Shown in pieces: positions 1-64,000 of a DNA stretch of 64,000 bases (position 1 is the first letter of the stretch; the number at the start of each line of letters is the position of its first letter). The notes beneath the pieces were generated by a model. That model was given only the letters and a program-made list of their open reading frames with translations. It did not search any database and was not told the origin of the DNA. Origin of the DNA: Branchiostoma floridae. Its lineage: Eukaryota > Chordata > Leptocardii > Amphioxiformes > Branchiostomatidae. Location of the stretch: NCBI RefSeq assembly GCF_000003815.2, contig NC_049990.1, positions 21,338,321-21,402,320 of the forward strand, given 5' to 3'. A program made the position numbers and the translations under genes.

Positions 1-299
1 GGCATTGTCCCCCCGATACAATCAAGATAAAACAGGTGCCCTCTTCTCCTAACTAGCTTCGCCGTTTGTAGTACGTGTATTCCGGGCCGCTTCATTTCCC
101 ATTGTCGCCTAAACAGCCTGAAACGTTATATAGTACTCACTCTACAACTTGTCTCACTACATGTACAATAAAAAGGAAGCATATAGAAATTGTCTCATGT
201 GTAAAGATAAAGGAGATATTATTCCAAATTACCCTTACCAACTACTGTAGAATAGCACATTATTGTGTAATTGACTAACATTTTTCTTTCTGATAGGAA
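1..299. other. No gene seen
   Basis: AT-rich unique-looking sequence. The only open frame is short and lacks recognisable motifs. The end of this stretch (from about 242) belongs to the repeat that recurs at 1840-1963. Confidence 0.4.
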
Positions 300-1310
300 T
301 TCTTATAATCTACTTTTAACTGATAGAGCCCAACAATAAAAACTCACACCGATAAACAACAAAATCTAAAAACCTACAGAGGATGATAATAAGGGGTCTC
401 AATAAAATATTAATGGTCAAGAGTAGAAAACAAGTTATGACATAGATTTCAAGGTGACTCCAGGCCTCTACATGTGACTTTCTTTAAAAAATGTAGAGAC
501 AAACTTACAAAGATGTGAAAGTGACTCTGTGCCTATCCATGTTGTATGTCAAAAAAACCTCCAGACGACCAGAAGACCACTCAAAACTCGGCTGGCCAGA
601 ACTTGACGGAACCGGTGACGATTCTTGCGATATGTCAACACAATTTTTACAAGTTAACTGTGGCTTGCCGTTATACCGCAAATACTGACCGAGAACCTCT
701 CTGCACCTTCCACAAAGTACAAAGGATAGGGTTCCATATAACACATTATGAACTGATAGAGCCCCGGGCCCACATAACAACTTACAAAAACTTACAAAAA
801 TAATTTAAAAACCTACGGCGGAAGATAATAAGGGATCTCAATAAGGTAATAATGGTCAAGAGTATTATTAAGATTATTAAGCTATATGTGGATCCGTATA
901 AAGCCAATGTCAAAGTCAAAGTAAAGAACAAGTTATTGAATAGATTTCAAGGTGACTCCAGTCCTTTACATGTGACTTACTTTAAAACAGTAAACAGCTA
1001 ATTGTAGGTCAGAAAAATCAACCGTATCAATTTGTGTAAACCATTTTAACTCCGGTTATCTAAACAGTACACTCTGAACTGGTCAAAAGGAGAAGACAAG
1101 CGTACAAGATTGCAAAGTAAGGCCGTGCCTATTCATACTGTCTGTAAAAAGAGAAAACCTCAAGACGACCAGAATACCTCTGAAAACTCGATTGTTTCGA
1201 TATGTCAACATAATTTTACAAGTTAACTGTGGCTTGCCATTTTGCCGCAAACAACGACCGAGGACCTCTATGTACCTTTTACAAAATTCACAATACCTCG
1301 AGTTCACATG
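300..1310. repeat. Two diverged tandem copies of a ~0.5-kb unit
   Basis: Copy 1 (about 300-735) and copy 2 (about 745-1310) share, in the same order, the blocks ACTGATAGAGCCC, AAAACCTAC, TCAATAA, TAATGGTCAAGAGT, TTTCAAGGTGACTCCAG, ACATGTGACTT and GACGACCAGAA. Copy 2 has extra bases between the blocks. The copies are clearly diverged, so the duplication is old. No coding potential is evident in either copy. Confidence 0.6.
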
Positions 1311-1739
1311 CTTAAGGCACCAAATTGTCATCTTGAAGACAGTCCGAAACGTTTCGATACTTGTTCAAATCTTCCGAACTTGAGTATTAAATGAAAACAT
1401 CTCAATCCTCTCACAACTGCAACGCCTTTACCCCCCCCCCAGTTACCAGCATGATAAAACAGGTGCGATAGTAGTGACTTGTTCGCCTAATTTCCAGAAC
1501 GAAGACAAGAGTGCCTCTTTCAACATTACCAGCTATATCAACAATAGCAAAACCTAAACTGAACAGAACAGTATCTAAACCATACATGAGGCAACACATT
1601 TAAGCAACGGGTACATACCGAAGAGGGATGTCTGTCGGCGAAGTAGATAAGAGGGTGCTTCGAGAAACACGTCTTAACTTCTGAAAATCAGACACACATA
1701 ATGGAGAAAAGGTATCTATCGGTATCCTTCTGCCTATCA
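1311..1739. other. No gene seen
   Basis: Unique-looking sequence with a short C-homopolymer near 1432. No open frame with a recognisable domain. Confidence 0.4.
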
Positions 1740-1839
1740 NNNNNNNNNNNNNNNNNNNNNNNNNNNNNNNNNNNNNNNNNNNNNNNNNNNNNNNNNNNNN
1801 NNNNNNNNNNNNNNNNNNNNNNNNNNNNNNNNNNNNNNN
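1740..1839. other. Assembly gap (100 N)
   Basis: Exactly 100 N, a conventional placeholder for a gap of unknown length. Flanking repeat copies (242-362 and 1840-1963) suggest a repeat-induced break. Confidence 0.98.
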
Positions 1840-1963
1840 TCCAACATAGTACATTATTGTGTAGTTGACTGAATGTTTCACTCATTTTGAAAGAAATCCT
1901 TATAATCCACTATGAACTGATAGAGCCCAACAATAAAACCTCGCACAGATTTACAACAAAAGT
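1840..1963. repeat. Third, partial copy of the 0.3-1.3 kb repeat
   Basis: Aligns with 242-362: shared blocks include CACATTATTGTGTA, ATTGACT or GTTGACT, TATAATC and ACTGATAGAGCCCAACAATA. Same orientation. Confidence 0.6.
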
Positions 1964-3034
1964 TCTGCTTCTGAACATGCTGTTCACCACAACTTCTGCT
2001 GACCTTCCTGCAGCATCTAGTCTACACCTTTTATCAATTTCAGGATCTAGTACACAGTTTATATCTCCACCACAAATTAGGTTTATTGGTTCACAGCTGC
2101 TAAACTGACAACTTTGTAAGTAGTTCGTTAGCTCTATTTGAGATACAAATATTTACTAGTAAGCATGTCTCTACATCACCAATGGTGCGGTTCAGGAAAA
2201 GTTTTTTTTCCATAATTATTTGTTTTCTTTTTATTGCCAACACTGGTGCAAAATCCCTCCGTCTAGAATTGATGATTCTCTACAAATCACCCGGACTCCA
2301 GGAAGAATAGTGACATATCAGACACTAATGGAGATCTGTATAACAAAAAAAAAAACAACCAAACCAACCACAAACATGCTTTACAAAGAACATGAAAAAT
2401 ACTCGCACAACTTAAGCTCTATATATGAAAATGCTAAACCAGCCATTCAACAAGAGTGTACCCTAAGATAAGGTGAAATTTATTAAGTGCACCAGATTTC
2501 CGATTGGTTTATCTACAATGTGTACAAGCCAATAACCTACATAGCACTAACATAAGATAGTTTAACAATTCCCAGTAACATTTCCCTATGAATATAGTTT
2601 TACAATTGGTCTCCTTTCGAAGAACAAAAGTGAGTCATTCTTCAAATGTCTACATCATGTGAATCAAACACATGCCCGCAAATGCAACCTACATCTCTTT
2701 GTATAATGGGATATTAACAGTAATTCACCCCTAGTATGGAAAAGCCGTATAGTGTTGTGATTTTAAGTCGTATGGGAGTGTCTTTATAGTTGCTACAAGA
2801 TACAAAAATATAATATTTATTTTGGTTAATATGGATGTTTGGGGAATCACCTAGAAGAATATGTCATAATCATACTTCATTCTGACTAGAAGTTGTTCTA
2901 CTCCAAAATTTTATTAATCTAACATACTCTAGGAACATATGTTCATGATTCTCAACCTTATTACAAATTTCAGTCTGGACTGTATAATTATGTTTCCTGA
3001 CACATCTCTTATGTTCCACTTGTTAAGTTGGTCG
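1964..3034. other. No gene seen
   Basis: AT-rich sequence with short open frames only. I see no splice-bounded coding exon, RNA gene or recognisable transposon protein. Confidence 0.4.
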
Positions 3035-3042
3035 TTACAGAG

Positions 3043-3404
3043 TAGGGGTGGGTACCGGTACAGTGTACCGGTACAAAACGAGTTTTTCTTATTGGACCGG
3101 TCCAGAAAAACCGGACCTGAAAAAATTGGTGGACCGGATGTTGGACCTATTGGAAAATGAACATTATATGATCAGCATTCACACGTTTTGGGGCTTACCG
3201 GTCGAAAAAAATAACAAGAACGAAGTAGAGTAGAGTCTATAGTCATTTCTACCATGTTTTGGAGCCAGTAGTAGAGAGGCAGTTAGCCTCGTAGGACTTG
3301 TAAAACGCCAGTGGGAGCCGAATACTCCACAAAACAGATTTCTTTATAGCGAAATGGGCCATTGTTTTGAGTATCGTCCATTTCTGTACCGGTACCCAGC
3401 CCTA
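3043..3404. mobile_element. hAT-type MITE with 8-bp target duplication
   Basis: Terminal inverted repeats start TAGGGGTGGGTACCGGTACA and end GTACCGGTACCCAGCCCTA. The element is flanked by the perfect 8-bp direct repeat TTACAGAG (3035-3042 and 3405-3412). An 8-bp target duplication is the hAT hallmark (family knowledge). Internal sequence has no transposase. A second copy lies at 22949-23368. Confidence 0.85.
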
Positions 3405-3412
3405 TTACAGAG

Positions 3413-4354
3413 TAATATCTTCTATAACAATCTCCCTTGTTGGGAAACATTCTGAATCTGTATGCAACTGGCCCAGCTGCAGTTCTTACAATACAGAATT
3501 TTGTAATACCTAGTTTGATGTATTGTCTCCCCAAAATTCCCCCCAATTAATACATTCATTATCTCTCCAGCCGTTTGTGATGGCTGTTTCACCCCCTCCC
3601 CGCATCTGCTTGGTGCCAAGGCCAGTATGATATCTCCGTAGGAAGTTGGTATAACAAGGGGCAATCAGCTTCCTACAAAGGTAATAAGATCATCTGTTCC
3701 AGTAAAGTTTTATCATAAGTTCCAATGGGCATCATGCCCCTGATTGAGCCATTTAACCCAATAGGCCAATCTCTCAAATGTACCATTTGTACCCATAGTG
3801 TTCTTTCTGTTGCCATTCACTTCTTACTGATCTTGGCCTTTTTTCCGTTCCCTACGAAAGACCAGCATTCCTTTTGAACAACTCTTAGTACCCATTCCGG
3901 GGTGTCGATATTCATCAGATTATATGTAGGTTGTGATAACGCTAATTGCTTGATAACAATTACTTCTCTATAGTGTTAATTTTTTTAGTTTTTCCACAGA
4001 TTAAATAATAAAGATAATCTTTATTGCAAATTCATGCCAGAGGGCTAAATGCACAAAAGGTCGACCACATGTGTTCTTATGGATGCAGAGGAAAAACTAA
4101 ACTTATACAATGATTCTAAACTAGGCTAAATGGAAAGGGAACTAAGACACTATGTGTTACAATTAAAGACAGTCTTCAATCTTTCTATTTTCTTCTCCCA
4201 TTCAACAACTCACGATTCAGATGGACCATATACGAAGTTAATGCCAATTGATTTCACTGGCCCTTTGCTCAAATTTTAATCCATCATACACCTCTCTTTA
4301 TTTTCCCATGATGCTATCCACATGGCTTGAGTTTTCATGATTTTAGTTACGTTT
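3413..4354. other. No gene; possible faint LINE remnant
   Basis: No intact frame. The minus strand carries stop-riddled stretches that continue the reverse-transcriptase fragment at 4355-4587, so part of this may be decayed LINE. I cannot place boundaries. Confidence 0.3.
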
Positions 4355-4587
4355 TGTCCACACTAGCCTTCCAAAGACAACGATATGTTTCACTGCATTC
4401 TCTACTGAACCTTTATCTACAAGAATTAAAGTGGTATCGTCAACAACTTGTGTTGTCTTGATTTCTTCTGAACCTTCTGTATGTGGAACTTTGCTTTCTA
4501 TGTGTTTCACTATGTTTTTTTTAAATTTGTAGACAAAATTTCAGTAACCAGTATGAAAAATAAACATGATAGGGGACAGTCTTGTCT
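4355..4587 (-). pseudogene. Non-LTR retrotransposon reverse-transcriptase fragment
   Basis: Minus-strand translation from 4587 reads RQDCPLSCLFFILVTEIL, matching the RT motif R-Q-G-C-P-L-S-P-x-L-F-I-L. After a stop and frame change it continues with VVDDTTLIL, a degraded form of the catalytic Y/F-A-D-D box. It has a stop, a frameshift and a mutated catalytic box, so it is dead. The clade looks L1-like (inference). Confidence 0.75.
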
Positions 4588-4639
4588 TGTTCTTCCATTC
4601 TTTTGTAGGGATTTAGTGTTAAGGCTTCATCAATATTGC

Positions 4640-4803
4640 AAGCCCCCTACTGCAATTAGAACCAAAGATTTGAAAACAAATGGGGCTTGCCATTCTCTGG
4701 ACAAGATGTCTTTTGTGTCTGGGGTAAAATGAGTTTCTTGAACGAAATGTATGTCAGCATTCTGTTGTTGTTTTTTGACATAGGATAATAATGACCTAAA
4801 GCC
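4640..4803 (-). pseudogene. L1-like endonuclease fragment (copy 1)
   Basis: Minus strand from 4803 reads GFRSLLSYVKKQQQNADIHF, then VQETH, then FTPDTKDILSREW. The Q-E-T-H block is the N-terminal catalytic motif of APE-type endonucleases of LINE ORF2 proteins. In an intact element more than 1 kb would separate it from the RT domain. Here the RT fragment is about 50 bp away, so there has been internal deletion. Confidence 0.7.
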
Positions 4804-4942
4804 ACTATAACGTCACTTCTTGGAGGTCTCAACCCTTTCTAGTTGGAAGTAAGTCAGAAAAATGATATGATAGAGTTATATATTTCTTCCCTGTGGGTCA
4901 TGCAATCGACGTTTGAATGGAACTAATTCATGGAAAAATATT

Positions 4943-5020
4943 AACTTTATTGTACGACAATTGTAGTATGTATGGCAACAACTATTGCAAATAGTACAAA
5001 ATAGAGGTATGAAATAAAAC
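4943..5020 (-). mobile_element. LINE 3' tail, copy 1
   Basis: Minus-strand sequence TACCTCTATTTTGTACT, then AGTTGTTGCCATACAT, then a terminal GTACAATAAAG. It matches the plus-strand tail at 14417-14512 that follows a LINE C-terminal coding fragment. Confidence 0.6.
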
Positions 5021-5894
5021 TTAACATCGCAATTACTAAAACAATAAGAGCTAACATACGACCTTGACATAGTGTTACAATAACGAGGAGCTAGTCATGT
5101 GTTTTGTAGTTTCTTTTTCTAATAACAAAACAGTCTTTCATATTTGCCAAATTCTGCATTATGGGAGTTGTATATAATATGGCATCTATATCAAGTATGA
5201 CAAATCTATTTTTCTCTACTTCTAGCCGAGCCAGTCATAACTATTTGGAACTGGGGTGTTTCATTTTGTTTGCGAGTACAGAATATAGGCTTATTTGGCA
5301 ATTGTTTGTGCCTGTTGGTGGTGACATAAATAATCTTATATACCCAATAAAATTAGCAGGGTGTACTTTCATACTTCGTCGAATTTCTCTGTGGCCTCTG
5401 TTTCACCCTAGGATGATTCAGTAGGGCTGACCTTTGACACTCAAACTCTTGATACATGTAATTATATCTCTGTGAAAACCAAGCTGGGAAAATGCACATT
5501 ATGTGCATAGGAAGGACCGAGAGATACCCTGCAGGCAAAGGCCGCCAAGTCGCGCGGGAAAAAAAACTAATTATGAGTTGGCAAACCGTACCTCGCCTGT
5601 CACAGCGGACATGAAATAAGGTGACATCTTGTTAGCAAAACTAACAGTCATCCACTTTACACCATTCATGTCAAGCTAAATCATGCCCCTCTGCTGCATT
5701 CAAGTACGACTCAGTCATCAACTGCTGATATCTATAAGTACTCTCCAAGCAGAGGTAATCTGGTTGGGGAGCTGCTTTTGATCGCGCGCCAAGAGCGGTC
5801 CCCTCAAAATGCTATATAGAATGAATGAATGAATAAGTTGATAAATAAATAATTGAATGAATGAATAAATGTATGCATGAATAAAAGAATGAAT

Positions 5895-5944
5895 GAGTGA
5901 GTGAGTGAGTGAGTGAGTGAGTGAGTGAGTGAGTGAGTGAGTGA
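5895..5944. repeat. (GAGT)n microsatellite
   Basis: About 12 uninterrupted GAGT units preceded by degenerate GAAT units. The counterpart in the second duplicate (7947-8020) is about 24 bp longer, so the array changed length after the duplication. Confidence 0.95.
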
Positions 5945-6639
5945 AAAGGAGAAGAATTAAGATTTCGGTCACTCCCTTCACATTCAACGCTCTTTCGATT
6001 CAATATATTTGTATATATCAAGTACAATTTTGGTCTATTTTGCTTCACATAGCAGGTGCACTGTTGGATTCAGAAAGAAAATTGATAAAAGACGAATCCA
6101 GTTACTGACTAAAAAAATCCCCAATGAATTAAGACTCTTCTGTCCTGAAATAATATGTACATTAATGTTTGGTGTTAACAACAGCTCGCAACTAATTAGC
6201 GATTTGTATTTGCAGACAAGGTAAGAAAGGCTGTGGAAATGCGGACTGTTTGAGAGGGACCGAGAGGGATTACTACAAAAGCCAAATAGTAGCGCCTAAT
6301 TTCTCACCTGTTACAAAGATATGAATGGGGAGAAAGAAACGCTTTGTTTGTAACAAGGACAACACGTTATATTTCTTGGATTCAGCAAAACATTCCTCTT
6401 TGTGCCCAACTACAATATACAGTGGGGGGAGAGTAAAACAACATCTAAGTATTTTCTGACATTTTCTCCAACATGTTAATCATGTATGTCGCTATTGTAA
6501 CATTGAGTGATCTTATCAACCACAAAACGTAGGAGGAAAAGGTGAAAAACGCAAGGTAATCATTTACATTCCATTACTGTCTATGAATTTGGTGTCTATC
6601 TACATGAATCTGGCTGAAGGTTTAATCAATATTACAACC

Positions 6640-6804
6640 CCTCTGCTGCAATTAGATCCAAAGACTTCAAAACAAGGGTCTTAATTAATTGCCATTCTCT
6701 GGACAAGATGTCTTTTGTGTCTGGGGTGAAATGAGTTTCTTGAAGGAAAATTATGTCAGCATTCTGATGTTATTTTTTACATATGATAATAATAATCTAA
6801 AGCA
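6640..6804 (-). pseudogene. L1-like endonuclease fragment (copy 2)
   Basis: Duplicate of 4640-4803. The minus strand still encodes QETHF-TPDTKDIL-REW but has additional changes and stops. It arose with the ~2-kb tandem duplication rather than by a second insertion. Confidence 0.65.
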
Positions 6805-6989
6805 ACTACCACGCCACTATTTGGAGGCGTCAACCCTTTCTAGTTGGGAGTAAGTCAGAAAAGCGATATGATGGAACTACAACAAAACCTAACAATATGA
6901 AATTAATCTCAAGTATAATTGAATTATTAAGCTATTTCCTGCTGGTCACAAGCGACGTTTAAATGGAACTTATTCATAGAAGAAGAAGA

Positions 6990-7072
6990 ACTTTATTGCA
7001 CGTCAATTTTACACGGTACAATGTATGGCAACAATTATTACAATAGTACAAAATAGAAGTATTAAATAAAAC
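6990..7072 (-). mobile_element. LINE 3' tail, copy 2
   Basis: Duplicate of the tail at 4943-5020, with small indels. Confidence 0.55.
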
Positions 7073-7946
7073 TTAACATCCCTATTACTAAAACAATCAG
7101 AGATAACATAAGACTTTGGTGTAGTGTTACAATCGAGTGGGGCGAATCATGTGTTTAGTTTCTTTTTCTAATAACAAAACAGTATTTCCATATATTTGCC
7201 CAATTCTACATCATGGGAGTTGTATATAATATGACATTTATATCAAGTATGACATATCTATTTTTCTCTACTTCTGGGTGTGCCAGTCATAACTATTTGC
7301 AACTGGGGTGTTTCGTTTTGTTTGCCTCTACAGAATATAAGTTTATTTGGCAATTGTTTGTGTCTGATGGTGGTGATATAAATGATCTAAGACTTATAAA
7401 CCCAATAAAATTAGCAGGGTGTACTTTCATACTTCGTTGAATTTCTCTGTGGCCTCTGTTTTACCCCAGGATTATTCAGTAGGGCTGAACTTTGACACTC
7501 AAACACTTGATACGTGTAATCATATCTCTGTGAAAACCAAGCTGGGAAAATGCGCATTATGTGCATAGGAAGGGTCGAGCTAGAGATACCCTGCAAGCAA
7601 AGGACGCCAAGTCGCGCGGGAAAAAAACTAATTATGAGTTAGCAAACCGTACCTCGCCTGTCACAGCGGACATGAAATAAGGTGACATCTTGTTAGCAAA
7701 ACTAACAGTCATCCATTTTACACCATTCATGTCAAGCTAAATCATGCCCCTCTGCTGCATTCAAGTACGACTCAGTCATCAACTGCTGATATCTATAAGT
7801 ACTCTCCAAGCAGAGGTAATCTGGTTGGGGAGCTGCTTTTGATCGCGCGCCGATCCCCTAAAAAATGCCATATAGAATGAATGAATGAATAAGTTGATAA
7901 ATAAATAATTGAATGAATGAATAAATGTATGCATGAATAAAAGAAT

Positions 7947-8020
7947 GAGTGAGTGAGTGAGTGAGTGAGTGAGTGAGTGAGTGAGTGAGTGAGTGAGTGA
8001 GTGAGTGAGTGAGTGAGTGA
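7947..8020. repeat. (GAGT)n microsatellite
   Basis: About 18 GAGT units; longer counterpart of 5895-5944. Confidence 0.95.
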
Positions 8021-8659
8021 AAAGGGGAAGAAATAAGATGTCGGTCACTCCCTTCACATTCAACGCTCTTTCGATTCAATATCTTTGTATATATCAAGTA
8101 CAATTTTGGTCTATTTTGCTTCACATAGCAGGTGCACTGTTGGATTCAGAAAGAAAATTGATAAAAGACGAATCCAGTTACTGACTAAAAAAATCCCCAA
8201 TGAATTAAGACTCTCCTGTCCTGAAATAATATGTACATTAATCTTTGGTGTTAACAACAGCTCGCAACTAATTAGCGATTTGTATTAGTAGACAAGGTAA
8301 GAAAGGCTGTGGAAATGCGGACTGTTTGAGAGGGACCGAGAGGGATTACTACAAAAGCCAAATAGTAGCGCCTAATTTCTCACCTGTTACAAAGATATGA
8401 ACGGGAGAAAGAAATTGTCTGTATGCAAAAAGGACAACCCGTTATATTATTTTGAATCAGCGAAACATTCTTCTTGGTGCCCAACTACAATACACAGTGG
8501 GGGAAGAATAAAACTACATCTAAGTATTTTCTGACATTTTCTCCAACATGTTAACCATGTATATATGTCGCTATAGCTATTGTAACATTTTGCCGACTGA
8601 TCTTATCAACCACAAAGCGTAGGAGGAAAACATGAAAGACCACAAGGTTATCATTTATA

Positions 8660-9331
8660 GAACATTTAAATGTTTATTCTTCCCAGCATAAGATACGTTG
8701 CCTGACCAGTTTTAAAATCCCGTCGAGTTCTGTCTGCAATGATTCAGACCTCTGTTCTACATTTTGGACGAAAGAGGATATATACAGGTGACAACAAGAA
8801 ATCTTTACAAAAATTCGCATGACGGATAACCAGGGCCACTGTTCAACGTTTTTAAAGTAGAAACACAGATTGTGTTATTATACCGACTTACAATACTCTC
8901 CACAAAGGCGAGGTGATCTTATATCAGCTTATATCATGTTTTTATTTTCAACGGTTATCGAAACCACCGCATGCTTTCTTGATACCTACCAGTAGAAAGT
9001 CTACTTTCATGACTAATTCATATACCAGATGTGTACTAGCAAATGTTACGTATCCGTGTCAGGGAAAGATCTCCCGTGTAGAATGAATGATGACGCCGAC
9101 TTCATGCGAAGAAATAAGACCTTAAAGTTTCAGCAACGTCATCTCCCATGTAGAATGAATGGCTACACCGGCCTCGTGTGAAAGAAATAAGACCTAAAAT
9201 TTAAGCAATGTCAATATTCAACACATTCGTCAGTCTGCTTTTTTATATATTGTAAATCTATGTACAATTGGTGCATACCTTGGTGCATATACTACTGTGA
9301 TAGCCAGCGTATATTAAGACAATAACTTATC
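8660..9331. repeat. Intergenic; holds a two-copy ~75-bp tandem repeat (9066-9213)
   Basis: Within this stretch, TGTAGAATGAATG...ACGCCGAC...GAAATAAGACC...CAACGTC occurs twice in tandem at about 9066-9213. Otherwise no gene or RNA is seen. Confidence 0.6.
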
Positions 9332-9850
9332 AGGCCACAGCAAGTAAATTTTATGGATGACATCACGCGCGCATGAATTTTCGCCTGATTTTAGAAAAAA
9401 AAACTTTTTTTTCTTTGGAGATGGTCAACACGGACGAGAAAGTACCAAAATGGGCAAATATGTTGTGTTGCAGGTACTGATTGTACTTGTAGAGGTGACA
9501 CTAGCCAGGTAGCCATGACTGCAGTTATAGAAACTAAAAACTTTGTTAGATAGTTGTAAAAGTGGCACCAATATGGAAGCCATGGGTGTAGTTGCCATGT
9601 TGGTAAATGATACCAGTCTGCCACACTACTGTGTCACATTTAATACACTTAAATGGAGAAATGAATACCTTGTAGACGGTGATACCATGTTTCGTCGCTT
9701 CATTTCTTTTTTTTTACGTTTATTGCGTGTATTTGGAAAATAAGATTTAGCCATCTTGGTTTTTTTAGCCACCTTGTTTTGTTTCGCCCTATCTCACTAT
9801 TTTTGCAGTCTGCAGAGGATGCCATCCATAAAATTTACTTGTTGTGGCCT
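9332..9850. mobile_element. MITE-like element with 33-bp TIRs
   Basis: Left end AGGCCACAGCAAGTAAATTT (9332) is the inverse of the right end ending AAATTTACTTGTTGTGGCCT (9850). The inverted match is about 33 bp with few mismatches. No transposase. A degenerate relative of the right end lies near 24853-24890 (GAGGATGTCATCCATA...GGCCT). Confidence 0.75.
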
Positions 9851-11343
9851 CAGTACTGAAGTACTCAGTTCATACGTCAACAATCATTGAACGCCAGCGT
9901 TCACCACTGTTTTTAATGGGGTATGTCGAACTTAGAAAGAACTAATGATAATGGTCTTGATTTGCAAGTACTTGCCCACGGCAAGTAGTACTTAATGATA
10001 TTACATGAAAGACTAGAGTATCGTTCCCTGCAGTGTTTCCAGCGAACAATGGGATAAATAAGACAGTTCAAGCTTTGCTACTAGTACTACATCTATAGTG
10101 TACTGCTGATACACAGTCTGATGTTAGATTCAACACATAAAATTGCCGCGGTCACTGAATAAATTCTCATGAAAAACCAATAATAAACGTTGGGAAATCA
10201 AACCCAATATACATATAGGTATGTCATTCTAATTCCAAATTCAACTCCGATTCTAATGTGATATTTAACAATAAAGCATGAAAAGAAAGCTTAATATGTA
10301 ATATGACATGGGTCATCGTCATCGTCATTTTCACTGTTTGCGTTTTAACAGATTATAAGTTTGAACTTTGTACAAGGTTTGAATTTATCGTCACATATTT
10401 CAAACCTACAGTACTTAACGTCAAGAAGTAAATCTTACTGTATAGTGTGGAAAGTCTTTTTAAAAGATCTGGAGCTATACCAAAAAAGAGGTAATGTACT
10501 GTTCATGATCTTATTTGTATCGACATTGAACGAGTTTCTTGGTTCGCTTTCTAATATGTTAGGTTAAAACCTTCGCTCATACAAAGGAAAATCCTCTTTG
10601 CTTATACTTTAATTGCAAAAGTTGGAAATCTTTGTGCATAGGGTTCATTCCAGGTCACCATGAGGGTTTTAGGTGATATTTGTAATAAGTTTGAATTATC
10701 TTGAATAAAAGAATACCTAAGCCACAATAGTTAAAATGTTTTCAAAAAAACTAACAAAATATTAACATATTTGAATGCCTTTGAATATTTTAGAAACATT
10801 TTGAAAGTAACTGTACAAAATATCTTTATTTAGAATAAGTGTCAATCTTCTGTGTGATTCTTTCACATTTACAAATATCTCCAAATATTTGTAAACTTTG
10901 CCAAATGGTAAAATTAGTCTATTGTCCCCATAAAAGTAAACTCCTCGGTATAGGATATAGGAGAATTCTCCTCGGCATATTTTTTAGATTTCACTGCTGG
11001 GCACTGGTGGGTCCCTTGTGGTGGGCCATTGTTGCATGGCACCCAACCATACTTTGCAAGGATGTGTAAATTGCTATTTTCCCAGCCCACTCACCCATTT
11101 TCAAAATATTACCAAAAATGGTAGAAAATGGTAAATAATGGTAGAATGCTGTTATCATTATTTAGAAACCATTAGAAGTATCCAATTCCACACCATGAAT
11201 ATTTCGAAAGTTTTACAGGACCAGAGAAATATTTATACAGTTGAAATAGTGTTAAAATATTTCTGAAGTATCAAATGTCCTAGACATATAATTACAAAAC
11301 TTTAAAATGAATTAGAATGAGTTACCGACCTAGGATTGATTTG
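9851..11343. other. No gene seen
   Basis: AT-rich sequence with short unrelated open frames and no splice-bounded exons. Part of it may be the decayed 5' portion of the LINE whose end is at 11344-11566, but I cannot show this. Confidence 0.35.
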
Positions 11344-11566
11344 TTCAAAAATTCGTACTTTCCCAGAACTATCGTAGAGTGGAATTTGTTATCACCAAGT
11401 ACAGTAGGGGCATCTTCTCTGGGTAGTTTTAAAGAAAGCTTGCAGATAGATGTACAAAAGCTAGGTGTGACAGGTCTTTCAGTGTAAAATAACCAGCTGC
11501 TGCCGCTGCAGGTGTGTTACGCCGAACAGCGGTTATACCGGCTATATAGATACAGATACAGATACA
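11344..11566 (+). mobile_element. LINE 3' end (ORF2 C-terminus plus tail)
   Basis: The plus frame from 11344 reads FKNSYFPRTIVEWNLL, then SPSTVGASSLGSFKESLQ. This is the C-terminal signature (F-P-R-T-I-x-x-W-N-x-L ... S-L-x-x-F-K) of CR1/L2/Jockey-type LINE proteins. The 3' tail GGCTATATAGATACAGATAC ends in a GATACA microsatellite, as such elements often do. It is 5'-truncated. Confidence 0.75.
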
Positions 11567-11770
11567 ACTTAGTTAAAAGAAACCTACTTGAATTTAAGTG
11601 CAAGCCTGAATTGTACTGAGAAGACACATTTGATAGATATATAGAGTGGAATACAGTCAATAGTTTTATTTATCAAACAATCGTCGTTTCATATACTAGA
11701 AATTTCCGATCCAATATGTTGCACAACTTCCTTGCCCTTAAAAATAGTTTGGAAAATACTTGACAACATA

Positions 11771-12036
11771 TCATGCTCATACTGTGAAAAAGAAGATGAG
11801 ACTAGAACTCATCTCTTTAGACACTGATCTGAACTAGCAAAATTCTGGAAATCACTGATCAACGGATTAGCCAACAAGTTAACTTTTATCCGGCTAGTTT
11901 GAGCCTGTGCAATGTTATATTTGGTAACCTTATTGTAAAAAACACTTATACTACTTGCAAAAATGTGTGCTATGTCTCCATTTTTCATAGGGATAATGAT
12001 GAAGACTTTCACAAGGGGGGCCCCAACTATAAACAT
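11771..12036 (+). pseudogene. LINE reverse-transcriptase C-terminal remnant
   Basis: The plus frame reads SCSYCEKEDETRTHLFRH, stop, SELAKFW. This is the zinc-knuckle-like C-x2-C...E-D-E-T-x-x-H-L-F...F-W motif at the C-terminus of non-LTR RT proteins. A TGA replaces the expected cysteine codon. A weak frame continues to about 12036. Confidence 0.6.
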
Positions 12037-12399
12037 TTCAAAGCAGAGACTCGAAAGAAGTCTCTTTAGAAAGATTTGTTGAATTTATTTTTAGAACATA
12101 TTGTAAGTTGGAGTTCATTATAGCTAAGAAAAGTCAAAAGATTTTTAAAAATTTTGGAAATGGGGAACACTACACTACAGAACGATTTTGTTTATTAGGG
12201 AAACTCGTTTGCAAACTGTTCTGGAATATAAATTAGATTTTTGTATTTAGATTATCTATTCCAAATGTTTTCTTCTGTTTACTGTAATATTTTTTTAATA
12301 CAATAAAAAAGAAGGAAAACTACGAACTAAAATTTACTAAATCGAATCTGTGTACGTGTCTGGTGGTCTAACTATATAAACTTTTACACTCCCAATGAA

Positions 12400-13400
12400 A
12401 TAAGTAGAGTGACTTTTTTATTCAATAATTCGTCAAGTTTCTCTGGGACTTGTGATCTATCCAAACAGGGTATAGCAAGAGGAAACATCCTCCAGTTGAG
12501 AAATACATCTTCTACCGCTGGGAAAATGTTCATCACTTGAGCGGGACCAAGAGGAACAATATTGGTGCTTGTTGCCATAAAGTTGTTCAATGCAAAGGCC
12601 ACAAAGTAAACCGCAGTTTGCCTGTCACAACGGAAATTTTTTACATAAGCATTTGTTACTACTCGGGGATTAGGGGCTGGGAAAATGTGCCCTACATAAG
12701 AGGGACAATGTGGGCGTCTTTTGCAAAAGCCGGGCTGTACAATCACGTTAGATAAGGTTTGTTTGCAGGAATGAACATTTTCGACATAAACAATTGTTAA
12801 ATGTTACTACTGGGGGATTTAGGGCTGGGAAAATTTGCCATACATGAGAGGGACAATATAGTCGTCTGTTGCAAAAGCCAGAGCTGTGTTAAAACAAAAG
12901 TCAATTTAGATAAGATTTGTTTGCAGGAATGAACATTTTCCACGTAAACACTTGAGAAATGGTAACTACTCCGGGATTAGATCTGGGAAAATTTGCCATA
13001 GTTGAGAGGGACCAAGAGGGACAATTTTGGCGTCTATTGCAAAAGCCAAAGCCGTATTAAAACAAAAGTCAATTTAGAAACGGTTTGTTTGCAGGAATGA
13101 ACATTTTGCACGTAAACACTTGAGAAATATTACTACTGGGGGATCAGGGGCTGGGAAAATGTGCCCTACATAATCTATATGAGAGGGACAATTTGGGCGT
13201 CTGTTACAAAAGCCAGAGCCGTATTAAAACAAAAGTCAATTTAGATAAGGTTTGTTTGCAGGAATGAACATTTTCCACGTAAACACTTGAGAAATGGTAA
13301 CTACTCCGGGATTAGATCTGGGAAAATTTGCCATAGTTGAGAGGGACCAAGAGGGACAATTTTGGCGTCTGTTGCAAAAGCCAAAGCCGTAAAGTCGCTA
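12400..13400. repeat. ~160-bp minisatellite, five to six diverged units
   Basis: The core CTGGGAAAAT(G/T)TGCC...GAGAGGGAC...AATTTTGGCGTCTGTTGCAAAAGCC recurs near 12520 (divergent), 12680, 12830, 12985, 13150 and 13320. Copies are linked by GTTTGTTTGCAGGAATGAAC. Units are diverged, so the array is not very recent. Minus-strand open frames across it (up to 120 codons) come from the repeated unit. Confidence 0.8.
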
Positions 13401-14097
13401 ATGGTACACCGGTAAAACCTTAAAAAGTAATAGTAAGCTCTGTTTGTAAAGAGCCTTTGAAGTGAGATTAGGTAACGGCGTATCAGCAACAATTTTTTAA
13501 AGATGATAAAAAAAATCAAGTTCAGGAAAAATATACCACATTTATGGATTCAAGTACGACCTGACCAGCGAATTATGCGAAGTGCACAAGTTGGTACAGG
13601 ATAATAATACAGCCCGTCCGTCTCTGGTTGGAAAGCACTTATATATAATAAGCACATGCGTTGTGACATCACATGTTGACCTTTGACCTCCTGGGAAAGT
13701 GCTCCCGTGTTTTCATCAGAACGCCTTAATGGTTCGGAGTTTCTGAGTCTTTTTAAAGCCCAATCGCCTGCTTTATAGTCATTTATCCTCAATCGCCTGC
13801 TTTATAGTCATTTATCCTAACTGAAATTAAATGCCCAACGCATTTGGTTTACTTCTATGCAAAGAGATATGGAGTACAATGAATTCATAATATCCACTAC
13901 TACATTGAATAACGTAAATAACAGGCTCTACAAATCGTCATCCATTAGTTGACTAGTAGACATGTCAAAATGACAACCAAAAATACGGTCGGATGAAATT
14001 AGAGTAGATACTGGTACTAGAGCATCAGAATCCTTTCACCTTACAACCGGACTGGAATAAAAGCTGTATGCATATCATATGGATAGGGCTAGTCTGT
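13401..14097. repeat. Intergenic; holds a perfect 29-bp tandem pair (13761-13818)
   Basis: The unit beginning CAATCGCCTGCTTTATAGTC occurs twice head-to-tail at 13761-13818. No gene or RNA seen in the rest. Confidence 0.6.
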
Positions 14098-14512
14098 TAA
14101 GTCTTCTTTCTGCACTTGTATATATGCCCAAAACATATTGAAGACGAATTTCACTTTATAATGGAATGTTCCAGATACGCTAGTTTACGTAATGAATTAT
14201 TCATATTTCTCGAATCAAGTACAACAGAATTCAAGAGACTCGATACTACAGACAGATTTGTATATATCTTTAGATGTCAGAACTCCCATAATGCAAAAAT
14301 AGGCAAATAGATCAAGGATTGCTCTGCTATTAGAAAGAATGCCGTAACTAATGATTAGCCTACTCCATTGCAATACTATATCAAGGAATTACTAGTATGT
14401 TAGCCCTTATTGTTATGTTTAAGCTTTATTCTATACCTCTATTTTGTACTTTGTGTAATAGTTGTTGCCATACATTGTATCATGTGCAATTGTCGTGCAA
14501 TAAAGTTCTATA
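14098..14512 (+). mobile_element. 5'-truncated LINE: RT C-terminus and 3' tail
   Basis: The plus frame from 14116 reads MYICPKHIEDEFHFIMECSR, then YASLRNELF, the common C...E-D-E-x-H-F...C-x-x-Y-x-x-L-R motif at the end of LINE ORF2. A stop at about 14308 is followed by a 3'UTR ending GTCGTGCAATAAAG. The tail matches the minus-strand tails at 4943-5020 and 6990-7072. Confidence 0.8.
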
Positions 14513-16694
14513 TGTATACCATTGTTTATGTGCATGTTCAGCCGAGACGCGGTCACTGAAGAACTCGATAACACGATATTCTCGCGTTCGCCGCGACACG
14601 ATATGACCCCGCTGCATGGGTTGTGCAACGAAAACCTCAGACCTGCATAATCTCTCACATCATACAGGTTTTGCACATTAAAATCATGCAGATATTTCGC
14701 GCATTGCAAAGTGACAACGAGCGTTGTGTCCTTCGTAACATTGCGTCTTTTGGTGAGTTAATTTGTGCTGGTCTTCTTCACACAGCACAGTTCACCCAAT
14801 AAGTGACATTCTAGTGTTAGCCTTTAGACTAAAGTAGTCGCTTACGATACTGTTTACCATTGTTTGTCTGTAATTTTTGTCACTTGCAATTAACCCTTGG
14901 GCAAGAACTTGCAATAAACGAATCATCAAACCCAGAAAAATGTACACTCATGTACACATGATGGGGGCAAGAACGTTTCCAAAAACAACAACGAAACAAA
15001 CGAGGAAACAAACAAGCAAAGGGACACGTTCTGAAGTATCTGTAGTCCGTAGGTCTCCATTTGTCAATAGTAGCTTGATACATGTGCTGTCGAGGTATGC
15101 CCTCAGAATATTCAGAATCTTTATTACTTGTGATCTGCATAATATTAGTCAGTTTATATTCAATCGACGCATGCACGTTCCATGTATCGGTGCCATTGTT
15201 GTGATTTGTCGTTATAGCAGTACTTTGGTACTAGACTGATAGAAAGGATCTATTATTTGTGTGATTTATCCGAGGGGAAAAGTAGGCAAGGTCACAAACC
15301 AATATTCTTCCAAAATGCTAAAAAGGCCGAAACACTTCAAGGATAGCAGAGTGCCCGGACTGGGGATGCAGTATAAGATGTGTTTATATTGAGGTTGCGG
15401 AACACAGTGTTTTTCCGCGATCAATGACGTAAAAAAAGTAGTGCATCGGAAATCTGGAAGCGCCTGTAAACACTGTAGCGTGAAAGACAGCAGGGCATGA
15501 ACTATGGTAGTATAATGGGTCGACTTTCAGATCGTATGTATACGATCATGATGTTTGCCCAGTTCGTTGTCTCAATGCAAAGCAGGCTGGCTACTGAATC
15601 GGCTGCAGTTCCGCATGGCCCCGCATGGCTGCACTTAAAAGGGGGCATAAAAAAGTTTCGAAACCATAACAATTTTGTTTTTTAATTATTTTGGTACGTT
15701 TTACCCACGACTTCAACATGTTAGTTTGTCGTGCTTGAAAACTGCACCCTATTATAAGTTTATCCGCGTCGATGCCGGTCACCTCGTGGTCCTTAACAAT
15801 AGAAATCCCCATACTCGCGATCGGCCATAGGCCGAAAACTGTGTTCTGCTACCTTGATTACTAGTGCTATGGAGGCGAACAAGCTGCGACCGAGTGACAC
15901 AGTGTTTTTAAGTTCTGTGTGTTTCGTTGCCTTTTCAGTCCTGAATTTTTACATATTTTGTATGATATTCAAATAATGAAATCAAGGATTACAATAGGTC
16001 GCAGAGTGATCGCCGTCTCGCGGAATGGGGGCCTAAGTGACGTAATTTACATACCTTAAAAAAATTGTCCGTATGGCCACGCCACTGGTCAATCCAACAA
16101 CAGAATATAACCCGAACTTTACTACCCCGGATGGCAGAAACGTTACTGGGTCTCAACCACAAGTTAAAGTATAGTTTTTTTTCCCAAATGTCCGATGCGT
16201 CACTGAGTATATTTTTGTGACATAGGAGAAGACACGAGTGTTCTAACGGTGGATTATCCTCCACTGTTCCCACCAGTAACCCCAAACTGCACTCAAGTAC
16301 TGTCAGTGTTTTAAGAAGCTACATGAAGTGGCTATTGCATTACGTGCCACCTCGTCATGCCGCTCGTTTGTGTAACTTGGGTCCAAATTAGAAAATTGAC
16401 AAGACTGGCTTCATCATGATAAGGTATTGTTCTCTCTCATTCACTCACGCATGCATGGCATGCACACACACACACACACTTCCCTATCTTTGGCGACAGA
16501 GTAAAAACGAAAGCTCCAGTGCTCCAGTCAAAGATGCACAAAAACAACAAATCCATACATCTGCTTTGTTACAGGAAAAGATGGACTGCAATTCGTCCTA
16601 GAGTCTTCAGATGTCGCTCACAGCCTATTGACAGCAAACGTCTAACGCGTCACATGACGCAGTGGAGACTCATGGTTGGTTGACCTCCGAGTCA
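14513..16694. other. No gene seen upstream of gene 1
   Basis: About 2.2 kb with only short, motif-free open frames (up to 120 codons near 14877 on overlapping strands). The distal part contains the proximal promoter region of gene 1. No tRNA or transposon ends recognised. Confidence 0.35.
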
Positions 16695-16702
16695 TGACGT
16701 CA
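16695..16702 (+). promoter_or_regulatory. CRE-like site in the gene 1 promoter
   Basis: A perfect TGACGTCA octamer (the CREB/ATF site by established knowledge), 59 bp before the inferred 5'UTR donor at 16762. The two paralogues carry TGACGTC motifs at equivalent distances. No TATA box is obvious. Confidence 0.6.
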
Positions 16703-16761
16703 CAGCGCCCAGTTCTGATTTCGGCTAGTCGTGGTCGCAGACCTGTCACTTACTGACACTT
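16703..16761 (+). other. Gene 1 non-coding first exon (inferred)
   Basis: Sequence between the CRE and a strong donor, CTT|GTAAGTAAA (GT at 16762). The next acceptor, CATCTACAG (AG at 17778-17779), lies 24 bp before the start codon, implying a ~1-kb 5'UTR intron. Genes 2 and 3 have the same arrangement. The transcription start is not determined. Confidence 0.55.
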
Positions 16762-17803
16762 GTAAGTAAATTTATTCCTCGGATTTAATTTTATCTACTT
16801 AAATATATGCATCATATATATTACTTATAACTCGTTATGTTTTTCCACTGCTTAATTACGAACTGTTAATTGTTTTTTGAGATAAAACAGGGCGGCAAAC
16901 CAAAAGAGACAGAAGGTGTCTGGCTTTTTTTGTTGGTTGTCGGGTGGGAGGGGGGCTTTATGGGGCCACGTGCGTTTCACATTAAATTGTCAAAAATTGA
17001 AACGTCACAGGAAAATGAGAAATGATGCAAGATAGCTGTGTCTATGTTACAATGTCGCAGTGAAATTTAGTTTTGCCTTGGTGGTCAGTGGATGACAGCG
17101 AGTAAAATCAGGTCTTGTCTGCATATGGGTTTTGAACGTGACCATGGAAGAGACATACCACAAAAATACAGATACTCCACCTAGCCAATGGTAGATAACC
17201 ACACTAGTCTCTTCTCTTCGATCTAAGCATATAAACACTTACATTACATAAACACACAACATAAACAAATATATTTATGATAAGTAACAGCTACATATTA
17301 CTTATAAATATAATTTGACCAGAATGTGCAAGCAAATGTGGCCACAGGCACACACACACTCCATAGTGCCCCCCCCCCCTCAAATTCATAGTGCACCATA
17401 TGCAAATTTGTTGCAGTTTTTTGAAGGAAATTATTAGAATACATTCAGCTATTCGTCATTTTCAGTTTCTGCATTTTGCAAGTTGTTTATTTCAATATTC
17501 TATCAATTCCATCAATAATATTCATCGGGGAAAATATGATTTTTGAAATGCTATTTCATTTGCATATATGTTGAAGGTGCAGAGGATAATTGTTGCATAT
17601 TGTGGGAGACTGATGTTCTAGCTCTGATGGTTAATTGTGTATTTTTCAGCCACCCATATGCAGCAGATGCCCCATACTTCAAGAAACTGTAACGTTAACT
17701 GTTAACATGTATAAAGTTAATCATGCAGGGTGTATATTAGACATGTTCATGATATATCATTCTTGTTTATCATCTACAGATTAAGCTACCATTGAGCATC
17801 GCC

Positions 17804-17844
17804 ATGGCGACCCAGAGTTCGCCACCTCAAGATTATGAGCCTGG
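17804..17844 (+). CDS. Gene 1 coding exon 1
   Basis: Encodes MATQSSPPQDYEP plus two bases of a Gly codon. Donor GG|GTGAGT. The exon itself begins at 17780 after a 5'UTR acceptor. Confidence 0.9.
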
Positions 17845-20800
17845 GTGAGTATAAACATAAACATAAACATAAACATAAACTGTAATAGTAACATCTGCAG
17901 GCTTTTAGCCAGGCATGCGTCTAGGTGTCAATTGGACGCTCTGCTCTAAAAATGATAAGAAATTGGACGCACTAGCTTAGATGTACTGAACAGGTCCTTA
18001 CTAACTGCCTTACACTGGGCAGCAGATCCTCTCCGACAAGCATGAATTTGATGAAATTCTGATTGACAAGGGATGCCACTAGGTCAAAGTTGAAGACTAT
18101 GACCTCTCAGACAGTAATTTTGCCCCTCAGGATATCTCTTGAAATTTTCTTAAACCCGGACCCTTGAAAGGATGATACCCTGACCCTGATACTCATGTCT
18201 GTAGCGTTTGCTGTGTGGTGATGCTCAGTTACTAAGAAATTTGGACTCCCTATGATAAAATCCTAACTAAAAGCCTAAAGCGAATAGTTTCAGCAGTTTG
18301 GTATGTCAAGAGGCTTTTTTTTTTACACAACCACAGCTTTATTTACACCAATGTTTCAATAACCGTCTGTCACCTTCTTCAGGACTGGTTCACATTGCAC
18401 TACTCGAAGGGCTCGAAATGCCCACTTGAAAATGCAACCACATTTTATGCGCAACTTGATTTTAAACCCAGGTTGCACACTGAGCAACCTAAAATTTTGC
18501 CGTTGGAACACTGCTTTTTCCCCACCTACATGCATAAGCTTTTGTATTTATTTTTTGATAATATAAAACATATTACATAGTTACAGATAACTGGAAGAAA
18601 AGATAATGGATAAGTAGCTGATTTGAAGAAAGTAAAAATTTGAAAGTAGGGCAACCTGAAATGTTGATGGCGCAACCTGGCTTTTGACTCAGGTTGCCAC
18701 TTGGACAACCTGGCTGAAAAAGTATTTCGGGCCCTTTGAGGGCAATTCTGTTTATATTTAAATAGCAGAAATATTACTGAGGTACAATGTAAACCAGTCA
18801 CAATTGCCCTGAGGAAGATGACAAACGGTTAGCAAAACGTTAGTAAAGATAAACCTGTGGTTTTGTAAAAAGAGTCTCTTTACTTATAAACAGTAGCAAT
18901 CTGGCTTCAAATGCAGTGCTACATGGATGACAGATTGACATAAACAGCAAAGGCATTAAGCCCTACTTTTGTTAGGATTTTTCTCCAGGATCTAAAAGTT
19001 GCATAACCCCAAATCCTCAGACAACAGACTATATGTGTTATATCACAAACTCTGTTACATAAACTCTACTTGAACACAGTTCAGATTTTTACCTCTAGCT
19101 ATTGCACACTGTCACACATTACATAATGATATTATATACTAATACCTTGCTCCCAAAAGCTATATGATATATAGTGTTTTTCTTCTACAGTAAGCTGTTT
19201 GTTGGTGGGCTTGACTTTGGCACCTCGGAAGGTAAGCATTCCTCTCCCTTGATTGGTCCCTGCATGTTTACGGATATAAAAACTAGTGTATTGACTATTG
19301 TACTGAACTGTATGAAAAATAACATGCTGAGGTTCTTAACCCTAGTCAACAATTGCAGTAAGTTAGACATGTTAGATGTTTTGTTTTCCTGAACTGTGCT
19401 GATGTATATATGCTTTTTTAAAATGGAAATTGCTCAGTTTAAGCCCTCGTGATATGTGGTACGTCTACATGCTGCCTCAACTGCAAAATCATACTTAGCT
19501 GAGATACATGCAAATGTTTACACCCCTTTTCTTGTGTTGAGCAGCCTCATTAGAAGAGAAGTTCAGCCAGTTTGGGACGGTTACAGAATGCAAGATCATA
19601 ACGGACCGGGACACTGGAAGATCTCGGTAAGTCATCCACAACCTCATCAGTCAACAGGGAACGGTGCAGAATAAACACTTGGCTAATTACTATAAATTCA
19701 AGTTGATAATATTTTGTGTTACTGGTAGGAGAGAGTGAGGTTGTTGCAGCTTTTAGAATTTGTTTATAATCCTGCAGTACAGTAGTCATGCAAGGAAGAT
19801 GCTTAAACACACTTCTCCCTATCTAGTAAGCAGAACAATATTTTCCATGTGCTACCATCATGTGCAACGCCTATATCTGCATATGTTGGTCAATTATTTG
19901 TACATTATTCCAAACATGAGACTCACACAACTGTGCTGTTATCGATAATAGTACTGTTGTCTAGTTGTTGCCATACATTTGATGATGAGCAATAAAGATC
20001 CATCAGTGGTATCATGAATTTGCCATGGAGAGGTCGTCACAAAAGTAATACCACTGCAAAAGTTTCCAGATTTTAAGTACTAAGATCATGTTTCCATAAC
20101 TTAAGGTCATGTGTCCTAAGTGGTAAGTTGAAAATGAAGAAGATTTGGCTTGATTGTATTCCACAAGGTTTTATACATGTCTTGATTTCCTACAATAGGG
20201 GCTTTGGATTCATCAAATTCGACACCCCCGATGAAGCAGATGCTGCTCGAAACGCCATGCAGTTCCAGCAGCTTGACGGTCGGACGGTAAGTGGCTATCA
20301 CTACAGGACCTGTGTTTCACAATCTCTCGCTGTCAGGGGCTTTTGGGGCTTTCTCTCCCTTGCAGAAGGGCTGCAAAAGCTTGCTTTAGTTAGACTAGGC
20401 ATCTATCTCTGGGTCAGTTTCTAGACACACTCACTCATTAACTCAGTCACGGCCATGACAGCCAGCAGTGATGATTCTTGCCCATCTCTTCTTGCCCATT
20501 TTGCTCTTCCCTCTGCCTCCCTGATGAGCTGTTTAGTGCTTAGACCAGTCCACACCTTTATGTTGTCCAGCCACGTCTTCCTTGGTCTACCTCATTTCCT
20601 CTCTCTTGCTACCGTAGCTTGTAGTATGGTCTTAGCAAGAGAGTTGTGTTGGCATATGTGGCGGAACCTGTTCAGCTTCCGACACTTTACCGTTGACAGG
20701 AGTGGTTCCTGCTTGCCACATGCTGCAGTGATTGCACACATGCATTCATTGTAATAATAAAGTTGCAGGTTACCGCAGGTATCCGCAGGTGCAGGGTATC

Positions 20801-23800
20801 CGCAGGTGATTCAATTTGCAGCCTCTAAACAATGGGTTCCTATACAAAAAAGAGGAGAAAGCAACTGTTAGTAACTCAACTATCTGACGTTACTGGCACA
20901 CAAACATACCCTCATATGAAAGCCCGACATCTCAGCTATCCGAAAAACCACATTTCGGCATGAATCTAACGGCGAGAACTTCCGGGAAACTGAAAGATTG
21001 ACCCATGACCTCAAAACCGCACCACAACCCAGTGAGGAGGCCATGTGCTAGGACAAAAAAGTCCCAACTTTATACCCCCTAAAAACCACACAAACTCAGC
21101 TTTTTGGCCCTAATCACAAAGTTGAAACCCTCCCCTGTCACACCCACCTCAAAACTGCCAGGATTTCTACCCATTTGACCAGGAAAAAAATCTTGAAGTT
21201 TTAGGCCCTGAACTATAATCGACCACCATCAATTTGCATGGCGGATTGACCTGCGGATCCCCTTCACAGAGCCCAAGTTCAAAATTTTACAAAAAAAGTT
21301 TTATCATACAATGGAGACAGGGGTTGTTACATATTATCCTAAGTATGAAAGAATTTCAATGATTTATACTCCCCTGGGACTCACTTTTATTACAGGTATC
21401 ATGGCTGCCATCAGAGTCTGAAGGGGGGGGGGGGGGCAGGGCATATATACCAAGAGCTGTTTTCAAGAAACCTGGCATATGTAGGTCAAGAAATGCCAAA
21501 AGCTAGTCACTCTGACACACAGAGACTGCCTCTACAGTGACAGAGACCTGAAATTTGGTCATGAAGTGTTGTTTCAGAGGCTTTGTATGGACTTTCAGAA
21601 GGTGTGTGCTGGGCACTTAATAAAGTAGGTCAAAGCCAATTTCACCCCATGCACACACCACTTTCTTCATTTTTTGTTATGAAAATGGCACTGACAGACT
21701 CTGGTATGCTGTCATGATACCTGCCACATGCTAACATCATGCTAACATCCCAAAATAGTTAGCAAAACACAGGATAATGGGGCTTAGTAACACACCTCCT
21801 GTATCCATGAGCTCGACCGCTTTCGCGGCTCCTCCCCTGGGACGTTGCCAAATAACGTGGTTCTCGTCCAACCTAACTCTTTTGGACTATTCATAATTTA
21901 CTTTTGCAATTGCCAATAAAATGCAGGTCAAATGAAAGAGTGATAGACTCTAGAGTCCATCCTCCCTCTCAAGTCATTTTACACCAATGGCAATTTTCAT
22001 TGTAAGCAGTGCCCATTAGCACACCAGTGAACCCAAAACAGCTAAAATATAGGAAATTCTCAACAAATTTAGCATGGCATGTCCCCTGGGACCATATTTC
22101 ACACATATGGAGGTGTATTCAGCCCCAAAATAGCTAAAAAGGGGGAGGGCAGGGTGATACCTGGAACACTTCAGGGTATCCGCAGGTGATTCAATTTGCA
22201 GCCTCTAAACAATGGGTTCCTATACAAAAAAGAGGAGAAAGCAACTGTTAGTAACTCAACTATCTGACGTTACTGGCACACAAACATACCCTCATATGAA
22301 AGCCCGACATCTCAGCTATCCGAAAAACCACATTTCGGCATGAATCTAACGGCGAGAACTTCCGGGAAACTGAAAGATTGACCCATGACCTCAAAACCGC
22401 ACCACAACCCAGTGAGGAGGCCATGTGCTAGGACAAAAAAGTCCCAACTTTATACCCCCTAAAAACCACACAAACTCAGCTTTTTGGCCCTAATCACAAA
22501 GTTGAAACCCTCCCCTGTCACACCCACCTCAAAACTGCCAGGATTTCTACCCATTTGACCAGGAAAAAAATCTTGAAGTTTTAGGCCCTGAACTATAATC
22601 GACCACCATCAATTTGCATGGCGGATTGACCTGCGGATCCCCTATAAGTATGACAATGTTATTTTGCCAGGCATGTGATAGCCTTGGTCTTTGTTCACTG
22701 GAGTTTTTTATATCTTTCCAGATACGTGTGGACTATGCTAGTGCAAAGGTAAGACCCTGCTTGTACATTGGTCACCTGTACCTGTTGCAAAAAATATGCA
22801 GAAAATCCTTTGTTGTGTTTGCAGTTGGAATGCAGTTCAGATGTTACCCTCTGACTTCATTATATGGATGACATCCGCTTGCGAATCAGTTTTTCGTCCT
22901 TATCCACAAAAACAAAAGGTTTGCTACCATATTTTTAATGGCACACAGTAGGGCTGGGTATCGGTACAGCGTACCGGTACAAAACCGTTTTTTCTTATTG
23001 GACCGGTCCAGAAAAAACGGACCTGAAAAATTAGGTGGACCGGATGTTTGACCAATTACAAAATTAACAGATTATTTTATCAGGCATTCGCATGTTTTGG
23101 CGCTTGCAGGTGGAAGAAAATAACAAGAGTGAAGTAGAGTAGAGTTTTTAGTAATTTCTACCAAGTCTTACAGCCAATTGTACAGGTGCAGTTAGCGTTG
23201 TAGGATTTTAAAACGCCAGTGTGAGTCTAATACTCCACCAAATAGATCTCTTTGTAGTGAAATGGACCATTGGTATGAGTCAAACTGGATCACGTCCAGG
23301 TTCAGGTCTGGACCTGATCCTTTGGACCTGAACCGGACCTGAATTTTCTGTACCGGTACCCAGCCCTAGTACACAGTAGCTGCAAAAGAGCAAACACGAT
23401 ATGCATTGCAAAACAAAACAGTAGAAAATGGACACTAATGCTGTGAGGAAAGTCTTCCAAAATGAAACAAGATGTTAAAGAACAGAGAAAGACATAATTT
23501 ATTGTTTTGTGTATCATGCTTTGTCATTTGTTTAAAGAGGGTCTGCATGGGGGGTCCTGACAACGCTTTACGCTAAATTCAGGACGGTCGACAACGCTTT
23601 ACGTTAAATTCACGAAGGCAGGCAACGTTTTACGCTAAATTCAGACAGGCTGACAACGGTTTACGCTAAATTCTGGAAGGCTGGCAACACTCGACAGAGG
23701 CGGGGGCGTGCTCCGCAAGAAAGATTGAAATTTTGACTCCCTGAAACACTATTCCCTGCATTTTGAAGGGAAATTTTCGCTGGCAAACAAAGCTAAGTTA

Positions 23801-25245
23801 AATGGCATATCTACTAGTAATTAAAGAGTCCCAGGGGTTCAGCGTAAGCTTATGAGGGTGACGCTAGCCAACTTATTTTTGCCACGTCGAGCGCCGAAGG
23901 AAAGTCCGGGAAAATTTTTAAATCCTGCCCCCCTGAAACGCCATTTTTTTGGCTATTATAGAAAACTAAGTGAAATTACATTTCTATCAGTAAAAAATGT
24001 GTTTGAGGTTGACACGTCACATCCCCCAGCCATGATACATATTTTTACGAAGTCGATGACCGAAGGTGAATAGAGTGGCAAAGGAGATCCGGCTAAATTT
24101 TGAAATGTTGACCCTCTATAAAACGATATTTTGTGCATTTTGATGGGCAAATTTTTATTAGCAAACAGATCTTTGAGGTTGACACACATCCCCAACATAT
24201 TTTCAGAATTTTCGAGTTCCAAAGGCGCGAGGCGGCAGAAGGAGGACCATGGAAATTTTGAAATCTTGACCCTCTAAAATGATATTTCCTGCATTCTGAT
24301 GGGCAAATTTTGCTGGCAGACTAAGCCAACTTCAATGACATTTCTATTTGCAAAAAAGAAGATTTTTGAGGGTATATACCATATTTTTACCATGTCGATG
24401 ACCGAAGGTGAAAGGAGTCGCAAGTGAGGTCCGGCGAAATTTTGAAATCTTGATCCTCTGAAACGCAATTTCCTGTGTTTTGAAGGACTAAATTTACTGG
24501 TAGACTACGTTTCGACTTACGAAATTTGGGAGGCCAGGCTACGATTTACGGGTAATTTTTAGGCTTAATTACGCTTAACGTGAAATTTTTAGGCTAGATT
24601 ACGCCTGACGTGAAATACACTGGCTACGCTTTACGGTAAATTTTCCATCCTCACTACGAATTACGTGAAATAAAAAAGCTTACCCTACGAATTACGGGAA
24701 TTAAAAAGGCCTGCCTACGCCTTACGGAAAAGAGCATGCAGACCCTCTTTAAACCTTCCTGACCACTCAGGTTTCAAAATGAAGGCAACTTTTTTGGGAG
24801 GGGGCCCCAAATTTTTCTTCTTGGCATGGTCACAGTACTTTTGGCATGCCCAGAGGATGTCATCCATATAATCAAATGAGCATGGCCTTAGTTATCTTTT
24901 CCTAAATGACGCTATTTTGTTCTCTACAAACAGCGTGGAGGCGGTGGTGGTGGTAGCTATGGGGGAGGATATGGGCGTGGCCGGGGTGGTTTCCGTGGCG
25001 GCCGTGGGCGTGGTTATAATAACAGTGGTAGAGGCGGCTACTATGGTGGTGGTGGTGGTGGTGGTAACTACTACGGCGGTGGCGGCGGTACCTACTACGG
25101 TGGCGGTGGCCAGTATCAAACCGACTACGGCGGTGGCGATAGCTACGGAGGTGGGAGCTATGGTGGAAGCTATGGTGGCGGCAGTTACGGTGGCGGAAGC
25201 TACGGTGGCGGCTACGAGGGGGGTAGCTATGAAGGCAGCTACTAG
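17804..25245 (+). CDS. Gene 1: CIRBP/RBM3-like glycine-rich RNA-binding protein
   Basis: Single-RRM glycine-rich RNA-binding protein of the cold-inducible/hnRNP type, expected to bind nuclear and cytoplasmic RNA. Coding exons: 17804-17844, 19191-19231, 19545-19626, 20199-20286, 22722-22748, 24934-25245. Together they give 591 nt, 196 aa, with every junction GT-AG and in phase. The start has a GCCATGG context. The RRM covers about residues 14-94: RNP2 KLFVGGL, RNP1 RGFGFIKF, then IRVDYASAK. The C-terminal ~100 residues are RGG/GGY-rich (RGRGG, RGGRGRG, repeated SYGGG), a typical low-complexity, methylatable and phase-separating tail, ending EGSY-stop. Unlike genes 2 and 3, the whole tail is in one exon and there is no YQPY terminal exon. 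Its introns are full of MITEs. Structure is certain from the sequence; orthology to CIRBP/RBM3 rather than another small hnRNP is inference. Confidence 0.93.
17845..19190 (+). other. Gene 1 intron 2
   Basis: Holds an AAACATA short tandem repeat just after the donor (about 17852-17880) and the inverted-repeat element 18308-18880. Nothing else recognised. Confidence 0.6.
18308..18880. mobile_element. Element with ~75-bp imperfect terminal inverted repeats
   Basis: The left end (AAGAGGCTTTTTT...ACACAACCACAG...AACCGTCTGTCACCTTCTTCAGG) is inverted at the right end (CCTGAGGAAGATGACAAACGG...CCTGTGGTTTTGT...AGAGTCTCTT). Non-autonomous; lies in gene 1 intron 2. Confidence 0.7.
19191..19231 (+). CDS. 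Gene 1 coding exon 2 (RNP2)
   Basis: Acceptor TTCTACAG, donor G|GTAAGC, 41 nt. Encodes KLFVGGLDFGTSE, the RNP2 strand of the RRM. The exon length and phase are identical in genes 2 and 3. Confidence 0.93.
19545..19626 (+). CDS. Gene 1 coding exon 3
   Basis: Acceptor TTGAGCAG, donor CG|GTAAGT, 82 nt. Encodes RRM helix 1 and strand 2, ASLEEKFSQFG then ITDRDTGRS. Confidence 0.93.
20199..20286 (+). CDS. Gene 1 coding exon 4 (RNP1)
   Basis: Acceptor CTACAATAG, donor ACG|GTAAGT, 88 nt. Completes R and encodes GFGFIKF (RNP1) and helix 2, DEADAARNAMQ. Confidence 0.93.
20792..21263. mobile_element. 472-bp TIR element, copy 1
   Basis: Starts C-AGGGTATCCGCAGGT and ends ACCTGCGGATCCCCT, imperfect 15-bp terminal inverted repeats. 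By eye it is identical, base for base, to 22172-22643. No coding capacity. Lies in gene 1 intron 5. Confidence 0.8.
21264..22171. other. Spacer between the two 472-bp repeats, with a nested MITE
   Basis: A 908-bp interval containing the smaller inverted-repeat element 21393-21723, a poly-G run near 21423 and GGTTCTCGTCC...AACGTGG sequence of unknown origin. No open frame of note. Confidence 0.5.
21393..21723. mobile_element. Nested MITE with ~28-bp TIRs
   Basis: The left end CAGGTATCATGGCTGCCATC-AGAGTCTG is the imperfect inverse of the right end CAGACTCTGGTATGCTGTC-ATGATACCTG. About 330 bp, non-coding. Confidence 0.75.
22172..22643. mobile_element. 472-bp TIR element, copy 2
   Basis: Identical direct copy of 20792-21263 at an offset of exactly 1380 bp. 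Confidence 0.85.
22722..22748 (+). CDS. Gene 1 coding exon 5
   Basis: Acceptor TATCTTTCCAG, donor AAG|GTAAGA. The 27 nt encode IRVDYASAK, the last RRM strand. In genes 2 and 3 the counterpart is 33 nt (IRVDYASKKSE). Confidence 0.93.
22949..23368. mobile_element. hAT-type MITE, second copy
   Basis: TIRs TAGGGCTGGGTATCGGTACA and TGTACCGGTACCCAGCCCTA. The 8-bp flanks GCACACAG and GTACACAG match at 7 of 8 bases. Same family as 3043-3404, including GGACCGGTCCAGAAAAA. Lies in gene 1 intron 6. Confidence 0.85.
23530..24754. mobile_element. 1.2-kb element with perfect 20-bp TIRs
   Basis: GTTTAAAGAGGGTCTGCATG at 23530 is exactly inverted at 24735-24754. The ends contain several short tandem units built on ACGCTTTACGCTAAATTC or CTACGAATTACG. 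The middle holds about five ~185-bp units carrying GACCGAAGGTGAA and AAATTTTGAAATCTTGA. No transposase. Lies in gene 1 intron 6. Confidence 0.8.
24934..25245 (+). CDS. Gene 1 coding exon 6 (Gly-rich tail)
   Basis: Acceptor TCTACAAACAG, then 103 codons and TAG (25243-25245). Rich in RGG, GRG, GGY and SYGGG. The antisense and +1 frames over this exon are also open, but only because of the GGN repeats. Confidence 0.93.
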   Translation, partial: RGGGGGGSYGGGYGRGRGGFRGGRGRGYNNSGRGGYYGGGGGGGNYYGGGGGTYYGGGGQYQTDYGGGDSYGGGSYGGSYGGGSYGGGSYGGGYEGGSYEGSY

Positions 25246-27153
25246 CGAAGTCTTTCTCTGCATCCCCATGCTATCAGAGTGTCTGCAATGTTTTGCCAAT
25301 ATATAAAGTACTTTGTGTTTTGTTCATCGTACATGCTTAGCATCGGTGTGCCACACACTACTAGTATATGTGTAATGTCGGTCTTTTTCAGTCCCAACTG
25401 TATAACACATGGATTTCTGACAGGTTTCAGCTGTCGGTTTCACACCATTACAGTTCACTGACTGAATTTTCAAAAAGCCATTTGGTCTTTACAGGTTATT
25501 CTGACCCACTCACTTTTGTTTTGCATTTTGTTGGAATTGTAAGAAGTATGGGTTAACAGTACCCAGAGTAAAGTCCAGCATGTCCAATGTAAAAATGAGT
25601 GGTTAAAAATTTGATGAGGGCCCAAAAGTCTGTTGACAAGAAAAAGGGTAAAATTTGTTTTGGAAGGACGGCCCAAAACCCCTATCTTGCGACTATTTGA
25701 CACAGGTGAGCTTTTGCTCTAAAATGACGTTACAAACTGTTTACCAAAAATGGATGTTTTTTTTCTTTAGAACATTGTTGCAGGTTGAGAATTAGATATG
25801 GTATTGAGTAACTACAATATTGGGACATATGGTATCCCAGCATAATTGTTGCATTCCTTCTACAACCCTATCCCATTTCCAAGCGAAATGTTTATGATGC
25901 ACAGCAGTACCTCATGGCCATAGATAAAAGCATTTTAAACAGCAGCAGAAAAAGTGATGTACCTACATATATTTCTCAGGGTACAGCAGTGTTTTGATGT
26001 GCATCGAAAACTAGTTAGTAAAGCTACATAATCAACTTCCACTCACGATAGTATTAGATAGTTCACTTGTTTTGAGAAACATTGTAGTCAACTTCCAATG
26101 AAGTGTTATAGTACAATGGAAGTTGACATTGTTAATTGATGTTGTGGTTTGTGCACGCTATGTATCTACTTGTAGTCACCAGAGTAAAATAATCAGACCT
26201 AAGAAAGATGGACAACAGAAAAACTTTCAAGGAAGGAGAGCTTGTGAAGAATCTTGAGAAAATCACGTATGTACATTGGTTTAGCATGACGTTGACCTAT
26301 TTTTGAAGAAACTCCGAAGAGAACATGTTCTTTTTACCAGGCAAACCTAGTTTTGTATACTCAGGACTGATCGAAGACTTTTGTACCTTGTTACAGCTAA
26401 ATGAAAAGTTAAGAGCCTTATAGTGTCAACTTTGAATTGAGAAAAAAGGTGAAAGAGATGTTGCTCAAAGATGTATATCGTTGAAGAAATAGTTTTGTAT
26501 GTTTTTGTCAAAGCCTTTTGGGATTGAAGAACTGGTTGATAGCTTCTACAGTGTTACTGAAATGATTTTGTTTTAACGCCTACTTGTATGTATTGAAAAG
26601 GTTCTTTCCTCAGCAACTAAGTACACTCGAGTTCCTCCATGTACGTTGGTCCGTAGTTTTATTCCAGTGCAAATGAAAAGTGAAATTTTGTGAGCATGAA
26701 TTTCTGAAAAGTGCCTGTGAAAATGTGACTATCCAACTGTATGAATACCGATTTCAAAAATTATTTGTTGATTATTGTCTTTTAACAAAGATCACTTTGC
26801 AAGGGCTCTGCACACACTTTGTTGCAATACGTTTTTAAGTCATGTTTCAAATACGAGAAAAAAATGTAGGATACGATTTTCGATTAAGTTTAAAGTATTC
26901 AGCTTACATTGACATGTAAACTAGCGAACACAAATTTTTTTTTAGTAAAATTTCTTCCACCACTTACCTCTGAAACTCTTAACCTCAGTGAAGCACAGAG
27001 AAACTTTATGCATGTAACTTTCATTTCTTTCAAAGCACTATCAAAGATTATTACATGTTGTCTCGGACTAGTCACCAAGCTTCCTTGTAAACATGGCAAA
27101 CAAAACTTTTGTACATAACCACTACAGGAAACACTATGAACTGATGAAATAAA
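25246..27153 (+). other. Gene 1 3'UTR (inferred extent)
   Basis: Unbroken non-coding sequence after the stop. A candidate polyadenylation signal AATAAA lies at 27148-27153; earlier cleavage is possible. A hairpin-forming pair, TCAACTTCCA...TGGAAGTTGA, sits at about 26091-26126. Confidence 0.4.
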
Positions 27154-29043
27154 CCATGGTGACACTAGCTGAGGTCCTTATTGTCCCAACTTCGAACATT
27201 AGCACAGCAACTGGTATGGAAGGATGAGATCATGTTGTATGTGTGGTCTGTACGGTACGAGGGGTGATCAATAAATTCTCGGCCTCATCCAAAAAAAAAA
27301 TAAGCACAACTCAGATTTTGAAGCCTAGATGTCAAGTATAAATGAGTACCAGAATTCAAACTATTCTGATCATTACTTTACAAGCGACACATAGTAACGT
27401 TAGGTAAGGTAGAAGGAAACAAAAACATGGATAATTGAGCTGTGACCTGAAAGTCAGATACCTACTTCTTTCTCCTTGAAATAGGAAGAGAATCATTTTG
27501 AAGTCTTTTGTAAATGACAAAGAATTTACAGCATGGCAAACTTGACCCACGAGTCTGATCACAGTTCACTCGCTTTTCTCGCCACAAAAAGACGTTGCAT
27601 GGAAAGTAATAGTCTGTGTAACACAAACTCCGCTGTCCAGGGCTGTAACTGGCCCCTCCACACGGCAGATGTTTGTCGGGCTGCTATACGCGAGATTTAA
27701 TCAGGCTAGGAAAGTAATGACTGCAATGATTTGAAATTTGGAATATAGTGATAAAAGACTTCATTCTACTAAGATGTGCCCCGAAATTTGAGTTATGCTT
27801 ATCATTTCTTGGTGAGGCCGATTTCCCCTCGTAGCTTTCTTCATGGCATTCCAGGAGCGCTGATTTGCAAATTTCAGCACAAGAACCTGGAGGATAAGAT
27901 GCGCTCACGCCCGACAATAAACACCAGCGTTCGTGGAAGGCCACAGAGGAGGCCAGTGTTGGGAAGATTAAAGCAATAAACTGATCCTTTAGCCCAACTC
28001 GAGCCCCTTAGCAAAGAAATTTTTGAAAAATTTATTTTATTTAACACTAGCTGTCTTGATTTATCTAAAACTAGCTGTCACTGCCAGATGTGTTTCTTCA
28101 TTGTTGATGTGCATACAAAATAATATGAACACAGTAATAGCAAAGATGTTGATGATTAAAAATTAAGCTCACAGCTAAAGAATTACATGGCCAAGGACAT
28201 TGTTCTGATTTGGCAAGCTCCCTCCAGGCAACACAAGGTTCAAGTTGTCCTTTCTCGACAATTATTGGATGTATTTGGCAGTTCTTCTTAACAAATATAT
28301 CCAACGTTGCACACTTCAGGTTTTAAATGTTTGGTGAAACTCACAGCTTTAAAGAATAACTTGGTTTTCTGGCATACAAAATTGTCCATTAAGCAGCAAC
28401 AAAGCTTTTTAAATTTTTTTTAACACAGGGGATACCTTGATGTTGGGCTGTTGTGTGTAGGGTGTAAAGGGCTAGCCTGCATAAAAGTTTCAAGTCAATA
28501 TCTCTATCACTTAGTGGGTGTGGCCAATTGCTTTCAGCAATCAAAATGTGACAGTGGCACAAGTCTTTGATCTTACCAAGGAGCTTTTATCAAAAGGTGT
28601 AAAGAAAAAAACTTCCCATGACATTGAAAACAGATGAGATAGTATATGGTCAAAATGAACATTACAATGGAATGCACAGTAACCCCTTTGTAAGCTGATA
28701 ACAGAACGTTAGCAGCAAGCCTGGACAAACATACTATAACACTGACAAATTCCTCAAATGTCTCAGCTGCAAACATATCAAAATCTTACTTATGGCATGC
28801 CAGGCATACTTTCTTAAAAAGTCCTGTGTTTGAGTATCTCAGTATTTAACAACTGTAGGCTTTCTTTTCATTCAACATCAGCCATCTTGATGCAAGAGTT
28901 GTCATAAAAGCATGAACATAATCTCTCCTGTCCGAGTCCTCTGCACTATAAATTTCAACCTTGAGGTGACACATACCTGACTTCATAGTGTAGAAAAGCA
29001 ACGAGTCACAGTCTCATTTTAAAAGTTACGTCACAAGTCTTTC
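27154..29043. other. Between genes 1 and 2: no gene seen
   Basis: About 1.9 kb between convergent 3' ends. GGGGTGATCAATAAATTCTC followed by an A-run near 27263-27300 looks like a short transposon or retroposed tail. No open frame with recognisable domains. Confidence 0.35.
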
Positions 29044-29814
29044 TTTATTGGTGAAAAGAACTCCAAATTCTCACGTCTTACTTTTTCAGTTGTTGCCCCA
29101 TTTATCATACATTGACATGAACACATCTCCGATCAAATGAGTCACACGTACTAACGTAACATTTCAATCATCCAAGTCGACCATTCAGGAAAAGAACAAG
29201 ATACAAGATCAACAAACAAAATTGTCAACAGATCATTCTTGAGCAAACTGGTAGCTTCAAAGTACTTCAGCAACTCTTAACTTGGATTTAGAACATCACC
29301 AAGAAAATGTGTGAATTTAAAACCACTGATTCTTACTGGTAATGTTTAGTTGGTACAGCAATCTCATCTTCCACAATGAAGTTTGAAGCATCTATTGTAA
29401 TTAAGAACACAGGAACTGGAGGTATGGTGATACTGTAAAAATAGGTTTTTGTCCTTAAGCCACAACAACAACATACGTAAGTATAGTGCACTTTTTCAGG
29501 GGCTTAGCTTTTTGTTAGCTGTTCAGTACAATGTGTATGCTTTCTATTAAGTCTAAATTTTCATTCTAAAACAACAGTTCAACTCAAATAGTCAATCATG
29601 GCTTTAACTATCTACGAGATACAAAACCAGGTAAATGACCAAATTCAACATACAAACATCCTAAATGTCTGTAGCTGCATTTCTGCACAGCCAACAGACA
29701 TTGAGGATCACACACATTCAGATATAGTTCAGATATATGAAAACACTAGCTTAGTAACTTCAGTTGTAAACTTTCCTTCCTTATCTTCGGCTAAAGAAGG
29801 TGTTCTGCAGCTCT
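29044..29814 (-). other. Gene 2 3'UTR (inferred extent)
   Basis: Minus-strand sequence after the gene 2 stop. The AATAAA signal (TTTATT on plus, 29044-29049) lies in CACCAATAAA, matching the context of the gene 3 signal at 49526, which supports this end. Confidence 0.45.
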
Positions 29815-29829
29815 TCAGTATGGCTGGTA
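29815..29829 (-). CDS. Gene 2 terminal coding exon
   Basis: Acceptor TTGTTTCAG, then TAC CAG CCA TAC TGA: only four residues (YQPY) and the stop. Identical to the gene 3 last exon. Confidence 0.85.
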   Translation of the reverse strand, partial: YQPY

Positions 29830-31470
29830 CTGAAACAAGAATAGAGAAAAAAGATGAGAAAAATAAAAATTAATACCCTGAACATACATGCCACAAGACA
29901 GACCTTCTGAGCCTTGCTACTGTCAGCCTTGTTTGATTTTTGAAAAACTGAAGAACATGGTGTAAAAGTACATAGAAGACAAAGTCAAGTCTTGGAGGGA
30001 GAGGTTAAGTACTGAGGCTTCATTCTCACTGCTCTTTGTGTCTACCTTTATCCACATCAGACAAGGCTGGCAGCAAAGTTAGTGCCATATATCAACAGGT
30101 ATTCAGGATGTAGTCAGAAAAAACAGAGGGGAGGATGGAAGATGAGGAACCCAAACCGAAAACAACCACCAAGGTGAGTCAGTACCTGTTGACCGTGGTT
30201 CGGCCCTGCCCTTTGACCTTATGCCCACGTGAGTGACAAGGTTATTTTAAGAAATGTCACAGCAATGATCAACATATTATACAGTGTCTGTCATGTTTCC
30301 TCAATTTTTCAATGCACATGATTTCTGAGTCAAAGATCAAATACAAATTTTGAAAGCACGTTGAACTTTTCAGAAAATCCTTATACATGTACATTGTGTT
30401 TCATTGATGTCTTTCAATACTATAACTGTTTGATGATGTTAACTTGACAAAAAACAGGACAAAACCAAGTCAACAATTTGATTACATCTGTGGGTATGCA
30501 GCCATCAAAAAAGAGAAGAAAGTTTAAAGATACTCAGTGCAAAACTTCACCAGACCAATGAGTTGGATTGAAAAGCACAGAAGGGAAAGTCAAGGCACAC
30601 CAATCAAGGCAATCTGATGCAATACATGCTGTGATTTTCTTTAGCACTGCACTGCACTGCACACTGTTTTAACTCTGTAATACTATGTGCAGATATTGAC
30701 TTGTGCAAGATACTTCATCATAAAGTTAAATCAAGTAGAAAACACAAAATCACACTGCCAACTGTTTTGAAACACTTGCGAGGAATTTGCTTGGGAGCAT
30801 GCCTCCATGAACAAGACCTGGTACTCTTCAGAATATTGTAAGTTTGGGCTTACCCGTTGCTGGCGGGACTCGTATCCTGAAGAATCCTGTAGTATCCAAG
30901 AGAGAGGTTTTACTGGTGTTTCTACTTTTCACATCTTAGGAAATTTGAGATTATCTGCTACTTACAACAGAACCATTGGTATAGCAACACCTCTCTTTTT
31001 CACACCTACAAACAGTTGCAATGTACTCTTTTATGCTTTTTTTAGTACGAGTTGTTGTGTAGGAACTCATCACCAATCATTCCCCTTGAACTACAGATGT
31101 ACAAATTTGGCTAACAAGTTCGATGAAATGATTTTTCTGATTGAGATGTCTAATAACATCTAATTGCTAAAAAAAATCCTGCTCATTTCAAGCATGACAC
31201 CAACAGTTATGAGGCTTTTCCATGAATAACCTACATACTGTCAGTAAATTTTCTAAATTCAAAATCGTAAAACGAGCTGTCAAAGGGCAAACCAACTGTC
31301 TGGCCAACAGGCAATGATTTTTATTTACTACACATTATAAAATGGGAAGTAAAAGGGATCTAACTTCTGGAAAGTTTTTCTCCAATTTTTCAAGCAAAGT
31401 AGTGGCCCCCCTTATGCCCCTATCTGTACAAGTTAGCTGCAATTCTGTTTTGCCACATACACACACACAT

Positions 31471-31525
<55 letters not shown>

Positions 31526-34500
31526 CACACACACACAACTTAATATAAATGCATCATGGGGACTAAAATGAAACACTTTGCTCTGTCAATGTTACACATG
31601 TACTCACATCGTTGTAGCTACGGCGGCCACCACCACCACCATATCCGCCACTGTCGCCGTAATCACCGCCACGATATCCGCCGCCTCCACGTCTCCCGCG
31701 GCCGCCTCCGTAGCCACCGCCGCCGCCATATCCGCCGCCGCCGCCACCATACCGTCCACCTCCACCACGGCCGCCCCTGTAGCCGCCTCCGCCGCCGCCA
31801 CCCTGGCAGGAGAAAAACACAAATCCTTTAGTACACATAAAACAGACCTCCAACTCTTCATCAGAATGTTTAGAACATATTGTTCATACACAGGTGACTA
31901 TTTTAGGGACATTTTTGCAATCTATCTTTAGCAAAATTAAAGCACTGATATCGTTTAAAGCTCAGCTGGCAGTCCAACAAAATACACAAATAATCTCAAA
32001 CAAAATGTTGACACCATTACCAAATAACGCATGTAAATTTTGGTTCTCAATGGTGAACCTAACCCTAAACCACACTGTGTTTTTGTCTACTGAGGGTGTA
32101 TGGCTGCTACTCAAGAAAAGACAGTAGAAAAGTACATATTAAATGTCAATTTATACAAAGCAATAAACTCACTTCACTCTTCTTGCTGGCATAGTCCACA
32201 CGGATCTAAAGAGAAAACAAGAAGCCAAACAACAAAGAATAAGAAAGCGGTCAGTTTTCCCAAGGCAGTCGGCACCGGTCGGTATCTGAGTTTCTTTACA
32301 GCTGAACTGGCCTCACTGCTCATCTCACTGCTAGTGGCGTTCTGCTGGGAGCAAGGTGTTTACTCACAAAGTTCATTAACAGGAATACATGTTACACAAT
32401 AAATACACCACAATCTTTTTGTTTAAAACACTATTTAACAAATACATGTCACCTTGTGACTACATGTATTCTATATCTTAGCAGGTATGAAAGGAACACG
32501 GCAACTGCGGGAGATCAACTCATCTTTATTTTGGCTTAGGAACAGACCATCAGCTCTTGGCTGTTCAACAAAATCCCCTTGAGGAGTTTTTGATTCCTTC
32601 ACACGAGAGCAGCCATTCTTTAGCACAACACCATCAACAATTAACCTACCACTACGACTTGTAACAAACAAAAAACAACATACTGTATCCAAATGAAGAG
32701 TGTTGGAACTGGGATAAATTTCATTCATGAACCACACATACCACAAGAGCCCCTCAATAATTGAGAATTCTCAATAACTGAGCAGGCTTATTTCCTCTGC
32801 ATTTTGTACACTTGTAGACTGCACATTTACTTCTTCTCAAATTCAAAGTTCAGAAATTAGACCAATGTAGATATTTAAGTATTCCTATTGCACATTCATG
32901 GTTTATGTCAACATAATTTATCTCAATTCTCTAATATTGAGATGTTAAGACCTTCCAGTTGAATATGGGTAAAAAAAGTTGGCACATGAGTTTCTGTTGT
33001 AACTTGTATGGTTCCAACTTTTGTAAATAATGATGCATTTACAGATTGTGTCTGCATCATTAGTTTCTTTGTAATCAACTAACACTGAGCCAAATTTGTG
33101 CCATCTCCCATTCCCAATTCAACAGGGCAAAACAATCAAGAAATTACCTTTTTCATTATGACTGACAACCTAAATATTTGTGTGTATGATGTACAGTGCA
33201 TGTGTGTGTGTGTAGAAAACTTCCTGTGGGGCGGTGGTCTATGTTATTTGAACTCAGGCCACGCCCACTTCAGCGGCTTGCCGCTGTTCGGTCTCAATTC
33301 AGGACAATTTGTCCTTACCTGACCGACGCTTGGGTGGTTTGCCGACCCAGTTTTGTCGCCTTGGTTACACCGCTACCGCCGCCGACTCGAAGGGGTTGCC
33401 ACCGATCGCTTTTGGCTTACACCCGGAGCCGCCACCGCCGTCCACTCCAACGGTCATCCTTCTACTAGCCCCTACCATCCAAAATCATTTTACTTCTTCC
33501 TATTACGAGTTGGACATTAACAGGCTTCTCTTGTGCCTCTTCTAGGCTGCTGCTGTCTTACAGCTGTTCATAACCTATTCCAACACAAAATCTGTGAAAT
33601 TCTGTCAGAAACTAGACGCTGCAAAATTAGATAGGCATGCTTACTAAAGACATGCACAATACAATTCCAATGCTTATGTTTAGTTTCTTTGGTCTTTTTT
33701 TGCTTTTTTGTGACTTGTTTTAAAGCAAAAAAAGAATTTGTGCAGGGAATCCAAACTATTGCCATGTCAGATTTATTAATGGCCTGTGTCCACTCAATTT
33801 TTGACAAACCGCTTCACCTGTGGATTGTCACTTCATTGTTAAGTTTGTTTTTTTAAATCTCATTTTGGCATAGCTTGATAGCAATAATGCCTTATGAAAC
33901 TACCTTTTTCAACTTGGCAAGCTATTTAATTTTGCAAAGAAGTCATGTAGTCGATTCAATGCAAAAGTTTTTTGTGATAATTTTGTACCTTTGGCGGCAC
34001 CTTTAATGCTGGCCAAACAAAATTTTTTTTTTTACTTTTTTTTTCCATGCTTATTTTTGGCACCTCTCCCTCTAAGTCTTTATTGGGGGAAATTTGTCAC
34101 GTCCCAGTGTAAAATCACTTCTCGGTTCCTCTGGTCTTCATCATGATCCTTTTTCGGTGCAACCGTTCCAAAAAATAGTCCAAGCAGTCTGTGCGAAGTT
34201 CCTTCCGTTCGTCTAGGACCACAGCAACGAAAGACGTTTTCCACGCTATGTTTATATTGTCCACAGCTCCCGGCTAATTTAGATAAAGTTAACATGTTAG
34301 AATATTTTTGACGACGCCATCTTCTGAAAGTCTTTCTGGTTGGCCGATCCCTTAGTACTGTGTGTTATGATGTCAACAATTCGAACATTTACCTTCAATA
34401 TACAATCAAGATCTTAAGTTTCTTTAAGCTGAAGGGATTTCAACTCAAGTCAACCAAACAATCTGTTAATGAACAGAAAGAAGAATACAACTCCAATGAA

Positions 34501-35972
34501 AAGCATTCATGGAGCACATTTAGTTGCAATACTCTCAAAAATCTCTAACATTCTGTTCTGCTGCCAGTGTTTTTTTCCTTCCTAGAAGAATAACCTGGTA
34601 AGTGACCTGACCATAGTAAACATATATAACAACAGAAGTATAATGTGCCCTTGATTCTTCACATGAGAATCTTCTGGACAGAACTTTTAAAAAAGTAGAA
34701 TTTGTAGTGTAATTTTCAAAGTCTGGTGAATTGAGCAATTTGGCAGGTTTTTATTAATGATGCTACATACCTAAAAGCTGCATCTCATTCTTTTCAAATG
34801 ATCACATTTCATTCTATTTGGAGCAGATGATTTTCCTTTTCATAATCATGCACTTCAACCAAAGGCTTGAAACAGTTATCCAACATGAAATATGCAACTA
34901 TTCCTTTACAGATAGAGATAGCAGTTGAGCATCACTAATGAAAATCAAATATCTACAACACAGCTTGGCAAAACATTCAAAATGTATTCAAAACATTCAA
35001 AAATTTTTATACAAGATACAAGATACACAACAACATGGCAAGCACCTAATAATCTAATAAAATTTACTCGTTAAGAAATGTAATCTAATTTTCACAGTTT
35101 GGCTTTACCTGTCGACCATCAAGGTCTGTGTTGTTCATACACTTCTTGGCCTCAGAAGCATCACTGTCGTTTGAATATGTTACGAACCCAAAACCACTGC
35201 AACACAAAAGGAGGCATAAATAAATAAATAACATGGCAATTAGAACTGGTTTTAAATTAAAACAATTTACATCTTGTGACATTGCATGCATGTGCAAATC
35301 CCTTATAAATATTTACTTGATGAGATTGTAATACAAAGTCAATAGAGATAAATATCATAGTGAAGTTTTCCTTACCGAGACCTGCCTGTCTCCCTGTCAG
35401 TGATGACTTTGCAGTCGATGATCTCACCATACTCGCTGAACGTTGCTTCCAGGCTCTCTGAGAATAAACAATCAAGAAGACATTCGTAATGATGAGTTCA
35501 ATATCTTGTTCACAATACAGGAAGCTAATATATAGTGTGGTTCTATTAGGATAAAAGACATTTAAACACTAGGTAATCACAATACTTCAAACGTGAAGAT
35601 TATATGTTTTGTTTTGTATTCTCACCTGACGTGGTGTTCCAGCTCAGCCCCCCGACAAACAGCTTTCTACAGATACAAGAAACAAAAATAATCAGTAATT
35701 CCAATGGTCAAACTTCCATTTCAAAATCTGATGGAAAAGGTAACCTTGAACAAGTACCAAATAATTCATAACACAACTTGGCTTAGCAAGGATAATCTAT
35801 TAACAAAACATTGCACTTCTTTGCTCCTCAGTAATGTGTGAAACAAATTTTCTCTCTGAATTGCTAATTGCCTCAGTTAGCTTTTCACACTGGAAGGATG
35901 TTTTAATTAAACAACAGTGATATAAAAACAACTAGGAAGGTGTCCTCACCCTTGTTCTCTTGCTCCAGACAT
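29815..35972 (-). CDS. Gene 2: CIRBP/RBM3-like RNA-binding protein
   Basis: Single-RRM glycine-rich RNA-binding protein, close paralogue of gene 3. Coding exons (minus, in order): 35972-35950, 35666-35626, 35457-35376, 35196-35109, 32205-32173, 31802-31608, optional 30886-30854, 29829-29815. All junctions are GT-AG and in phase. Length is 158 aa, or 169 aa with the cassette. It starts MSGAREQG. RNP2 is KLFVGGL and RNP1 is RGFGFVTY; helix and strand residues include ESLEATFSEYG and VITDRETGRS. The tail is GGY/RGG-rich, ending SYND, then YQPY-stop. The short QPY ending recalls the YKPY end of hnRNP A/B and D (inference). It is divergent from gene 3 and shares its promoter region. A 100-N gap lies in the 5'UTR intron. 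Confidence 0.92.
30183..30217 (-). promoter_or_regulatory. Gene 2 intronic pairing element B
   Basis: 35 nt, identical to gene 3 element B (47410-47444). On the transcript it is complementary to element A (31279-31312), in blocks TACCTGTTG, GGTT and TGCCCTTTGAC as read on the plus strand. It lies between the cassette and the terminal exon. The surrounding ~130 bp (about 30110-30240) is also strongly conserved between the paralogues. Confidence 0.6.
30781..30980 (-). promoter_or_regulatory. Conserved intron around the gene 2 cassette exon
   Basis: About 200 bp that matches gene 3 (46490-46692 inverted) at roughly 95 % by eye, far above the neighbouring intron. Conservation spanning both sides of a short exon is typical of regulated cassette exons. 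A GCATG (Fox-type core) lies about 50 nt past the donor. Confidence 0.6.
30854..30886 (-). CDS. Gene 2 cassette exon (33 nt, inferred)
   Basis: Acceptor GGATACTACAG, donor CGG|GTAAGC. The 33 nt in phase 0 encode DSSGYESRQQR. The gene 3 counterpart differs by one base (H for Q). Being a multiple of three, it can be skipped without a frameshift. Confidence 0.75.
31279..31312 (-). promoter_or_regulatory. Gene 2 intronic pairing element A
   Basis: The transcript sequence (minus) contains CCTGTTGGCC and GGTTTGCCCTTTGAC, complementary to element B at 30183-30217 with about 28 pairs including G-U. It lies between the Gly-rich exon and the cassette. Confidence 0.6.
31456..31537. repeat. (CA)n microsatellite
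   Basis: About 80 bp of CA repeat with two interruptions, in the intron after the Gly-rich exon of gene 2. Gene 3 lacks it at the equivalent place. Confidence 0.95.
31608..31802 (-). CDS. Gene 2 Gly-rich exon
   Basis: Acceptor TCTCCTGCCAG, donor GAT|GTGAGT. 195 nt, 65 codons, with repeated GGGGY, YRGG and GRGRRGG, ending SYND. Nine codons shorter than in gene 3. Confidence 0.92.
32173..32205 (-). CDS. Gene 2 coding exon 5
   Basis: Acceptor CTCTTTAG, donor GAA|GTGAGT, 33 nt, IRVDYASKKSE. Confidence 0.92.
32264..32350 (-). promoter_or_regulatory. Conserved intronic block upstream of gene 2 exon 5
   Basis: About 87 bp matching 45051-45137 of gene 3 inverted, with long identical runs such as GCCAGTTCAGCTGTAAAG and CCAGCAGAACGCCACTAGC. 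It lies about 60 bp upstream of exon 5 in both genes. It contains possible splice signals but no clear common exon. Confidence 0.5.
33212..33554 (-). promoter_or_regulatory. 343-bp highly conserved intron 4 block, gene 2
   Basis: Matches 43751-44093 of gene 3 inverted at about 97 % with no large gaps, at nearly the same distance from exon 5 (about 1.0 versus 1.1 kb). It contains the perfect hairpin CAGCGGC-TT-GCCGCTG and the palindrome GGACAATTTGTCC. Could be a constrained RNA or enhancer element, or a gene-converted repeat. Confidence 0.5.
33555..35108 (-). other. Remainder of gene 2 intron 4
   Basis: AT-rich intron with a T-run near 34025 and no open frame or repeat I recognise. Confidence 0.5.
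35109..35196 (-). CDS. Gene 2 coding exon 4 (RNP1)
   Basis: Acceptor TGTTGCAG, donor CAG|GTAAAG, 88 nt. GFGFVTYSNDSDASEAKKC, then LDGRQ. Confidence 0.93.
35376..35457 (-). CDS. Gene 2 coding exon 3
   Basis: Acceptor TTATTCTCAG, donor CG|GTAAGG, 82 nt. ESLEATFSEYGEIIDCK, then ITDRETGRS. Confidence 0.93.
35626..35666 (-). CDS. Gene 2 coding exon 2 (RNP2)
   Basis: Acceptor GTATCTGTAG, donor CAG|GTGAGA, 41 nt. KLFVGGLSWNTTS. Confidence 0.93.
35950..35972 (-). CDS. Gene 2 coding exon 1
   Basis: Acceptor TTCCTTCTAG, AAAA, then ATG. Encodes MSGAREQ plus two bases; donor GG|GTGAGG. Gene 3 has MSGEKEP at the same place. Confidence 0.9.
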
Positions 35973-36015
35973 TTTTCTAGAAGGAAACAAAACATAACAT
36001 TCTCATGAAAACTTG

Positions 36016-36115
36016 NNNNNNNNNNNNNNNNNNNNNNNNNNNNNNNNNNNNNNNNNNNNNNNNNNNNNNNNNNNNNNNNNNNNNNNNNNNNNNNNNNNNN
36101 NNNNNNNNNNNNNNN
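36016..36115. other. Assembly gap (100 N)
   Basis: Exactly 100 N, within the 5'UTR intron of gene 2, so no coding sequence of that gene is obviously lost. Confidence 0.98.
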
Positions 36116-36393
36116 AATGACCATGGCTCACTTAAGTGTTAATGAATACATTTACACCTAAAGTACGCTTGACAAAACAATTTCTTATCATGAAGCTGTG
36201 AACTAGACACTATTTTTGACCTCACCTACTTGCTACAAATATGTAAACTTTGTTTCTGATTGATAACATCTTTGATTTCAATATTCTACTACATTTCTGG
36301 CTTTGCAACATTTTTCAGATAGAAGCTACCCTGGTCACACAAGATAAGCCTGGATGCATAGTCTCTACCTGACTGACTTCGTTGGCTATCTTA

Positions 36394-37142
36394 GACCCCG
36401 TTCACACTCAGAAAAGCGATTCGAATAAAACATGTTATCTGCATAAAACGACCCGATTCGAATAAGTTTCTGCAGTGTGAACGCCCCCAAATCAAGAAAT
36501 GGACCCTTCGCGATCAACCTCGGGGAGGTGGATAGAACTGGGAGAAGTGGATAGAACTGCGCTGCGGGGAGTCTCGATTCTTCAGTGTGAACGCGCAAGT
36601 GGATGGGATTCCGCTAGATCCAGAGTTCATCCGGGAACCTGGGGTCATACTTTGCATCGCGCGTTAAACACATCACACGTCTGATCGCGTAATTTTTCAC
36701 TTTTAAAATATCAGCGAGCATTTTCCGCCGTATATTACTTCCAACAACAATGAGCAGAAAGGGAAATCATCATTTGCCAAGTGGACACTGGAACAAACGA
36801 AGCTGCTTATTTCCATATTGGGGCGGGAAGAGACGCAGAAAAAGCTCGGAATGGTTCATAAAACAGGGACATTATAATATGAAGATATATCCGAAGGAAA
36901 GAAGGAGTATGGAGTTGAGAAATCCCTTCACCAGTGCAGAAATAAAGTGAAGAATCTCACCGCCAACTACCGCAAGACGTAGCGATATGTCTGTGAAACG
37001 TAACTAACGTTTTATTCAGATAAGACTGGAGGCGCACTAATCTGATTGCCGCAGAGCAGTGTGAACACAATTTTCGAATAGAAAATTTTTTTATTTGGAT
37101 TAATGTTTCATTCGAATCGTTTTTCTGAGTGTGAACTGGGCC
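36394..37142 (+). mobile_element. PIF/Harbinger-like element remnant
   Basis: The left end (CCCGTTCACACTCAGAAAA, CGATTCGAATAAAACA) is inverted at the right end (TGTTTCATTCGAATCG, TTTTTCTGAGTGTGAACTGGG). It encloses a broken Myb/SANT-like coding stretch (36767-36982), the accessory DNA-binding protein of Harbinger elements. No DDE transposase is present. Confidence 0.7.
36767..36982 (+). pseudogene. Myb/SANT-like domain fragment of a Harbinger element
   Basis: The frame from 36767 reads SSFAKWTLEQTKLLISILGR, then EETQKKLGMVHKTG, a TAA at 36875, and YEDISEG...LHQCRNKVKNLTANYRKT, stop. The W-T-x-E-x-x-x-L-L start and the Q-C-R-N-K-x-K-N-L-x-x-x-Y-R end are the Myb_DNA-bind_4 pattern. The in-frame stop and the out-of-frame upstream ATG (36750) make it a pseudogene. 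Confidence 0.7.
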
Positions 37143-37293
37143 ATAGTCGAGTAGCGTAGAGTAGAGTATTGCTTGAAAAATATTTTGCCAGGGGAGTTTT
37201 GTTACCAAAGATGCTTTAGCTATAGCCTTGATACTACACCCCAGCCCGAACTTAAAATACTTAATTGACTGGGTCTGGTATCCAGGCTAGTTT

Positions 37294-37368
37294 TAGCCTG
37301 GTATCCAGCCGTAATTATAGCTCCCGAGTCTCTTCTCGGAAGCTATATTACGGCTGGATACCAGGCTA
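37294..37368. repeat. Near-perfect long hairpin
   Basis: TAGCCTGGTATCCAGCCGTA (37294) is inverted at TACGGCTGGATACCAGGCTA (37368 end). The stem continues through ATAGCT/AGCTAT and CCGAG/CTCGG to a ~6-nt loop, about 35 bp in all. Could be a foldback MITE or a small-RNA precursor. Another CTGGTATCCAG lies just upstream at 37275. Confidence 0.8.
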
Positions 37369-37410
37369 GGCTAGTTTGGGTGGTGCCCCACTGGTTAGGG
37401 GGAATGGTAA

Positions 37411-37756
37411 CCAGGGTTCTAGCTAGTGCATTTTAGCGTAGTGGGCCACTACGCTAAAATTTTTGACCACTACGCTAAAATAAGGGCCACTACGCTAATT
37501 TTTAACTAGTGTAGTGGTGCTTTGCTATCATTTGCTTGTTCAACAATGTCTAATCAATGTCTGAACAATGAAAAATGATGATATGCCACTCACAACTGAC
37601 CCCAAAATCCTTCAAATTACATGTGATGTTAACAGAGTGCCAACTTTTAACTCTACATTTTCAAAATGACCCCCTTCCACACCAATCTCCTGATTGGTCG
37701 CTTCACTACCATGCCATTCCCACTACGCTAAAATAAAATCCTGGCTAGAACCCTGG
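37411..37756. mobile_element. 346-bp MITE with TAA target duplication
   Basis: TIRs CCAGGGTTCTAGC...TTTTAGCGTAGTGGG and CCCACTACGCTAAAA...GCTAGAACCCTGG, flanked by TAA on both sides (37408-37410, 37757-37759). The inner ends hold tandem CACTACGCTAAAA units. The 3-bp TWA duplication suggests the PIF/Harbinger superfamily. Confidence 0.8.
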
Positions 37757-38656
37757 TAACCTTAGCATGGACTCCCGTCCCCTGGTCAGCTTCCTGATCT
37801 CTCCCACGAATTCTACAATCCCTACGGCCCTGTTGGAAGGCCTGTTGGAGGCTATGGATACCGGACTGTTCCCAGGCCCTACACAGACCAGCTCCTCGGT
37901 TCCGAGCCCGGGCCAAAAAGCCCTTAACAATGGAAATTTTACATAGGTCCGCCCCGAGTTAGAATCCTTGAGGGCATTTTGACCCTGGACTGGAGCAGAG
38001 GATCTGGTCTGCGTAGACCGTGGAAAGAGTTCATCATCTCGTCTACCCAAAAAAGGAAGCTAAGATTTACTTTGAGAAAATTTAGTTTAAATTTCAACAA
38101 CTAGATTTGAAAATCATTAACACCACTTTGAGCCAGTTTTTGTCTTGAATCTAAATACTTTTATGTACATTTAGCGTACTATAAGTGTCATAAATTCGAG
38201 CCTACTTTTAATGAAGAATCGAATTATCCCACGTGCGCATGAACCCTTTGTTAGCTCATTTGCATGTTCTTCGTTGCGAACAACCAAGGAGATTTTATCA
38301 GCCATTTACCTCATAATTCTCCTCAGAAATATCATAACTGAGAAACTTGAGAAAAACTAAGGTCCATTTCTTTCACAATTTCATTTTCGGCGAAACAAGC
38401 AGACAGAAAGCACCCCTGGAGGCCCCGATTCGGACGAGCAAACATGTCTAGCTGTTTGGCATGTGGCGGCCATGATGGTTGCACTTCGCGGGAAAAACAT
38501 CTTTTGTCCCTCGCCTCGTAAAAATTCTATTACGAAAAAAATACCGGCAAAGAAGGCAGATTTCGCGTCAAAATTTTTGCACAAGAGACCAATGAACAAA
38601 TTGCCCCGAGAAACTATACCCCATTTGTTCGGGAACGGGAAATAAAGCTGACTTAC

Positions 38657-38720
38657 CGATGAATGATCAGAGCCGATGAACACAAATCTGAAGGCAGTAT
38701 GCAAATGCTTTCTCAAACAG
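38657..38720 (-). other. Gene 2 non-coding first exon (inferred)
   Basis: Minus-strand donor CATCG|GTAAGTCAG (GT at 38656-38655), 64 bp downstream of a CRE-type motif. The last bases (TCATTCATCG) resemble those of gene 3 (ATCATTCG). Transcription start not determined. Confidence 0.5.
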
Positions 38721-38968
38721 GACGTCACGTGCGTGTCCTTCGGATGGGTGCATTTCTGTACTGGAGGGGGGGAGAAAATATTATTTTGTGATAAATTTAT
38801 CCGTAGCTTTGCTTAATAATATATTTTAGAACAAATATTTCACTCAAATTACATTAAATAAGTTTCTATAGCAATGTTTAAATCATTACTCAAGATTATT
38901 TCAAAATCTATGATGATATTAAATAGCTATTTACAAGTTTTACCCCTAGAAGTCTAATGGACCTAATC

Positions 38969-38976
38969 TGACGTCA
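38969..38976 (+). promoter_or_regulatory. CRE-like site of gene 3
   Basis: A perfect TGACGTCA octamer, 71 bp before the gene 3 5'UTR donor at 39048. Confidence 0.6.
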
Positions 38977-39047
38977 CGTCCGCCGCGCTGTGATAGCATT
39001 CATTAGCCTATCTGTCTTTGTGCGCTTCGTGAGCTTCGAATCATTCG
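38977..39047 (+). other. Gene 3 non-coding first exon (inferred)
   Basis: Ends at donor ATTCG|GTAAGTG (GT at 39048). The next acceptor, TTTTTTCCAG, is at 40947-40948, five bases before the ATG. Confidence 0.5.
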
Positions 39048-40948
39048 GTAAGTGTACGGTTTATTAATGTTCTTTGACAAATATGATACTTTTTATCGGA
39101 TAGATTTTTTTATTGGTATGTTGGGTACAATTTCTGACCAAAATTTCTTCTATTTTGTCGAAATTGGTTGTGCTGGAGACATTTTTTGGGGGACGTGACG
39201 AACAAAGATGTTTCCCCGCGCAGTGCAGCATCATGGCCGACGCGTGCATGCATGTTTTTGTCCTCGCTTTTTGTTGAAACAAGTCCTCGTGTTGCGAACG
39301 GACGTCTATGTTACCCAAACATGAGAATTCACTTCAACACAGACTTTCCGATATTTCAAACTCCAAATCTTGCTTAATCGGAAATTTCGTTGAAACCTGA
39401 TTTTGACGGCTAAGCGTTTCAGAAAAAATATGCAAATGAGCATACCCCCACCCTAAATGTATCACTCCGCCCAGTGAGTAGGTAGCCGCTGCACTCAAAT
39501 GGAAAATCATATAATCATAATTGGGTCACATTTTTCTGCCCAAGAATTTCTCACTGCACATTTTCTGAAATATTTCAATTACATATTGTACTTATTTTTT
39601 ATATTGTACTTGATTTTTTAACGCACAGATTTTTGACGTGCAGAAAACCTGTTCCTGAAGGATAGTAAGAGACTGGTTTGATAGACTAGAGAAACGCTGC
39701 CAGCAGTCGGTTGACACCCAACCACACTTTCATTAATCTATGGCTTAAATGATGTGAACTCCAGAACTACTGCCTTTGTACAGAAAATGATCGGATTAGT
39801 TTTATGACCTTTATAGTGTGCGACAATGAACAGACTCCCGCGGCGGAACAGTTCAATCTTGGGGGAACAGGTTTTCTGCGCGTGAAGAATTTGTGCGTGC
39901 ACATGAAAAATAAAGTTCCTGAAATACTGTAAATGCAGAAAACATTTTTCCATAACAGTAATAGACTACAGTGCATGGTGCTACCGCGAAATTAAAACCA
40001 CCGCGAAAAGTCCATTTTCCCGCTACCACGAAATTAAATCCCCGCGAACTTAAATGCATTTACAGTATGTCAGAAAAATTATAATTTCCCATCTGTTACC
40101 TGAATTTTGGGTTTGAAAAGACCCTGATTTTTAAATCCCGTGCGAATATGTTAATTTGCATATTGCAAACAGTTCAAAATCACGTAAATTTGACAGAAAT
40201 AGATGGAAAAATTACTCATGTAGTTTTATATTGTAAAACTTAACAATTTGAGGCTTTTCTCCATTCAAGAAGCTTCATTTCATCTTTTTTGGAGTAGATT
40301 GTTTCACGCGCAAATTTCAAACTTTTTGCGCATGAAAATACAACATTTAAAATCACTTGAAAATCACTCGGATCGAGATTTTGTACTCAAGAATGCAACA
40401 GTATGATACATAATTCCATTTTGTGCCATCTCATTTGAGCTTTTACATATAAAACTGCAAAAACTTTTTAAATCCCTTGGGAATCAGCTAATTTGCAAAT
40501 TGTCACGCACAGATTTTTCATGCGCACAAAACCCAAACTATATTACTCCTTTCTAGAACTTTATTTTTAACATGGCCAGATTCCCCTATTACTATTCGGT
40601 CAAGTGGGAGTGGGAGTCAGTTGGGTAGAGTACTAGAGACTTCTCGGGTGTGCGGCTTAGCTAGCACACTGTTTGAAAAATTTTCAGAAAGTCATGTAGA
40701 ATTTTGGGGGGGGGTCTAAAACTACAAAAAATGCTTATTTTTGCAGAGAACAGGTTTTCTGCATAGGAAAGAATATTTTTCCTTAGATTTTGTCATAAAC
40801 TGTGCAATACAATTTTCCATTTGTAAACCTGAATTTTCCTTTCAAATTGTCTGATTTTCTGGTAAAAGTCTTTGTAGACAGTTTTTTCGCAGACATTTTT
40901 TATGTTGCTTTTGCACTGTTCAGTAAGATTGTTTTCCATTTTTTCCAG
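39048..40948 (+). other. Gene 3 5'UTR intron
   Basis: 1.9 kb, AT-rich, with the MITE 39924-40068 and degenerate repeats of CAGATTTTT(G/C)A(C/T)G(T/C)GC...AAAACCTG (about 39625, 39865, 40505, 40750). No coding sequence seen. Confidence 0.55.
39924..40068. mobile_element. 145-bp MITE with perfect 14-bp TIRs
   Basis: ATACTGTAAATGCA and TGCATTTACAGTAT at the ends. Internal CCGCGAAATTAAA motifs occur as imperfect repeats. Confidence 0.8.
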
Positions 40949-40953
40949 TAAAC

Positions 40954-40976
40954 ATGTCTGGAGAAAAAGAACCAGG
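40954..40976 (+). CDS. Gene 3 coding exon 1
   Basis: Acceptor TTTTTTCCAG, TAAAC, then ATG. MSGEKEP plus two bases; donor GG|GTGAGT. Confidence 0.92.
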
Positions 40977-43900
40977 GTGAGTAGAATTTGCTTCTTGTTG
41001 TTTGTGGTGTTATGATATGTTTGGAAATTTTGGACCAGACATTCAGAAAGGACTTACTTTTCCAAATGCAGTACTGAGGAGCATATAACTTTATAAGTGC
41101 ACTGAATTATCTTTTGCTGCTTAACAGTTATGTCATCTTTTAACTCATCGCTTGTTCTTTTCTTTCTGCACAGAAAGCTGTTTGTTGGGGGACTGAGCTG
41201 GGATACCACATCAGGTAAGGATATCAAATAAAGTTTGCCTTGTTATAAATAATCAACTTCTGACAGAAACTCACATATTATCCTTCTGTGCAGTCAGTAC
41301 ACACAATTTCATTTAGTCTTATATGTAGACATCCCTATTCCTGTAATTGGTGTGTATGCACTGTGATGTTGGGATTGTTGGCTGTGTTACGTAGTACAAA
41401 AATATTGCATGACGAATGTCCACAACTAACAAATGCATCAATTGTTGTCCTTTATTAGAGGGCCTAGAATCAACCTTCAGCGAGTATGGCGAGATCACAG
41501 ACTGCAAAGTCATCACCGACAGGGAGACAGGCAGGTCTCGGTAAGGAACACTTCATGTCATGATTTGAATTTTATACTTAAAAAGCCTGTTTTGTAGATC
41601 AAGGGGAAAGGGACAATTACCGGATTGCTGCACAGTAAAAAGGACAATACCCAGGTATCATTGAAATGTTTACTAATAAGTTAAGCATTGTTGCCTGGGT
41701 GTCTACATAAGAGGTTGACACATGACCGTGTTGGTACCATCAACTTGGTAGACTCTAGTTACCTTATATAGTAAGATGATATTGTCATCGAATGTTCAAC
41801 TATTGTATTAAAGATAATGACTTGGCACATATAATCATATTGGAAGTGTGACATTAAACCTGTTATGATCCTCACCTAATGTCTCTTGCTTTTCAGTGGC
41901 TTTGGATTTGTAACATTTGCGAACGACAGTGACGCTGCCAATGCCAAGAAGTGTATGGATGGCACCGAGCTTGATAGTAGACAGGTAAAACTAATCTGCA
42001 TGTTTGACATTTGATCACACCCTTCAAATAGTAAATGTCAAGTTTTCAAACAAATGCCTCCTATTGAAAAATGTTGTGTTCCATGCATTTCAAAACGTTA
42101 AATTGCTAGTGTATTTTCAGGCTGTATTCTGGATATTTGGGTGATTGTTTTATTTTTAATGGTGGTATTGTCTTTAAACATGCAGATTCTACTGCCTCGA
42201 CTGTTTAAATGCTACTGATAAAGGAAAATGACCAGAAAAGTAATTTAACATGTTCAAAATGCTGGACACTTCTTGTATAATTAATGGACAAGAATTAAAG
42301 AGCTTGAATAAATGATTTTAAAAAGAGCTTCCTTAAAAGTGGTAGAATGCAGCATGAAAATACTCCCTATACTAAGAATAGATGACTTCACCAGACTTTG
42401 AATTGACATTTCAAATTCCATTTTTTCCAGTTCTGTTCTGAAGATTTTCACATGAACGGGCATTGTAATCCATGTTTGCTTTGGATAGGTCACTTACCAG
42501 GTTACTCTGACACAAATGTTGCAGATGAGATGCTGTAAGGTGGAGAACTAGAATGTTACAAGTTGAAATGTACACTTAAATATGCACCATGATTGTGATT
42601 TGGGGGTCAGTTTCGCTTGTTTCATTTTATGAGGAAATTGATTGGTTCAGAATTTTAAAGAAACCAAATTTGTTTATTGTATTTTGAAGGTAAATTATTT
42701 GAAAGTATTGATATGACAGCAAACCGCACACATGCTACTGGATAGTCCATTGACTGGTTAGGCTTCCAGGAGATGGGGATGCCAAAGTATTGTCCTAGAT
42801 GAGAAGGTAACTATCTAAATTAGTTGGAAGCTGTGGATGACATAGAAACAGTATTGGAAAGCTCTTCTCAGAGGTTTTCATTGCTGTGGTCTATCCATTA
42901 ATGTCTACAAGACGGTCGGAAGAACTTCGCGCTGACTGCCCGGAAAATTTTTCGGAACGGTTACACCCAAAATGGATCATGACCAAGACGAGAGGACTGG
43001 AGAAGTGGATCGTGCAAAAGCATTGGCAATGATGAAGTCAACAGTCTTTTGGCTTGCTGCAAAACTTTGCCACCTAAATAGACAGACCGCGGAAATACAT
43101 CGCATATTTGGGAGCATTTCAACCAAAATGAAAATGTGACTGAATGCCATATGCAGCGAATTTGTACTTTGGCTGGTAACGTTTCGCAATCAAGTAATAT
43201 AACTGATGAAACAACTTTTTTCTGAAGTATGTCAAACATCTTGACATGGCTTTGTTTGTGACTGTTACCTTTGGACTGGAAAAAAAAGAATGCAAAGGTT
43301 GCAGATTGGCTTAGGTCAAAAATCTGATTTTTCTTATTTTTAAACCATGCCAAAGTACACAGTGAACAAATTAATAATAAGACAAGTAGCAAGTCACGAA
43401 ATCAGCAAAAGGAAAAAGATGTAAGTAAAAAAATTGAGTGGACTACAGGCCATATTTGAAGACTTATAGCACAGAATCTCAGTCCAAAAATGTATTGTTG
43501 CATCCTGTACAATCAGAAAAACCTGGATTTCACAGAGATGCCAGCTTTCTTTGGCTCTTCAAGTAAGCAGGAAACAGGGTACAGGAAAGCTGCAAATACA
43601 AATCAAAGAAATGTGTTGTGCATGTCTTATACAAGCATGCCAGCAGAATAGTTTGACCTCTATTACAGTTTCTTAGAGGTACACAGATTGATTTGTTTTG
43701 GAATAGATAGGGTATTATGATGAATAAGTGCTTTGTGATTACCAAAAAGTAGCAGCAAAAGCCTAGAAGAGGCACAAGAGAAGCCTGTTAATGTCCAACT
43801 CGTAATAGGAAGAAGTAAAATGATTTTGGATGGTAGGGGCTAGTAGAAGGATGACCGTTGGAGCGGATGGCGGCGGCAGCTCCGGGTGTAAGCCAAAAGC

Positions 43901-46900
43901 GACCGGTGGCAACCCCTTCGAGTCGGCGGCGGTAGCGGTGTAACCAAGGCGACAAAACTGGGTCGGCAAACCACCCAAGCGTCGGTCAGGTAAGGACAAA
44001 TTGTCCTGAATTGAGACCGAACAGCGGCAAGCCGCTGAAGTGGGCATGGCCTGAGTTCAAATAAGACCACAGCCCCACAGGAAGTTTTCTACACAAATAC
44101 ACCAAACTTTGATTAGGAACATTAAGACACATAGGGTGTCATTCTCATGATGATAAGGATGATATTTATTTCTAAGAACTTTGAAAGTGCTGTCAGCAGA
44201 ACACAGGAAATGCACAATTTGGTACAGGTTTTTCTCAGCTGAAACTTGCTCAACTGCAGTTTCTTACACAACTGTAGATACTGGCACTTTTCGTTATTTT
44301 TAGATGAAAGTGGACCAAACAAAAGAGTTAACCCTGGGTCTGAGTACACGGCAATTATTTTTCCTGTATTCAATTGACAGCCTCTCACATAGCTCTTAGT
44401 CCCAGTGGTAACTTAATGACAATAGAATATAAAGATCGCTTTAGACATGCAGATTTTAGAAATCTGCATGTAATGTTTCTTGCTTTTAGTTCTTTGCATT
44501 CTCAAAATGTTGGAGTGTAGATCTTCATCTTATAGAAGTCCTTTCTCACATAGCAGTCTCAAAATGTTAGATTAGATCTACATTTTGTTGTCTTTTTTTC
44601 TGCCATTTTGCAATGATACAAGGCAGGAGAAGCATTTTGGTTTGGTTGCAAAGTAATTAACTGGTAATTAAAACATGGGAATCTTCATCTGTGTGAAAGT
44701 AAACAGGTGAAGTTTTCCATGTGCGTCATATTCCAGTCTACAACACGCTGCATTCGTCATTTGAACATCATGTACTCTGACAAGGTAGTAGTGAGAGGTG
44801 AAACTAGCTGCTCTGGGTAAGGAAAACAAAATCTCCTAAGAGGGATTTTATTGGACAGTAAGATCTACTGTCGTGAAGCCGAAATAAAGTTGAGTTGACC
44901 TTCCGCAGTTGCCGTGTTCCTTTCATACCAGCTAAGAATAGTCACTAGCTCACTGGTGTTGGTTTAGTAATGTTTGACTTGAAGAGTGAGATTATTTCAT
45001 GTTCTATTCCTGTTGATGAACTTCATGAGTGAATCAGGAACACCTTACCCCCAGCAGAACGCCACTAGCGATGTGAGGTGAGCAGTGAGGCCAGTTCAGC
45101 TGTAAAGAAACTCTGATACCGACCGGTGCCGACTGCCGCGAAAAAAAAGCTACCTCTTTCTAATTATTTGTTGTTTGGCTTCTGTTTTCTCATTAGATCC
45201 GTGTGGACTACGCCAGCAAGAAGAGTGAAGTAAGTCAATTTTAGAATATTTATTACGGGAACAAGTTTAAGGATACGTATTAACGATGATTTTGAACTAT
45301 AATTCAAAAGTTTTGCTTTATTGTGTGCTTTAACTCTGATTTTATAAAGACTCCATTATGTTTATGTTGAATGTCTTGTTTCCTCCCTCAGGGCGGCGGA
45401 GGTGGCTACAGGGGTGGTCGTGGTGGCGGCCGGTATGGTGGCGGTGGTGGTGGATATGGCGGCGGCGGATATGGCGGTGGCGGCGGATATGGTGGTGGCC
45501 GTGGAAGACGCCAAGGAGGAGATCGTTACGGAGGTGGAGGTTATGGCGGCGGCCGTGACAACCAGTATGGCGATGGTGGCGGTGGACGGAGCTACAACCG
45601 TGGCTACAATGATGTAAGTACTAGTGTAACACTCACTGTGTTTTCAGATCAGTGTTCATTCCTCAAAAGCAAATAAAGGGTGAGCTTTGCATATAGATTG
45701 TTGAATAAAGATTAAGATATATTATGCTATAGTTACCAAGATGGAAGGACTTAAATGAACATCTTGTAAGTTTCTTGTGTAGAGTTGAATAGAAATAAGA
45801 ATGTCCTACTTGGTTTGCAAACAATAGAGTCAGACCCCCTCATATGCCATCCGAAAGATGCACTGCATATCGTTACCTGTTGGCCAAACGGCTTGCCCTT
45901 TGACAGCTACGGGGCTTTACTTTCTTTAGATATCTTTACAATTCCTTACATATCAACTTAGACAGAAGGGGGTAACAATGTCATCACAATCTCCCTTAAT
46001 TTGTCCCCCAAAAAAACTGCACATTCATGTAGATAATGATTTCAACTTATAAACCAGATCAGTTTTTGTTACACCCAAAATTAGATTGGAATGACATCTC
46101 TGTAGCAGCAAAAGTGTTACCAGATTAGGTTCATCAGATGGTTGCGATGAAAAAGACAAATAAAACTTTTGACCCTGCTATACCAGGAGTAGCCTTCTGC
46201 ATTAACAGTATGAATAGTCAGAAGAAGAAACATGTGTCCGTTGGCATATATGCTCATAGTTGAAAGTACCAATGGTGAACTATTATTTAAAAGAAGACTA
46301 CCTGTTTTCCAAAAGCATTGAAAGGGTTGCATGTTTAAACAGTTACCAAATTTCTATGAATGGTTTTGTGATTTTTAAAGACCTAAGGAGAAGGGTACAA
46401 ATATGTTTCCACTGGAAATGTACCACAGAAAATTTAGTTTAAACCTAAAAGTACAAAAATATACATTGAAGCTCTCTGCAGAAAATGAAGAACACCACTT
46501 TTGATTCTGTTGTAAGTAGCAGATCTCAAATTTCCTGAGATGTGAAAAGTAGAAACACCAGTAAAACCTCTCTCTTGGATACTACAGGATTCTTCAGGAT
46601 ACGAGTCCCGCCAGCATCGGGTAAGCCCAAACTTACAATATTCTGAAGAGTGCCAAGTCTTGTTCATGGAGGCATGCTCCCAAGCAAATTCTTTGCAAGT
46701 TTTTCAAACTGTTGGCAATGTGATTTTGTGATTGGTTGAATTTGGACTTGACAACTTTCTGATGACATTGACACAATTGGTGTGATCAAGCATCTTGTAC
46801 AAATCAAGCATCCATAGTCCATTCAAGTTAAACCAACCAATCTTCTCAGAAATACCTGTAGTAACTTTCCATGTGGGAAATAAGGAGTGTGATCCATCAG

Positions 46901-47851
46901 GCTGTTTGTTCAGTGCCAGAAAAAAAACACAGCATGTCTTCTGCATTGATTGGTGTGCCTTGAGTTTCCCTTTTTGCTTTTCAATCCAACTCATTGGTCT
47001 GGTGAAGCTTTGCACTCTGGTTGGCTTTGAACATTCTTCTTTTTTTTTATTAACCCATTCATAAAAAAAGTGGTTTGTTCTTGTAGAATCAGGCTGCTTC
47101 CCCACAGATGTGATCAAAATGTTGACCTGGTCTTTGTCCTGTTCTTTTGAGTTATACATCATCAAGCAGTTCCTGCAAGTTAGCTGAGACAAAGGAAATC
47201 TAAAAAGTGCAAAGATTAAGTCTTCTATGAAATTCAACATACCTCTACCATCTAAATTTTGCTGTAGTGTTTGACTCCAAAACCATTTTCTTTGAGCAAA
47301 ATTCTCAAAACGACAATTTAGAGTTATTGACAACTGGTGATAGAGTAACTCTACCGCTGTAAGCCTCTAAAACTAACTACGGGCACCTTGTCACTCACGT
47401 GGGCATAAGGTCAAAGGGCAGGGCCGAACCACGGTCAACAGGTACTGACTCACCTTGGTGGTTGTTTTCGGTTTGGGTTCCTCATCTTCCATCCTCCCCT
47501 CTGTTTTTTCTGACTCCATCCTGAATACCCGTGGAAATATGGCACTAACCACACTTTGCTGCCAGCCTTGTCTGATGCAGGAAAAACTCCACAAGATAGC
47601 ATTTGCTATGTTTCAAGCTAACCTTTGAATGGATCCTTCCACGACCATTGAAACTCTTCCTGCTTCATCCTTATACCACCATATTTTCACTTTTCCTGAG
47701 GTCAGACAAGGTCGTCAACAGCATGGCTCATAAGGTGTGTTTTGTTGCACTAGTGGTCAAGTGCATAGTAAAAACGGTGTCCCAGCACTATTGACATGTG
47801 ATAGATATCTCATCTTCCTCTTAATTCTTGTTTCAGTACCAGCCATACTGA
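40954..47851 (+). CDS. Gene 3: CIRBP/RBM3-like RNA-binding protein
   Basis: Single-RRM glycine-rich RNA-binding protein, close paralogue of gene 2. Coding exons: 40954-40976, 41174-41214, 41459-41540, 41897-41984, 45197-45229, 45392-45613, optional 46588-46620, 47837-47851. Every junction is GT-AG and in phase. Length is 167 aa, or 178 aa with the cassette. It starts MSGEKEPG. RNP2 is KLFVGGL and RNP1 is RGFGFVTF; it has IRVDYASKKSE at the RRM end, a 74-codon GGY/GRGRR-rich exon ending GYND, then YQPY-stop. Expected role: RNA chaperone or splicing/stability factor with a low-complexity tail (family knowledge). Conserved, potentially structured introns around the cassette suggest regulated or self-regulated splicing (inference). 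Confidence 0.93.
41174..41214 (+). CDS. Gene 3 coding exon 2 (RNP2)
   Basis: Acceptor TTTCTGCACAG, donor CAG|GTAAGG, 41 nt. KLFVGGLSWDTTS. Confidence 0.93.
41459..41540 (+). CDS. Gene 3 coding exon 3
   Basis: Acceptor CCTTTATTAG, donor CG|GTAAGG, 82 nt. EGLESTFSEYGEITDCK, then ITDRETGRS. Confidence 0.93.
41897..41984 (+). CDS. Gene 3 coding exon 4 (RNP1)
   Basis: Acceptor TTGCTTTTCAG, donor CAG|GTAAAA, 88 nt. GFGFVTFANDSDAANAKKC, then LDSRQ. Confidence 0.93.
41985..43750 (+). other. Gene 3 intron 4, first part
   Basis: Intron sequence without recognisable repeat. Minus-strand open frames here (for example 43392-42961, 143 codons) show no known domain and no counterpart in gene 2, so they are not called. 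Confidence 0.5.
43751..44093 (+). promoter_or_regulatory. 343-bp highly conserved intron 4 block, gene 3
   Basis: Counterpart of 33212-33554. The antisense frame of about 78 codons is open in both copies. In the part compared in detail, three of five base changes are non-synonymous, so protein constraint is not supported. On the gene strand a donor-like CAG|GTAAGG occurs (about 43989), but no acceptor with a pyrimidine tract precedes it. Confidence 0.5.
44875..44930 (+). promoter_or_regulatory. Conserved intronic block with AATAAA
   Basis: Matches 32478-32535 of gene 2 inverted: AATAAAG(A/T)TGAGTTGA and CCGCAGTTGCCGTGTTCC. The conserved AATAAA (44882-44887) on the gene strand could support intronic polyadenylation; this is speculative. 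Confidence 0.35.
45051..45137 (+). promoter_or_regulatory. Conserved intronic block upstream of gene 3 exon 5
   Basis: Counterpart of 32264-32350. In gene 3 it carries CCCCCAG|CAGAACGCC...GTGAG|GTGAGC, a possible 23-nt frameshifting exon. The donor is altered in gene 2, so I do not call an exon. Confidence 0.5.
45197..45229 (+). CDS. Gene 3 coding exon 5
   Basis: Acceptor TTCTCATTAG, donor GAA|GTAAGT, 33 nt, IRVDYASKKSE. Confidence 0.93.
45392..45613 (+). CDS. Gene 3 Gly-rich exon
   Basis: Acceptor TTCCTCCCTCAG, donor GAT|GTAAGT, 222 nt, 74 codons. YRGGRGGGRYGGGGGGY, then GRGRRQGGDRYGG, ending YNRGYND. Confidence 0.93.
45874..45908 (+). promoter_or_regulatory. Gene 3 intronic pairing element A
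   Basis: Contains TACCTGTTGGCC, CGGCT and TGCCCTTTGAC. It is complementary, in order, to element B at 47410-47444: a 12-bp block, a 4-5-bp block and an 11-bp block, about 28 pairs with two G-U. It lies 261 nt after the Gly-rich exon. Confidence 0.6.
46490..46692 (+). promoter_or_regulatory. Conserved intron around the gene 3 cassette exon
   Basis: About 200 bp nearly identical to gene 2 (30781-30980). Immediately after the exon, GTAAG-CCCAAA-CTTAC can form a 5-bp hairpin that would cover the donor; it is unchanged in gene 2. Confidence 0.6.
46588..46620 (+). CDS. Gene 3 cassette exon (33 nt, inferred)
   Basis: Acceptor GGATACTACAG, donor CGG|GTAAGC, phase 0. Encodes DSSGYESRQHR, inserted between GYND and YQPY. 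Strong splice sites in both paralogues. Confidence 0.75.
47410..47444 (+). promoter_or_regulatory. Gene 3 intronic pairing element B
   Basis: GTCAAAGGGCA, GGGCCG and GGTCAACAGGTA: reverse complement of element A blocks. Identical over 35 nt to the gene 2 copy. About 790 nt past the cassette donor and 390 nt before the last exon. Confidence 0.6.
47837..47851 (+). CDS. Gene 3 terminal coding exon
   Basis: Acceptor TTCTTGTTTCAG, then TAC CAG CCA TAC TGA (YQPY, stop). One of the shortest coding exons in the window. Confidence 0.88.
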   Translation, partial: YQPY

Positions 47852-49548
47852 GAAGCCACAGGACACATCCCCAAGCCGAAGATAGGGGAGGTTAACTGTT
47901 TACTCTTATCAGCACCCAAGGTTACTGAGCTAGTGTCAATGTGTATCTTACATGAAGATGTTCCTAGGTGCCTCTTGCTGTGCTCAGATGCAGCAAGGGA
48001 CATTTAGGAACTTCTCTTAAGGGTGTTTGTATGTTAAACTTTGTCACATATCTTGTATTACCCAATTCTGTACCTGGTTGGAAGTGAATTAAGGTAGTTC
48101 CAGGTTTTCTTGAGTATTAAAATATTTTTTCTTGATGTACAAGTAGTGAGTAAAAAAAAATCTCCCCATACATCAACGTTTGATCCCTTGTGAAGCATTG
48201 GCAAATCCTTGCCATGTATTCCACTATATACGAATAACACATCTGTACCAACATGTAAAACGATAAACATAAGTCCAAAAATGGCATGTAGTCTGCTGGG
48301 GTGCTAGTTTGTATGCATTTATAATGATAAAACTAAGGTAGAACTGTAACTGTAAGAAGATTTCACCTGAAGTGAATAGTTTGCTAGGTATCTTTTTGCC
48401 AATTTTGATTTCCTGATCTCGGTTCTGTCACTAAATGGTTCAGGAGGTTGACTTAACTGTTAAGTTCATACTTGTGACTCCTTGGAATTAGATGTGGTCA
48501 TGTCAATGTATTTGAGCAACAACCAACACAAGAGGACAAAGACATTTCCAAGTGAGGATGACTTGTGAGAAGAGATATTTTTCAAGTCCAAGACAGTTTG
48601 TTTTGTTAAGCTGAAATGTAGTTTGCAAAAGAGAGATTATGTTCGTATCCTTCAGATGATAATTCTTGCCTGTGAGTAAGTGGCAGATAAAAGGCTTCTA
48701 TATGCAGTAACTGGAAAAAAACTTAAGGCAGTGCACACTGTATTCACTTCTACTCTAGTGCTTTTCTACTAAAGGACTTGTTGAAGACATTGTTGTAGTT
48801 AAGAAAAATGTGCTTAAGTAAGGATTTGACATGTTGGCAGCTGTGACTTGAGAAATTGACCTGTGTGATATAGTAAGTCGTTCCAGGCTTGCTACAGTTT
48901 TACGTACATGTATTTGATTCTAAAGGAAAGTGGTCATTGTGCATTCCATCGTTTGATAGTTTTAAACCACGAAAAAGTATCATTTGCAAGCTTACACCTA
49001 TGTATTGGCTATTCCATTTATTAAGGCAGTCATGAAAATTTCTTGGAAAGGATAGGGCTGGGAAGATCAACAACGTAGTAGAAAGGAAGTGAAAGAAAGG
49101 GGAGGAAGACTTGCTGATCTCCTTTCCTAAGATTTTAAATGGAATAGCTTTTATCTTTCTTGAGATGACCAATTCCTGTGGGCCAGTTAGACATCTTACT
49201 CAAAGTGGTCTACGTACATGCCAAAGTGCTTACAAAGCATCATAATGTGATCTGATTTGTTATCAAACCCCCAAAGTTGCTGAATAATTGTCTATTTTTG
49301 TATTGCATTATCTTTTCCATCAATGTACAAATGTTTACACCTGTATACAACATTGGATATGTTTGTAGTGACCAAGTCGAGGAGAGAACCATCAAGTATA
49401 CCTGATAATTGTATGTGAAGAAAGAACAAGTTGAACCTACATCACTGAAATGCCGCTGAGAGCAAACTGGCAAAATCAGAACGTCCATGTAATTCTTTTT
49501 ATGCACTTCATTTTTAATTGTCACCAATAAAACATAGTCTTCGGTAAG
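47852..49548 (+). other. Gene 3 3'UTR (inferred extent)
   Basis: Non-coding sequence to the AATAAA signal at 49526-49531 (context CACCAATAAA, as in gene 2), with a G/T-rich stretch following. Open minus-strand frames here (up to 121 codons) have no recognisable domain. Confidence 0.5.
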
Positions 49549-49787
49549 TCTGTGATCTCGTGTCATTGTTTGAAGTGCTGTAATAAGACAGGACAGATTA
49601 TCCATATGAAAGATTAGATGCTACCATTGGAAGAAACATGCATTGATTTGACCCAACTAAGATTGTTGCCTAGCCTGTCTGCCACCTTCGAAGTATGTTG
49701 TTCCATATTGATCAGGTGAATAAGGAACAGAACATCTATTATTTAATCAAAGGAGATAAAACATTACAAAAGAAAACACTGGGATGT

Positions 49788-49848
49788 CTAATATGTTTAC
49801 ACTGATGGACCTCGATGAAGGTTAAGGAATGGGCACAAATGACCGAGG
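49788..49848 (+). repeat. 61-bp direct repeat, left copy
   Basis: Identical to 56409-56469 (starts CTAATATGTTTACACTGATG, ends GACCGAGG). The two copies bracket the large foldback element and the repeat it sits in. Confidence 0.85.
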
Positions 49849-50204
49849 TCCAATAAAAAGCGAGAAGCCGACAGAGAACAGAGCTTAAGTGGGTGGGCGG
49901 GTGGGTGGGCGTGTTGTAAGAACCAAACGGAAACGTCAATTCACCCCTCCCCCCAAATCTTACGAGGGGGGGGGGCAAAATCGAAAACACTTGTTACATG
50001 TATATCAACTTCCCATGAAGAATATACAGCTATCCTTAGAAGAAGCCCCCTCGTGTAAGTACAAGTACATGTATCTAGAATCACGTGCAACTACTGCTTC
50101 TCCCTTGGCCTCTTTCTACCACCACCTCTTTGCTCATACTCCATAACACAAATACCCTGCGAGCAAAACTCTCCACTCCCTATCCTCTGCTGTGTTCGCT
50201 GCGA
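49849..50204. repeat. Left part of the host repeat of the foldback element
   Basis: The last ~40 bp (ATCCTCTGCTGTGTTCGCTGCGA) match the sequence before 61727 (CTCCTAGCTGGGTTCGCTGCGA). The rest contains a G/T-rich GGTGGGCG repeat and no gene. Confidence 0.5.
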
Positions 50205-50689
50205 ATGGGGAGATGGTCAGGACTATCTTGTATCCGCCTCATGTTTAAATACCCGTGACCTCTGACCCGTGACGTATAACTGCTCCAGAGTGTGCAGCAC
50301 AGCCTTTCCGATCTCCCAGACAACAACCGGGCCGTTTTTCTCATCAAAATAGCAGATAGAGCGGCAGTTCATGGCGGAACACGCACTGTAGTAGTTTGTA
50401 AATACATAAAAGCATTGTGTTGTAGTTTTAATGTCTGTAAACTTGTCGTTTCACGACATGACAGCGGCTTCCCTCCCAACAACGTACTATTACGTTAACG
50501 CATATACATCACGAGGCACTGAGGCCAGGAGAGTGGCAGCATCACGACCAGGGACTACAAATTATCATGAGGTAAATACATAGTATCGTTCGTATGTAAA
50601 TGAGTATGGGATAGTTTACTCGGCATTTGTTCTACCAATTGTGGCACCATTGTAAATATGACGTTTAACAAGCAATGAAATATAGTTTT

Positions 50690-52209
50690 TGCACCGTACA
50701 CAGGTGTCAGTAATGTCTGTCTCCTTTGACTATAGACCAGGTTACAGACACTGTACAGGTAAATAAGGTGTGTTTCCTTTGACGACACACCAGGTAAGAC
50801 ACCGTATAGGTGAGTAAGGTGTGTGTCTTTGACTACAGACTAGGTAAGACACCGTACAGGTAGGTAAGGTGTGTTTCCTTTGACGACACCGTCACACACC
50901 AGGTAAGGCACTGCATAGGTGAGTAAGGTGAGTTTCATTTGACTGTAAACCAGGTAAGACACCGTACAGGTGAGAAAGTTGTATTTCCTTTGACGACACA
51001 CCAGGTAAGACACAATATAGATGAGTAAGGTGAGTTTCATTTCACTATAGACCAGGTTAGACACCGTACAGGTGAGAAAGTTGTATTTCCTTCGACAACA
51101 CACCAGGTTAGACACAATATAAGTGAGTAAGGTGAGTTTCATTTCACTATAGACCAGGTTAGACACCGTACAGGTGAGTAAGGTGTGTTTCCTTTGACGA
51201 CACACCAGGTAAGACACCATACAGGTGAGTAAGGTGTGTTTCCTTTGACGACACACCAGGTAAGACACTGTACAGGTGAGTAAGGTGTGTTTCTTTGACT
51301 ACAGACTAGGTAAGACACTGTACAGGTGAGTAAGGTGTGTTTCCTTTGACGACACACCAGGTAAGACACCATACAGGTGAGTAAGGTGTGTTTCCTTTGA
51401 CGACACTGTCACACACCAGGTAAGAAACTGCATAGGTGAGTAAGGTGTGTTTCCTTTGACGACACACTAGGTAAGACACCGTATAGGTGAGTAAGGCGAG
51501 TTTCATTTGACTATAAACCAGGTAAGACACTGTATAGTTGAGTAAGATGTGTTTCTTTGCCTACGGACTAGGTAAGACTCTGTACAGGTAGGTAAGGTGT
51601 GTTTTCATTGTCTACAGGCCAGATGGGGCACTGAACATGTGAGTAAGGTGTGTTTTCATTGTTTATAGGCCAGGTGTGACACTGTACAGGTGACTAAGGT
51701 GTGTTTTCTTTGTTTATAGGCCAGGTGAGACACTGTACAGGTGATTAGGATGTGTTTTCATTGTCTACAGGCCAGGTGAGACACTGTACAGGTAACTAAG
51801 GTGTGTTTTCATTGTTTATAGGCCAGGTGTGACACTGTACAGGTGACTAAGGTGTGTTTTCATTGTTTATAGGCCAGGTGTGACACTGTGCAGGTGACTA
51901 AGGTGTGTTTTCTTTGTTTATAGGCCAGGTGAGACATTGTACAGGTGAGCAAGGTGTGTTTTCATTGTTTATAGGCCAGGTGTGACACTGTACAGGTGAC
52001 TAAGGTGTGTTTTCTTTGTCTACAGGCCAGGTGAGACACTTTACAGGTGACTAAGGTGTGTTTTCATTGTTTATAGGCCAGGTGAGACACTGTACAGGTG
52101 ACTAAGGTGTGTTTACATTGTCTACAGGCCAGGTGAGACACTGTATAGGTGACTGACGAGTGTTTACATTGTCTACAGGCCAGTTGAGACACAGTACAGA
52201 GTCTCAGTT
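50690..52209 (+). repeat. ~50-bp minisatellite, left array
   Basis: About 30 units such as CAGGTGAGTAAGGTGTGTTT, CCTTTGACGACACACCAGG and TAAGACACCGTA. The distal units shift to GGTGTGTTTTCATTG, TTTATAGGCCAGGTG. Each unit carries CAGGTG E-box cores and donor-like CAGGTAAG or CAGGTGAGT. The array is cut by an assembly gap. Confidence 0.93.
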
Positions 52210-52309
52210 NNNNNNNNNNNNNNNNNNNNNNNNNNNNNNNNNNNNNNNNNNNNNNNNNNNNNNNNNNNNNNNNNNNNNNNNNNNNNNNNNNNNNNNNNNN
52301 NNNNNNNNN
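52210..52309. other. Assembly gap (100 N)
   Basis: Exactly 100 N at the centre of the inverted minisatellite arrays, where collapse is expected. The true length is unknown. Confidence 0.98.
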
Positions 52310-53690
52310 GGCCTTTAGACAATGACGACAGATCTTACGCACCTGTACAATGTCTCACCTGGTTCGTAGTCAATGGAAACACACCAAACTCACCTGCACA
52401 GTTTGTCACCTGGTCTGAACACACCAGACTCTCCTGTACAGTTTCTCACCTGCTTTGTAGTTAATGGAATCACACTTTACCTACTTTTGTAGTGTTTCAC
52501 CTGGTCTGAATACATCTTACACACCTGTTTAATGTCTCACCTGCCAGGTAGTCAATGCTAACACACCTTACACAGCTGTGCAGTGTTTTACTTGGTCTGT
52601 ACTCAATGGAAACACAACTGTATAGTGTTTTTCCTGGTCTGTACTCAATGGAAACTCACCTTAGTCACCTGTAGTTTATCACCTGGTCTTAACACACCTT
52701 ATTCACCTGCACAGTACCTAACCTGGCCTGTAGATAAAGGAAACACAAATCACTCACCTGCACAGTGTCTCACCTGGCTGCAGACAATGGAAACACACCT
52801 TACACACCTGTGCAGTGTCTCACCTGGCCTGTAGACAATTGAAACACACCTTACACACATGTGCAGTGTCTCACCTGGTCTGAATACAACTTACACACCT
52901 GTACAGTGTCTCACCTGGCCTGTAGTTCATGGAAATACAATTTACACCCCTGTACAGCATCTCACCTGGCCTGTAGTTCATGGAAACACACCGTACACAC
53001 CTGTACAGTGTCTCACCTGGCCTGTAGCTGATGGAAACACACCTTACACACCTGTACAGTGTCTCACCTGGCCTGTAGCTCATGGAAACACACCTTACAC
53101 ACCTGTGCAGTGTCTCACCTGGCCTGTAGCTGATGGAAACACACCGTACACACCTGTATAGTGTCTCACCTGGCCTGTAGTTCATGGAAACACACCGTAC
53201 ACACCTGTACAGTGTCTCACCTGGCCTGTAGCTCATGGAAATACAATTTACACACCTGTACAGTGTCTCACCTGGCCTGTAGCTCATGGAAACACACCTT
53301 ACACACCTGTGCAGTGTCTCACCTGGCCTGTAGCTGATGGAAACACACCGTACACACCTGTATAGTGTCTCACCTGGCCTGTAGTTCATGGAAACACACC
53401 GTACACACCTGTACAGTGTCTCACCTGGCCTGTAGCTCATGGAAATACAATTTACACACCTGTACAGTGTCTCACCTGGCCTGTAGCTGATGGAAACACA
53501 CCTTACACACCTGTACAGTGTCTCAACTGGCCTGTAGCTCATGGAAACACACCTTACACACCTGTGCAGTGTCTCACCTGGCCTGTAGCTGATGGAAACA
53601 CACCGTACACACCTGTATAGTGTCTCACCTGGCCTGTAGCTCATGGAAACACACCGTACACACCTGTACAGTGTCTCACCTGGCCTGTAG
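52310..53690 (-). repeat. ~50-bp minisatellite, right array (inverted)
   Basis: Same unit in the opposite orientation: CACCTGTACAGTGTCTCACC, TGGCCTGTAGCTCATGG, AAACACACCTTACA. Distal units (52900-53690) are very homogeneous. Long open frames (257 codons on minus) are a by-product of the ~51-bp period. Confidence 0.93.
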
Positions 53691-56125
53691 CTAACTAGCT
53701 GTAATGTTATAATTACAGATTCGCATTTTAAAAAGAGGTTTTAAGGTTTGCACACCTGTTTTCTAGTGATTTATTGTCCCAGGGCCCAGATAACGTTAAT
53801 AATAACTAACACCTAACTTACCATACGTAATTGTATACATGCATGCACACATCTCACAACGAGGAACACGTAGACGGTCAAAAGGTTTATTCATTAAAAA
53901 TCTGCTAAAGTTACACACTTGAGATGACCAATCATCTGATAAAATAATCATCTTAACACATAGATGAACAAACAATGCTTATAAAGGTCTAGAAAATGCT
54001 ACCCAGGTCCCTGTAAGTTGTACACCGGGTCCGCACTGAGCGAATCCCATGCAAGACTGCAGAAACACTAAGTATTTGAGTCTGCGCAGTAATATATTCC
54101 CTCTAGCTACCACAAAGGTCAGGAGTACTATACGTGTCACCTCCGGGTTCAGCTTTGCACATCGCCCCTTTACAATGATACAAAAAATTACACAGTAATC
54201 TAAATTAGGACATCAACAGACCGTTGAGTTAATCACTGATCTTTGTCATTTCGTTCATTTCAAAATAATTTGCCAGTCGGTATGACAAGCCTTTTTACAT
54301 TTCAGGTTCCAGTGACATCGTCTACCCCAGATGGAAACCTAGGTTGGAAACCGGAAACCCAATTTACTACTACTACTATTCTTAGTATCCTTAGTTTATC
54401 TTAAAAGTTAGGATTTGTTGTAGCCTCTATGTAGATTTCAACTACAGTACTGTATACTTAGAAACCCCTCTGTGTATACTTAGAAACCCCTCTGTATCTG
54501 GACAATAGTCAAACTTTTACCAACATGTATACAAGCACAGATGAAATTTTACGCTTAAGTACTTGTACATTTTGTAGTACATGTGTGTGTATCAAGATTG
54601 CAGTAGACATTGGGATGTCATCAGTGTTTCACACTGTCATATAGTTTGAGGGTGTGTTTGACATTAACAACTTCTTATAGTTGTAAGATGAGAATGCTTT
54701 GGAGATGAGAAGTTAATGGATATCATGGAGGAGAGAAAAAGAAGGTCCCTAAAAATAGCTTTGTTTGAGTCTAGTCTTGTTTACCAACATTTGCTGGTCA
54801 GGTTAGTGGAAGCAGACCAAAAAAAAACTGGACTTCAGGCTAATGAATTCCTGGTATACATTATTATACATGTATATTGAACTTTGTTATACTTCAGTTG
54901 TACACAGCAATTAAGTTCATGTCTCCCATCAGTTGGCAACAAATTTAAAAAGAAGTGAAATAGTCCTTATCCCACAGATTGTGTGTACTTCAACTTGTGT
55001 AGGGGCCATATGCACATTTTTCAAGAGCTTGCATACTGTAAAAGCTAGGTCCTGTCCTGTTCATGATATGGAGTGATGTAATTTTCAATCATTTTGGCTT
55101 GAGATGTAGTTATTAACATGTACTTGTGACTGAAGGGACTCACAGAATGTGATGAAATGAACATTCATTCATAGCGGTTCTATCAAATGTTTTGTGACAA
55201 AAAAATAGTTTCAGAAACATTAGCACAGCTGTATACATTTGGTAGATGGATTTTTACTGAGGACCAATCAATTTCTAAGTCTAAGAACTTGTATCAAAGT
55301 CTCGGAGACATGCTGCATGCCTATGTACCTGCCAGGCTAGTGTGCTACATTTTAGGCACTTGCAAAGTTCAACATTACAATATCTCATAATTATAACAAT
55401 GGCTGTGATTGCTTTGTGTTTCTTTGCTTATAACTGTTTGTACAAGTAATAATTCATATCCAAGTACATAATTTTATAGGTTATACATTGCCAGGATTGC
55501 CACACACAATGAGTTTCAAATTGTGGCATTTTCCAACAAGGGGCTGCTTTGGAGCACCCAAGGCATACAGTTACATACTAACTATGCTACAATGCCACCA
55601 CATGATCCACTAACTTGCTTCTATCATTATATGAATCATAGTTTTGAGACATACAGTTTTACAGCTTGCTTTGTACTTGATATTACACCCAGTGAAACCA
55701 ACCAGAAACAATAGTTCAATTCTACCTCAGACAGACTTTCATCTGTCAGTGATCATGATCTGACAAATTAGTTTTGATCAAGGACGTTATATAAGAGGAT
55801 AACGTCCTTGGTTTATAGATTAGACACCACGTAAAGAAAATAACGTTAGAGTCCAGTGGGTAATTTTGGCCCAAAGATATACACTTTATGTAGAGTTTGT
55901 GCCGTCTACTGAATTCTCATTTAAGTCACTTGTGTCAAGGAGCGATAAAAGCTCCTTGCTTGTGTGTAGAAGTTATCATCAAAGGCACGCTTCACTTCAT
56001 AAATTATAAAATAACCCGTCCAAACGCTCCAGAGCCCATCGTCAACAAATTATGAACATTGAAACGCGTAAAATTTTCGCGCAAAAACTTGACAGAAGCC
56101 TGTTAATCACAATGCTTAATGTGTC
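53691..56125. other. Inner region of the foldback element; no gene recognised
   Basis: AT-rich, short open frames only. Two tidy hairpins lie at 55780-55809 (AAGGACGTTAT, loop, ATAACGTCCTT) and 55938-55959 (CAAGGAGC, loop, GCTCCTTG). A 24-bp tandem (TACTTAGAAACCCCTCTGT) is near 54457-54497. Confidence 0.45.
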
Positions 56126-56311
56126 TACAAACTACTACAGTGCGTGTTCCGCGATAAACTGCCGCTCTATCTGCTATTTTGATGAGAAAAACGGCCCGGT
56201 TGTTGTCTGGGAGATCGGCAAGGCTGTGCTGCACACTCTGGAGCAGTTATACGTCACGGGTCAGAGGTCACGGGTATTTAAACATGAGGCGGATACAAGA
56301 TAGTCCTGACC

Positions 56312-56410
56312 ATGGGGAGATGAAGCTATGTAATGACGTCACTGGTGTAGAAGTCTCGCGAGAAATGGATTCTCGCGAGACTTCATAATTGTGACGTCAG
56401 TGTGAATCCT
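56312..56410. repeat. 99-bp palindromic repeat, copy 1
   Basis: Identical to 61727-61825. Core GAAGTCTCGCGAGAA-ATGGA-TTCTCGCGAGACTTC (15-bp perfect stem), flanked by TGACGTCAC and GTGACGTCA. Right part of the host repeat interrupted by the foldback element. Confidence 0.9.
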
Positions 56411-56469
56411 AATATGTTTACACTGATGGACCTCGATGAAGGTTAAGGAATGGGCACAAATGACCGAGG
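56409..56469 (+). repeat. 61-bp direct repeat, right copy
   Basis: Identical to 49788-49848. Confidence 0.85.
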
Positions 56470-56519
56470 AGTCTTCTTTGTTTCAGCCATAACGAGACCG
56501 AGATTCGCACTCTTCCTTG

Positions 56520-56629
56520 GGTTCAATCTTACCCCTACTTTCTCCAATCCTTACTACCCCTACTTTCTCCAATCCTCACTTCTCCCAAACCTCAATCCTA
56601 TCTTCTCCAAACCTACACTCTACCTGTCA
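56520..56629. repeat. Pyrimidine-rich short tandem repeat at a gap
   Basis: Units of (C)CTACTTTCTCCAATCCT and related sequence running into the 100-N gap. Confidence 0.7.
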
Positions 56630-56729
56630 NNNNNNNNNNNNNNNNNNNNNNNNNNNNNNNNNNNNNNNNNNNNNNNNNNNNNNNNNNNNNNNNNNNNNNN
56701 NNNNNNNNNNNNNNNNNNNNNNNNNNNNN
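56630..56729. other. Assembly gap (100 N)
   Basis: Exactly 100 N next to a tandem repeat. Confidence 0.98.
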
Positions 56730-56744
56730 CAGTCTTCAATCGAA

Positions 56745-57270
56745 TCAACTCCGCCGTTTTTTAACCGATTGACTTGAAATTTGGCACAAAGGTAGAGTAA
56801 GTCAATACCCTCAGGTGTTTTTTTCATTTTTTTCATATCTGCCTTTGAAATGATTTTATTGAGGTTTTTGTCAATTTTTATGTATATTTTGGGCTCCTGT
56901 ACCCTGGTATTACAGCCGAATGACATGAAATTTGGTACAGAGGTGCCCTGATCATATGCCCACCCAGATTTGATAACAGTTTTGGTATACGGTACAACAA
57001 AATGCTTAATTTTGCGATTTTTGGCCATTTTTTGACAAAAAAAAGCACATTTTTGCCTCCTGTACCCTCGTTTTACAACCGAATGACCTGAAATTTGGTA
57101 TAAAAGTGCCCTTCAATTTTGTGCGCATGAATTCAATAACAGTTTTTCCATACAGTACAACATAATGCTTAATATTGCAATTTTATGGCCATTTTTAGAC
57201 AAAAATTGGACATTTTTGGCTCCTGTTCCCTCGTTTTACAACCAAATGACCCGAAATTTGGTAAAGGGGT
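56745..57270. repeat. ~160-bp tandem repeat, about four units
   Basis: Units centred on AC(A/C)ACCGAATGAC(C/A)TGAAATTT and GG(T/C)A recur at about 56763, 56919, 57076 and 57241, separated by ATAATGCTTAAT, TTGGCCATTTTT and CTCCTGTACCCTCGTTTTAC. Diverged copies. Confidence 0.8.
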
Positions 57271-59039
57271 GCTCTAGATATTTATCCAAATGACCCATGT
57301 ATAATTTTTGGCATGGAACACTTTAAAATGATATATTTGGGAATTTTTTTGGTCATTTTCCAATGGCCAAAGGGGTCAACGACCTCAAGGCCTATTGTTG
57401 CATGAGGGAGATGGCTGAAATATGCTGTATTTGCTCTCAAGCAAATGTCGGCCTTTCTAGTCTAATAATGAGACGTTATGCGATCACATAAGTAGCCTAT
57501 CACTGACTCCATAAACTTCCAACTTCCCTAAAAGTCTAAGCTGAGGTACCTCCATCAAAGTCCCGATATATACTTCGACCATGCTCTACTGGTTCATATA
57601 ACTTAATATATTCAAACTTAAACTGTTCATACCTGTTTGTCAGAGGTATGCAATAGTTAATACATTTTTTTAAGAAAATGCTCCCTTACTATGGCCACGC
57701 TTATATCTCACCCCGCGTCCCATCGAAGTCTACGTACAGCCATAAGGTATTTTTAGCTTTCCCCAATTTTCTCTCTCGTGGGTTCGTATTGATAAAAAAT
57801 TTCGGGACTTTTCCCAATGAAACAGTTTTATGGAAAAACGTTCAGCAGCACTGATCACCTTTCCTTACCCCGGACCATAATTAAGCTTGCCCATTATCGA
57901 TGACTTCCTTTTTTTTAATTATCAGATGTCCATCATTGATGATGACTTCAATTGCGCCGCAGGTGTGCTCGCAATCCAAATGCCGATGTGTATGTTTTTC
58001 ACACATCGGGCAGACAACTGCGGTGCTAGGGTTGGTCCTTGTCTTTTCCCCTTCCTTCTCCTTCCTTCGTGGTCGTTTCGATTACTTAAATGTGTCTCTA
58101 TTCTTCAAATGTTCTCATATAACAGTCTTTAGAGAGGAGCACGTCACCGTACACTTCTAACCGTGGCAACAGACTCCCATTCCCAATATAGAATGCTACA
58201 CGCAGTCAGGAACGACTTCAGCGAGTCATAATGCTCAACGCTCAGCATACAGGATGTACAATCTTTCTCGTACCAAAGTAACATACTGCGTAAGAAAACT
58301 GTCGTTTTGTAACATCTGAGGAGACCTATATGCCCCCTGTTGACATCCGACTGCACCAATCCAAATGGTTCGCCTGAGCGTCACGCGCCATGGTCCGGAC
58401 GGAGCGGGAGCTGTCCCCCTCCAATTCACCCATCATGTCCAACTTTTAACTGTGTGTATATACTCTTATAAACGTGTCACATAGGAACTGCCATTAACCT
58501 TTCAGAAAATAATTATCACCGTGGACTGCAGATCGGTCACTACGGACCACGGGAACAAAAGGTGCGCAATTTGGCAATTAAAGATTTGGAGGGGGTGCTC
58601 CCGCTCGCTTCCCGGACCATCAGGTTGGATGGCGAGGTCCTTAGTTGGGCCTACACACGGTCTGCGAGAGGAAGAAAATTGGCGGAAATACAAGCCGGAG
58701 ACCAAACGCGTATGCTAAAATCTACATCCGGAATCACAGTTCCTGCTCGTCCGTCTATTACCATGGGCAACAAACAAGCCTTGTCTTTTTCGTCCTTTGA
58801 GTGCCTTCGACATCCATTGGTACACGCCGTCGGAAAAAAAAAAACAATAACTCCTCGATCTACCGCCTATCCTTCTACCCGGAAAAAGTTCTTTGAGAAA
58901 ACTACAGCCCACACGGGCATAGGGCCTCAAGATCTACCCAGGTTAATCGATGTCAGAGATTACTGGATACCTGGCCTACCTTAGACCATAGGTGTTCTTT
59001 AGCCTCAGGGTACTACACCAGGGCGGCTACACTACCGCA
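57271..59039. other. No supported gene
   Basis: Contains a 140-codon plus-strand open frame at 58562-58984 (MRNLAIKDLEGVLPL ... DVRDYWIPGLP). It is basic and I recognise no domain; it runs up to the start of the tandem array. It could be part of the same repeat element or chance. No other support. Confidence 0.3.
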
Positions 59040-60650
59040 ATCAGCCGGCATACTTACCAGCGTAGTTCGGCTATGCCGTCAGGTCAGCCGCTGGCATCCT
59101 TACTCGAGTAGCCCTGCTATATATATATGTTCCTGTGTCGGCTCCGCAGGCCAATCTCGGCGTCCTTGTAGTCCCAGGTCTGCATACTTGAAAGAGTAGC
59201 CCTGCTATACTGCCAAGTCGGTCCCGGACCAATCTCTGAGTCCTTGTAGTGTCAGGCCTGAGTAGTTACTCGTGTAGCTCCGGTACAGCCCGAGTCGGCC
59301 CCGGGTCGATCTCGGCTTCTTTTCGTCCCCAGGTCTGCACCCTATTAGCGTGTTCCCATTACAGACCGAGTCGGTCCCTGGCCAGCCTCGGCGTCTTTGC
59401 GACCGCAGGCCTGCATACTTAGTATTAGATGGTAACCTACTGCATTCCCGAGTCAGCCCCGTGCCGATCCCTGCTTCCTAGCTGGCCCCAGGCCTGCATA
59501 CTTACCCGTGTAGCTCTGCTACATTCCCGAGTCGGCCCCTTGCCTACATGCTACGCAGTGTAGCCTTGCTACATTCCCGAGTCGGCGCCTAGCCAGACTC
59601 GTCTTCCATGCGGCTCCATGCCTACATGCTGCGCAGTGTAGCCTTGCTACTTTCCCGAGTCGGCCGCAGGACGTTCTCGGTATTACTGCGGTCCGCGGCC
59701 TGAATACCTACCAGTGCAGCCTACTACATTCCCTAGTCGGCGCTTTGCCAGACTCGGCTTCCATGCGGGTCCATGTCTACATGCTCGGCTACACAACAAT
59801 GCAGCCTACTACATTCACGAGTCGGCGCCTTGCCAGACTCGGCTTCCATGCGGCTCCATGCCTACATTCTCGGCTACACAATAGTGCAGTCTACTACATT
59901 CCCGAGTCGGCGCCTTGCCAGACTCGGCTTCCATGCGGCTCCATGTCTACATGCTCCGCAGTGTAGCCTCACTACCTTCCCGAGTCGGCCGCTGGCCGTT
60001 CTCGGTGTTACTGCGATCCCAAGCCTGCATACTTACCAGTGCAACCTACAACATTCCCGAGTCGGCGCCTAGCCAGACTCGCCTTCCATGTGGCTCCATG
60101 CCTACATGCTCCGCAGTGTAGCGTCGCTGCCTTCCCGAGTCTGCCGCTGGACGTTCTCGGTGTTACTGCGGTCCCAAACCTGCATACTTACCAGTGTAGC
60201 CTACTATATTCCCGAGTCGGCGCCTTGCCAGACTCGGCTTCCGTGTGGCTCCATGCCTACATGCTCTGGAAAATGTTGCCTTGCTACCTCCCCGAGTCGG
60301 CCGCTGGACGTTCTCAGTGTTACTGCGGTCCCAAGCCTGCATACTTACCAGTGTAGCCTACTATATTCCCGAGTCGACACCTTGTCAGACTCGGCTTCCA
60401 TGTGGCTCCATGCCTACATGCTCTGGAAAATGTTGCCTTGTTACCTCCCCGAGTCGGCCGCTGGACTTTCTCAGTGTTACTGCGGTCCCAAGCCTGCATA
60501 CTTACCAGTGTAGCCTACTATATTCCCGAGTCGGCGCCTTGCCAGACTCGGCTTCCATGTGGCTCCATGCCTACATGCTCTGGAAAATTTTGCCTTGCTA
60601 CCTCCCCGAGTCGGCCCCTAGACGCTCTCGGTAGTACTACGGCCGCCGCA
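59040..60650. repeat. GC-rich tandem array, ~157-bp period in its 3' part
   Basis: About ten units. The 3' units repeat at exactly 157 bp (CTTACCAGTGTAGCCTACTA near 60187, 60344 and 60501), while 5' units are diverged. Each unit carries CCGAGTC-GGCGCCTTGCCA-GACTCGG, a 7-bp-stem hairpin. Three overlapping frames stay open (up to 141 codons) because the period is not a multiple of three. Confidence 0.92.
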
Positions 60651-61726
60651 GGCCGGAGCAATCGCCTACGTAGTCCAGCCACGCTACAGGGTTCGCCGGT
60701 TTTGTTACCCTTGCGGTGTCAGTTGGTGACTCCCGTTTTAGACCGTCATACATACCAGCACTTCACAATTTCCAAGCTACTGGCAACTCGTGGTCCTTCT
60801 CACGGAGGAGGCGTCTAAAGCAACTTAAAAATACCAAGAGTTCACGGGTATCAGGAAAATACAAAGGTTAGGTAGCCCCTCGAACTGAAGAAACTGAAAA
60901 GAAAACGCAGACCCCAACATGGAACCTGCCATAAAAATGGAACGGCAACTGTGAGTCTACAACATGAATGTTTCCCACGGAAACGCGAGCCTCGTGGCTG
61001 CACAACAAAGCATGTGCACCAGCGTCCCTCGGTTGTAAAATACAAAACTCACCGAGCTGAGACAAATGGATTACATTCATACAACGCCAGCAACGTGGTT
61101 ACACAACACAGAAATATGCACCCGCTTCCATTACAAAAAAATATAAACTCAACGAGACAAAACTGACCAAAAACCAAGAGAGGCTTCTAATGGGAACGGG
61201 GGATGGACATGTAGACTGGACGTCATCGTCGTGCCTTTGCCGAAGCTCCCCCGGACCTGGTGCCCGCCGCTCTGCACAGCTCTCTTGACAGCCAACGCCG
61301 TTTTGACAAACTGGTAGAGGAACCTAACTCCCGGAATAAATAACACGTTACTGTACCGAAAAAATGGAGGCTCACACAAAGGGCCAACAAACATAGCCAC
61401 ACGTAATTACGCAAAGAAATTCCCCACCTGGCGCCCAACCTGGAAATGAAACACCGACGGGAAAACGAGCGGGAAAACGTGCGAGGCCTCAACCGTCCAA
61501 CAATTCACGAAAATTTGCAAAATGACGTGAAAAATACTGCAAACCTTTCACAAACCATATAATTCTTACTCGAACTGCCTTAGTGTAAAATCGCTGCGGC
61601 CTCAAACTCCAGGAGACGCCGACGATACAGTTCGAAGTTCTCAGTCGTTCAAGCACGCCATGCATCATGAAGTGAGGGCAGAGAAAAACTAGTACACGTC
61701 CGCTCTCCTAGCTGGGTTCGCTGCGA
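60651..61726. other. No gene recognised
   Basis: Moderately GC-rich sequence with short frames on both strands and no known domain. GCAACGTGGTTACACAACA and CTCGTGGCTGCACAACAAAG suggest a weak internal duplication near 60990-61110. Confidence 0.35.
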
Positions 61727-61825
61727 ATGGGGAGATGAAGCTATGTAATGACGTCACTGGTGTAGAAGTCTCGCGAGAAATGGATTCTCGCGAGACTTCA
61801 TAATTGTGACGTCAGTGTGAATCCT
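61727..61825. repeat. 99-bp palindromic repeat, copy 2 (empty site)
   Basis: Uninterrupted copy of the sequence that carries the foldback element at 50215-56311. Only one ATGGGGAGAT is present (61727-61736). Confidence 0.9.
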
Positions 61826-62253
61826 GAGTGAAATGCACTTTCCAAACCTTGATAGGTGTGCAACAGAGTACTAGTATACATATTTCACCTTAAACATTTC
61901 TATGTATTTCGGTATTGAAATAATAATAAACATCCAAAACATGCATTGATTTAATCGCATCTTCCAAAAATAAATATTGAAAAAGTACTGGTGACAATTA
62001 GATCTAACAGTAACATTTTGAACACATCACGATTTGATGTTTCCTGTAAGTACGAAAACTCCACAAGACAATTGGAAACATGAACGTATAGAAGTCATAG
62101 TGATTTTAATACAGGTGCATGAACTCCACCTCGATATTCACACAGTCATTACAATAATGTACTTACTGTACGGTATATTACCTCAATAAAAGATCACTTT
62201 ACGTCAAAACATCAGCAATCAGAAAAGAGAATTTAATCATAAAGAAGTTCTAC
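61826..62253. other. Probable 3'UTR and flank of the GPCR gene
   Basis: AT-rich, non-coding. No strong minus-strand polyadenylation signal; ATTAAA (TTTAAT at 62232-62237) is the nearest but is very close to the stop. Confidence 0.4.
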
Positions 62254-62691
62254 TTAAGGCAACGCAGGGCGCTGTCGCTGTGGATGCGGCGTGGGAACCC
62301 TGTTGACAGTGACGGTTCCATGTTTGCTGCGGACAACTATCTGTCGGTTACGTGCAGTTCGGCTGTTTCTCGGTAGGGTGCTCTCGCTCACAATCGGCGT
62401 GGGCACACCTGTCCAAAAGGGCAGGAGCTTGCGGATGTACTTCAGGATGTTGTCGTTGAAGGCCACGTATACACAGGTATTGATGACGCTGTTTGCCATA
62501 GCAACCGCCTCCACCACGTAGAAAACCGTGTCGGTCTTGTTCATTTGGAGGCTGAGGTCCGGGAAGAAGTCCCGGATGATGGTGTAGGCGTAGTAAGGCC
62601 CCCAGCACAGGATGAACATCACCAACATGATGACAAGGCGCATGGTTTTCACCTTTGACCTGCGGTGAGCACGCCGCTGTGCTCTAGTTAT
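62254..62691 (-). CDS. GPCR last coding exon (TM6, TM7, tail)
   Basis: Acceptor TTCTCCTGTAG before ATA; 145 codons and TAA (62256-62254). Confidence 0.88.
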   Translation of the reverse strand: MTRAQRRAHRRSKVKTMRLVIMLVMFILCWGPYYAYTIIRDFFPDLSLQMNKTDTVFYVVEAVAMANSVINTCVYVAFNDNILKYIRKLLPFWTGVPTPIVSESTLPRNSRTARNRQIVVRSKHGTVTVNRVPTPHPQRQRPALP

Positions 62692-63812
62692 CTACAGGAG
62701 AAGAAAGAGTAATTTCTAAAACTAGACTTAACTGAAAAAGCTGTAGGCTGTATTCTGTTCATACGTTGAAGACTGCGTGTTATGTTCAGTATAGATGGAC
62801 CAAAAGAAGTGTGTGACACTGGTCTCCTTTTGAACTTTGTGGTCAAGCATGTAGTAAGATAGAGCCAGTCCCTGCTACGACCTCCCTTTCGACCGAGCGA
62901 TCTGACGGAGTGCTCAAAGAATTTCTTAAAGCTTTTTCTATTTTGTCGTCTATCCCGCCATACTTTGGCTATATTATACAGTAGAAGTCAGTTAATTGCA
63001 CTACGGATTATCGCACACTTCTGTTAACTGAACGGAATCCTAAAATCCCAAACCGGTGTGGTCCAGCTAGATAACTTCGCATTATCGCACCAGCTGGATA
63101 ATTGCACGAAATTCGCTGGCAACCAGGCCGTGCAATTAAGCGGCTTCTACTGTACTCCAATTGTTATTACATAAATCCAATTCAGGTCGCAGCAAGATTG
63201 CCTTCTAGTGAAATAGGGGGCCTTATTCGTATATTCAAACCCGTACGGGTTGACTTAATTACGTACGGGTTGAGTATACAGTACAGTAGAAGCCAGTTAA
63301 TTACACAACGGATTATCGCACACTTCTGTTAACTGAACAGAATCCTAAAATCCCAAACCGGTGCGGTCCAGCTAGATAACTTCGCATTATCGCACCAGCC
63401 GGATAATCGCACGAAATTCGCTGGCAACCAGGCCGTGCAATTAAGCGGCTTCAACTGTATTATGTATTGACATTTGTTTGGCTAAGATAAAGTTTGCGGG
63501 AAGAACTTATTTTTTTACTAAGACACACTGATTTTGCAGCATGATTATCTAACCTAAAAAGTACTTCTTCAGCTTCGAACTTTACCAAAGTAAGAAAGAA
63601 ATGTTATTATGCAACTCATATACAGACTTCAATATATGCACAGGTGAAAACGAAGATTCTAAATTCACCTGTCCGGGGAAGCGTCTGCGCCACACCTTCC
63701 AGATGACCCGGAAGTAGCAGAAGCACATGATGCAGACCGGAAGTACAAACTGCACGACCACCACGAACACGTAGTACCCCTGGGACGTGCTTTCCAGCGA
63801 GACCGGCCATAC
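62254..63812 (-). CDS. Class A GPCR, 3' end only (TM5 to C-terminus)
   Basis: Rhodopsin-family seven-helix receptor, probably peptide-like, in the plasma membrane. Two exons in the window, 63812-63669 and 62691-62254, join in phase 0 (193 codons plus stop). The first encodes TM5 (YYVFVVVVQFVLPVCIMCFC) and the start of loop 3 (WRRRFPGQ). The second gives ITRAQRRAHRRSKVKTMRL, TM6 with CWGPYY (C-W-x-P switch), an outer loop (RDFFPDLSL), TM7 with NSVINTCVY, the helix-8-like FNDNILKYIRKLLP, and a basic C-tail ending RQRPALP. The usual N-P-x-x-Y of TM7 is N-T-C-V-Y. TM1-4 lie beyond the right edge, so ligand class cannot be assigned. Confidence 0.88.
62979..63152. mobile_element. pogo/Tigger-like MITE, copy 1 (174 bp)
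   Basis: TIRs CAGTAGAAGTCAGTTAATTGC and GCAATTAAGCGGCTTCTACTG (shown as ends only), flanked by TA. CAGTAGAA...GATTATCGCAC is typical of Tc1/mariner-pogo ends. Lies in the GPCR intron. Confidence 0.8.
63284..63457. mobile_element. pogo/Tigger-like MITE, copy 2 (174 bp)
   Basis: Same length and nearly the same sequence as 62979-63152, same orientation, flanked by TA (63282-63283, 63458-63459). Only about 130 bp from copy 1. Confidence 0.8.
63669..63812 (-). CDS. GPCR coding exon with TM5
   Basis: Acceptor TTTTTTACGTCAG before GTA TGG; 48 codons; donor CAG|GTGAAT. Confidence 0.87.
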
Positions 63813-63924
63813 CTGACGTAAAAAATGTCAGGAGCGTGATTACTTCGCTAAGGATATTAAAAGCACACCGGGGCCCGGCCGTGCTTTTTTTGAAAACGAA
63901 AATAAAAATATATACATAAACATA

Positions 63925-64000
63925 CAGTCAAACCTGTCCATAGCGGCCACTCAAGGGACTGGAGAAATATGGCCACTATAGACAGGTGAACACTATAGAG
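63925..64000. mobile_element. Start of a Tc1/mariner-like MITE, cut by the window edge
   Basis: CAGTCAAACCTGTCCATAGC after TA, followed by GGCCACTCAAGGGACTGGAG and GGCCACTATAGACAGGTG, internally inverted. Only its left part is visible. Confidence 0.5.

Follow-up and report, generated by a model that had tools for sequence, protein, structure and literature searches.

Within the 64,000-nt window of Branchiostoma floridae DNA analysed here, to which all coordinates refer, two paralogous CIRBP/RBM3-type RNA-binding protein genes, gene 2 (− strand) and gene 3 (+ strand), lie head to head. The host protein contains one RRM (RRM_1 match, 6.4e-26) followed by a glycine/arginine-rich tail, and among the best 60 matches listed, a CIRBP PDB chain stands 20th with 93.7 bits over query residues 1–80, multi-RRM proteins having higher total scores. 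A Gly-rich exon is found downstream of the RRM, which is the layout of CIRBP/RBM3-type genes. Between this exon and the terminal exon, which encodes YQPY, we recognise a single exon by eye, of 33 nt.

45614..47836, + strand: span from the Gly-rich exon to the YQPY terminal exon of gene 3, 2,223 nt including the 33-nt exon (GTAAGT...TTTCAG)
29830..31607, − strand: homologous span of gene 2, 1,778 nt including the 33-nt exon (GTGAGT...TTTCAG)
46588..46620, + strand: 33-nt exon of gene 3, DSSGYESRQHR, inside the predicted A:B loop; AG/GT borders, in frame
30854..30886, − strand: 33-nt exon of gene 2, the same exon as in gene 3, inside the predicted A′:B′ loop

The 33-nt exon is identical at 32 of 33 nt between the two genes, with flanks that are conserved too. 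It keeps the reading frame and contains no stop codons, and is thus not a poison exon of the RBM3 type. Inspection by eye suggests good splice sites. Coding Ks between the paralogues is 0.49–0.67, with differences at 10 of 28 fourfold sites (four exon pieces), so the intron matches described below are not a mere effect of recency.

The A:B pairing and its copy in the paralogue

The introns on either side of the small exon carry two elements, A and B, that are complementary to each other in gene 3 and have counterparts, A′ and B′, in gene 2.

45874..45904, + strand: element A, upstream arm, 31 nt; 28 pairs with B
47410..47444, + strand: element B, downstream arm, 35 nt; pairs with A
31279..31313, − strand: element A′ of gene 2; 29 pairs with B′
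30183..30217, − strand: element B′ of gene 2, identical to B; also recovered by the genome pattern search
47385..47515, + strand: intron island containing B, 131 nt, identical in both genes (identity check)

In gene 3, A and B form 28 sense-strand pairs, two of them wobbles, with an energy of −45 to −48 kcal/mol (−45.4 for the bare elements). These comprise block 1, UACCUGUUGGCC/GGUCAACAGGUA (12 bp, one G-U), a middle block, CGG/CCG (3 bp), and block 3, CUUGCCCUUUGAC/GUCAAAGGGCAGG (13 bp, one G-U). The arms are 1,505 nt apart, and the 33-nt exon lies between them. The initial annotation had described reverse-complementary, ordered blocks with about 28 pairs across ~1.5 kb, and re-reading the DNA bore this out in sequence, blocks and their order; its start for element A (45874) likewise holds, whereas the end that it had set at 45908 lies four bases too far, as the paired bases stop at 45904. 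The exon at 46588–46620 does fall between A and B as it had proposed, with the same layout in the diverged paralogue.

That copy, A′:B′, which the initial annotation leaves unmentioned and on which the case chiefly turns, has 29 pairs (−44.3 kcal/mol for the bare elements and −52.2 with flanks) and spans a gap of 1.06 kb. The order of the elements and the enclosed exon are the same in gene 2 as in gene 3, and in both genes, the arms flank the exon from the introns on either side, as a loop-out arrangement would have it. Conservation is judged here from these two sequences. In B, 28 bases are paired in both genes. For three of them the A partner differs, and since on the sense strand each of these changes turns a Watson-Crick pair into G-U, the pairing survives in the paralogue; gene 2 also gains one extra pair relative to gene 3. 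Because B is identical in both genes, the changes are one-sided, without two-sided compensatory change. Three random changes in A retained −43 kcal/mol or better in 1.8% of 2,000 trials, a level that the −44.3 of gene 2 attains. Pairing on the sense strand exceeds that on the antisense strand in both genes (−45.4 versus −41.2 in gene 3 and −44.3 versus −36.4 in gene 2).

Both arms are conserved above the surrounding intron, again the pattern of a loop-out. A forms an alignable island of ~40 nt (45869–45908; 81.8% by blastn against A′, E 2e-5) in otherwise poorly alignable intron, while the 131-nt identity around B exceeds the needs of pairing, so B is under another constraint as well. An AG-free run begins within the B island at 47442 and extends to 47563. 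An antisense exon in the island was considered, since the reverse strand has a purine-rich open stretch followed by a good 5′ splice site (by eye); antisense coding alone would not account for the island, because identity continues past the splice site into the would-be intron. We also set aside a further sense-strand exon within the island or downstream of it, given weak borders and frames that diverge between the genes after 47566 (by eye). The 131-nt island has two copies in the assembly, where the whole region is likewise present twice. A pattern search of the 513-Mb assembly with the A/B motif returned four exact matches, namely A, B, A′ and B′, amounting to one inverted motif pair per gene, and zero matches to the reversed control motif. 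Rfam gave 0 matches for 43000–50000 at E up to 1.

The strength of the pairing was assessed by scanning 45-nt windows every 15 nt, upstream versus downstream of the exon, with dinucleotide shuffles as the control. A:B is the best pair in gene 3 (−47.8), a value reached by 0 of 44 shuffles (best shuffle −40.6), and A′:B′ is the best pair in gene 2 (−48.6), reached by 0 of 60 (best shuffle −38.7); the comparison with shuffled controls that the initial annotation had suggested thus yields an energy excess in both genes. When ungapped helices of at least 8 bp at aligned positions in both introns were ranked, the two A:B arms took ranks 1 and 2 among 41 helices. With helices ranked by the weaker gene and columns shuffled within 50-column blocks, the level of rank 1 is attained by 2 of 300 shuffles and that of rank 2 by 0 of 300. 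Local alignment of whole-intron complementarity shows no excess, the best score being reached by 75/100 shuffles in gene 3 and 61/100 in gene 2, and its best matches fell elsewhere than A:B. In our judgement, the gap and wobble costs of this alignment are too lenient and favour long, weak alignments, such that it carries little information about compact duplexes. When the complete upstream half was folded as a duplex with the complete downstream half, z was −3.8 in gene 3 (0/42 shuffles reach it) and +1.1 in gene 2 (49/54 reach it); this procedure chains hundreds of pairs and is unsuited to a local duplex.

Probable exon loop-out and its alternatives

From the sequence evidence, we take A:B to be a long-range RNA structure under selection. 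We consider it probable that, as a whole explanation, A:B pairing loops out the 33-nt exon and favours its skipping in these two CIRBP/RBM3-type genes. A and B would pair in the pre-mRNA over 1.5 kb in gene 3 or 1.06 kb in gene 2, with the exon in the loop, and the duplex would draw the 5′ splice site of the Gly-rich exon near the 3′ splice site of the terminal exon, giving an effective distance in gene 3 of about 650 nt instead of 2.2 kb. Because the outer splice sites would be brought close, skipping of the small exon would be favoured and the Gly-rich exon joined directly to the YQPY exon, which would tune the C-terminal tail between ...YND-YQPY and ...YND-DSSGYESRQHR-YQPY. Promotion of skipping by A:B is likely and agrees with PMC8052449, according to which human exons enclosed in the loop of a conserved pairing are less included on average. 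A point against it from the same human data is the tendency of conserved pairings not to loop out exons. That the exon is alternatively used is itself a step that we infer, and it may be constitutive.

One alternative, which we regard as rather unlikely, is a competing switch in which A pairs with either B or the 5′ splice site of the small exon, such that A:B frees the site and the balance sets inclusion.

46619..46627, + strand: 5′ splice site of the small exon, possible second partner of A; 9 bp complementary to A at 45890–45898

The 9-bp A:donor helix is kept in both genes, where it ranks 4 of 41 in the helix scan and 7 of 63 with weaker-gene scoring, and no window pairs more strongly with the donor window than A does, either in gene 3 (−19.2, best of 680 windows) or in gene 2 (−18.4, best of 532), with windows lying within 80 nt of the donor excluded. 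There is also pairing between the 3′ portion of the B island and the downstream side of the donor (46624–46633 with 47470–47479). However, A:B is far more stable than A:donor and is therefore expected to win at equilibrium, and the A:donor match was spotted post hoc. Of 102 arbitrary intron targets, 7 moreover have A as their best partner; among these 7 are some that coincide or overlap with B and one that is the donor, so the donor match is just mildly unusual (about 1 in 20). An elaboration in which A is a two-way switch between B and the donor, set by a B-island protein or by temperature and controlling the C-terminal tail, possibly as feedback, seems improbable to us; the predicted A:B pairing does shift with temperature in gene 2, from strong at 34–37 °C to nearly absent at 20 °C and below, but not in gene 3. 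We are equally doubtful that A and B are DNA elements, that is, intronic enhancer modules carrying the same factor sites in opposite orientation, with RNA pairing as a by-product. B does lie inside a larger, fully conserved island, and the word common to A and B resembles a known site, the AGGTCAAAGGGCA block in B being similar to a DR1 nuclear-receptor site. Against this, the changed pairs are wobble-compatible on the sense strand, sense pairing is stronger than antisense pairing in both genes, the block order and the middle helix are kept, and the motif is confined to two introns in 513 Mb.

The duplex may also act otherwise, through back-splicing, ADAR editing or packing of a long intron for efficient use of the terminal exon, which we again hold to be unlikely. 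Both genes also carry another inverted pair downstream of B, which would make the route to the last exon shorter. For back-splicing, the enclosed exon is a difficulty, as 33 nt is very short for a circularised exon. In support of such roles, PMC8052449 describes an enrichment of human conserved pairings outside back-spliced regions and with sites of A-to-I editing. Least credible is a chance inverted similarity or the relic of an inverted-repeat transposon, which we consider highly improbable: inverted repeats abound in introns, with 16 pairs listed over 4 kb, and the two cruder tests gave no clear excess, but the pairing is kept in a paralogue at a Ks of about 0.5–0.67 and is matched by none of the window-scan shuffles, and the dispersed copies expected of a mobile element are not seen, all four motif matches in 513 Mb lying in the two introns.

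Relation to known systems and predicted folds on cooling

Exon loop-out by conserved intron pairing is an already known class, of which A:B would be an additional example. Like the human PCCRs described in the main text of PMC8052449, A:B consists of two short, conserved intron boxes with near-perfect complementarity that lie far apart with an exon in the loop, and its energy falls within their strongest group (−30 kcal/mol or lower). It differs in lying in amphioxus, in two paralogues of a CIRBP-type gene; neither CIRBP nor RBM3 is named in the main text of PMC8052449. In Drosophila Nmnat, as described in the text of PMC10790352, intron pairing likewise shortens the distance between the outer splice sites and the content of the loop is excluded, although there an exon with a poly(A) signal is excluded and about 350 nt are looped, whereas here it would be a small internal coding exon. 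As in the docking-selector systems of Dscam and ATE1 (texts of PMC10790352 and PMC11802352), A might pair with B or with the donor in a mutually exclusive way, but the amphioxus locus has one small exon, with no mutually exclusive cluster or repeated selectors seen, which sets it apart from that type. RBM3, a gene of the same kind, has a temperature-controlled poison exon, 3a, which is a regulated exon in a conserved intron (PMC10165353). The amphioxus exon differs in being in frame, stop-free and C-terminal, and the account of exon 3a in the text of PMC10165353 invokes enhancer and silencer elements rather than long-range pairing.

Conserved RNA loop-outs have been described mainly from mammals and flies, going by the texts of PMC8052449, PMC10790352 and PMC11802352, and our searches of open-licence PMC papers turned up no description of long-range RNA structure in amphioxus or in a CIRBP-type gene. 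A:B is a clear case in an invertebrate chordate, retained in two gene copies after coding divergence, and with these diverged copies, long-range RNA control of splicing could be tested in a naturally replicated setting. RBM3, a mammalian family member, shows temperature-controlled splicing as described in the text of PMC10165353, and because A:B sits in the same family, the age of splicing control in the CIRBP/RBM3 family becomes testable.

Folded as a whole at 37 °C, the region includes A:B in its minimum-energy structure in both genes. For gene 2, the predicted global fold gives 27.2 expected A:B pairs at 37 °C, 26.0 at 34 °C and 16.0 at 30 °C, falling on further cooling to 2.2 at 25 °C, 0.11 at 20 °C and 0.01 at 15 °C, a fading that weighs against the loop-out reading; its single minimum-energy fold contains A:B at 25 °C and lacks it at 20 and 15 °C. 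For gene 3, the corresponding prediction is 27.6–27.8 expected pairs at 15, 20, 25 and 37 °C.

The paired elements and their host genes

The gene 3 protein has a single RRM (RRM_1, E 6.4e-26) followed by a Gly/Arg-rich tail, and because CIRBP is among the PDB chains that it matches, over query residues 1-80, "CIRBP-type" seems a fair label from its sequence. The initial annotation had described two intron elements of this gene, A and B, as complementary in ordered blocks on either side of a 33-nt exon (the small exon). This we confirm: the duplex comprises blocks of 12, 3 and 13 bp, making 28 pairs that include 2 G-U, with an energy of -45.4 kcal/mol when the elements are taken alone and -56.7 when their flanks are included. 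Searching the window with the A/B core words revealed another set, at 30.2-31.3 kb on the minus strand, which belongs to a head-to-head sister gene (gene 2, RRM exons at about 35.7-32.2 kb, minus strand), where A', the small exon and B' follow in the same order as in gene 3.

Paired elements and small exons of the two genes
45614-47836, +, gene 3 span lying between the Gly-rich exon and the last exon (YQPY-stop)
45874-45904, +, element A of gene 3, pairs with B
46588-46620, +, 33-nt small exon of gene 3, within the span 45614-47836
47410-47444, +, element B of gene 3, pairs with A
31313-31279, -, A' of gene 2
30886-30854, -, small exon of gene 2, 32/33 nt identical to that of gene 3
30217-30183, -, B' of gene 2, identical to B

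Over four RRM-exon pieces, which leave out the first and Gly-rich exons, the two genes share 210 of 243 nt, with Ks of 0.49-0.67 by three methods and differences at 10 of 28 fourfold sites. Across the upstream intron half alignment is poor, with 40-nt windows as far as 46500 giving 0-52%; A stands within that half as an island of ~40 nt (blastn E 2e-5). Identity is 95-100% in the 40-nt windows that cover the small exon with its flanks (46540-46699), and B lies inside 131 identical nt (47385-47515).

Support for the A:B duplex

The proposed pairing also held against shuffled controls, as A:B is the most stable 45-nt window pair across the small exon in each gene and was equalled by none of the shuffles (0/44 and 0/60 for the two genes). 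When the aligned introns were scanned for helices of at least 8 bp conserved in both genes, the A:B arms ranked 1 and 2 of 41 (-23.5 and -22.8, scored by the weaker gene), values reached by 2/300 and 0/300 column shuffles, respectively. The observed values of ranks 3-6 were likewise reached by 0/300, and there is therefore an excess of conserved complementarity in the intron beyond A:B. Across the whole 513-Mb assembly, the two-block motif matches exactly at four places, which are A, B, A' and B'; a reversed control motif matches nowhere.

The gene 2 duplex has 29 pairs, one more than that of gene 3, and the unpaired stretch between blocks differs in length and sequence. B has 28 bases that pair in both genes, and for three of these the A base opposite differs, in each case turning a Watson-Crick pair into G-U on the sense strand. 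When A was given three random changes, -43 kcal/mol was retained in 1.8% of 2,000 trials, compared with -44.3 for gene 2. The sense strand is the more stable in both genes (-45.4 versus -41.2 antisense in gene 3; -44.3 versus -36.4 in gene 2). Between the two genes, A:B shows no two-sided compensatory change because B is invariant, and two cruder complementarity statistics gave no or mixed support.

Predicted effect on the small exon and competing pairings

Judging from the anatomy, A:B pairing would loop out the 33-nt exon and bring the outer splice sites to about 650 nt apart instead of 2.2 kb. In human genes, exons enclosed by such loops show lower inclusion on average, the more so the stronger the structure, and exon-looping structures are fewer than expected (PMC8052449); a review lists loop-outs in Nmnat, DST, CASK, PHF20L1 and hTERT (PMC10790352). 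Because of the lower inclusion in human genes and the review's cases, we infer that skipping of the small exon is the likeliest effect. Conserved exon loop-outs are a known kind, to which A:B should be assigned on its structural features, and the amphioxus CIRBP-type case appears new within the literature searched.

Minimum-energy global folds of about 2-2.5 kb, a length at which such folds are unreliable, contain A:B in both genes at 37 C. On cooling, gene 3 retains A:B at each of the four temperatures modelled (15-37 C); in gene 2 it is still part of the minimum-energy fold at 25 C but not below, and the expected A:B pairs fall from 27.2 (37 C) to 26.0 (34), 16.0 (30), 2.2 (25), 0.11 (20) and 0.01 (15). 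This modelled loss would be at odds with a simple constitutive clamp in a sea animal. A also has a second candidate partner, being the best match for the window at the small exon's 5' splice site in both introns (-19.2 and -18.4; in gene 3, GGCUUGCCC with GGGUAAGCC), and the 3' part of the B island also matches just downstream of that site. If real, the A match would make A a switch, with looping and masking of the splice site as its two states; it could be coincidence, since 7 out of 102 intron targets have A as their best partner.

Other conserved features

Around the small exon, both genes keep a 13-bp helix between the exon and its downstream intron (46589-46601 with 46639-46651), which places the 5' splice site in a loop. 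Upstream of the exon, a GTAAGT-like decoy 5' splice site is conserved (46508-46517) and is complementary to 46631-46640, just past the real one. GCATG words, which match the RBFOX motif, lie 3' of the exon at aligned places (46672 and 46932 in gene 3; 30802 and 30629 in gene 2).

B is followed by ~120 nt that contain no AG (47442-47563). In each gene this is the intron's longest such run (124 and 119 nt from AG to AG), and it may indicate either a distant branch point or a polypyrimidine silencer. Also downstream of B, a second inverted pair (47557-47575 with 47702-47720 in gene 3, where its core is CCUUGUCUGA; 30073-30056 with 29937-29920, minus strand, in gene 2) has its arms 126 and 118 nt apart and is possibly a conserved hairpin. 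The A/B word GCCCTTTGAC is absent from a third RRM plus Gly-rich gene located upstream (19195-25306, +).

Finally, the intron that separates the ...DSRQ exon from the IRVDYASKKSE exon holds a stretch of about 310 nt (43757-44065 in gene 3; 33551-33239, minus strand, in gene 2) in which 301/313 aligned columns are identical, exceeding the RRM exons (210/243). Each of its three frames contains stops, and a good 5' splice site (GTCAG/GTAAGG) would end an exon at 43989, so that from sequence the stretch is a candidate poison exon and may be comparable to RBM3 exon 3a.
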